From positions 1 through 46,596 of the forward strand of contig NW_026516427.1 in assembly GCF_025602895.1 (NCBI RefSeq): a stretch of 46,596 nt of DNA, read 5' to 3'. Source of the stretch: Polychytrium aggregatum. Its lineage: Eukaryota; Chytridiomycota; Chytridiomycetes; Polychytriales. This document shows, in pieces, positions 1 to 46,596 of this stretch. Within the stretch, counting starts at the first letter, position 1, and every line of letters starts with the position of its first letter. The notes under the pieces are model-generated. The model had not been told where the DNA came from. It was given only the letters and a program-made list of their open reading frames with translations, and did not search any database. The translations under genes were made by a program, and so were the position numbers.

Positions 1-32
1 CCGACGATCACCCGACGATCACCAGCCAGTAG

Positions 33-82
33 CCGGTATCCGCCAACCGGTATACGCCAACCGGTATACGCCAGCCGGTATC
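33..82. repeat. 14-bp minisatellite upstream of the GLTSCR1-domain gene
   Basis: Three to four head-to-tail copies of CCGGTATACGCCAA with small changes run up to about 110 bases before the first coding exon. A second short duplication (CCGACGATCA, twice) opens the window, and a CAGTCC-rich stretch follows at about 140-175. This is probably promoter or 5' UTR sequence; no function is visible. Confidence 0.8.
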
Positions 83-193
83 GAGCAGTCGCACAATCAT
101 TCAACATTCGCCATTCCCTTTGACCATGAACCCAACCCTCCAGTCCCAGTCCCAGTCCAGTCCCAGTCCCAACAGCCCAGCGGCCAGATACCG

Positions 194-1618
194 ATGACAG
201 TCCATCCGTCCATCGCATCTGCAGCCGCAGCCGCATCCACGCCATCGGCGAGTCTGGGGCAGCTGGCCTCTCCCACCGCTCGATCGCAAGCTGCACAGAT
301 CACTTCTTCCTCAATATCCACCTCACAGTTCTCGATGTCCTCGCAGCCCCTTGCCGGCGCTGCATCGCAAGCCGCCTCTCGATCAGGGCGGATCCCAAAT
401 CCTGCTGCCTTCCGCTCAACAGTGGCACAACCAGCATCGACCATGCTCTCCATCAGCCCATCGACCCTCGCGATTAACCCAGCGGCCGCGACAGTCAATC
501 CGGCCGCGATGCAGTCGGCAATGGGGGCCTTTCCCGTTGTGGGAGTGCCTCCGGGCCGCCCGCCTATCCTCTCGACTCCCATCAAGAATGTTCTCAAGCC
601 CGATATCCAGATCAATGCCAACAGGGTGCCCTATACCAGCACGCCCGTGTCTTCGACGAAGCGGACCTATACCAAGAGAATCAAGACAGCGCCAGGTAAG
701 GGAGCGATGAAGAGGAAGGATGGCTGCCGATCGATGCCGGTGCTCCACCGCTCCAGCCCTGGAAACTGACTTTGACCCAACGGCCACTCCCTCCAACCGC
801 GGGCAAAACACACGAAAGTCGTCAGGCCCCACGAGATCGCCATTCCTCCGCCTGACCGGGCACCAGAGGATATCGCCCACAACGAAGAGATCAAGCGGAG
901 GTGTGTATCTTGACGAAGAACCGTCCGATGTGCTGTCGCCTCCCACCACCAACCCGCTGCTGGAGCTCAACAATGTCCATCTGCGCATCCATGTCGCCAG
1001 GTTCTCGGAGACTCTCAAGCGCGACCAAGAGGTCGTTCAAGTGCCTCATCCGAGCCGGCCGTTTGCTTCCCTCCATGATGCCGTCGAGACTCTTTTCAGC
1101 TACCATATTCTGCAGGGCTCACGCGAAGCCCAAAAGTTCTCTGAGCACGAGCAGGCCACCCACAGTAAGCACCGCTCATGAACCCGTTGGGCAGATGTTC
1201 TGCAAAGTCTATATAGACGGTGACATCCCCAAGGGACGAGCAGGACAACATCGGCGCTGATTACCGTTGCTCATTCCTCACATCGTGTCCTGTCCGCGCT
1301 TTGCTTCGGCATTGAATGGCGTCTGTAGAGCGGAAGGCAGAAGCACTGCTTCACGAAAGCCAGCAGCTTGTCCGCCGATTCCGTCGGATCCAGGAGAAGG
1401 ACGAAAAGGTATGCACCGCCGTGTCGACGTTGTGTCCAGCCGTCTTCGCACGGCGACTGGATACTCCATGCTTGGCAGGCAAGCGGGAGCGACCCTGGGC
1501 TGGCGAGTGACCCGCTCTGTCCTTCCTCGAGCAGGCCGCTGTTCCAAGATACATCCAAAAGTTTGGCGAACACCTCGTCGACAACAACTTTCCGAGCGGG
1601 GATATCAGCGGCCTGTAG
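194..1618 (+). CDS. GLTSCR1/BICRA-domain protein (putative SWI/SNF-type remodeller subunit)
   Basis: Five exons fit: 194-695, 819-900, 1001-1164, 1329-1408 and 1532-1618 (304 residues). Reading frame is kept across every GT-AG intron, and the stop is TAG at 1616-1618. The first 165 or so residues are low-complexity Ser/Ala/Pro/Thr sequence that ends in a basic patch (KRTYTKRIK), as in nuclear scaffold proteins. Exons 2-5 carry the conserved part: VVRPHEIAIPPPDRAPEDI, then PFASLHDAVETLFSYHILQ, then a charged helix and a C-terminal YIQKFGEHLVDNN. The 'PF.SL.DAV..L..YH..Q' signature is the hallmark of the GLTSCR1 conserved region found in metazoan BICRA/BICRAL, subunits of the non-canonical BAF complex. 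The link to chromatin remodelling is inference from family. The first intron's acceptor (CGAAAG) is weak; the rest are good. The neighbour CBK1 is convergent. Confidence 0.72.
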
Positions 1619-2050
1619 CATGCATGAGCAGAGAGACGCTGGGCCCGTATCCATCCCTGCCTTTGCAGCCCATAAAAACAACAAGCGCAACGTCGTCTTG
1701 GGCCGTGTGCACGAATCCCGTGTGCACGAATCCCGTTTGCATGAATACCGTTTGCTAATCTCCGCGAGTGACTGTCGATTGATGGGCCATAACCATGATT
1801 GCCCATCGATACACTGGAAACGGAGTCAACGCGCACAGGTTGCGGATCAAAGACACTCTGTTTCATTGGGAGCGCTTAGCGGCTTTACATAGCTGGTGTG
1901 GATAAGGGGCGTCATGGCACACAGCACCGTCAAGGATCACAACGGACTCGCCTTCGACGGGGGAGGTAAGCCCACCGGCGGATCTGAGTCGGAGCAGAGG
2001 CTTGACAGCAACGGTGGGACAAAGCCTACCGATGCCACAGGTGCGTCCCA
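1619..2050. other. Convergent intergenic region, GLTSCR1 gene / CBK1
   Basis: This is shared 3' flanking DNA of two convergent genes. I see no coding sequence. A short triplication of GTGCACGAATCCCGT-like units lies at about 1705-1757. Confidence 0.6.
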
Positions 2051-4711
2051 CTATAGCTCCTGTCGGATGGTCTCCCAGCGCTTGAAGGTATAGCCGACAA
2101 ATGCCAAGTCCTTGTCGCCCTCAACTTTGGAGACCATGGGGTCGTTGACGGTCTGGCCGGACGTGAGTTGCTCAGGCACGTCTACCAGCTCGTCAGTCGG
2201 GAAGTAGGATGTATCGGTGATGGATCGCAGGGCGGGGACAAAGGGGCTTCGCTGGTGTCGCAAGGTTGCCCAATCGATCGATCGGAAGAATGGATGCGCC
2301 TGAATCTGGGAGATGTTCAAGCGATAGGGGGCGTCGCAGAGGAGGCTATTGAGGAAAAGGGCAAAGTGGTTGTTGGAGAGAGAGATGCAGCACATGTGAG
2401 CAAACGATCAGCACCGCACCGAATACGAACAAATGATGGGCGGATGGGGCGTGCGCAAGGTGGCGGTCGTCAGGCGCGCTGCCAATGGCACCGACGCTTG
2501 CTCCACCGCCAGTGCGTCGTCGCATCGCCATGAAAGATCGGCAAACACCAATACACAGCCTTCGAACAGGCGACAGGATGGCAGGATTGCTTACCCTCGG
2601 ATGAGATCCTCGGCCTCCGGGGACAGATGAACATCGTTGGGGATGTAAAAGTACTCCCGCCAGCCGATGATCTTGCGGTACGTCTCGTGAGGGTTCTCGC
2701 TGCAAAAAGGAGGATAGCCAACCAGGCACTCGAACATAATGGCGCCCAGAGACCACCAGTCACACTCCTTGCCGTAGCCCTGTTGTTGGAACACCTCGGG
2801 GGCAATGTAGTCCGGCGTGCCGACAGTAGAGTAGGCGACTGCTCGGCGGTTCTTCTTCCAGGTGGCGATTCGGTCCTTTCGCGAGAAGGTCAGATCAATG
2901 TTCTTGGCCGTTCCAATGCCATCGAACTTGGAGGAAGCGTTGGTGCTGTCGAACATGCGCTGGTAATATGAGGAGTCGTGGGTCTTGTGGAAGCCGGTGC
3001 TGAGACCAAAGTCCGAGAGCTTGATGTGACCGTCCTTGTCGATGAGCACTGCGATATCGAAAAGAAACAGATCAGCATGAGGACCAGATGCGGTCGCTGC
3101 CGTGTGGCTGCTGACGTGCGGGCAGCAGAAGCACAGCGGGATGGCATTGACATACAGTTATCGGGCTTGATGTCGCTGGTGTTGATCGGGGATACAGGGG
3201 AGGAACACAAGCAAGGGAGCATCAGCCAGACTGCCGCCATCGCATGGGGTTCACAATGACGCCCGACGTTGAGTCAGAAGACCTGTCAGCACGATGGCGG
3301 ATCAAAGAGGTCGCTGCGATGCTTACCGGTGAATAAAGCCCAGCTCGTGGACGGCGCTGATGGCGGAAACACACTCGGCCATATAGAACCGCGTGACATC
3401 TTCCGAAAAGGTGTCGTATTTGATCAGCATGGTCATCAAATCTCCTCCGGGCAGGAATTCCATGATCAGATACAGGAACGAAGGGTCTTGGAATGAGTAG
3501 TACAGTTGGACAACCCAAGGGGAGTAGACAGATTCGGCAAGGACGTCGCGCTCGGCGCGGACGTGTGCAAGCTGCAGCATCGGCGTTCGAGTGAGACAAT
3601 GACCGAGGGAGAGGTGGGCGGATGAGGAAAAGTGTGGGGTGGTGGATGCCGGGAGCAGAACCAGCCCGACCAGATTAGTGACCAAATTCCTGCGATAGGG
3701 CATCGCTCTCCTTGCCCAGTATCCAGTGCCGATGAAATCGCGCGAGGCCAGCGGTCGAGAGCATCGGAATGCTCCCTGGAATTGTGACAGCATCGACATG
3801 TGGTGATCGGCCTGACGACGTGCACTCTGGCGATGTGTCATGGGGACATCCAGAACAGCAGGCCTCCTCTTCCTCCCCTTCCCCAGGCGGTGTGGCTGCT
3901 TGCAGTACGGAGCCTGGCGCACCTGATCCTTCTTGACCATCTCGGACTTGCGCAGGGTCTTCATGGCATAAACCTTGCCGCTATCGGCTTTCTGGACCAG
4001 ACGAACCTGGCGCCATTTCGATGCAAGCACACCGAATGTGTCAACTCGACAAACAGCACAAATTGTGGCTTTGGGCCAGACTGCCAACGAACCGAGCCGA
4101 GCCGAACCGAGCCGAGACATGCTGATCCCGGCCCCGTACACCATGTTGCGCGACAGCACTACCAACCTCGCCAAAGGCGCCCCGTCCGATAACTTTGATG
4201 GTGAAAAAATCGTTGACACTCAGCCGGACCCGACGCAGCCGAAGGAAGTCGGACTCTTTTCGGCCGAGGGCGGTGAAGTTGCGGTTTTTCTTCTCCTCAG
4301 ACCAGTTTTCTGCCTGCATTCGCTGCTCGACATCGAGGCGTCTGGGGAGGCGGCAGTGATGGCAGATGCTGAGCGACTAGGAAACGAGATACACACGTGT
4401 ACAGCTGGTCGTCTCCATGCGCATCTGTCGCAGGAACACGACTGAGCGCATCCAATGCTGAAGTACCGACGGCAATGTTTCCACGCCTCCCGGTAATGGT
4501 CGCAGCGACAGCGACGACAGGACACAGGACGGAGGTGGCCGTACCTGTGCTCGCGCTCCGAGCATTCCGAGACAACCTGCTTGTAAAAGTTCTCTAGCCG
4601 GTACTTTGCCGCTGTGGCCCGATCGAGGGCGGCCGTGGAGAGGGAGTCCGGGCACCGTTCAAAGATGTATGATTCGTCGAAGGCATCCGACATGGAGACA
4701 TCGGAAGACAT
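2051..4711 (-). CDS. CBK1: NDR/LATS-family AGC protein kinase (Cbk1/Orb6/Cot1 type)
   Basis: Seven exons on the minus strand fit exactly: 4711-4545, 4341-4167, 4006-3923, 3571-3327, 3175-3156, 3048-2595 and 2345-2051 (479 residues, all phases compatible). The order is diagnostic of NDR kinases. An N-terminal Mob-binding helix ([18 protein letters not shown]) comes first, then [13 protein letters not shown]. The glycine loop [12 protein letters not shown], catalytic [17 protein letters not shown] loop and DFG follow, then an NDR-type inserted activation segment ending in [14 protein letters not shown]. The hydrophobic motif FVGYTFKRW closes the protein. NDR kinases act with Mob coactivators in polarity and cell-separation (RAM/MOR) signalling. 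The protein lacks the long Gln-rich N-terminus of yeast Cbk1. Exon 5 is a 20-nt microexon that encodes most of the catalytic loop. Confidence 0.93.
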
Positions 4712-5506
4712 GGCTGCGGGGTGGCGTTCGGTCGACGGGAGCGGATCGATGACAGCAAGAGAGATGGATCAGGCGAGGATCGACAGGCAGAGACCAACGG
4801 GCGGCTGGTGGGATGAGGTGTGGGGGGAGGGATCAGGACCAGCCAGGAGCAGGCAAGATGGATGGGTGGGCGGATGGAGCATCGGCCGAGGCGAAAGGAG
4901 GCCGAGGCAGGCGGCGACAAGCGAGCATAGGCGAGAGCGGGCGAGAGCGGGCGAGAGCAGGCGAGAGCGCCAGCGAGGAGCGGCTGCAGCCAAGATCGCG
5001 TGTTGCACTTGGACAACGGCGCGCCGCACAGGGCGGGTGGCCAGGCACTGGCTGTGCAGACACTGTGCAGACACTGTGCAGACACTGTGCGCTGCGCACG
5101 CCGCCCCCGCTGGCGCGCACAGCCGCCGCCGCGAAAGGAAAGCAGCGCACGTCTGTGCAACGTGCGGCTGCGCGGGCGCGGCCACTGCCACCACCGAGCA
5201 GCAGTGTGGCTGAAACGGCGAGTGTCTCGACCACACGAGCATGAACAGCATGTCTCGTTCCGCTTTGGGCGCCGTTCGAGTCAGGGCGGTCGCTGTTCTG
5301 GGTGCCCAAACGCACGCACACCCATCACCAGAGGCGTCCCGGCCCTCTCAAAGTCGAGAAACCAGCAAACAGACGGTGGCTCATGCGAAGGGCGCTCACG
5401 ATATGCTGTCCCGTCTCGTTCTGAAAATGCTGTATTGTGAGCCCGGTCACCGGAGAGCTGCATCGCCAGCCCGGCTGTCGTATGTACATTGGCATCAGCA
5501 ATAGGT
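4712..5506. other. CBK1 upstream region / GCSH 3' flank
   Basis: This GC-rich stretch, without a supportable gene, lies between the CBK1 start codon and the end of the H-protein gene and should hold the CBK1 promoter. It contains two minisatellites: four 10-bp GCGAGAGCGG units at 4931-4969, and more than three 11-bp GTGCAGACACT units at about 5054-5090. No clear TATA box was seen. Confidence 0.55.
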
Positions 5507-6838
5507 CTAACCGGAAATGTGCTCGGCGTAAGCAGCCTCGTCCAGGAGAGAGTCGAGCTCCTCGGGGTTGCTGAGCTTGACCTTGGCGATCCAGCCTGGG
5601 TTGACAGTGTCCGCCCAACAGAGTGAGCATCACGCACATGGTCGATCACAATCGGTCACAATCGGCCACAATCGGTCGTGGGCACATCAGGACGGAATGG
5701 GCGAGAGTCAGGAGGGTCGTCGCATTGGGTAAAGATTCGAGGCACACGGACAGAGGAAGGAATCGGGGAAATCGGCGGAGCGGTAGGGTCAGTGCGTGGC
5801 TCATCAAGATCACTTTCGTTTTGGACCGTCAGCGCTGTCAATATACTCGATACATCTACGCAGCAGCTCAGGCGCAAGAGCGACGCAGATACTAACCGTT
5901 CCCGAAGGGGCTGGAGTTGATCAGAGAGGGCTCGTCGTTGAGGGCCTCGTTGGCCTCGACGACCTCACCGCTAACAGGGCTGTAAACATCGCTGGCGGCC
6001 TTGACAGACTCGATGGCGCCGATTTGGTCTTGGTTTTACGTCGTAGCACATTGGAGGGCCGTTCAAAGTCATCGATCGAGGAGATTTGTGATGCCGCGTT
6101 TCATTTGATTCCATTACATTTAGTTACATTTCCAAAGCACCAGCCGCGAATGAATGTTTGGAATTGCCATGATCGTCAGTTACAGGGCCGGGCATCGCAT
6201 AGGCGGCGAGTCAGCCTACTGCTCGTTCGCTTGCTTGAGGCCAGTTGGTTCTGGCTCCGACCGAGCACTTGCTGGAGATCGACAAACACTCACCCTTGAT
6301 CGAGAGAGCCTTGCCAACCTCGGGGGTTTCGACAAAGACAACATCACCGAGAGCCTCCTGCGCATAGTTGGTGACGCCGATGGTGCCAACGCCGTTCTCA
6401 ACAGAGATCCACTCGTGGTCCTTGGTATACTTGCGGGCTTATTGTTGGTCACGGTCGTGGGAGGCCGGCGTTGGGAGTGCGAGGCAATCGCCGCAGATCA
6501 ATAGGGCACACGTTTGAAAGAGTGGCAGCGGGGAACGCAAAGCCGATTAGAAGATCATCCAAGAGACGGAGGACGATCGCAACAGCGCAACCTCGGGCTG
6601 GACATGCCGCCTCGCTGAGTGGCATGAGCGTATCGTGGGCTGGAGCGAGGGCCGACGGCCGTAAGCGCCGCGGCGGTCGGGGCTGCCTCGCGGCTGGTCT
6701 CGGTAGGACTGTTTCGGGGAAGCGACACTTACTGGCATAGGTGCGGACAGCCATGCTCATGGAAGGGAAGGCACGGAAGGCACGGGGCGCAAAGGCAGAG
6801 GCCCGGAGGGCTGAGCGAGCAAAGACACGGGCCAGCAT
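5507..6838 (-). CDS. GCSH: Glycine cleavage system H protein, mitochondrial
   Basis: Four exons fit: 6838-6733, 6437-6294, 6028-5897 and 5595-5507 (156 residues). Residues 1-35 form a mitochondrial presequence rich in Arg and Ala with no acid ([19 protein letters not shown]...). The mature domain starts [13 protein letters not shown] and carries [20 protein letters not shown], in which Lys93 is the lipoylation site. It ends [18 protein letters not shown]...AYAEHI, as in H proteins. The lipoyl arm shuttles the aminomethyl group between the P, T and L proteins of the matrix glycine decarboxylase. The 301-bp third intron holds a triplicated CACAATCGGT-like unit (about 5646-5675). The length is normal for the family. 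Start choice is set by the presequence. Confidence 0.94.
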
Positions 6839-7346
6839 TGTTCGGTGTGGTGCAGAAGGCAGGCGAGCAACGGCAGATCGGGGTGAAGAAAAGAAAAGGG
6901 CGAGGCGGGAAAGCAGGGCGAATAAATAGCGGTCAGGGCGGGTTGGGCTGCACATGCATCGTCTGTCGCCGCCCAGGAGCGCCGGCGGCACTGTGAATGC
7001 AGGATCCCTCTTGCCGGCCCCGTCTGCATCACACCCCCCAAAAAAAACACTAGCACTCAAAAGGAATGCGATGATCTCTAATGGTTATATGAGCGCATCT
7101 TGCCGGCTTGATCCCGGCATCTGCGCCCCCAACGGGCTGCGCACGGCTTCCTGCCACACAGCACATGTGTTGGGCAGGGTGGGCCCATTGCGATCGAGCG
7201 GGAGCCGCGCATGTTGGATGTCGGATGCTGGGTGCCGGGCGCTGAGTGCCCGGGGTTGGGTGTTGGACACACCGGCTGGTGATTCTATTCAGGATCCAGT
7301 CAATCGTCGCTGCTGGCCTCGCCCGCATACCAGTCCTGCTCCCGGC
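6839..7346. other. GCSH upstream region / methyltransferase 3' flank
   Basis: About 500 bases hold the presumed GCSH promoter and the 3' flank of the methyltransferase gene, which is on the same strand. I see no conserved ORF. The stretch 7205-7270 is G-rich with imperfect repeats of TGGGTG. Confidence 0.5.
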
Positions 7347-9689
7347 TCACTGGTCGAGCGTGGCCAGAAAGCCCTGCACCCTGGCCCGCAGCGACGGGCG
7401 GCCATCGTCCCCGATGCCATCGGGGTTATTGCAGGTCTCCAACAGCATCGCTGCCGCCGCTGCTTCGGCCGTTCGGCCCTCCAGGATGCCGCCGGGCACC
7501 ACGGCCTCCATCAAGCATCCCGCAATCGCCGCTATCACGATCGGGCACACGGCGTTGCCAAGATGGTGGTATGCCCGGCTTCCGTTGCCGCAGGATCGGT
7601 ACCGCGATGCATCGATGATAAAGCTTTCTGGGAATCCTTGCAGCCGGGCGACTTCCCGAGGAGTAAAGAACCGAGGCGGATCGGTCGTCTCACCCGTGAC
7701 AGTAGCCTCGGGGTCAGGCATCCCGTTCTTCATCGGCACAAACTCCGAATAGAGCCCGAACCCCGTCCGGTAGTTGGATATCACTGTCCGAGCCGAGCCA
7801 TCCAGGTGCACCAGTCGCCGAGCCGGGTCCTCCTGGAAGCTGGCCAGGCTGCGGATCTTGCTCCACTGCGAGGTGGTCAGGACATATGGAAGCGTTGTGG
7901 CCGAGTCGAGCTCCAGGATATCTCGCACTCGCCGGTCAAATCCTCCCACGGTTGAGAGCCGGCCTTGGCGTGGAGTTACTTCAGGCATTCTCGGCCACCG
8001 GAACCGCTGCTGGGCTTGGACGAGGTCGCTTCGGATGCCGGCAAAGTAGACTCGCTGGCGCTGCTGCGGGACCCACGATCGGGCATCCACAACCCGCCAG
8101 TCGACCCAGTACCCCTCGAGCCGCAGCTTTTGGAGGACAATCGCCAGCGTCTCGCCGCCGTCGTGCTGAATGAGGTGCGCCACGTTCTCGAGCAGAAATG
8201 CCTTGGGCTGTCTTGCCCGCAGGACTCGGATGATCTCAAAGAACAGGTTGCCGCGGTCTTCTCGAAATCCCTGGAGCTTACCGGCTTTGGAGAACGGCTG
8301 GCAGGGAAAGCCGGCCGTCAACAGGTCGTGCTCGGGAACGACGTGGGCGTCCCACTCGGTAACGTCGCCTATGCCGAGCGGCAGTCCCTCGTACTGCTCC
8401 GCAACGGCCCCGGTGGGTTCGGGAAGGACAGTGGGGCCGTGGTTGGCATGATAGGCATCGAGTGCGGTCGAGTCCATTTCCGACATGAGCACACATCGGC
8501 CGCCCAGGTAGTCTAGAGCCAGGCGAAACCCACCGACACCAGCAAATAGCTCGACAAAGGTGAATTTGGGAGCGGCGGCAGTTTCCTGAGCCGATGAATC
8601 GCCCAGAGCAGCTTGGCTGTGATGGCGTAGGTCGACGGCGGTATTGATATCGGAGGTGTCGACGACGGTGCCGATCTTGGGCAAGATGTCGATCGTATCG
8701 ATTTGCTCGGTCGCATTGTCGATGGCTGCGGCATTCGTTGGTCTGCTCGAGCTTGCTGATCGGCTGGAGCTGGCCGAGTTGGATCGACTTCGTCCCCGGG
8801 GCGGCTCTGGCAGCGGCGAGCGATAGTTGGCCACGATGTGATATCGATCTTCCTCTCGCAGGGGAGGGCACTGGATCGACCGCGAACGGAGACCGGCGAT
8901 CCAGACAGCCCGCTTGGCCGAGAGCAGCCTCAAGATCTCGGCAATCGAGCTGCCACTGTCGGACTGCAGCTTGGCTCGTTTGGACGGGCGATCGTCAGCT
9001 GCAGGGTTACAGCCAGCGCCAGTGGCCTGGGTCTCGGCATCGTTCGGAGTGCTGGCCTGCGACACCGATTTTGCATGCTCACAGCAGTTGGATGGCGTCG
9101 CTGTGTCGGTCTGCTCTGCTTGGTCCAAGGTATTCAGATAGAGCGCCGCAGAGTGCGAGAGATGGATGGCCATGAGCTGCTCCTGTCCCGTTTCAAACCC
9201 GACGAGCTGCCCGGTCCATTCCTGCCTCTGGACGGGAGACGGCAGGAACAGTGTCGGCTTGATCCAGCCGCCCTTGATCCAGCTGCTGGCTCGGAGATGC
9301 GGGTAGATATCCTGGGCCCGGGCCTGCGGAATGACGATGGCACCGACATGGTACTGGTCCAGCACAGCAGGCAGGACCCGATCGAAGACGGTCGAGGCGA
9401 TCGTTGTGGAAGTGCTTGGGTCTCCCGCCGACCCTGGGTACGATGGCGACGACAGGCGGCGCATGACGGACAGGGAAAAGAACAAATTCAGTGGAGTAGA
9501 CGAAGCTGGATCGATGAAGCAACGGACGAGGGTCGGCTCGGTGCGAGGTGGTCCAGGGGCAATCTCGTCGAGACGATTCGGCGATGGTCCGAGTGGGTCA
9601 GATCGGGGCAAAGTCGGCCGAAATCGCGTTGCGGCGAACAACAGCAGATTCTGCCCGATCCATATTCTCCCGATCAGAGAGGCGGCCAT
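7347..9689 (-). CDS. Bacterial-type DNA (cytosine-5) methyltransferase
   Basis: This is one uninterrupted 780-codon frame. From about residue 373 it shows the ordered C5-MTase motifs: I FVELFAGVGGFRLAL (AdoMet binding), IV GFPCQPFSKAGK (catalytic Cys, about residue 460), VI ENV (about 501), VIII QRQRVYFAGIR (about 543), IX FTPREVARLQGFPESF and X HHLGNAV (about 710). A target-recognition region lies between VIII and IX. The wording of motifs IV, VIII and IX matches bacterial Dcm/HpaII-type enzymes rather than fungal DIM-2, RID or DNMT5 proteins. About 370 N-terminal residues, with a Ser/Arg/Asn-rich linker, match nothing I recognise. The start is uncertain: Met76 at 9464 is an alternative. No restriction endonuclease is adjacent. 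It presumably transfers methyl groups to cytosine in DNA; target sequence and compartment are unknown. Absence of introns in an intron-rich region fits horizontal acquisition (inference). Confidence 0.88.
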   Translation of the reverse strand: MAASLIGRIWIGQNLLLFAATRFRPTLPRSDPLGPSPNRLDEIAPGPPRTEPTLVRCFIDPASSTPLNLFFSLSVMRRLSSPSYPGSAGDPSTSTTIASTVFDRVLPAVLDQYHVGAIVIPQARAQDIYPHLRASSWIKGGWIKPTLFLPSPVQRQEWTGQLVGFETGQEQLMAIHLSHSAALYLNTLDQAEQTDTATPSNCCEHAKSVSQASTPNDAETQATGAGCNPAADDRPSKRAKLQSDSGSSIAEILRLLSAKRAVWIAGLRSRSIQCPPLREEDRYHIVANYRSPLPEPPRGRSRSNSASSSRSASSSRPTNAAAIDNATEQIDTIDILPKIGTVVDTSDINTAVDLRHHSQAALGDSSAQETAAAPKFTFVELFAGVGGFRLALDYLGGRCVLMSEMDSTALDAYHANHGPTVLPEPTGAVAEQYEGLPLGIGDVTEWDAHVVPEHDLLTAGFPCQPFSKAGKLQGFREDRGNLFFEIIRVLRARQPKAFLLENVAHLIQHDGGETLAIVLQKLRLEGYWVDWRVVDARSWVPQQRQRVYFAGIRSDLVQAQQRFRWPRMPEVTPRQGRLSTVGGFDRRVRDILELDSATTLPYVLTTSQWSKIRSLASFQEDPARRLVHLDGSARTVISNYRTGFGLYSEFVPMKNGMPDPEATVTGETTDPPRFFTPREVARLQGFPESFIIDASRYRSCGNGSRAYHHLGNAVCPIVIAAIAGCLMEAVVPGGILEGRTAEAAAAAMLLETCNNPDGIGDDGRPSLRARVQGFLATLDQ

Positions 9690-10212
9690 CCGCCCGTCAA
9701 CCTACAAGCAGTCAGCGGCCAGGGTGCGATCCAATCGGCCGTTGAGGTGGACCTCTGTCGGGAACTGGTCGCTCGAATCAGTCGCTGGGGTACTGGCGGC
9801 CTCGCCAGCACGAGCCCTCCAGACAGCCACCGAGCCAGTCCGGGGTGCATTCCAAGCCTGCACACTCGCCCGGATGCCTGGGACAGCAGATGCCGCAGCA
9901 GAGTGTCGGCGAACATGTCTTGAAGCCGGCGTGGGCAGAACCGGGCGCCGGGATTCAGATCGAGAGGAGGTACATCAGGCGTCGGTGGTGAAGGCCGCTT
10001 GTCTGTCGCCCGGAGCGATTGCGGAGGTTGTCGGGGCGGCTGTGGAGGTAACCGAGGCAGCCAGCTCGGCCAGCCTGTTAGTGTAAGTGACCTTATCGGA
10101 CGTAGGCTGCCACAGACTACATGTTCGATTGGAATGGACGGATCTCGGTTGCCTCTTCATATTGCACGGGCATGGGGTTTCTTTTGGAGGCCTTGGGTTT
10201 GTGGCGCGCATC
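9690..10212. other. Gap between the methyltransferase gene and the Fanzor element
   Basis: This is the upstream region of the methyltransferase. Short minus-strand open frames (9674-9916 with an Arg/Leu-rich start; 9975-10211) could be unrecognised 5' exons, but no motif or splice chain supports them, so they are not called. Confidence 0.45.
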
Positions 10213-10214
10213 TA

Positions 10215-10240
10215 CACTTTATTCAGAAAAAAACGGGACA
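10215..10240. repeat. Terminal inverted repeat of the Fanzor element, Fanzor side
   Basis: A 26-bp repeat preceded by TA. Its inner 13 bases (10228-10240) are an exact inverted match to 13843-13855, and the outer 13 match at six positions. The Fanzor transcript would read through it into flanking DNA. Confidence 0.82.
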
Positions 10241-10312
10241 ATATAGCCGTTTCCATGAACAGGTAGTATGTGCTGTGCTTGCGTCAAGCAAAGCCACAAG
10301 AAATAAAACCGA
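10215..10312 (-). ncRNA. Candidate Fanzor guide-RNA (fRNA) scaffold region with hairpin
   Basis: This is the 98-base stretch from the Fanzor stop codon to the element end. It contains a 23-nt hairpin at 10272-10294: GCT, one mismatch, then TGCTTG pairing with CAAGCA across a CGT loop, then AGC. In TnpB and Fanzor systems the guide RNA derives from the 3' end of the nuclease gene and the adjoining element end, with the guide copied from the flank. Position and structure fit that model. Transcription and processing are inference; the hairpin could also be a 3'-end or terminator-like structure. Confidence 0.5.
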
Positions 10313-12751
10313 TCACTTTGGCAGCCTCCGAGTGAAGACCGCCGGTCGCTCTCCGGTCTCCACAATCGACCTGCATACTGTGATCATGTTGCGCGCCGCA
10401 TTGACGTCGCGATTCCACACTGCCCGGCAGCTGGGATTCTTGCAGCTCCTGACAAAGTGGGAATTCGCAACACTGGGCGCATCGAGTCCTTCCAACCGAA
10501 CTGGCTCCAGGCACTTGGAGCACACTTGCGAGGTGTTGAACTCGTTCGTCGAGGCCACCTTGACGCTTCCATGATGGTGATTGGGACGGCGTCGGTGGTG
10601 CTCGAACTGCTCAAAGTACCGAGCAAACCGCTGCCTCCAAGGGCTGGATGCATAGCCCTTGCCTTGACGCCATGATGCATTGCCAAAGGCGATCACCACA
10701 TCGGTCCGTATCGGGGCGTGCTTCAGGACGGCCTTGCACATCTTGTCGACGGCCACTTGGCGCCTCTTGTGGCCCGTGAATCGATGGTGACGGGCCTTCT
10801 TGCCAAGGTGGAAGTCGAGCTGCACTCGCAGCTCCGGTCGCAGGACATGGGTGAGATGGACCTTGAAAGCCTCTGAGGACGACACCTTGGGCGAGGGGGT
10901 GGTCGACATCCAGGTCTCGATGCTGAGTCGATACTTCATGGTGTTGTGCCAGTCGGTGTTGGACTTGTGGCCACACATGTGCTGGTAGTGGCCATTGGAG
11001 AACGAGACCACCTCGTCTTGGTGGCCCGGTGCTTGGATGACCGCCGTGAAGATGGAGCCGACTCCAGGATCGATGCCAATCCAAGTGGTCTTGTCGGGGT
11101 CTGGGTTGCCGATGTGGGCCTGGATACGCTGCTCGGCAGTCGGAGGAGGCTCGATGGTCTCGGTGCGATCGGTTCGAGGCACAAACTTGACGAGACCGAT
11201 GGTGCATCCAATGCCATCGGTGCTGATCTCGTAGTTGAACAGCTTCTTGTTCACGTCCCGTTCTTGGAAGAGGGAACTACGCAGCTTGAAGCAACTGCGC
11301 CAGAGACGATCCTGGTTGTTGACACCGTCCTCACCTTCTTCCTTGAGCATGTCCCGGGTGAGTCCAAGGCGCTTCTTTGGACCCAGGAGTTCCCAGAGAG
11401 TGACGGTGTCGATCTTGACATACTTGGCCTTGGCTGTGCACAGAGGGACCATCGTGCACACGGACGGAGGAGTGTCGAGAGCGAGCTGCTTGAGGGCCCA
11501 GTTGATCCTGGCGGCCAGCTTGTTGATCTTGGCCTTGGTGGTGCCGAGCTCAGACTTGGCCGTGGTGAACCTCTTGTCGTCGGAGGGAATGCCTTGGGCA
11601 GTGAGCTTGTCCAGCTTGGTCTGGCGCTGCAACTCGGTGACTCGGAGGGCGGGCATGTCACAGTCGATCCACTTGTGGACATTGTCGACCATCTTGTCTC
11701 GGGCGAGGATTCTCACATGGTGTGAGAGGCGATGAAGGGCCCGGAAGCGGTCCTGGTCGCTGCTGTACCGAAACTCGTCCAGGACGTGGCCAAAGTCCGG
11801 GTAGAGGAACTCGAGATCGGCCTTGGGTGGAGTCTGCCCTGGTTTCTCGAAGAGCTCGAGACAGGCCTCGATGGCTTCGTGCTTATGCTTGTTGGCTGGG
11901 AAGACGGCAGCACAGAAGCGGCGAAGGAGTCGCCAGTAGGCCAGGTCGAGGTGGGTGGTGCAGTTGGTAGCATAGGCATTGACAGCCAGTGTGAGAAGCT
12001 GACTGTGAGCACCATCAGGCAGACGAGGGGCCGGAGGCAGGTCTGCGTGCCGAGTGGTCTGGTAGTCGCGAAAGGAAGCGACCAGATGCTCGTTGTACTG
12101 CTCGATATCCCCGGTCGGGGAGAGGGCATCGGCCTCGACAATCGTGAAGCACTGGCGAACGAAAGCAGGGGTGGACTTGGAGATGACGGGGACGGGAAGA
12201 TCCTGCTCGATGCACCGGAGGATGTGCAGGTTGAGCAGCCTGGATGCCTCGAACTGGATCTGGGTCATGGCCTCGACGGTGGCCTGGATCTTGTCGCGGA
12301 GAGCGGGATTGAGACAACAGCCATCCATCGTCTGCTTGAAGCAGCTGAACTGAGGGGCGGATGACCTTCCATCCACGAGTGGGACGACAGAACTCTTGAG
12401 GGGCCGGTATTTGGGACACCTGTTGGTGTTGCAACGTTCGTGATCGGTGCCATCGCACTGGCGACATCGCTTGCCGGTACTCGAGGAAGTAGATGGACCA
12501 GGCTCGGTGGGATCGACATCCATTGGATCTGCAGAAGCAGTGGTGGTGAGCGACGGAGCAACAGAGAAACAAGCATGCGTGGGATCAGAATACGAACCAG
12601 AGACAGGCTCCGACTGTGACTTGGCTTTCTTGGGCCTGGGTGGCCGAGGCTGGCCATCACCGGTACCCTTACGCTTCGGAGGCATGGGGGCAGAGGATGG
12701 TGAATGCCTGCCAGTGGTACTGGTCAGAGCAGAGACTTTTTTATCGTACAA
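10313..12751 (-). CDS. Fanzor protein (eukaryotic TnpB homologue, RNA-guided DNA endonuclease family)
   Basis: One uninterrupted 812-codon frame; Met23 (12685) directly before PPKRKGTG is an alternative start. Residues 23-46 form a basic, probably bipartite nuclear signal (PPKRK...PPRPKKAK). A Cys/His knuckle follows at about 92-110 (CRQCDGTDHERCNTNRC). The central helical region has no motif I recognise. The C-terminal third is a split RuvC nuclease: IGIDPG with Asp561, a Glu737 in STNEFNTSQVC, and Asp782 in WNRDVNAARN. A zinc ribbon is inserted between (Cys744, Cys747, Cys770, Cys775). The usual RuvC-II Glu position reads VIAFGNASW without acid, and the Glu sits just before the zinc ribbon. 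That matches the rearranged active site described for Fanzors. Characterised Fanzors, including one from the chytrid Spizellomyces, cut DNA guided by an RNA encoded at the gene's 3' end. All key residues are present, so it is likely active. Confidence 0.93.
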   Translation of the reverse strand: MYDKKVSALTSTTGRHSPSSAPMPPKRKGTGDGQPRPPRPKKAKSQSEPVSGSYSDPTHACFSVAPSLTTTASADPMDVDPTEPGPSTSSSTGKRCRQCDGTDHERCNTNRCPKYRPLKSSVVPLVDGRSSAPQFSCFKQTMDGCCLNPALRDKIQATVEAMTQIQFEASRLLNLHILRCIEQDLPVPVISKSTPAFVRQCFTIVEADALSPTGDIEQYNEHLVASFRDYQTTRHADLPPAPRLPDGAHSQLLTLAVNAYATNCTTHLDLAYWRLLRRFCAAVFPANKHKHEAIEACLELFEKPGQTPPKADLEFLYPDFGHVLDEFRYSSDQDRFRALHRLSHHVRILARDKMVDNVHKWIDCDMPALRVTELQRQTKLDKLTAQGIPSDDKRFTTAKSELGTTKAKINKLAARINWALKQLALDTPPSVCTMVPLCTAKAKYVKIDTVTLWELLGPKKRLGLTRDMLKEEGEDGVNNQDRLWRSCFKLRSSLFQERDVNKKLFNYEISTDGIGCTIGLVKFVPRTDRTETIEPPPTAEQRIQAHIGNPDPDKTTWIGIDPGVGSIFTAVIQAPGHQDEVVSFSNGHYQHMCGHKSNTDWHNTMKYRLSIETWMSTTPSPKVSSSEAFKVHLTHVLRPELRVQLDFHLGKKARHHRFTGHKRRQVAVDKMCKAVLKHAPIRTDVVIAFGNASWRQGKGYASSPWRQRFARYFEQFEHHRRRPNHHHGSVKVASTNEFNTSQVCSKCLEPVRLEGLDAPSVANSHFVRSCKNPSCRAVWNRDVNAARNMITVCRSIVETGERPAVFTRRLPK

Positions 12752-12950
12752 TGGCGCGATGATCAGATCAAGGCGAGATGAGGGAAGAAAGCAGCAGGAC
12801 GAAGGTGTGGCATTTATACCCGAGAGCAGGAGCCTGTTGGTGCGGACTGGTTGGGGAAGTGACCCTGTTCAAAAATCGCCGAGAGGTTCAAGACAGGGAT
12901 GTGAGCGTGAAAATGGCGGTGTGATCGGGGTGGCTCGACCCAGGATTGGA

Positions 12951-13014
12951 GGGACTCAACCCCAAATCGGTGGGGACTCAACCCCAAATCGGTGGTGACT
13001 CAACCCCAAAGAAG
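12951..13014. repeat. 22-bp tandem repeat at the transposase/Fanzor junction
   Basis: Two exact copies of a 22-mer (12951-12972 and 12973-12994) whose core is GACTCAACCCCAAA, plus a third partial copy (12995-13012). The third copy is the transposase coding sequence itself (the ENFFGV region). The repeat marks where the transposase loses its normal 3' end. Confidence 0.85.
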
Positions 13015-13784
13015 TTCTCGATGGGATTGAAGTCGGGCGATGCAGGTGGGGTGAAGATCACTGACCATCCTCGGCGCTCGATGCAGTCCAGGACAGCCAT
13101 TGTCTTGTGCATGCTGACATTGTCCATCACAATCACAGAGTCGTCTGGGAAGGTCGCTCGCTCAAAGAACTCGACCATCGAGTGTGTCTTGAATGATGTG
13201 GGGATGTACATGCGATGCAGCACACCAGAGTGGTTGATGGCAAATGCAGCCGAGACAGACTTGTGTTTCATGTGATTGCGCTGGCGAAGCGGAGCACCCT
13301 TCGGTGAGTATCCGTAGAGAGGGAAAATGGATCTCCTGATCCCCGTCTAATCGACAAAAACGAATCGTCGTGGGTCGATGGAGCGGACCTGGTCCCTGAA
13401 CTGTGCCACTCGCTCATCCAGTCGCTTGGACTTGTAGAGGTGTGTTGCCCTCTTGTGTGAGAGACCTGCTCGGTGGATGGCAGTGTGGCAGAGTGAGAGT
13501 GATACTTTCCTCTGGAGGATGGACTCGAGCTTGCATCGCAACACAGGACCAGTCTGGAACGGGTCCTGTTCAATCAGGGTGCGAATGACTGGATATGCCT
13601 GCTCGAAGAAAGTGGATCTGCGAGCTGGGACCCGGGATGGGTCATCCAGCTTGCATCCTCGGTGCCATCGATGGATGGTGCTCTTGGATACACTGAATAT
13701 GGAGGCGACCTTACGCAGGCTATGGATGAGGGCGTAGCATCGCAATGCGGCGGTGCGAAAGTCGGATGTGTGGCGAATGGTCAT
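12978..13784 (-). pseudogene. Tc1/mariner/IS630-type transposase, nonsense-mutated and 3' truncated
   Basis: The minus-strand frame runs from Met at 13784. It starts with a helix-turn-helix domain (VASIFSVSKSTIHRWHRG) and a second HTH-like part (LCHTAIHRAGLSHKRA). The DDE fold follows: RRFVFVD, then TGIRRSIFPLYGYSPKGAPL, then VIVMDNVSMHK, then SPDFNPIENFFG. A TAG at 13347-13349 lies directly after the first catalytic Asp, exactly where the family has Glu ('FVDET'), and the frame continues unchanged after it. A single G-to-T change would explain it. After NPIENFFGV the protein stops within ten codons because the 22-bp tandem repeat replaces the end. The product should be inactive unless TAG is read through. 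It lies upstream of the Fanzor gene on the same strand. Confidence 0.88.
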
Positions 13785-13842
13785 GGCCAGCGCGCGATAA
13801 CATTGGGTAACAAAATATTCGATGAATGGTCAAAATCCCGGG

Positions 13843-13868
13843 TGTCCCGTTTTTTATTGGATTGCCTG
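13843..13868. repeat. Terminal inverted repeat of the Fanzor element, transposase side
   Basis: A 26-bp inverted partner of 10215-10240, followed by TA at 13869-13870. Read from outside it starts CAGGCAATCCAATAAAAAA, much like the repeat at 46546-46570. Confidence 0.83.
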
Positions 13869-14000
13869 TAATACCACGATCGGGCAGTGATCCTGCCCAG
13901 CACGAACATCCCACCCGTCGTCCATCATCTCTCCAGGCCCAGGATCCGACCGCTGCTGCTGCCGAATCGCCGAATCGCCGCGCTCGACCAAGAACACCCC

Positions 14001-14828
14001 ATGAACCCAACCTCCACCGAAAGCATCACCTCCACCAACGGCCCGGAATCTGCCGCGCTCGAGACAGCCCCGGCATCACAACAGGCTACGATCGCCGTCC
14101 CTGTGCCCAACCGACCGGCCTCGGGCGTCCATGTCAGCTCCGTTCGAGGGGCCTACGAGGCCTTTGGAGTCGAGGGATTCTACAACAACTATGGCCACGA
14201 ATACACCAACCCACACACCCGACCGATCATCAAGTGCATCGAGTCGGTGATGGCCTGGCTGGCAGCCGAGCAGGCTCCTGGGGTCGTCGCAGACACACCC
14301 GAGTACGTCGTCGAGATGCCCAGTCCTCCGCTCTGCATCCCGCCAGCACCAAGCCAGTCTTCGATCGCTGCTCTTCCCAAGCTGCGTGTTCTGGATCTGG
14401 CCTGCGGCAGCGGCGAGGCAGCACTGGCGCTGTCCTCTTGGTTTCAGCGGTCGGCCACGGCCCGATCCACCTACAGCCATCTCGAAGTCTATGCCACCGA
14501 TCCCTTCACCCACGAGGCCTTCCTGAAGCGATTCCAGCACCAGCCCGACCGATATGCCTTCGAGGACATTGCCCAAGGCTGTTATCCGACCCGGTCGTTC
14601 GATGTCTGTATCTGCAGCTTTGCGCTGCATCTCCTGGACGAACAAAAGCTCTTCTCGACACTGTATGCACTCGCCCGGATGTCGCAGTGGCTCATCATCG
14701 TCTCGCCGCACAAGCGGCCGCACATCAAGGATACCTTTGGATGGGGGCCGTTGATGCGGGAACTGACGATCGACCGGGTCCACATCCGGTGCTATCGCTC
14801 GAACGAATACGACTATGCCTTTGACTAA
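14001..14828 (+). CDS. SAM-dependent methyltransferase (class I fold)
   Basis: An intronless frame of 275 codons counted from Met at 14001; the frame is open upstream to 13887, but that part lies in element-flanking DNA. After a Ser/Thr/Pro-rich leader, FYNNYGHEYTNPH and then motif I, VLDLACGSGEAALALSSWF, mark a Rossmann-type AdoMet fold. Motif II-like LEVYATDPF and motif IV-like SFDVCICSFALHLLDE follow, and the domain ends in WLIIVSPHKRPHI. The substrate cannot be told. The HLLDE and WLIIVSPHKRP segments resemble small-molecule or uncharacterised fungal methyltransferases. It begins only 130 bp outside the Fanzor element, so part of its promoter may be next to the insertion. Confidence 0.8.
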   Translation: MNPTSTESITSTNGPESAALETAPASQQATIAVPVPNRPASGVHVSSVRGAYEAFGVEGFYNNYGHEYTNPHTRPIIKCIESVMAWLAAEQAPGVVADTPEYVVEMPSPPLCIPPAPSQSSIAALPKLRVLDLACGSGEAALALSSWFQRSATARSTYSHLEVYATDPFTHEAFLKRFQHQPDRYAFEDIAQGCYPTRSFDVCICSFALHLLDEQKLFSTLYALARMSQWLIIVSPHKRPHIKDTFGWGPLMRELTIDRVHIRCYRSNEYDYAFD

Positions 14829-15397
14829 CAGGCCAGAAAGATTGCATGGACTTGCTCTTGGCGATCATCTCGTTCAGCTCGCTGGGGGAGATCCATGTGG
14901 CATTGGTGTTTCTTGGACTGCACTCACGCCACCTCTCGGTGATCGAGGTATCTCGCTTTCGAGCATGGACTCGCCACACCAAACTAAAGCAATCCAAAGG
15001 AATCGAACAACTTCATCCTGCCCCGCAATATAGCCACAGTCAGAGACACAGCCCCCAGGTTTATCCCTCGTCCCCTCGACATGCACACGCGGAGGCTGGC
15101 TATTACAATGGGCTGATGTATTCGGTATTCAGAGTCGACACCATCACCAAAAGTTCAGAGACGTCTGTTTCATTCTTTAGAATGGAGACGCCGTCGTAAT
15201 TTGGGTGAGAAAGGGAGAAGAGGGTGCAGCGCCAGCGGCGATGGCTGGCAGGCAGTAGTGGGTGACAAGAAAGGGGGGAAGAGGAGGAAGAGGAAGAGGA
15301 GGAAGAGGAGGAAGAGGAGGAAGAGGAGGAAGAGGAGGAAGAGGAGGAAGAGGAGGAAGAGGAGGAAGAGGAGGAAGAGGAGGAAGAGGAAGGATAT
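14829..15397. other. Convergent intergenic region, methyltransferase / CNOT10-like
   Basis: The 3' flanks of two convergent genes. The only notable content is the homopurine tract listed separately. Confidence 0.6.
15267..15394. repeat. 128-nt homopurine tract, (GGAGGAAGA)n
   Basis: Every base from 15267 to 15394 on the plus strand is A or G, mostly about 12 copies of a 9-bp unit. It begins three bases beyond the CNOT10-like stop codon. The mRNA of that gene would therefore start its 3' UTR with a pure CU tract, and the duplex could form triplex (H-DNA). Confidence 0.95.
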
Positions 15398-18300
15398 TCA
15401 AAACTGTCCGATGGATAGCACTATCCACTTGCGAAGCTGGATCGCCTCTGGGATCGAGATGGATTTGAGTCGAGCAAGGGTCTGTCGCAGCTCGGCCACG
15501 TACTTGGCCCGCTCGCTCGTTCGGGTCGTCCCTGTGGGTCCGGCAGGGGTCGTGGGCTGGACTTGGATCGGGTCGCTCGCCAGTCGCCCCGATGTATCAG
15601 AGAGCCGCTCGAGCAGGGACCGGTAGCAATCTAGGCACTCCCGCGTGACCTTGAGGAGATCCGAGAGTGAGGGCGTTCTAAGGGTATTTCCCGGGGTGGT
15701 GGAAGTGGCAGTGGTGGTAGTGGTGGTGGCAGCGGCTACCCGGTCCAGATCGGATTCCAGAGCGGCGAGCACAGCAAAGGCCTGCTTCAGATCGAGCTGC
15801 ATGGCATGTGCTTGGCAGGCGTAGAGCCGAGAGATGGATCTGTGGATGCGGTCGTGACCCGCGAGTATGCGATTGGAAGAGGATCAGCGACGAAGCCAGG
15901 ATCCGAGCCGACGCATGCGGATCGTGTCGATAAAGTGCCCTCCAGCCGCTCAGCAGCAGCAGCAGCAGCACTCAGCAGCACCGTGCCTTGCACCGACTTG
16001 CGGCCCATAAGCGCACTCGCTTTCCAGCCTTACCTGATAATCCGAAGAAACTCGAAATGGGCCGAGGCCGACTCAACATCTTCTGGATCGAGATGGCTCG
16101 AGTTGCGGGCCAGGATCGCATCTTCTCGGCCCGTTGTTGCGATCTGTTCGGCGATCCGGAGCACTCCCGCATAATCCTCGAGCTCCAGCAGCGCGTAGCA
16201 CGCAGAGGTCAACACGACGATCCAGAGTGTCCGCACATCCTGGAGCGAGGAGCGTCGCTCACGGCCGGAGTCGACTGGTCCCTCTCCCATCGACCGCACA
16301 ATCGAGCCGTAGCTTGGCAGATGCGATACAGCTTTCTGGAAGCAGTAGGAGGCATAAGGAAGGGAGAGCTTGGGATCTTGGTGACTTGAAGCAGAAACAG
16401 GGATCGTATTAGCCGATTCCATTGCACAAATACGATGCGACCCTGCGGCGAACCATGCCGGATCCAATTGAGCCGCCCAAGTCACGGCGTAGAGTCGCCA
16501 GTTACCTCCATGGGGCCCTTGAGCCCTTGGGAATCATCCGTCGGATCTTGAAGCTCCCAAGAGAGATCTCTCGCTCGACATGCGGCTTCTATACACAGCG
16601 TTGGATGCGAACAAAAGTAGTGTTGGCAGCAGTTGCGGACAGGGACCCTGCTCCGGCTACAGGTTGTCAATGCAGTCTCATCCGGGCTGCGACAGGGCCA
16701 GGCGACGGTCCCACAAAACCAGGCAGGGTTCTGTCGAGCGTTTGCGGCATGCAACTCTCGACAATACGCAGGACTCAAGGACACGCGAGCCCAGAGCCAT
16801 GACTGGTCGACAGTCAGTACGATGTCGATGTGGCTCACCTTGCGGGCATGGATGTGGATGATGCATTCTCCAAGACGATACCATGCCGACGCGAGTCGCA
16901 GGTCCACCCAGCCTTCATCGCCGTTGGATGCAGACGCCTCAGGGTCAACCGAGGGGCCGGCTTCGTCGGGTGCTGTAGGCTTGCGAGTCGCCTCGAGTGT
17001 CGACACAACCACCTCAAAGCATTGCCGCGCCTTGAGCGGTTCGTTTGCAAACAGACGCTGAATCCCGAGGTTGTAGACAATCTCGAGTCGCTCGTGGTGG
17101 CAGGAATGCCAGAGGTCCTCCGAAACAGGTTCGGGATTCGGTGGGTCGTCTGTGGGGGTGAGTGGGACTGCGACAGAGCACAGCCGTACCATCGAACAAC
17201 CGCGTCAATATGAGAGAGCCTTTGAATCGTTGTGGTGCAGGGGGGTGATGGCGATGGCTGTGGCTTCAGACGGGGTGGTAGTATCCATCGCGGCGCACTC
17301 CCATTGGGCGGATCATCGGCGAAGCCCATCCACCACAGGCAGAAGCATCGGCATGGCGTGGTCGTGAAACTTGTAGGCCAACAACGAAGCATACCTGTGA
17401 GATCCTGCGTCAGAGAGGCGGTCTCGAGGGTCTGTACCGAGGAGCTCATGGGATCGCTCATCGTCGAAGACTCTTGGCCAGTCTGTTCGCGGCGCTCGCG
17501 CTCCTGCTCCTCATCGAATTGAATCTCCCATTCTTCGCGGTCGTCGACAGCAGGGCCAGGGCTCGGGCGATATCTTGTAGCAAGCCGTGCACGCTGAAGC
17601 GCCGCACACTGCTGGTTTTCGTGAAGTGCTTTGGAAAACATGAGCGAGGCGAGAGCATATTGGCTCGATTTGAAGCTCAGGCAGCCCAGGTTGTTGTAGA
17701 AGACTCGCAACTCGGCCGGGGAGCCGTATCCGTTTTCGCGAGCACGGACCAGGAGCTCGCGACTCGCCCGATGGTTGTTGTGTCGGTACTCGAGCTGGGC
17801 CCTCAGCAACAGCCCTGAGACGTGGGCCCGATGAACGAGCTCGCTGTGTCGCTGCAACACATTGGATGGGACGGCGCTGGAGCCATCGGTCGTGTCGGTT
17901 TCAAGCTGCTGCGAATCCGCAAACTGGGTCAACCTGTCGATGGCTTCGTCGGCCTGGCTGGCATCGCCGGTCAAGTATACTTGCGCCTGCAGCTCGAGAA
18001 AAGCAAGTTGGGCAGACAGGGCCGATAGCGGTGCGGAGGGATCGGTAAGCTGGTCGCTCGAAGCCGGAGCTGAGGCCGGGGTCGAGGCCGAGGCGAGGCC
18101 GTATCGAGATTCCGGGGCGGGCGCAGAACCTGACTCCAGCGCAAGCCCGTCGTCCAAGCGGCGGTGATCTTCGATGGGCAAAGGCGATGAAGGGGCCCCT
18201 GAGCCGGAGAGGAGCAGCCCGTGCACCCTACTATCCCATCCCGCATACGCCCGGAGCTGCCCGAGGGCCTCGGTCTTCATCCCAAGCTTGAGCAGAACCC

Positions 18301-18985
18301 GAATGGCGAGCGTGCGGATGTGGGCGGATATATCCGAGTCGAGAACCGGAATAACTTGGTGCAGCGAGTCGAGCAATCGGTAGCTCTGCGCGTACCGCCC
18401 GAGCCGATAGAGAACACACGCCTGGTTGTAGAGGAGATAGCCCTGATCTTGGAGCAGCGGCGTCAGGGCCGGCAGCTGCGTTAGATGGTCGTCGTCGGCA
18501 TCTGTATCGGCATCGTGGTCACTGGTATCGAAATGCGCCGAGAGCGGATCGCGCTCGGCAAGGAGATCGACTGGCGATGGGATGCTGGCCGTGCTGGGCT
18601 GCCGGCTGTGTCTCTGGCTGAGGCTCTCGAGCGAGTCGACGGATGCATGCGATCGGGTCAGCGGAATCCTGTCGAGGCTCAGCTCTATAGCATGCGTCGG
18701 CTTGCAGGCCAAGAGACGCAGCTGGCCGAGCACAGAGACGAGCTCGGCCATCTCATCGCAGGACGGCTTGGCAGTTGTGCTGTGTGGCAGGTCTCGCTCG
18801 GGATTCCGGAAGGGAATGCCAAACTCGGTATTCTGGCTGTAGAACTCGAGGACTGCCAAGTTGTGCAGGACGCGGTGGTCGGGAGGATCCTTGGAGGATA
18901 GAAGCTGTTGCAGACCGGCAAATGCCGAGTGGAAATCATGGCGCCGGAATGCGTCTGTGGCCTCCCGGGCAGTATCTGAGGACAT
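15398..18985 (-). CDS. CNOT10: CCR4-NOT complex subunit 10-like TPR protein
   Basis: Five exons keep frame: 18985-17395, 17149-16839, 16588-16506, 16384-16034 and 15839-15398 (925 residues). TPR-like helical pairs include LLYNQACVLYRLGRYAQSYR, VFYNNLGCLSFKSSQYALAS and IVYNLGIQRLFANEPLKARQ, then RLASAWYRLGECII and PKLSLPYASYCFQKAV. That order, and the NNLG and RLGECII wording, match CNOT10. CNOT10 with CNOT11 binds the N-terminal part of NOT1 in the CCR4-NOT deadenylase. The protein is longer than human CNOT10 because of acidic and Ser/Pro linkers (for example DHDADTDADDDH). Exon 3 (83 nt) and the last junction (acceptor 15840) rest on frame and splice signals only and are the weakest parts. 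The 3' UTR opens into the homopurine/homopyrimidine tract. Confidence 0.8.
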
Positions 18986-19509
18986 GGAGGGTAAGAACCG
19001 CCGTCGGGAACACGGCAGGAAGGGCCGATTTAGGGGTGGTGCAGACGAGCGCAGACAGGATGCGAGTCAGTTTGAGTGAGCGGGTCAGCGGGTGCTGGGA
19101 TGGTGCAGGCGGATGCGGAGGATGAGGTGGGCGGGGAGACGATGAGGGCCAAAGGGAACGAGGCCGGGCTTTCCCGTTTGAGACAGGGCCGTGGCGGGAC
19201 GTGGGTGGACGGTTTCACGCCGACAGGGGCACGCGGCTCTGGTTTGGCGGCGGTGCGAATGGCGATGCGAATGGCGGTGTGAATGGCGATGCGAATGGTG
19301 ATGCGAATGGCGATGCGAATGGCGATGCGAATGGCGATGCGAATGGTGATGCACATAGAAATGTAGATGGCGCCAGCTTAATCGAATAGCGCGAGTCCAT
19401 GAAATGTATCCAGGGCACGGCACGGGCTTTTGTCGTGGTCAAAATGTATTGTGTGAAATGGGGTCCTGGCGATCCCAGACTATCCAAGGCTATCCCAGAA
19501 TATCCCAGA
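18986..19509. other. CNOT10-like upstream region with 12-bp minisatellite
   Basis: Between the CNOT10-like start and the F-box gene 3' end. It contains about 8.5 copies of GGCGATGCGAAT and variants (19255-19356). An apparent open frame across it (repeating DANG) is a product of the repeat. Four similar CTATCCCAGA-type units lie at about 19480-19520, at the F-box stop. Confidence 0.7.
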
Positions 19510-20985
19510 CTATCCCAGCCAGTCCCACAGCCATGATCCGCGCTTGGGCCCGCTTTCGCCAAAGGCATCGATGCTGGTGTCGCCGTCCTGCTTTGCCCGC
19601 TGTTGGCCCGGCTCCTGCCAGGTCATTGCGTGGAGGCGACCGCCAGGCACATGGACCAGGATCCCGAGGTACTCGCAGCTGTCGGTGTCGGCAAAGGACA
19701 CCCGAGACGTCGGCAGCTTCTCGAGCCAGGGGATCGTCGGGATGCGCTTGCCTGTCCTCATGTAGATGAGTTCTTTGGGGAGAGCCACGATCGAGCCGTA
19801 GCGGCCCACAAAGACCTCCTCGAGCAGCGAGCGCACCACCACGGTGGAGATGGTGTTGCAGTGGGTGCCGAGCTGGCGCATGCAATCGCACGAGCAGGAG
19901 AGCGACAGCTTGTGGAGCAGTTTTGGGCGGTACTTTTTCAGCAGCAGCAGATGCGGATCGCCGAGGCCACAGGGAAGCACCAGCTCACTGAGATCGGGGC
20001 ACGATCGCAGCAGCAGCTCAAAGAGGGCAATGTCGATGCCCTTTCTGTGGTTGGAGACGTTGAGGATGGACAGGTTTGGGCACTGCTCCACGACGGCCAG
20101 CAGACCGGCTTGGTAGACGTTGGGGTTGAATGTGTCCTGGGTACCGTGGGCCGGGGGAACAACCAAGGTCTTGAGGAGCGGGCCGCGCTCGGCGATCCAC
20201 CACCACATGGTTGAGCTCAGCTCGGGCAGGCAGTATGGCAGATGCAGGTTCTCGAGATTGGGGGCCTTGCGCAGCAGGTCCAGTATGAAGGATTCGGAAA
20301 ACTTGATGCACTTGGCCGAGACTTGGAAAGTCCGGAGCTTGGGGAAGACCAGAGACGACTCCAAGCCGGCGTCGGACATGCTCTGGAAGCTGTCGTCGAC
20401 GGCGGAAAGCAGCAGGAACTCGAGCGAGTTGGAGCAGTGCGACAGGAGCTGCTTGACCAGTGTCCAGGAATTGAATCGGGACTTGAGCGGCTCTTCGTCG
20501 GCGATCTGGTTGATGTGGAGTACCTTGATGAAGCGGGCATAGCCGCTGTTGGAGACGGACCCAGGGACAGAGAAGTTGGAGAGGGTGCGCAGGACGCTTT
20601 CGAGGCAGACGTGCGAGAGGTAGCCGATAAAGCGCAGATCCCGGTAGAGTTCCTGCGACGCAGCCATATGCCACTGGCGGGAAACCACCATGCAGGTCAC
20701 AAGCATCTGGTTGCGCTCGTGCCTCGATCCCGAGAGATAGGACAGGATGTGGGCAAGAACGGCGGTGGGAAACTTGTAGGACTTGAACGGAATCGAGGAG
20801 CGGTCGATGGGCTGGACCAGGCCCACAGGGACGGCGGATTTCCTTGCATTTGGCCTGGACGAAGGCTGCTGTGGCTCATGCGGGGCGCTGTGCTTGGGAA
20901 GCAAATGCTGGTTGTGGTAGAGAGTGTGGGGGTCGGTATACTTCCAGGGGAAGCGGACCTCGGGCTTTGTCGAGACGAGACTCAT
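19510..20985 (-). CDS. F-box protein with leucine-rich-repeat-like C-terminus
   Basis: An intronless frame of 491 codons. After a basic Pro/Ser-rich leader of about 68 residues, the F-box-like segment FPTAVLAHILSYLSGSRHERNQML..CMVVSRQW (about 72-105) precedes ELYRDLRFIG, the usual start of fungal F-box/LRR proteins. The rest shows repeating Leu-rich units (LLRKAPNLENLHLPYC, LLAVVEQCPNLSILNVS, LLRSCPDLSELVLP) typical of LRR or RNI-like folds. F-box proteins recruit substrates to SCF ubiquitin ligases through Skp1; the substrate here is unknown. The tail is polar with no motif. It is divergently arranged with the FKBP gene. Confidence 0.8.
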   Translation of the reverse strand: MSLVSTKPEVRFPWKYTDPHTLYHNQHLLPKHSAPHEPQQPSSRPNARKSAVPVGLVQPIDRSSIPFKSYKFPTAVLAHILSYLSGSRHERNQMLVTCMVVSRQWHMAASQELYRDLRFIGYLSHVCLESVLRTLSNFSVPGSVSNSGYARFIKVLHINQIADEEPLKSRFNSWTLVKQLLSHCSNSLEFLLLSAVDDSFQSMSDAGLESSLVFPKLRTFQVSAKCIKFSESFILDLLRKAPNLENLHLPYCLPELSSTMWWWIAERGPLLKTLVVPPAHGTQDTFNPNVYQAGLLAVVEQCPNLSILNVSNHRKGIDIALFELLLRSCPDLSELVLPCGLGDPHLLLLKKYRPKLLHKLSLSCSCDCMRQLGTHCNTISTVVVRSLLEEVFVGRYGSIVALPKELIYMRTGKRIPTIPWLEKLPTSRVSFADTDSCEYLGILVHVPGGRLHAMTWQEPGQQRAKQDGDTSIDAFGESGPKRGSWLWDWLG

Positions 20986-21640
20986 GGCGAGCAGGACCGG
21001 GATGCTGGAGCTGGGCTGGGGGATGGCAATGCCGATGGAACGCAGAACGAAGTGCAGGAGGAAGCGCCGAGCGAAGGCCGGGGCGGAGGAGACGCTGCAA
21101 TTTCAGGGCTGCTGGAGACGACCATGAGAATCGGGCCTGGCGCGGTGGGGAAGGACAGACGCGAACTCTGGGCGCCACGACACGCCCCAGCCCACACGGG
21201 CGCAGCCCGCCCAACTGCCCAACTGCCTGAGTGGAGAGAGGCGATGGACATTCGCAGTCGGTATCGAGGGCCGATGGCCTGGGTCGCTGGTCTGGGCCGA
21301 TGGTCCGGGACGATGGTCTGGTTGATGAACGACGGGGAGTCGGTGCAGCCATGGCACAGTAATGGCAACAGTAATGGCAACAGTAATGGCAACAGTAATG
21401 GCAACAGTAATGGCACAACTACAACAACTACAACAACTACAACAACTACAACAACTACAACAGCAGCACAACCGCCCCACACATGCAGTGGCATCCGCCC
21501 CGGCTGCGTGCGCCTGCTGCGCCTTGCGCGGCGCGCCCGGCGTGGCTTGTCCCGCCGAGGCTTGTCCCGCCGAGGCTTGGCCGCTGCCGTCATCCCGCGC
21601 GTGCCGCCGCCGCCCAGATCTGCTTTTCTCTCGCAGCGCC
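20986..21640. other. Bidirectional promoter region with two minisatellites
   Basis: The 655 bp between divergent F-box and FKBP genes. Two adjacent repeats occupy the middle: about 4.5 copies of AATGGCAACAGT (21361-21416), then about five copies of ACAACAACT (21417-21463). Open frames across them encode only repeats. Confidence 0.7.
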
Positions 21641-22595
21641 ATGTCGTCCCCCTCCCGACTCATCTCCCCGTTTCGTCGTGCCTTCCACTCCTCGATCAAG
21701 AACATGGTAAGCCGCCGAGGAGCGCATGAGCGGCCGTCGTGCTCGCCCCAAGGCTGCTCGTGCTGCATCCCGCTGACCTCTCCACCTCGCTAACAGGGTG
21801 TCACCAAGACCGTTATCAAGCCTGGAGATGGCAAGACCTTCCCCGTCCCGGTACCCGTCGTCTCCACAGTCCCGCGTCGCTTTGCAGATCTGGCTTGACT
21901 GCAGATCCGAGTGCTGCAGATCCGAGTGCTGCAGATCCAAGGGCTGCAGATCCGAGTGCTGTGACGGCCCCCCTGTCTTGCTGCGGCGGTATGATCCTCC
22001 CTTTCTGCCCAAGAGCTCGGTCCCGCGGCCAATAACACGTTCGTCTGACGATTCCAGGGCAGCCGAGTCAGCATGCACTACAAGGGTACTCTGAGAGACG
22101 GCTCCGTCTTTGACTCCTCCATCGACCGCGGCAAGCCCTGTAAGTGTAGCATACAGAACCAGGGACAACACACGTTATGGGCCCGTCAGCCAGTCCGGTC
22201 GGCCTGCCAGGAGAGCTGGGCTGACTTGCGTGTCCTGATCTCGCCCTATCACAGTCGCCTGCCAGATCGGTGTCGGCCAGGTCATCCGTGGCTGGGATGA
22301 GGGTGTTCCCCAGATGAGCCTCGGCGAGACTGCCAAGCTCGAGATCACCTTCGACTATGCCTACGGCGAGAGAGGCTACCCTCCTGTAAGTACTCGCTCC
22401 CTTGTGCCACAGGGCTACAGGGTGATCCCCGAATAGCCGAGGCGGCCAAGCAACCTGCATCGTTCGGGGAAGCTTTCGTCCTCGCTGACACTCCGTTCGT
22501 CCTCGCTGACCCACTCCTTCCGGTCACGCCTCCTTCCCCAGATCCCCCCTCGCAGCGACCTGATCTTTGAGGTTACTCTTCTCTCTATCAATTAA
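21641..22595 (+). CDS. FKBP-type peptidyl-prolyl cis-trans isomerase with N-terminal extension
   Basis: Five exons fit: 21641-21706, 21797-21850, 22058-22139, 22255-22385 and 22542-22595 (128 residues), all GT-AG and in phase. From [16 protein letters not shown] onward the protein is a complete FKBP12-type domain: [49 protein letters not shown] and [12 protein letters not shown]. The VIRGW active-site strand, the FD pair and the DYAYG tyrosine are present, so it should bind FK506 or rapamycin. The first exon adds 22 residues ([20 protein letters not shown]) that are basic, hydroxylated and acid-free, like a mitochondrial presequence; cytosolic FKBP12 lacks this. Met22, at the end of exon 1, could start a cytosolic form. 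Confidence 0.92.
21901..21960. repeat. 15-bp tandem repeat inside FKBP intron 2
   Basis: Exactly four copies of GCAGATCCGAGTGCT; the third differs at two positions. It lies in the middle of the 207-bp intron. Confidence 0.95.
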
Positions 22596-22693
22596 ATGTG
22601 CTGTCTGTCTGGACCTGGTCAGACCTTGAATATACAGTGACTGGAGCAGCATCGGTTGATCGACTGCCTTCCTCCACACGCAGCCTTCGGACC

Positions 22694-23757
22694 CTAACTG
22701 ATTCCGCCGCTACGGAGCGTCTTGATGGTGACGACCCCTTTCTGGGTCTTGAGAGCAGCGCCTTTGTAGACCGCCACTCCATCCTCCCGGATCGAAAAGT
22801 GTGGCTGGCACTGCTCAAACACCTGCTTCTTGGGGTTCAGGACGGTCTCGGGCTTGACATCTGGCGAGCATGGATGAGTGACATCAGTTTCGAGCCCTCG
22901 AGACCCACGGCCTCTCGAGGATCTTGGCTCCTCTATGCACACTCCACGCAACTTTGCACTCTTGATGCGGCAGCTGCTACTGGCGTCTGTCTGTCGCTGG
23001 CTACTCACTTGGATCGCAGCTCTCCGCCCAGACTTGATCGCCTGGCTGGCTTCCGGCCGGTGGGTCGAGAACCTCGACCATGTCGTCCTTGAATCCGCAC
23101 AGCAACATGCCCTCGGACTTGATGCCCTTGAACTTGCGCGGCTTGAGGTTGCAGACAACAACCACATGCCGATCCTGGAGACAGCGAGCCATACCAATCA
23201 GTGTGCGGTATCACCCGAGCGAGATCGAACAGATTCGCTCGTAGTCTCGTGCAGCCAAGAAGCGGGATGAGCGCAATGCGATCAGCCATCCAGCCGCGGG
23301 ACATTCGGCACCCCTCCGTAAATCAAATCTGATTTCTTGCCTTGAGTTCCTGAGCACCGTAGAACTTGGTCAAGCCGCTGACGATGGTCCTGAGCCGCCT
23401 TTGAGGGCTGCTGGACGCATCTCCGTTGGAGACGGATCCATCGGGAGTCGTCGCAGCCGGTGCCGCAGTCGGTGCCGCATCTCCAACGTCAACTTGCTCC
23501 ACAAACAAACCATCGGCCTCGGGATGGACTTGGATGTCTTGAATTCGGCCGACCCGCAGCTCGATTTTGTGGATCAGATCGAGATCGCGGTCGAGATTGG
23601 CGGCGGTGGCTGCAGACGACGTGGATTGGTATCGAGTCAGCAGATCACGGCCATGGCAAGCTGGCCATCTCGTTTCAAGATAGCTTGGTGCTTTCTGGCC
23701 AAGAGATCGGCCGGGGCGCAGCGCATGCAGCTTTAGCAGTCCGAGCAGACGTCGCAT
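22694..23757 (-). CDS. EMAPII/Arc1-type tRNA-binding domain protein, probably mitochondrial
   Basis: Three exons fit: 23757-23341, 23174-23009 and 22860-22694 (249 residues). The tRNA-binding OB-fold reads [20 protein letters not shown], then [19 protein letters not shown], then [20 protein letters not shown] and LLCGF. It ends in the EMAPII-like extension [23 protein letters not shown]...[13 protein letters not shown]. Such modules hold tRNA and stimulate aminoacyl-tRNA synthetases (yeast Arc1, human AIMP1). Residues 1-50 are Arg/Leu/Ser-rich ([20 protein letters not shown]), suggesting mitochondrial import; the family is usually cytosolic. The first intron needs a GC-AG donor (AAG|GCAAGA), which restores the conserved ELKDRHVVVV junction. 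The gene is convergent with FKBP, 98 bp apart. Confidence 0.87.
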
Positions 23758-23902
23758 TGTGTGTCTGGTGATGATGAAACGCGGCGATCTGGAGCAAGAG
23801 CAGCACAGGCAACGACGCAGCGGAAATGCTTGCTCTTGACGAAGTGCTCGCGTGGTTCCTCGGTACCTAGAGGGACACTGATGAGACTATCGACTATAAT
23901 CG

Positions 23903-24019
23903 CAAGGCCGCTGCCGGCCGCGGTAAACTCGAAGCATCGTCCGAGCTGGCCTGGCATCACGATGGACCAACATATCGTTCAATTCGCCCTCAGCCTGCAA
24001 GTTCTTCGAGCTGTGTCAG
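23903..24019 (+). pseudogene. Remnant of a Sel1-repeat kinase paralogue
   Basis: Bases 23903-23951 match 33941-33989 of the Sel1 kinase gene at about 44 of 49 positions. Bases 23980-24019 match 34244-34283 at about 36 of 40. The two blocks are 28 bp apart here but 254 bp apart in the intact gene, so the remnant has an internal deletion. Homology ends abruptly at about 24020, where the DDE transposon begins. It is too short and disrupted to code. Confidence 0.8.
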
Positions 24020-25997
24020 AAAAAATCTGTTGAGGTGGCCAGGCTGTGTCAAACAAAGAGAACACTCGGCGGTGTGAACGATATTGCTTGATAGCAACCT
24101 CAACGTCCCGTCCTTTGAGCTCTTGGCGATAAGCGGCCATATAATCGCGAGATTTTCTAGCGAATCTTCTGATCATCGCCAGCTTTACCGATTCCAGCGC
24201 TTCGGGCACTGTTTTGAGATCCTGAAAGGAATACGTGCAATTGGTTCTGGCATATCGCTTTGCTACTCCCCAGAATCTCTCAATAAAGTTGAGCTCGCAA
24301 TGGAACCTTGGAACGAAAATGATGAGATGATTGTTCCTGATAATTTCCTCCTCAATGCGTGGTCGCTGGGATATGAAATCTGGCTGCGAAGCAAGCAAAT
24401 GCAATGCACAACACGGCTGGTCATCGTCTGGGACACTTTCGTCTGATGTGGGGCACTTTCGCCTCAAACCACGATGGGGCCACAGTCCCCGTTCTTCCAG
24501 TACGACCTGCATTCCTTTTGGCTCTCCCAATTCTACATGGCGACCAATCACCTGATATTTGGTTAGAGTCATTTTATAAGATACGCCCAAGCCGAGGGAG
24601 GAATCGATAGCTCACCTGCCGTCCAGCGTCAACGTCCCCCTGGGTGAACTGCATGCTTTGGAAGGCATTGTCCGGACCAAACACAGTCGATCGTAGCGGG
24701 GGCTGCTTACCACCAGGCGTCATATTCATCTTCTCGGCTCGAAGGGCGTCAATTGCCCATGCTCGATGATTGGCGGAGTTGTCGAATTGGAACAGAGCAA
24801 CACAATCGGGATGAAGGGACTCAAATACTGGAATCGCCCGCTGCACTTGCTCGAGCATGTCATCGCTCTTCCAGGAAGTTTGATAATCTGGATCAATGAT
24901 CGCAGTGGCGTCGGACGACTCATTCTTGAGGATTCCGTGACATTCACATAAAAACGCACTGACCATGACAGTTCGGCCTGCCCCTTTGGGTTTTGGCTGG
25001 CCATAGTCGCCCTCTTCGAACCATCCCCAACCAATATCGTCATTTGCGTAAAAAATACTTTCATCGTGCGAAACCAGAACAATTCTTTTCTCATCTTGGT
25101 TTCTGGGCTCTATCCCGATCTCCATGCTTGATCCTTCAAAGAACTTCATTCGCTCTTCGTAGACTTTCATCTGAGCAAGATACTGGGTGCGATCCTTGAC
25201 AACATCCTCTCGCTCATGCCCATCTACGTATTGACCCTTTTGATAGCGCCTGAATTTGAAGCCAAAGAGACGCAAAGCACGTCGTGTTGTAGATATGGTA
25301 ATGGATTTTGGAGTCTGGCGACGAGATGACTCGTTATCGGACCGAAGCTTGGGAATCAAGTGGTCGTCGATAAATTTCTTGAAGGATCTTGGGGTTCGAT
25401 TTGGATTTCGGCGAAGAAAACGGACACACTCTTCCATGACATCTTCGTCACGCAGAATCGAGAGTGTCTTTCGATGCTTGCCAGTGTTTGTCAAGGGAAG
25501 GCTCCCATGAAGGAGGAAGTGCCTTGCCATTTTGGGCTCAAGACACTGAAGTGTCTCAAGCTGCGTTTCATAAGCACGGTTTTGGCAAGTTGTTGGCAAA
25601 ACTTTGAGTCGCTCAAGGATTCTCCATCCAACTTTTTCTGGAGATAGAGGAGAACAGCCTCGTAACGGCGGGCATTGAACCTTGTCAGGGTTTCTCTTTG
25701 GACTCTGTCAGTGCGTGACTCACGAAGAATCCCTCAGAGCCTCAATACAGCTCGCTCCATGCTGTTTCTTGCGAAAATATAAACATCAGATACATGGCCA
25801 GCCGGGATATCGACAGCGTGTTGGACAGCGGAGCTCGCAGTCGAGTTGGTCTTGGGGATGACTGGGAAGTAGCTCTTGATTCCAGGTGAGGCATGCGACG
25901 CCATTGCCTCGCGACTCTCAGCACGCTTGCGTCGCTTGTTGCGCTCGGAATCTCCGATGTAAACTCGCTTCTTGATTTTTGGAGGAGTAACGCTCAT
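23979..25997 (-). pseudogene. Fungal DDE transposase (CELNFIERFWG family), N-terminally disrupted
   Basis: The main body is 25599-24616 joined to 24551-23979 by a clean GT-AG intron (518 residues). It shows REDVVKDRTQYL, the first catalytic block VLVSHDESIFYANDD, the second FQFDNSANHRAWAIDAL, and the third FHCELNFIERFWGVAKRYAR. It ends RRFARKSRDYMAAYRQEL. Upstream, family-like sequence continues in another frame (RRYEAVLLYLQKKLDGES at about 25660; KKRVYIGDSERNKRRKRAE at about 25940). It is broken by an in-frame TGA at 25734-25736 and a frameshift near 25600. The last dozen residues are read from the Sel1-kinase remnant, showing that the element inserted there. Non-autonomous as it stands; hidden introns could explain part of the breakage. 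Confidence 0.78.
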
Positions 25998-27398
25998 CGA
26001 GGAGGGGGGGAACTGGGTCGAAAGGGACCTGAGCGACGAATGCTACTGTCTGAGGAGGTTCGCAAAGGGCTTGTGGGTGAGAAGCACATGGGAATGGCTG
26101 TTGGGATATAGCCAGATGCTGACCCTCGGGCAGCGAGTGAGTCGCCTGGGTGCTCAATACGCCGGCCACATCGGTCGAGTCGGGGTGGAGAGAATCTGGG
26201 TCGTCAGCAACCCTATCGTCTGGGCCGGGGTTGGCAGTTGTCCCAGGGCAGTCTGGGCTGCTGGCAACTCGTGCGAGGCGAGCAAGATTCGCAAGCTCAG
26301 CCCTCCTCTGGGTTGCCTTGGCCGTTTTGAGTTGATATAACTCAAACAAAAATGAATTTAACCCAACCAAACTCCGTGAGCAAATAGCGAGACCAATTTC
26401 CGACAGATTTACGGAGTTTGAGGTTCACATGAGAAAAATTGAAGAAGTTATTGGAGATGGGCCAAGGGCACAAACTGTCAACGTGTCAGTGCTAGGCTCC
26501 ATATTTCACATGAAAATCGTATGAATGATCATTCAATTGGCCTCGATTTTCAGTCCTCCTTACGTGGCTTGAAGCTTGTCATTAACAGAGGCAGAGGGCC
26601 ACTTCCTTGCCTCACACGACCTATCGCATAGTAGTGTCCTCCTATTTATGCACGAGCCCTCTTGACATTTGTTTTAGCCCCCTTTGTTCTTTCTTCCCTT
26701 GTCTCTGAAAGAGGGGACACGAATGTATTTGGTAAACTGAGGCTTGCACAGCTACTAAAATAGGACGTAATCTCTCTTCGACGGGCAAGCCCACAATCGA
26801 ATTATGCTTGAAACAAAGGAATAACACTGCCCCTGTCTCCGTGTCTGTCTCGTCACGGTCCCTTACGCCAGGCAAGCCCAGCCAGATTTAGTATTGGCTT
26901 CATTGGGGAGTCGCACATCCACTATGAAAAAAAAGCTGACGTGTAAATTACGCGTTGGCCAATACTTCCCTCGCAAATCCCCCACCGGACTCAGCATAAC
27001 AAGGAAAAACACGTCTTCTCGCGTTTTGTTTTGCCTTGGGGGTCGCGTCTGGCCACTGAAGCGACCGCGACGGGCTCGGGTCACCCGCATTTCTCCTTGT
27101 TCGTCCAGGTTGCTGGCTCCCTGGGTGTCCCCGAACCCGCACTGCCACATCCCGTGGAGCCCTCGGCCAATGGGCTGCTTCCGTTCACGTGACATGGCAT
27201 CCGAGTCATCCCGGCTTTTCACTGTCTTCCGCGACTCGTTCACTGTCCATGACCCCCGGCTGCTTTCCTGACTCATCTGTGTTCATGGGTCATCAGAGCC
27301 TTCGGACTTGGACAAAAACCGGGCATTTCCGCCCCCAGTTGCTTCGTCAATCTCCTCTTGATCCTTTCTCCCCTCGACCTTCTCATCCGACTCTAATC
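25998..27398. other. Transposon-flanking sequence without a firm gene
   Basis: A 150-codon minus-strand frame (26370-25918) overlaps the broken transposase N-terminus and may be part of the same element; I do not recognise it. A 10-bp inverted repeat, CAAACTCCGT at 26368-26377 and its complement at 26411-26420, encloses 33 bases. Sequence from about 26420 to 27398 is AT-richer than the housekeeping regions. Its end is probably the 5' region of the Tnp2-like gene. Confidence 0.45.
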
Positions 27399-30300
27399 AT
27401 GAGTTCAGCCGCTCAACCATCTGGGCACGATCACCCAAGGCATACTCCATATCCAATATCATCGACCAGGGTACCATCCTCGATAAATAGGGCTCACGAT
27501 GGGCTTCCCAAGAACAGATCCATCTGTCGTTGTCGCAAGTGTAGCACCGATTCGCAAGGCTTCAGGATTGTCTCCAGAACGACCTACTACGACCACTTCT
27601 ATCGCTATGGCTTTCCACCTGGAGTCCCCCCTGTTCACATGTACTCGCTCAAAGATCCTCAAGAAAACACACCTGGCCATCTTTCTTCGTTCCCTCACCG
27701 TCCTATTACAAGCATATGCGAAAATAACCCCAATTTGCGAACTTCGCCGACATTTCATCCCCCAGTGTTGGTGGTAGATGAACTGCGACCACATGGGATA
27801 ACATCGCAGCGACCTTCATTGGGTAAGACTGAGCACCTGATATCACATTCTCGCTAAATTTTTGTGTGCGTCACGGTTTCAGTCTTGAGCAATAATCAGT
27901 GATCTGTGCTTGGACGCTGCCAGAGCTCACTACGAAATGACCAATACACTCTCGATTTGTCCGACTTTGTTTCTTCATCCTTGGCCTGGCCCAAAGGCTC
28001 ACCCCGCGCATTTGAGCACGAGAGCATGGATATCCAAACAGGAGCATCTATTCAGCAATGCACCCAAGACAACGAAGGCCCTGCTCCAGCTCAATTTGAA
28101 CGCTGCCCTTCGTGGTCGCCAAGCATGTGGGCATCGCGGGACTCTGAAGAAGCGTCCATGTACTACGAAGACTCTGAAGACTCTTCGATAGACTCAGAAG
28201 ACACCACTTCAAGCTCACCGAGAGAATTCGATGACATTTCGGGTGAGATATCAACGTCACCCAGCCTGATCGTATCGTCGAATCTTCCTGGTCTTGCTTC
28301 AGAGTCCGGTTGACTCATATAAATGCCACGGTTCACCTTCCAGGACAGTATCCGGATAGCTTCCTCGGCCACTTTCGACTGCTTGAAATGAATGAAGATG
28401 ATGAAGAAACTGGTGACGAAGAGCCCCGCATATCAGATGGTGAGTCAAATTCAAAGGACAGATAGCAATCCGATGTAGCATCCGAATTGATGTATTCACC
28501 CGCGGCTTTCCCCCAGATATCCCGCCCTTCTATTCGCAGCTGGTCAAGGTGTTGACCGAGTGCAATGTTACCGACAAAGCCATCAAATCTGTCCTTAATC
28601 ATTGCAACAAATTCCAAGGATTGTCATTACCAGCTGCACCCAGTCTGTACAAGATCCAAAAGATCATTTGTTGCGAGTGGAACGAGTATCTTCAGAGGCT
28701 TCCCTGCTGCCCAAACAGCTGCATGGGATTCGACATCAATGATAACCAGAGTCGAATATGCACGTTTTGTGGAGAGGATGCTTATGCGACGGTGAACGAA
28801 AAACTTCTGAATGGCGGCATTCAACCACAACTGAGGCCGATTCAGACCTACAAGTATTTCGATTTTGTTCAGATACTTCAGACACTCTACCGAAATCCAA
28901 CTATGGCAGAGTTGATGATGTACAGAGCAAACAGAGCGAGCGAACCAGGTACTTTCCACCCGTATTATTTCCCAATACTATATTGCTATATGGTGCTCTG
29001 AACTCACCAAATCTGAATCTTCAGGCATCATGAACGACATATTCGATGCCGAATATTACCAGCACCTTTGTAGTCGCTCAATGTTCCAGCAGCCCACCGA
29101 CGTTGCTCTCGGGCTGCATTTTGATGTCTTCAATATCAATCAGAGGTACGCCCGCTCTCTGTTTCAAAATCAGATTATAACCACAGCTGACCTTTGTATC
29201 TGGTGTAGGCAAAGCCATCAATCGTGGGGCTTCATCTTGATCAACTTCAATCTTCCACCTGCTCTGCGCTACAAAAAGGAAAATCTCATTACGGTCTTGC
29301 TTACGCCTGGTCCACGATCGCCTCGTGACTTTGATACATTTTTGAAGCCGTTTTTCGAAGATATGAAGAGACTTGAGACCGGTGCGTAAGCCCCTCTGGT
29401 GTGGATCACTTGGTCACTCCACATAATCCTCGCGAGAGCACGCTGCTGACGGAGCAATGTCTCTCGCTCCCAGGTGTTGAGGCGATAAGGGTCGACAAAA
29501 ATGGCGTGGAACATTCTTTCACTCTCCGAGGTCACTTGCTGTACTGCCAGAGTGACATGCCCGGATCCAACAAATTCGGTAAATTTTCTGGGCACACCGC
29601 CACGAAGGGCTGTCGTCTCTGCGAAATAACGGCCACGAGGGCCGGGGGTGCCATGTGCTTCTATGAGCGTGACACTCCCAGTCCATACCGCACCGAAGAG
29701 AGTCTGAACAGAATATGGGAGGCCATCGATCAAGACGGCATGCCCCGAAACGGTACGTTAACGAGACGAGTCAGGGCGTTGTTTTCGACTCCGATGTTAA
29801 CATTAACTATGTTGATCAGGGATCGTGGGGCGACCAGGTGTAACTCAACTTGAGTCCATCGAGCTCAGCTTCTGTCTTCCTCTCGATCTGATGCATGTGA
29901 TCTCGAACATTGGTCCACTCATGATGGAGATTTGGAATGGAACGCGGAAGGCTCCCTCATCCTCAAGTTTGGACCAAAAGATCACGTCCAAGTGCCTGAA
30001 AAAGATCGGAAGATGGATCAGCGAAGGCAGGATTCAGATTCCAACAGGCTTTGGTGCCTCTTGTCGGGACCCTGTCTCATACAAAAGCTTCAAAACCGAA
30101 GAATGGAAGAATTGGATTATCATGTACTCCCTACCTCTGCTCAATGCGGCGGGCTTTCCACTAGAACACTTGTAAGCTCTTGATATTGTACCCTGCTCGA
30201 ACCGGGGCCCGTCCTACGGTCGATGAGATACTTGATTCGAATTGATCCTAACAGTGATGCTATTGTGCCTAGATTGGGATGGAGGCGCTTTGTCTATGCC

Positions 30301-31607
30301 CTTCGATTGATGCTGCTTCCCCAGTTGAATGTTGCTCAATGCAATCAGATCGAGAGAAATCTTCAGAGGTTCCAGGAGTACTACACAGAGCAAGTAGCAC
30401 GAGACAGCAGTCCCTTCACTTGAGGATGTTGGGCAGCTCACTAATTCTCAATATCTAACCACGTATACTCGAAATGTATTCACCAGGTCAATCGCAAATC
30501 TCCCAGAGTCACTCGAACCTCCTCCAGACAGAGCTCCAGACCTGTCTGGACTTCGTTTGATGAAAACCTACGTGCATCAGCTCCAACACTTGCCCAGGTG
30601 CATCCGATTGTTTGGACCCTTGGTATATCAATGGCAGTTTGAAATGGAAAGAACCTGTGGTCGCCTGAAGCTCATCGGGCGATCGAAGGTCCATCCAGTG
30701 GACAATATGGCCAATCGGCTCGTCCTCCAAAGCTCTTTGAGCGGTCCAAGCATTGCTCCGAACTTGACCTTGAGAGGAACATCCAGGTTGGGCGAAGACC
30801 CTGGGATATGGCCATCCTCCTTTGCAAACAATGGGCGGGCCTCGAATCAAGATAGCCGCGGAACCTTGTCTGGCCAGCAACAAAAGCTGAAACTACCTTC
30901 TGAACAAGTCGCGAAGCTAAAGAGCGCTTATGCCAGGACGATTTCTGCCAATTCCTCATACGGCTATCGTGAAGCCTTGCAATATGTCCATTCACTTTGG
31001 GATCAGAATTCGGACACTTGCTCCAAACACACCAAGATGGACGCGGGGGAACTACATGTCATATCTCAATCACATCGGATGAGCACGGCACATCATCGGA
31101 TGAACTCTGTTGTGAAGGTAAGGCATTCGGCAGCGCGCGATAGCGAAGCCTCATATGAGCTAATGCATTCTGAATCTACAGGTTTGGACCAATATGCCCG
31201 ATGCATCAGCAAGCAATCACCCATATTCTTCTGTCCGCTTCTATCAAGTCCAATATTTCATCAGCCACTCCTTTGATGGAGAAACAACAAACTGGGCATA
31301 CTGTGTGATTCCAAAGATCAACATCAGATATGGAGATGACAGTTCAGGATACCGCCCATGCAAAGAGTGTGCTACCTTTCACCTCGACAGCATGGAGTCA
31401 ACGAATCATATCTTTGTTCCAGCCGATGCCATCGTTTCTACTGTCGGATACTTCGAGATGGAAGGCGGTGGGTACAGCTTTGCTGCAATTGGAGAGTGGA
31501 TGGAGAGGCAAAGTCAGGCTGATACTCATACCAACTATTCCAGGTGGCTTTTATATTATCGAGCAAGATCCTCCGATTTGACAAGTCGATGCAAATGTCG
31601 CAGGTAG
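27399..31607 (+). CDS. CACTA/Tnp2-like transposase gene (multi-exon)
   Basis: A chain of about ten exons from ATG at 27399 to a stop at 31605-31607. The N-terminus has a Cys-rich motif (SICRCRKCSTDSQGF) and an acidic Ser/Asp/Glu region (about 28020-28430). Clear splices join the central exons in phase, for example ...ANRASEPG|GT to AG|IMNDIFDAEYYQHL, and FNINQR to QSHQSWGFILINFN. Tnp2 hallmarks follow: GHTATKGCRLCEI (zinc-type), LPLDLMHVISNIGPLMMEIW, WIIMYSLPLL, then FEMERTCGRLK and VHPVDNMANRL. A C-terminal VQYFISHSF...IFVPADAIVSTVGYFE closes it. Every junction I checked in 28549-30175 keeps frame, so the gene may be functional. Exon limits before 28400 and after 30175 are not resolved. Element ends were not found. 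Confidence 0.68.
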
Positions 31608-32774
31608 TTGGGCCAAAAAGTGCTTGAGGCTGCTTGATGACGAAGGGAGTTTGTCCGAACTTGACCCATAGTGACCATATCAGTGTAATGACAGGTCAAG
31701 TCGGAAGGTTTGGAATATAAATATCCCCCCGACCACCGCTTCCTGCCCGCTTCCGTCGTCAGGCTCAAGTCAATACTCCCCTCAGGCCCTCTCTATCCTA
31801 ACTTCCTCGACGGGCCCGTGAGCCGATCGATGACATAGGTGCCGTTAAACGCATGCATATTGAGGATGAGCCGCATCATGAATATGCCTCTAATGTTATT
31901 AACTTTAACGCTTCCTCTTTCACTATCTTGAATATATCTCGAATGCAGGAAGCCATCCAAATCCAAGTAAGCTCCTTCATGACGATTGAGCATCATCTGA
32001 GAGAACTCGAAGGCGACGCTTCAACTAACCGCATCGCTCATTCCCTCCAGATATCCTCGCCCCCATGGGACATTATCTTGATTATTATCATTTCGGGTTT
32101 GTTATCACTTGCGTTTTTACTGAACACGGCATATCATACCGCATTCTGTTTGCGACTCTGAGGTTAAACTGGCTGGTGGAGCAGTGACCACCGCGGGTTT
32201 GACCTAATCCTGGACTAGTTAGAACGGCCGAGGATTGCCCCAGGAGTTCACGGTGCCGCCCAACGGCGGTCGGAACTGGGGTGTCCGAAAGGCAGTTCTC
32301 AGAACGGGTCATGGTGAGGGAGAATGAGGATATGAGAGGTTCGGGGCCGGGAGAAACCGGGGCGGAGGGGTCCCGGAACGGAGCGGGACGGAGCGGGACG
32401 GCAAGCGAATGCCAAATCGGGCCAGAGCACGTGTGGGAAACAACGCTGTTGATTGGCTAGCGAGCAGTCCCAAAATGGCATCGTTCGGACGAGGCTGCAC
32501 CAGACTGTCGGCACACACGTGACTCATTCTGTGTCTTAATGTGCCTGCTGACCAGGTCCCGAGCCGAACACAGCCACTGTAGAGGGGTCACGTCCTATTT
32601 TTTTCATCGTGATCTGAAGAGCGCCACCTTTTTTACTCCGAGTGGCGTTGTTCAGGTACCTCCCTATGCTATATATTCCAGTTTTACCTCACCTGCTTCC
32701 TCTCCCTCGCTGTCACTCGTCCTTGGCCAGCACCCTCCCACGTTCCTCCTGTCCCTCTGCCTCCCACATTTGAT
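31608..32774. other. Upstream region of the Sel1 kinase / flank of the Tnp2-like element
   Basis: No coding sequence supported. It contains a duplicated GGAGCGGGAC unit (about 32375-32400) and the kinase promoter described separately. Confidence 0.5.
32670..32676 (+). promoter_or_regulatory. TATA-like element of the Sel1 kinase gene
   Basis: TATATAT lies 98 bp before the kinase ATG and is followed by a pyrimidine-rich stretch (about 32690-32770), a usual fungal promoter/leader layout. Confidence 0.45.
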
Positions 32775-34778
32775 ATGACCAGCAACGGCTCCATCCCTTT
32801 CACCAAACTCGCTGCCAGTGATTGGCAATCTTGGTTTATCCCGGCTGAAGCCATCACACACAAGGCCCAGAACCGCCTTGACGGTGGTGGTTTCGCTGAT
32901 GTATTTGCCGCCAGGCTTGGTAATATGGATGTTGCCGTCAAGCAACTCAGAATCCATTTGAATAACTACGGTATCGACGTTTTCGAGAGAGAAATTAGAG
33001 TCTGGCATCGCTTGAAACACGTAAACATCCTCCCTCTACTCGGTGCCTGTGATCGTGACGCCCAAGGCACCCCCATTCCTCCTTTTATGGTGTCACCCTT
33101 GATGGAAAACGGCTCCATGCTCGAATACATCAAGAAAAACCAGTGTTATCTCAATCAAAAGCTCTCCTTCCTTGCACAATCCGCAGCCGGCATGAACTAC
33201 CTCCATAGTGAAAGAATTATTCACGGAGACTTCAAAACCGCAAATGTCCTTCTAGATGGCCGACTGAACGCAGTCGTCGCCGACTTTGGAATGTCACGCA
33301 CAAAGCGCACATCTGCATCCGCTGTCTGGGTCAGGGCAAGCCCCTTTGAAGGTGGAACCCCGGGCTTCATTGCGCCAGAGATGCTTGATCCCAATGATCC
33401 AGCCGGCGCTTCCAAGAAGACTGATGTCTATGCCTTCGCCATCACCATGTACGAAGTACTGAACGACGGCAAAGAGATATGGGTTACACGAGATGGACAA
33501 ATCATGCAGATATTCCAAATTGGACTCATGGTCTGCAATGGAAGGCGCCCAAAACGCATCCCTGGAATCCCCGACGACGTCTGGGCCCTCATCGAACGCT
33601 GCTGGGCACACGATCCCGCCGATCGTCCCTCGTTCCCTGAGATTCTTGCCGTCCTCCAGCCATATAACCGTGTCTCCACCGCTGCCATCAAGTCCCCATC
33701 CGTCAGCCTGTTGGCCATCCATCTCAACGCACTCAGTCTGAAAAAGCCCCCGATCCAGTCCCAGCCCAGTCGTTCCGCCGAGCTCAAGTTTGATGACATC
33801 GAGTTGGTTTTCCACCTCCCTGACTCACTCGTCTCCCGCGCCAAGCAAGGCGATCCTGATGCTTGTCTCGAAGCCGCCAAGTTGGTATCGGAGGGGCTTC
33901 CTGCTCACCACCAAGATTGGAAGCCCGCCACACAACTCTACAAGGCCGCTGCCGACCGCGGTAAACTCGAAGCCTCCTTCCAGCTGGCCAGGCTTGCGTT
34001 CCTAGGCGAAGGAATGATGCAGAGCGATCGTAGTGCCTTTTGGTTCTGGCAGGAAGTCAGCACCAAGTCCACCGACGCTGTTCTCAAGCCCATCGCCACC
34101 CACATAGTCGGTTGGATGCATTACCTTGGACGAGGAACCCAGCTGGACAAACAAAAGGGCATCAAGATCATACGAGAAAACAGCACGAACGAGTTCAAGC
34201 TCGGAGAAGACGAGTGTCTAGCCGGTGGAACTGGATGTAGCTCCAATTCGCCCGCAGCCTGCAAGTTCTTCGATCTCTGCCAGCAGGGATCGGACCGAGA
34301 CTGGCTCTGCCGACATCTCATGGCCGTGTGTTTGTTTCTTGGATTTGGAACGACTCAGGACCGGAAGAAAGCAGTGAGCATATTTGAGCAACTCGCCAAC
34401 AAAGGCCATAGCGACAGCCGATTATGGATCGGAAGGTGCTTCATGGGTATCGAGGAAGTACCGGAAGATCTCAGGAAGGCATTCGAGTGGTTCTTCAAGT
34501 CGGCCACCGAAGGCAACCCGTACGGCCAGTGGATGGTCGGTGAATGCTTCTCCAATGGATGGGGGGTCACCAAGGACATCGCCAAGGCATTCGAGTGGTA
34601 TGGAAAGTCGGCTGAGAATGGCAATCGATCGGGACAATTCTATGTCGGCTGTTGTTATGGATTTGAGACTGGTGTCTCCAAAAACCTCGACACTGCTATC
34701 TTCTGGTACCGCAAGTCCGCTAAACAAGGTTACCAAGTTGCCATCAACAGTCTCAAATATCTCGGAAAGTGGCCCTGA
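32775..34778 (+). CDS. Tyrosine-kinase-like (TKL) protein kinase with C-terminal Sel1 repeats
   Basis: An intronless frame of 667 codons. The kinase domain spans about 35-295: Gly-rich loop LDGGGFADVFAARL, VAVKQL (Lys about 54), EREIRVWHRLKHVNILPLLG, catalytic loop IIHGDFKTANVLL (about 150) and ADFGMSR (about 168). GTPGFIAPEML and RCWAHDPADRPSFPEIL, typical of TKL kinases, follow. The catalytic loop has HGD in place of HRD, but the Asp, DFG and Lys are kept, so activity is likely. From about 350 to 660 come Sel1/TPR-like repeats, among them AFEWFFKSATEGNPYGQWMV and AFEWYGKSAENGNRSGQFYV, with A-(8)-G-(4)-A-(3)-LG spacing. Sel1 repeats act as protein-binding solenoids. Kinase-Sel1 fusions are multigene families in basal fungi; a broken relative lies at 23903-24019. 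Substrates are unknown. Confidence 0.92.
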   Translation: MTSNGSIPFTKLAASDWQSWFIPAEAITHKAQNRLDGGGFADVFAARLGNMDVAVKQLRIHLNNYGIDVFEREIRVWHRLKHVNILPLLGACDRDAQGTPIPPFMVSPLMENGSMLEYIKKNQCYLNQKLSFLAQSAAGMNYLHSERIIHGDFKTANVLLDGRLNAVVADFGMSRTKRTSASAVWVRASPFEGGTPGFIAPEMLDPNDPAGASKKTDVYAFAITMYEVLNDGKEIWVTRDGQIMQIFQIGLMVCNGRRPKRIPGIPDDVWALIERCWAHDPADRPSFPEILAVLQPYNRVSTAAIKSPSVSLLAIHLNALSLKKPPIQSQPSRSAELKFDDIELVFHLPDSLVSRAKQGDPDACLEAAKLVSEGLPAHHQDWKPATQLYKAAADRGKLEASFQLARLAFLGEGMMQSDRSAFWFWQEVSTKSTDAVLKPIATHIVGWMHYLGRGTQLDKQKGIKIIRENSTNEFKLGEDECLAGGTGCSSNSPAACKFFDLCQQGSDRDWLCRHLMAVCLFLGFGTTQDRKKAVSIFEQLANKGHSDSRLWIGRCFMGIEEVPEDLRKAFEWFFKSATEGNPYGQWMVGECFSNGWGVTKDIAKAFEWYGKSAENGNRSGQFYVGCCYGFETGVSKNLDTAIFWYRKSAKQGYQVAINSLKYLGKWP

Positions 34779-35267
34779 TCCCGGAACTCTGCCGAGTACC
34801 AACTCCAAAACGATCAAGCCACAACCAATCCCGCAAGCAGAGCAGCCAAGCAATCCCATCAGCAACCATCCCAGACGCCACGACTACCAAACTCTGGACT
34901 TGTAAAGTGGCTCCGATAAAGCAGCAATCGCTGAGTGGCGTTGGATTTGGCATTTAATACATCCAGTATTCAAATCAGTGCTGTCCCATAACAACCGTTG
35001 ATCGATTGCCACCCATGGTTCGGATCATCAAATCAACAGCAGTGTTCGACAGCACCTCTCCCCCAACCCATCAGCATTCAGGGACCACCCCCGTCCCCCG
35101 CTCGGACTCTGCCAGACCTCTGTTCACTAACCAGCACAACCGACACAATCTCTCCAACTCTATCGGCTCATGAAGACGCAAGGCTGTAAACGCTAGAGAT
35201 AAAGCTTCATATCGGCAGTAGCAGCGGATATGGCCACGACTGTCGATCGGCTGTATTTGCATAGTCT
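34779..35267. other. Convergent intergenic region, Sel1 kinase / CRAL-TRIO gene
   Basis: The 3' flanks of two convergent genes. No coding sequence or repeat of note was seen. Confidence 0.55.
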
Positions 35268-36899
35268 CTAGCGGCTCCTCGGCTTGCCCTTCCCATCCTT
35301 CTCCCACTCATAGCTCTCGACAAACACTCTGTCGACCGGTAGTTCGTATTCAGTGTGATAGACATAGCTGCGGATTCCCCGTGGATCGTGATTCTTGAGT
35401 GACCCGAGCTTCGGAAACAGCTCCTCGTCGCCGCTAGAAAGATCAGCCTCGGCTTCGGGCTGCTCATCGCCTAGCTCCTTGCGGGTGTAGCGCCATTCCC
35501 AGAAGCATTTTTTCGAGCGCGTCAGCACGTCGCCGTTTTCCATCATCTCTTCCTCGACCCAGCGAATAACTGCATCGCCGAGCTGTGTCTGGATCTCGGG
35601 TGAACGCAGCGCTGCGGTGTTGATGAATCGGATCTTGGACACGGTTGTTTCTCGCAGAAGTGGATTGACGATCGCCCAAAGTTCTGGAAGTGGGATTGGG
35701 GTGGTAGAGTGCAGAGGAGGGAACGAACGCCAAAGCGGCACCGTTTTCCATCGGACAAGAGTGTGCCCCAGACGAGAGGCAAGTTCAGTGAGAAGGACGG
35801 TCAGCCTTGGCGATGCAGCACACACCTGCGACAGCTGGATTGAGCAACAGCAGCAGGACTCGGAAACATACTCGAAAAGCTATACGGCGTATTCAGCAGA
35901 ACGGCAAGTCCCAACCGCTCTGGATAGAGTGTCGTGAGCTGAAAGACATCGTGGACAAGTTCGGGGTTGCAATCCCTGGGAAGAGCCAATAGTGCAAGTT
36001 TGAGACCGCGATGAGACCGTGTGCCAATGCGGCAAAGAGTACTTACGAGGGCTGGAATCCGTCGAAATCAAAGATCCATACTACCTGGCCTCTGTCAGAG
36101 ACATCGCGGCCGACCACCAGAGCGCCGTGCACCGAGACCGGAATCGAGTCGGCTGGCGGATTGACCTTTTGCGACGCCTCCGAGACACGCGCATTGAGGT
36201 TGGTCTTTCGCTCCTCGCGTCTGATGAGCCGCAGACTCGACTCCATGATGCTGCGGATGTGCTCGACGATGGCGCTGGTGTTGGATCGGTTGGCCGAGTG
36301 GACAAAGTTGGTGTAGACGACGGGCCGGGCATGGCAATCGAGGCCGATGATCCGCTGTGCAAGGCAGAATCGTCCATGGTTGACCCCAACAGAGCGATTT
36401 TTGTGAATCCGGGAGTCGACGTGCGATAAAACCAATGAAATCCAAGTTCATGACGGTTCACGACGGGCTGGCGCATCCGCTGTGGATGCCTGATGGCAGG
36501 TGCCGAGACATGACAACCAGGGCCTCGATCCAGCAGGCAACCGTACAGCCGACAACAAGATGCTGGTCAGGGCCCAGAGACGGCCGATGCAACTCACCAT
36601 GCTATGAGACAGTGGATCCGCTCTGCAATCTGGGCACGGCACAGCGTCGTGCTCGGCCGGGAGCTGCTTCCTGAACTTCAGGGTTCCCTTCAGGGCGGCT
36701 GAGGCACTGACAACGGGGTCGGGGTATTCGGCATAGGCGGCCAGATATCGCGAGAGCCTGAGCGTTCCAGCCGGCGACCGTCCAGTTCAGACCAATGCAT
36801 CCCCGCATCGGTCGCCAGCAGGAGAGAAGACAAAGCGTCGGCGTTGGCTCGGTGGAATGGGGCGGGCGACCTTCCTGCATCTGTTCCGAGCGGAGCCAC
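35268..36899 (-). CDS. CRAL-TRIO (Sec14-type) lipid-binding domain protein
   Basis: Proposed exons: 36899-36793, 36757-36598, 36354-36047, 35975-35872 and 35683-35268 (364 residues, all in phase). The N-terminal helical part (LSRYLAAYAEYPDP..ALKGTLKFRKQLP) fits CRAL-TRIO-N. The lipid-binding fold shows IIGLDCHARPVVYTNF, VVWIFDFDGFQPSDCNPELV, TTLYPERLGLAVLLNTPYSF and LWAIVNPLLRETTVSKIRFI. The 'YPERLG...NTP..F...W..V.P.L...T..KI.F' series is the Sec14 signature. Such proteins bind or exchange phospholipids between membranes. An acidic segment and a basic tail follow. The central three exons are firm. The first exon and the very short (35-bp) first intron are tentative, so the true start may lie elsewhere. 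Confidence 0.78.
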
Positions 36900-37866
36900 C
36901 TCCGAGCCATGGAACTGGCATGGGCAGCATCGTCCCCACGGCTCTCACTACGGATGGTGCTTTCATCCGCCACGCCTCGTCGTCCTGGTGCGTCGCATAT
37001 CTGCCATATCCACTCACTCGTCTTTGTCGCAGTGCTCCGCGAGCCGGGGGTCGCTGTCGATCATGCTCCTGACCGAGGCCAGCAGCGCGGCGAGCTGCGT
37101 TGGCGATGCCATCGAGGGCTATGTGGTTAGTGACGACGGCGGCTGGTGCAGTTGCGCTTTGAGTCCGTGGCTGCAGAGCGGAGGCTGGCCTGGATGCTGG
37201 TCCTTGGTCGTGAGGAGGGCTGCTGCAAAGCGAGAGAGGTTCCCCTCCTGTTTGCCACCGTTTCTGGCTGCCGAGTGCTCGGAATTTTTTTTTCCCTCTT
37301 TGGGTGTGCTGGGGCGGCACCGTCCTGGCTCCACAACGACCATCACCCCGAGCCCCGGCGGTTCGCCCCTCGCTCGATATCCATGAGACACGTAAGCACC
37401 AAGAAATGATGCATCAGCAGAGACAGGTGTGCAGCCAAGTGGCCGTTCCGCTGAGGCCATCCTTCGATACGGCTCGCCGACCCACATCCGTCGGTCTCGC
37501 ACACAGCCCTCACGGCAGCTGTGATGAAATTCGATGTATTGTGCAGTGTTCTCCTGGACAACGCTGGTGAAGGAAGCAATGATCGAGCACACTTCGAGCG
37601 CCACCGCCTCAGAGAACAGAGCAATGGAGAGAGAAAAGAATGAAAGAGAAGAAATGTAGTCATCCAGAGCCGCGCCAGCTGTCGATCCTCACTGCCTGCC
37701 AGGATGGCCGTCAATTATTTGCTTGTTGCTGGCTGCTGGTGATCTGATATCCAGGCCGAATTAATGGCCCAATGGCCGCCGATCGAGTTGCATGTCTCGG
37801 ACCATCGCTTGGCTCTGCGCTCGCCTGGCTGCGTCCGTCCTTTCGTGCGCCTGGATTGACTCTGGC
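36900..37866. other. Upstream region of the CRAL-TRIO gene / VMA16 3' flank
   Basis: About 970 bp without a gene I can support. Several overlapping GC-rich frames are open, but they show no motif or splice chain. A T-run (37285-37295) is the only low-complexity feature. An unrecognised 5' exon of the CRAL-TRIO gene could lie here. Confidence 0.4.
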
Positions 37867-39149
37867 CTATTTAAACTCTGGGACCTTGCCAGTCATCAAG
37901 AGTCCGACGATGAGGCCAAACAGCCCAATGATCGATCCAAAGATTTCGATAATCAGAACCTTGACAAACAGCACGGGATCCGCGGCGTCGGCAAGGGCGC
38001 AGCTGGAGCCCGTGATGCCGACACATATTCCACAAAACAGATTCGAGATTCCGACAGTGAGACCCGACCAGAACATGGCGTAACCTGCGCATTGAGAGTC
38101 GCCCGAGGAAATAATGTGACAGCAGCGGCAACAGTGAGGGTGAGCGCACGTTGAGCGGGGTGAAGCACATCGAGCCGAGGGTCAATGAGGAACGGCTGGC
38201 CATGCGCTGATTCAGATGACGACCTTACCGGCAAAGTAGGCGTCGCTGCTGAAGCCACGAGTGACATCTTCGCTGTTCGACAGCTTGGCGGTGAACACGA
38301 TGCCAATGATCAGGCCGTAAATGGCGACGACCTCACAGAAGATGATACTGATGGGGGAAGCAAGCGTTAACATATGTCCATACGCCGCAGAGCACACACG
38401 ATGATGACCTGAGCGACAGCACGGCCGCTGCCCGCTAATGTATGCATCGGTGGCGACGGCGGTACTATGTCTTGCTTATCGTACCCAACCTCCACTTTCC
38501 ACCCATCACCTGGGCTCTGTATGTGCTCGTCTCACACATATCCGTGCTTGCCTCGCGCTCCCTCAACGACCCTTGCTCATTTTGCTTGTGCTGCACGTAC
38601 CTGATCAGATTCTTTGTCCGGATGCGAGGGACCTTGACGGCAGCGCCGAGGATGCTGGAGCCGGTGATGAAGATGCCCCTGTATCAAAGCAAGTGAGCAG
38701 AGAGGGTAAGAAATCACCAATGTTTGCCGTATCCAGTCCAGCCAGCCAGCCTTGGCGAGTTGCGCGTTTGGCCAGGCAGGCTTGGATGCAGCGCTCGCAG
38801 CAGCAGCCGCAACACCAACAGCGTCAAAGGACAGATCGCCAGATGGCCGATAGTAGCTATCAGCACCAGCGACACGCACGCCGGTCGCGAAATAGCCAGC
38901 CACATCGCCGAGCGCCCGTGGCTCTCTGGGGGGCATCACGAGTCGTTACCATGCCGCTCCGATGACGCTGAGGCCACAGGTGAGTGCCGTTCCAAGGGTC
39001 GCCCACATAAAGGGCGAAGTGCTGGTGAGGTAATATCCGACGTCGAACTGATACGCGTTCTTGGTGAACAGGAGCTCGAGAGTCACGGCGACTCCAAAGG
39101 CGACGGCGATGAAGCCCAGGATGGCGGGTTTGGAGTACAGAATCGACAT
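37867..39149 (-). CDS. VMA16: V-type ATPase proteolipid subunit c'' (Vo sector)
   Basis: Four exons fit: 39149-38950, 38678-38601, 38347-38229 and 38084-37867 (204 residues). Five hydrophobic segments are visible. The first ([19 protein letters not shown]) is the extra N-terminal helix that sets c'' apart from c and c'. Two proteolipid repeats follow: [19 protein letters not shown]...VPRIRTKNL with [12 protein letters not shown] (Glu98, the proton-carrying site in this family), and [19 protein letters not shown] with [18 protein letters not shown] (Glu179). Part of the membrane rotor ring that moves protons into vacuoles and endosomes. The length matches the family. Head-to-head with the RhoGEF gene, 453 bp apart. 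Confidence 0.95.
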
Positions 39150-39602
39150 GGCGCTGATGCGGTGCCGGCACAGAAAGAGGAGGCGGAGGGAGGCTGGGGA
39201 CGGGTGCGCCTGCAGATAGGGGGGGGGCCGGTGCCGAGAGAGCGCTGCTGGGTCGGAAGCGGGATCAAGGACAGAGAGTCGACCAAGGCGAGCTTGGGCT
39301 GGCCCTGGTGGAAAGCGGCAGGGCAAAACCGGGACGGCGGGTTCGAGTGCGGCTGGAGCCAAGCGCTCCCGGGTTTGGCCGGCGCTGTCGCCCTGGACCC
39401 GCCACTCGTCCTGGAATCCGGCGGCCTTCCTGGGCGCAACTCCCCTCCTGGACTCATCTGCACCGGCGCGGATCTGCCCCTGCGTGCATCGGCCTGCGTC
39501 TCTGCCCTGCATTGAGCCGCGTCTGTGTGCATCGTCTCTAGCGGCATCCGCCTGCATCACCCGTGTTGTCTTTTGTCCCTCCCTTGCTGCCCGGCATCTG
39601 CC
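39150..39602. promoter_or_regulatory. Shared upstream region of VMA16 and the RhoGEF gene
   Basis: The 453 bp between two divergent start codons must hold both promoters. It is GC-rich, with no TATA box and a G8 run at about 39221-39228. An in-frame ATG at 39525 upstream of the chosen RhoGEF start is possible but sits in Cys/His-rich noncoding-like sequence. Confidence 0.5.
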
Positions 39603-42600
39603 ATGGAGCAGCCCTCGTCGCCCCCCGTCAAGCTCTCGGTCAGCCAGCTGGCTCAGCAGTTTGAGCAGTCCATCCGCCAAAATACCACCCAAGAAACCGA
39701 CCACGGCTCGGCTGTCTCGGAGGTGGAACATGCACCCAGCAAGCGGTTGTCCATCGTCAGGCTCGCCCGGCCCGAGTCTATTCTGGTGCGGCCTACACAT
39801 GGTCCGTCAATCTCGACTTTGGCTGCAACCACAGCCTCGTCGCCGGTTCTTGTCATTCCGCCATCACCGAGTCGACCCGAGTCGGCGCTATCCCTCAACA
39901 GGGCCTCGTCGACAGGCTCGCTACATATGCGATTCAGCATGCCTCCTCCCAGGCCCGCCAAGCCCCCGTCGCTGGCCGCCCCATCGCTGTTCACCGCCAA
40001 CGGCACTTCGCCCACCCCACGGAGCCCTTATTTGCCCGAAGAAGAGCGCCACACGTCCAATTCATCGCCCCTTCCTCAGTCCATCCCGCTCTCTCAGCGG
40101 ATAGCAGCCCTCAACGCAGCATCGCAGAGGCCGCTTTTTCCAAGCTCGAACCAAGTCCATCCGACGTCCTCCTCGGCACACGATGTGTACGCATATGCAC
40201 CGTCAAGCGTCGATCCGTGGGGCGATACCGAGTCTCAAAGAAGCTACACGGGCACTTACAATTCGTACGAGCGGCCTTCCAGCGTGCTGTCCAATTATTC
40301 GTCGTCAGGGGCGCTCCCGCCCAAACCTATCAAGAAGATAGCACCGCCGCCGCCACCTTCTCTGCGGTCCAAGCGGTCCTCGGTCCTTTCGCTTCCAAAG
40401 CGTCCGTCCATCTCTGGATTCTCCGAGGCTTCGTTGCATCAGGAACGGCATCAAGCAACGCCCACGGACCACTGGAGTCATCGCGTGGATCGGCTAGTCC
40501 TCGGCTCCGACAGCCCAGACTTGCCTGTCGAAGGGGCTGAGCGAACAGCGACGGCCTCGACAAGCTCGAACGTCTACACCGAGTCCGGGGGTGAAGATAA
40601 GGTGGAGCGGATGAAACGCAAGCGGAGCCAGATCGTGGCGGAGATTGTCGACACCGAGCGACAGTATCTGGACGATTTGCGGATTCTCCGCGAGGTGTTT
40701 GTCGTCCCGGCAATCGAAGCCAAGGCGCTGCCGCCCGGCGACATCAAGGTTCTGTTTGGCAACCTCGATGCAGTCATCGAGACGGCCGAGCTGGTTGTCT
40801 CGGCACTCGAGGACGCCATCGCCAAGTCCCCCGACCCGGAGGGCCAGCCCCTGGGCAGCACCTTTTTGTCGGTGCTCACTCCTATCGAGCGGGCATATTG
40901 TGAGTACTGCAAGCACAACGAGGCGTGCGTTGCCAAGCTCGGTGAGTACGTCTCGCCCGAGTGCCCCGAAGAAATCAAGGCATTTTTGAAAGAGCGCCAG
41001 GCGCAGCTCGTGGGCCGGACACTTGCCTGGGATCTGGCCTCGCTGGTGATCAAGCCGGTCCAGCGCGTGCTCAAATATCCGCTTCTACTGCGGGAGCTGA
41101 TCAAGGAGACTCAGTCCGCGCACCCAGACTATGCCACTCTGGTCGAGGTTCAGCTGCGGTTTGAGCGGATCGCAACCAACATCAACGAGGTCAAGAAGCG
41201 CAAGGACATTGTCGACAAGTACATCGAGAAGAAGGGCAACGTCAACGTCATTCATGGCATCAACAAGAAGTTTGTGCGCGGCACCGAGATGCTCAAGCAA
41301 AAGACCGGCCTCAGCGGCGACATCACGCTCGACTCCGACTACGATCGCATCTCGACGCAGTTCGGCGATAAGGCAACGCTTGTTGCAGTGCTCAAGCGCG
41401 ACATTGCCGCCTGGAACGATGCCGTCAGCAAGTACGTCAAGGCGCAAGAGTCTGTCTACCTGGGACTAGAGGATATCTACAAGATGAACCTCGATTCAGC
41501 CGATACGCGCGATCTTGCGCTCTATCCCAGCTTCCAGCTGCTGTTGGACTATCGTCGAGAAGCCACTCGGGTCAGCTCTGAGGTCATCCGCGATGCCGAA
41601 AAGCTGTCGGACCGGCTGGTGGACATGCTGGACCAGCTGTCTGCAGTCTTTAGGGAGCCGCTGCTGCTGATGAAGAAGCGGAACGAGAAATTGCTTGACT
41701 TTGACCGAGTGCGCGCCATTCGGGCCAAAGGCGAGACGGTGAGTCCAAGCGCCGCGTGCATGTTCGAGGCTTCATGTTCGAGCTCTTGCTGAGACGCGCG
41801 GCTATGAACGATCTACTTGGCCGGCTACGGATGGCGCCAGACGGCCGGCAGTTGGAATGGACTGGTGCAGATCCGAGTCTGTTGCCTTGGATCAAGGGCG
41901 AGGCTGTTTGGGACTGAGCTGTGGCCGACGATTATTCCGATGTCGGAGACATGGTGCATCTTGGTGTAGGGAGTAGCCCGTCGATGTCCGGCTTGAGCAA
42001 ACCCATTGCTGACATGGCTTCTATCTGCCCTGCACCACTGCCGAATCACCGATCGACACAACCACCGATCGACACAACCACCGATCGACAGCCGGACAGC
42101 TTTCTCGAGCAGTCTGCGGCAGAGTATCCGTCCATCAACGCCCAGCTGATAGAGGAGCTCCCGCTATTGACGCACCATGCGCAGAAATATGTCGGCCGAA
42201 TCTTTGATATGCTCATGGTCTCCCAGGCCCGGATCTATGTGCAGCTGACGGAGACCTTGGCTCCGATTTGGGAGAACGCGAGCGTAGGCACTGGAGCACA
42301 CTGGCGCAGCGACGATATTGTCCTTGAGTTCCAGGAGGCATTCCGCATTGGATGTGAGGCGGAGCAGCTGGCCTCCCAGATCGACTTGCTGAGCTCGTGG
42401 TGGAAGGTGACATGGCGTAAGTAACAACATGTGGGCTCGAATCGTGTCGAGTCGATCACCGCTAACCAAGTCGGATGTTCTCTTGACCAGCCGAGGACCG
42501 ACATCCGCTGGAGGGCCGACAGCTCGAAAGAACGGGATCAGTCCACGAAAGCCCGTTTTTGAAAAAGTCGCTGACGTCTGCTCGCGGTAGGTCGTGATCA

Positions 42601-43338
42601 TGTCCTCTGGCCCCGCTACAGCTGCTGCTACTGCTGCTGCTTGACTAACAGTCACTGCGATACCCGTCCCCAACCCCCGCTCTCTGGACTTTGCAGAATC
42701 CGCCTTCCAGTTCCTGAAAGGAGGATCGGGAAATAACCCGCGACACAGCATCATTCGCGTACCCAAGTTTGGTCGCAAGGCAAGCACCAACGGCTCTGAT
42801 CCCGGGGAGCCACGAAGCCGATCGACGTCGCTGGACGGCCCGTATCCATCCCCCGGCCCGAGCAGCGATCGTGGGACTGTCCACGGTAAGGCTTTGCTGC
42901 GATACAGGCATCCATGGAGATTGTGTCATCGTAGCTACTCCGAGCACGGCCAATATGGATGATGATGGCAGCAGGTCTATCTCCAACCCTCGACTTGGTC
43001 CAGTGTGACCCGGCCAGACTCTGGCAGCCTGTGCGGCAGCCCGTGCGGCTCGCTCGGTGAACCATAACTGAAACTGGATGTATCTGCACTCCGCCACGAC
43101 AGAGCTGCCCAAGCCCGAAGGCATGCGAGTGTCGTTCTATGTCCGGGCGCTCTACGACCACGAGCCCCAGAACAGCGACGAGCTCGAACTGGCCGAGAGC
43201 CAGATCGTTCATGTCGAGTTCATTGCCGACGACAACGCTGGATGGTGGCTGGGCCGCCATACCGACGAAAGCGGCCCCGTTGGACCCGAGGGATGGTTCC
43301 CACGCGACTACGTCGAGTGCATCGACACTACCAGCTGA
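39603..43338 (+). CDS. Rho guanine-nucleotide exchange factor, DH-BAR-SH3 (Tuba/DNMBP-like)
   Basis: Four exons fit: 39603-41738, 42092-42416, 42697-42885 and 43103-43338 (961 residues). A Ser/Pro-rich N-terminus (1-335) carries proline clusters ([22 protein letters not shown]) suited to SH3 binding. The DH domain (about 340-535) has [20 protein letters not shown], then [20 protein letters not shown], the conserved helix that contacts Rho GTPases. No PH domain follows. Instead, a long helical region (about 550-820), with a terminal block around [16 protein letters not shown] [19 protein letters not shown], resembles the BAR domain of Tuba-type GEFs. The C-terminal SH3 (about 892-958) reads [18 protein letters not shown]...GWWLGRH...GWFPRDYVE. 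Likely activates Cdc42 or Rho at curved membranes (family inference). Start at 39603 was chosen over an upstream ATG. Confidence 0.9.
42049..42091. repeat. 16-bp tandem repeat ending at a splice acceptor
   Basis: CCGATCGACACAACCA occurs 2.7 times at the end of RhoGEF intron 1. The last, partial copy supplies the acceptor AG at 42090-42091. Confidence 0.85.
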
Positions 43339-44474
43339 AGCACACCGGTCCGTTGTCTGCTCAATTCAAAGTCCGGAGATGCCCGCACTTGGGGTAATGC
43401 AACCATCGCACTGGCAGCCGAGCACCACAAGCCTCCTCTGGCCTACGAGTCTTTTCATCTTGCTGAGCCTTGGCCAGCCAACCACCCCCCCCCCACATAC
43501 CGCTTGACTGGCTCTCGTTTCTTTCCGGCTCTCGATTTCGTCAGGCCACTCTGGACCACTACTCCATTTCATCTTGCTCGCCCATTTTTTTTTTGTATGT
43601 TATCGAGTCCCTTGCTCTGCTCTGCCTGTCTTGCTTTCATAGACCGTCGACACCCGCTCCGCTACCGGCACAGCCATTCTATGCCTCACTCCTGCTCAAT
43701 ACAGTGCTTTTGTCGTGAGCGAGACAGCCGGCCATGCCTTTGCAGCTGGCGGAGCAAACCCTGGCTTTTCGGACACTTGCCCTGGCCCCTGTTGCAGCGC
43801 ACTCGTTGTCCTGTCTGTCCACCCTCCGATGGCGATGTGTTTCTGATGCTGTTTGCGTTGATGTGAATGCAGCCCACGCCGATGCCGTTGGTTCCGTAGC
43901 TCATATCATTGATACTTCGTTGGTGCCCCCCGCTGGCGACACCCAAAGCTCCCAACGACCCCAATTGCGCTTTCCCACCAAGCCGGATCACAACGCTTTC
44001 CAGGTAGTAGTCTCAAGCATCAGCCCCAGAGAGCGTCCTCCGCCAATGATCTCGGTGACGATCGCTCTTTCCCGCCAACAGCACCCCATCAATCCCATCG
44101 ATATGACTTCCCCGGCCCGCTCACAACTTGCACGAACAAATGCACACTGCCGCCGCATCTGCTGATTGTTCCCATCCCCGCCTTCTGCCTGAGCCCCCCC
44201 CCGCCGGGATCCCTTCCGCCGTCTGCTGGCGACATTGCCAGAACCCGCTCGAGCGACCCAGCGGGGCCCAGAGGTCGCTCGTGCTGCCCGTCCCTATGCC
44301 CCTCCCTCACACCCGCAACGGCGTCGACACATTCGTGTGGACGTCATCCGGAATATTTCAAGCGGCCGTCTCGCTGCCGCCAGTGCTTTGGCCGCTTTTG
44401 TGCTTGAATCATCTCTCGCTCTATCCATCTCTCGCTCTATCCATCTCTCGCTCGGTCATCCTCGCTTGCCTATC
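43339..44474. other. Intergenic region, RhoGEF 3' flank / REEP gene upstream
   Basis: About 1.1 kb of C- and T-rich DNA with homopolymer runs (C10 at about 43486, T9 at about 43586) and duplicated CTCTATCCATCTCTCG at about 44420-44450 near the REEP start. No gene is supported. Confidence 0.5.
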
Positions 44475-46596
44475 ATGTCCCTCGATTCATGGACCGTGTC
44501 GGACATCAAATCGGCAATGTGGCAGATCGTCACGACGGTATGTGCTCCGACCGCTTCCCTTTCGGTTTCCATGTTGCGACTCTCAGTGATCCTCTGCTTG
44601 CCCGTATCGCCCGTATCGCCTTGCTGGTTCCTGTCTACTCGATGCAGAGCGGCCGAGATCGATGGCTGCTTTCTGCTCTTGGAGTTTCTCCCACGACAGG
44701 GCTCATCAACTCGACTTGATCGGCCTGCACTCCCCTTCTTCCCACTTCTCTATCGCCGAGTTGACGAGCGGGAAGCACCATCAACTTCCACCGCCTTTCG
44801 AATCGGCCAGACATGAGGCCTTGGTGGACCGCCTTCACACCCATGTCTGCGCTGCCGAAGAGCGAGATTGAGCCTCATTTACAGCCTCTACCAGTCGATC
44901 CCGGCGTCGTGCCTATCGCATCGCTCGCTCTCGCTCTCGTCCGGCGCAGAATCCTCCCATCGGCGTTTTTTTTGGGGGAGGGGAGCGGCCCTGTTCTCGG
45001 AATGTCTCTGCCTGTTCGTCCGGGGTGCTTGGGTCGTCCAGGACATCCCATTCCGTGATCTCTCTTCCCGCGCTAACGCTTTCAATCGCTGCTTGCCTCC
45101 AAATCACCACACTCTGTTCCTCCCACCGCCCCATCCCTCCATTCGTATAGCTCGAGGGCCATTCCAAAAGCATCCAGCTCATCAATGACATGGCCGAGAA
45201 TGCCAACATGCACATGATCAACTTCCTCGGCGTCGTCACCATTGGGCTGGTCGGAGGCGTCCTGATCTTCCTGAACGTCAAGGGAGACCTGCTTTCGGAC
45301 GTGTTCTGTTATATCGGGCCAGCATACTGCTGCATTCTCGGCGCCGACAAGAGCGACGCAATCTTCCACAAGAAATGGTGAGGATGTACAGCCGATGGAC
45401 TGGCGTGGGAAGGCAAAGCGCAGAGGGGAGGGGACGGCTCTGCATTGGCGAGGCGGGGGAATCTGGGCCAACGTTGGGTCTCCAAAATTGCCCCGTGGAT
45501 GCTTGACTGTGGGATCGTATCCTGATCTTGGACAGTGTGTCTACCATTGAAAGCTGACCACGAGGGGCTGTCAGTGCGAGGTGATCATGAGTGGCGGTGG
45601 GCTCAAACCACCTTCATAGCCGTATACTCACCACTCGCTTCGCTGCCGATACACTCTGTTGTGGCGTGGATCGCCCACTCGCTCCTGTAGGCATGTCTAC
45701 TGGTAGGGCAATCAAGCCTCGTGGCAAGCGCGAAGCTGGGGATCTGCCAACTCTCGACGCTAAATCAATCATGGATCCACGAAGCTGACACAAATCTCTG
45801 GTGTCGCTCCTCGTCTTCTAAACGGCCTGCAGGGTGGTGCTCGGATTCCTTCATCTGATCGAGTACGGCAGCGGTCTGGTGCTCAAGGCCCTTCCGCTCT
45901 ACTACTTTTTCAAGACGCTGCTGCTGCTCTATATCGCCATGACCCCCGAGGTGCGTATCTTGCGGCTTCTTGGCGGAGATTGACTTGACGGCCAGGAATG
46001 CCTTGTGAACGGATGATCAACTCGGAGCCAATGGCAGGGGATTGTTTGGAACGGGGGTGTGTCGCTGCTATCGGATCAAAACCTGCTCCATGCATGCGTC
46101 TCCGGACTAGGTATGCTGACGTTCCTGTGGTACACATGCCGCACATGTCGGCTTTGCACTGGCTTGTGCTTGCAGGGTGCGGCAGGGGTCTACGAATGGC
46201 TATTGAAGCCCATCGCTCCCGCATCGGGTGCTCTCGGCATCGGCCAGGTTGTGCCTCCCATCGCACCGGCAGCAGAAAAGTCGGACGGCACAGAAGCTCC
46301 ACCGGTATCTGCTCCTTCGCCGGCTGCCAAAGCTGCCGAGGGTGATTCCAATCGATCAAGGGTGCTTTCAAAAAGTGGATATCCCAGTGAGAATATAGAA
46401 TGGAGGATGCAGATGGAGAATGCAGGATGCAGGATGGAGGGTGTGGTATCCCGCCGTTTGTTCGCGGCGTGGAGCAGAGGTGGGAGCAGCGGATATCCTG
46501 AGCTCTTTGGAGTCAAAGGACACCTTTGTGCTTGGATACTGAATACAGTCAATCCAGAAGAAACGGGACAGTCACTTCCTGGCATCGAGGCTGAAG
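44475..46596 (+). CDS. TB2/DP1/HVA22 (REEP/Yop1) membrane-shaping protein, 3' end unresolved
   Basis: Exons: 44475-44537, 45151-45377, 45833-45950 and 46176 to at most the window end. After an N-terminal helix (MSLDSWTVSDIKSAMWQIV), the family core appears: INFLGVVTIGLVGGVLIFLN, LLSDVFCYIGPAYCC, KKWVVLGFLHLIEYGSGLVL, LPLYYFFKTLLLLYIAM, GAAGVYEWLLKPIAP. REEP/Yop1 proteins use hairpin membrane segments and an amphipathic helix to bend ER tubules. The core normally ends soon after the last motif. Here a Pro/Ala-rich tail continues, and the frame stays open to the window end through low-complexity sequence and a transposon terminal repeat (46546). The real stop or a further splice is therefore not settled. 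Intron 1 is long (613 bp). Confidence 0.82.
46546..46570. repeat. Terminal repeat related to the Fanzor element, at the window edge
   Basis: Preceded by TA (46544-46545), the 25 bases begin CAGTCAATCCAGAAGAAA and end CGGGACA. They closely match the transposase-side end of the Fanzor element (CAG.CAATCCA....AAACGGGACA). In orientation, the element would extend rightwards out of the window. Confidence 0.75.

What the first reader, a model, noticed from the sequence alone, without database searches (positions are those of the whole stretch)
10213..13870. Fanzor gene packaged in a Tc1/mariner-like element with defined ends
Both ends can be located: 26-bp inverted repeats starting CA, a perfect 13-bp inner core and TA on each side. 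They enclose exactly one IS630/mariner-type transposase and one full Fanzor, both on the minus strand. Defined ends let one predict the guide-RNA boundary, the flank-derived guide and the target-adjacent motif, which most Fanzor loci do not allow. That Fanzors ride DNA transposons is established; this particular arrangement and its ends come from the sequence.
Basis: partly seen in the sequence, partly recalled or inferred. Interest (0 to 1): 0.9.

Follow-up and report, generated by a model that had tools for sequence, protein, structure and literature searches.

The report
Guide-RNA nuclease riding a mariner transposon
A jumping gene that carries its own RNA-guided DNA cutter sits in about a hundred or more places in this genome, nearly always beside the same short sequence on one side only, which suggests that the cutter helps to keep the element in place.

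Summary
Confirmed and extended. Window 10213-13870 is one copy of a repeated IS630/mariner element carrying a Fanzor1-type gene. The assembly holds 214 exact left-end matches and 220 right-end matches with at most one mismatch, both haplotypes counted. Here the Fanzor (790 aa) is open and the transposase broken; another copy reads both through.

The base before the left-end TA is T in 204 of 214 matches, against 12.6% of background TAs. The base after the right-end TA shows no such bias (A in 12 of 50 loci). A symmetric TA transposase should not give this; a Fanzor target-adjacent motif, here 5'-WTTA, would. Spu-1 shows the same logic with CATA (PMC10432273).

Where a second haplotype was found, 12 of 13 sites are filled, yet eight sequenced pairs of elements differ by 0.4-4.8% beside nearly identical flanks. 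Likely reading: recurrent breakage and gap repair, with Fanzor aiding retention. RNA production and cutting are inferred, not shown. New member of a known kind; interest 0.6.

The parts
13869..13872 (-). Left-end TA with the two flanking bases, reading ATTA on the minus strand: predicted target-adjacent motif (WTTA)
   Evidence: T before the left-end TA in 204 of 214 matches; A or T next to it in 47 of 59 distinct T-type loci
13843..13870 (-). Left-end inverted repeat with TA (transposase side)
   Evidence: exact pattern matched 214 times in the assembly
12978..13784 (-). IS630/mariner-type transposase remnant: 145 codons to a stop, then a DDE_3 stretch, C-terminal end lost
   Evidence: DDE_3 E=1.2e-18 for 12978-13346; L050 reads 310 aa, DDE_3 2.7e-23, NCBIfam IS630 121.9 bits against a cut-off of 100
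12951..13010 (.). 22-bp tandem repeat, 2.7 copies, where the transposase 3' end is in L050
10313..12685 (-). Fanzor1-type protein, 790 aa, D539 (DPG), E715, C4 zinc finger, RD at 759-760
   Evidence: TNB domain E=1.1e-8; residues; profile match to SpuFz1 E=0.0015
10213..10420 (-). Right-end stretch kept in short derivatives; candidate guide-RNA scaffold (100 nt after the Fanzor stop plus 108 nt of the gene)
   Evidence: Kept in L030, L032, L035 (208-216 bp) and in L095; diversity about 0.02 in the last 90 nt against 0.04-0.05 at the left end. RNA not shown.
10213..10240 (-). Right-end inverted repeat with TA
   Evidence: 220 matches with up to 1 mismatch including the next base
10193..10212 (-). 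Predicted guide of this copy (first 20 nt of right flank, minus strand)
   Evidence: Inference from the Fanzor mechanism in PMC10432273; right flank differs between loci and is unbiased at its first base

Best explanation
A Fanzor1-carrying IS630/mariner transposon that inserts at TA and is kept at its addresses by its own RNA-guided nuclease. An RNA read out of the right end takes its guide from the right flank, so each copy names its own insertion site. If the element is excised, or missing on the other chromosome, the empty address reads 5'-WTTA-guide; Fanzor cuts it and repair copies an element back in. Insertions whose left flank lacks the T cannot be restored and tend to be lost, which leaves the one-sided T. 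Repeated gap repair with switching between dispersed copies rewrites the inside of the element while its address and ends persist, and incomplete repair leaves short derivatives. Shown: ends, TA duplication, copy number, one-sided T, filled second haplotypes, internal rewriting, purifying selection. Inferred: the RNA, the cutting, and that cutting rather than excision alone drives retention.
For: One-sided T: 204 of 214 left ends against 582 of 4603 background TAs, while the mirror position at the right end is A in 12 of 50 loci and A in 40 exact matches of 220. Position -2: A 31, T 16, G 8, C 4 in 59 loci, p=3.5e-6 against genomic xTTA, with no mirror excess of T at right-end +2 (12 of 50). 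The T is in the pre-insertion sequence at the one locus testable (8 of 8 empty repeats). Second haplotype filled at 12 of 13 loci. 603 of 791 differences between alleles use two variants that both occur at other loci. A 312-bp derivative occupies the site that holds 3633 bp on the other haplotype. pN/pS 0.31-0.32 for Fanzor and 0.225 for transposase.
Against: No RNA or cleavage data. Filled second haplotypes would also follow if the insertions are simply old; the only insertion control is one CACTA-like element present on one haplotype and absent from the other. Ordinary ectopic gene conversion could rewrite elements without Fanzor. At least 9 of the 24 copies have a broken Fanzor frame and are still there (trans action would be needed). 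Six loci keep a non-T base. No Fanzor-free mariner family was available as a control. Right-end folding is unremarkable (z -1.68 and -1.59) and shows no covariation.
Confidence: 0.6

Rival explanations
1. The transposase imposes the one-sided T. The two inverted repeats differ outside the 13-bp core, so the complex could read its target asymmetrically; Fanzor has no part in site choice or retention.
For: Repeats match at only 19 of 26 positions (my count). No Fanzor-free control was available.
Against: TA is palindromic and one transposase joins both ends (established knowledge of Tc1/mariner), so preferences should be mirror images; the right side shows none. In Spu-1 the fixed bases at the same place are the nuclease's TAM (PMC10432273).
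Confidence: 0.2
2. Old, fixed insertions that are homogenised and shuffled by ordinary ectopic gene conversion; Fanzor is idle or incidental.
For: Accounts for filled haplotypes and for patchy rewriting without any nuclease.
Against: Does not account for the one-sided T. Some alleles are as different as non-allelic copies (4.19, 4.29 and 4.82% against a mean of 4.16%) beside nearly identical flanks, so rewriting is fast. pN/pS of 0.31-0.32 argues against an idle Fanzor.
Confidence: 0.3
3. The internal differences between haplotypes are an assembly artefact: polishing or read correction mixed variants between copies.
For: Linkage between variants falls to the shuffled level within 25-50 bp; no reads could be examined.
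Against: L020/L021 differ at only 16 of 3635 sites, and 57 of 68 differences of L027/L049 lie in 500-1250, so allelic identity is kept elsewhere. Alleles also differ by large indels and by a 312-bp derivative. The one-sided T lies in flanking sequence and is not touched by this.
Confidence: 0.1

Closest known systems
Spu-1 / SpuFz1 of Spizellomyces punctatus (PMC10432273 and PMC3627910, passages read)
   Same: Fanzor1 between inverted repeats with TA duplications, many copies, short 'ghost' copies that keep the right end, fixed bases upstream of the left repeat that match the TAM (CATA)
   Different: Here the motif is WTTA and a transposase lies inside the element; the 2023 authors found none within the Spu-1 repeats. 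Full-length sequence identity is low: only the C-terminal part matches (E=0.41 alone, 0.0015 with a 3-sequence profile)
[quoted passage not shown]
   Same: Fanzor1 plus Mariner-like transposase, TA duplications
   Different: The best described examples there are single-copy or viral; here a large family with two haplotypes can be read
GtFz1 of Guillardia theta (PMC10432273, passages read)
   Same: Reported TAM 5'-TTAAN resembles the motif predicted here
   Different: Weak sequence match only (E=0.11 by profile); the later paper PMC11423790 prints the two TAMs in the opposite order
IS200/IS605 TnpB as retention device and gene drive (PMC11870625, abstract and outline read)
   Same: RNA-guided nuclease aimed at the empty insertion site favours copies that carry the element
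   Different: Bacterial, different transposase, experimentally shown; here eukaryotic and inferred

Membership tests
Fanzor1 | D-X(125,275)-[TS][TS]-X-X-[C4]-X(5,50)-RD constellation (as in PMC3627910) | tested here: met
   D539, T718-S719, zinc-finger cysteines, R759-D760
Fanzor1 | DPG and alternative glutamate signature of Fanzors (PMC10711439) | tested here: met
   DPG at 539 and E715 in NEFNTSQVC
Fanzor1 | Zinc-ribbon/TNB domain | tested here: met
   PF07282 35.6 bits, cut-off 26.3
Fanzor1 | Placement in the Fanzor1 clade rather than Fanzor2 or TnpB | tested here: inconclusive
   Best solved match SpuFz1 then GtFz1, weak and C-terminal; TnpB models match below cut-off; no tree was built
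Fanzor1 | Guide RNA from the right end and RNA-guided cleavage | not testable with these tools
   Only indirect signs: conservation and retention of the right end
IS630/Tc1-mariner | Transposase family | tested here: met
   NF033545 IS630 121.9 bits, cut-off 100, for the 310-aa protein of L050; window copy broken
IS630/Tc1-mariner | TA target duplication and inverted repeats | tested here: met
   One TA in 8 of 8 empty repeat copies at one locus; repeats at both ends
Nuclease-assisted retention (TnpB-like) | TAM in the left flank, free right flank | tested here: met
   204 of 214 T; right +1 unbiased for A
Nuclease-assisted retention (TnpB-like) | Nuclease-dependent restoration of the element at empty sites | not testable with these tools
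   Filled haplotypes and internal rewriting are compatible but not specific

The most novel reading that the evidence does not exclude
A natural RNA-guided homing system in a eukaryotic nuclear genome: addresses stay fixed on both haplotypes because Fanzor cuts every empty allele that still has WTTA and the guide match, while the occupant of each address is repeatedly rewritten from other copies. The one unfilled second haplotype found (L024/C10) lacks the motif.
Probability: 0.3. Interest if true: 0.85.

Novelty: new member of a known kind. Interest (0 to 1): 0.6.

Why it matters
The 2023 Nature paper states that the biological role of Fanzor nuclease activity is unknown (PMC10432273, passages read). 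A family with over 200 readable ends, a transposase inside the element, short derivatives, two haplotypes and an inferable motif turns that into concrete tests: the predicted TAM, the guide of each copy, the fate of empty alleles. Fixed addresses with rewritten occupants would be a footprint to look for in other Fanzor carriers.

Tried and rejected
Protein homologue search of the Fanzor returned nothing at E <= 0.001. The AlphaFold model was unusable (mean pLDDT 34.4), so no fold search was made. Right-end folding gave no significant structure and no covariation. A sister repeat pattern gave 2 matches. A second inverted-repeat family (444 matches with up to 3 mismatches) was not usable as a replicate because only its Fanzor-side end was recognised. 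Linkage decay was repeated with transversions only and with non-CpG sites only, to exclude recurrent CpG mutation; it remained. Right-end +5 has a G excess (24 of 50, p=0.004), not interpreted because ten positions had been inspected. Right-end +1 has A slightly above its background (12 of 50 against 13.1%, p=0.03; whole distribution p=0.08), far from mirroring the left side. One search, meant to compare haplotypes, scored 14 of 126 candidates and listed only copies of one repeat, so it gave no haplotype-wide control. Searches held one script artefact each: a failed match in one orientation printed as 'no', and a one-base offset in L050.
Full report
WHAT WAS CHECKED. In Fanzor sense (window minus strand) the left end (LE) is at 13870 and the right end (RE) at 10213. 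Each has TA followed by a 26-bp inverted repeat with an identical 13-bp inner core. In the window's own genome (unnamed, 64,678,306 bases, 418 contigs) the search scored 40 of 1283 candidates; besides the window copy, 22 rows align over the whole element at 94-97% identity, and the others carry internal indels or are pieces. The 301-bp right end gave 40 scored matches of 771 candidates, all at 98% identity or more. In 20 fetched copies plus the window copy, sequence is shared up to the TA on both sides and differs beyond it, except that window/L009 and L020/L021 share both flanks.

CONTENT. The window copy has a complete 790-aa Fanzor frame with the TNB domain (E=1.1e-8) and the DPG, E and C4...RD residues of Fanzors. 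By sequence it matches SpuFz1 only in the C-terminal part (E=0.41 alone; 0.0015 with a three-sequence profile). Its transposase frame stops after 145 codons and its C-terminal end is lost. One other copy, L050, reads a 310-aa transposase (DDE_3 2.7e-23; IS630 model above cut-off) and a 790-aa Fanzor. Of 24 copies listed, 15 keep the 790-aa frame and 9 do not. Over 19 copies pN/pS is 0.31-0.32 for Fanzor and 0.225 for the part of the transposase compared.

TARGET SITE. L013 sits in a high-copy repeat. Eight other copies of that repeat were fetched; all show one TA at the junction, no length difference there, and a T before the TA. So TA is duplicated, and at this locus the T was in the target. 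The repeat ends in CATAGTG, the complement of the CACTATG end at window 26920.

THE ONE-SIDED T. With the LE pattern fixed, T precedes the TA 204 times and another base 10 times. The 10 are 7 loci after merging pairs with the same flanks; one of the 7 (L033) is the other haplotype of L010, which has T, so 6 loci are non-T throughout. In the background (flanks and window, both strands) T precedes 582 of 4603 TAs (12.6%). On the other side, the base after the RE TA is A 12, C 15, G 11, T 12 in 50 distinct loci (58 rows before merging, 3 of 40 fetched rows dropped because the end was mutated or not recognised). Genome-wide, 40 of 220 RE matches with up to one mismatch are exact A, and at least 3 more are A with a mismatch elsewhere, only 100 rows being listed. 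One base further left, 59 distinct T-type loci have A 31, T 16, G 8, C 4 against 15.0, 14.2, 17.4, 12.4 expected from genomic xTTA (p=3.5e-6); 40 of these 59 were drawn from the T list, so they say nothing new about -1. One transposase acting on a palindromic TA should give mirror-image preferences. A TAM on the LE side with a guide from the RE side predicts a fixed LE flank and a free RE flank. In Spu-1 the same place holds CA and the TAM is CATA (PMC10432273, passages). I therefore predict TAM 5'-WTTA, the RE TA belonging to the RNA scaffold, as the right-flanking base does in IS607 (PMC10711439, passages).

THE RIGHT END AS RNA. Three short copies (L030, L032, L035; two loci) keep 99-103 bp of LE and 208-216 bp of RE, that is, the 100 nt after the Fanzor stop and about 108 nt of its gene; L095 is alike. 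Of 51 T-type LE matches entered, 50 could be paired with an RE: 40 longer than 3300 bp, 4 of about 1.1 kb, 6 under 400 bp. The last 130 nt have 96% mean column identity in 30 copies. Diversity is about 0.02 in the last 90 nt, 0.04-0.05 in the first 100 nt, and pS is 0.08-0.10. Folding adds nothing.

SAME ADDRESS, DIFFERENT OCCUPANT. Joined-flank searches of 19 loci found a second haplotype for 13. Twelve are filled: nine sequenced in full, one in part (L033), two by spacing only (C363; C246 for L015). One, C10 for L024, is not filled; it lacks a 17-bp stretch between short direct repeats, and the TTA with it (my reading), which may be a repaired break or a haplotype that never had the element. 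Five loci were found once only, and L013 could not be scored. In eight sequenced full-length pairs the elements differ by 0.44, 0.83, 1.86, 2.94, 3.06, 4.19, 4.29 and 4.82%; 343 non-allelic pairs average 4.16% (2.80-5.75). Flanks differ by 6 in 3364 bp plus 4 gap positions (window/L009; a further left-flank piece has a length difference), by 3 in 3800 (L020/L021), and by 0-1 in 140-199 bp in the other six; the 53 of 70 printed for L022/L050 is a one-base offset of my script. Of 791 allelic differences, 603 use two variants that both occur at other loci. Pairs also share variants seen nowhere else among the 27 copies (1-16 per pair; non-allelic median 0, 99% quantile 4, maximum 94; gaps counted); six lie in the first 50 positions of L026/L096, whose elements differ by 4.8%. 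The simplest reading is one insertion per address whose inside was rewritten from other copies. At L012 one haplotype has 3633 bp and the other a 312-bp derivative with the junction seen in L030, L032 and L035. Linkage among copies falls to the shuffled level within 25-50 bp, also with transversions only.

MECHANISM. Excision or absence exposes WTTA-guide; Fanzor cuts; the flanks invade a filled chromosome; synthesis runs into the element and may switch to dispersed copies; incomplete synthesis leaves deletions. What is shown are footprints; RNA and cutting are inferred. One insertion control is at hand: a 5.7-kb CACTA-like element at 26920-32611 is in the window haplotype and absent from C79, so haplotypes can differ for insertions, but n=1.

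STANDING. Fanzor1 with mariner transposases is known (PMC3627910, passages), as are TAM bases upstream of the 5' repeat and ghosts in Spu-1 (PMC10432273). The listings of my eight paper searches showed no title or abstract start about allelic rewriting inside fixed Fanzor insertions; the library lacks most subscription papers. I read passages of four Fanzor papers and the abstract and outline of one TnpB preprint. Jiang et al. 2023 and Meers et al. 2023 are recalled, not seen.

Noticed in passing
window 26920-32611: 5692-bp insertion with CACTATG/CATCGTG ends and a 3-bp ATC duplication (CACTA-like by its ends, recalled), 98-100% identical to 14 listed places elsewhere, absent from the C79 haplotype.
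   Followed up: partly
window 46544-46571; L091 about 595-622; 444 genome matches: Related inverted repeat (TACAGTC...CGGGACA) of another Fanzor-carrying family; in several places it lies 145-300 bp from the CACTA-like repeat end, as if a CACTA element had captured a Fanzor right end.
   Followed up: partly
L013 left flank (L013 about 787-1581) and L091:98-487: Two further Fanzor fragments, 46% and 65% identical to this one.
   Followed up: partly
L024 and L010 left flanks: Both end in the same 11 bases GTGTCTTGTAT before the element although the flanks are otherwise unrelated; might mark copying of flank with the element.
   Followed up: no
L058 and L068 right flank: The right-end TA of these copies is also the TA of a related inverted repeat (CAGCGTACCCAGAACGAAACGGGACA), two elements sharing one TA.
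   Followed up: no
window 7347-9689 minus: C5 cytosine DNA methylase gene (PF00145, E=2.3e-66) next to the element.
   Followed up: no
window 32775-34778 and 39525-41792: Kinase with Sel1 repeats, and RhoGEF-BAR protein; host gene content might fit a fungus, an inference only.
   Followed up: no
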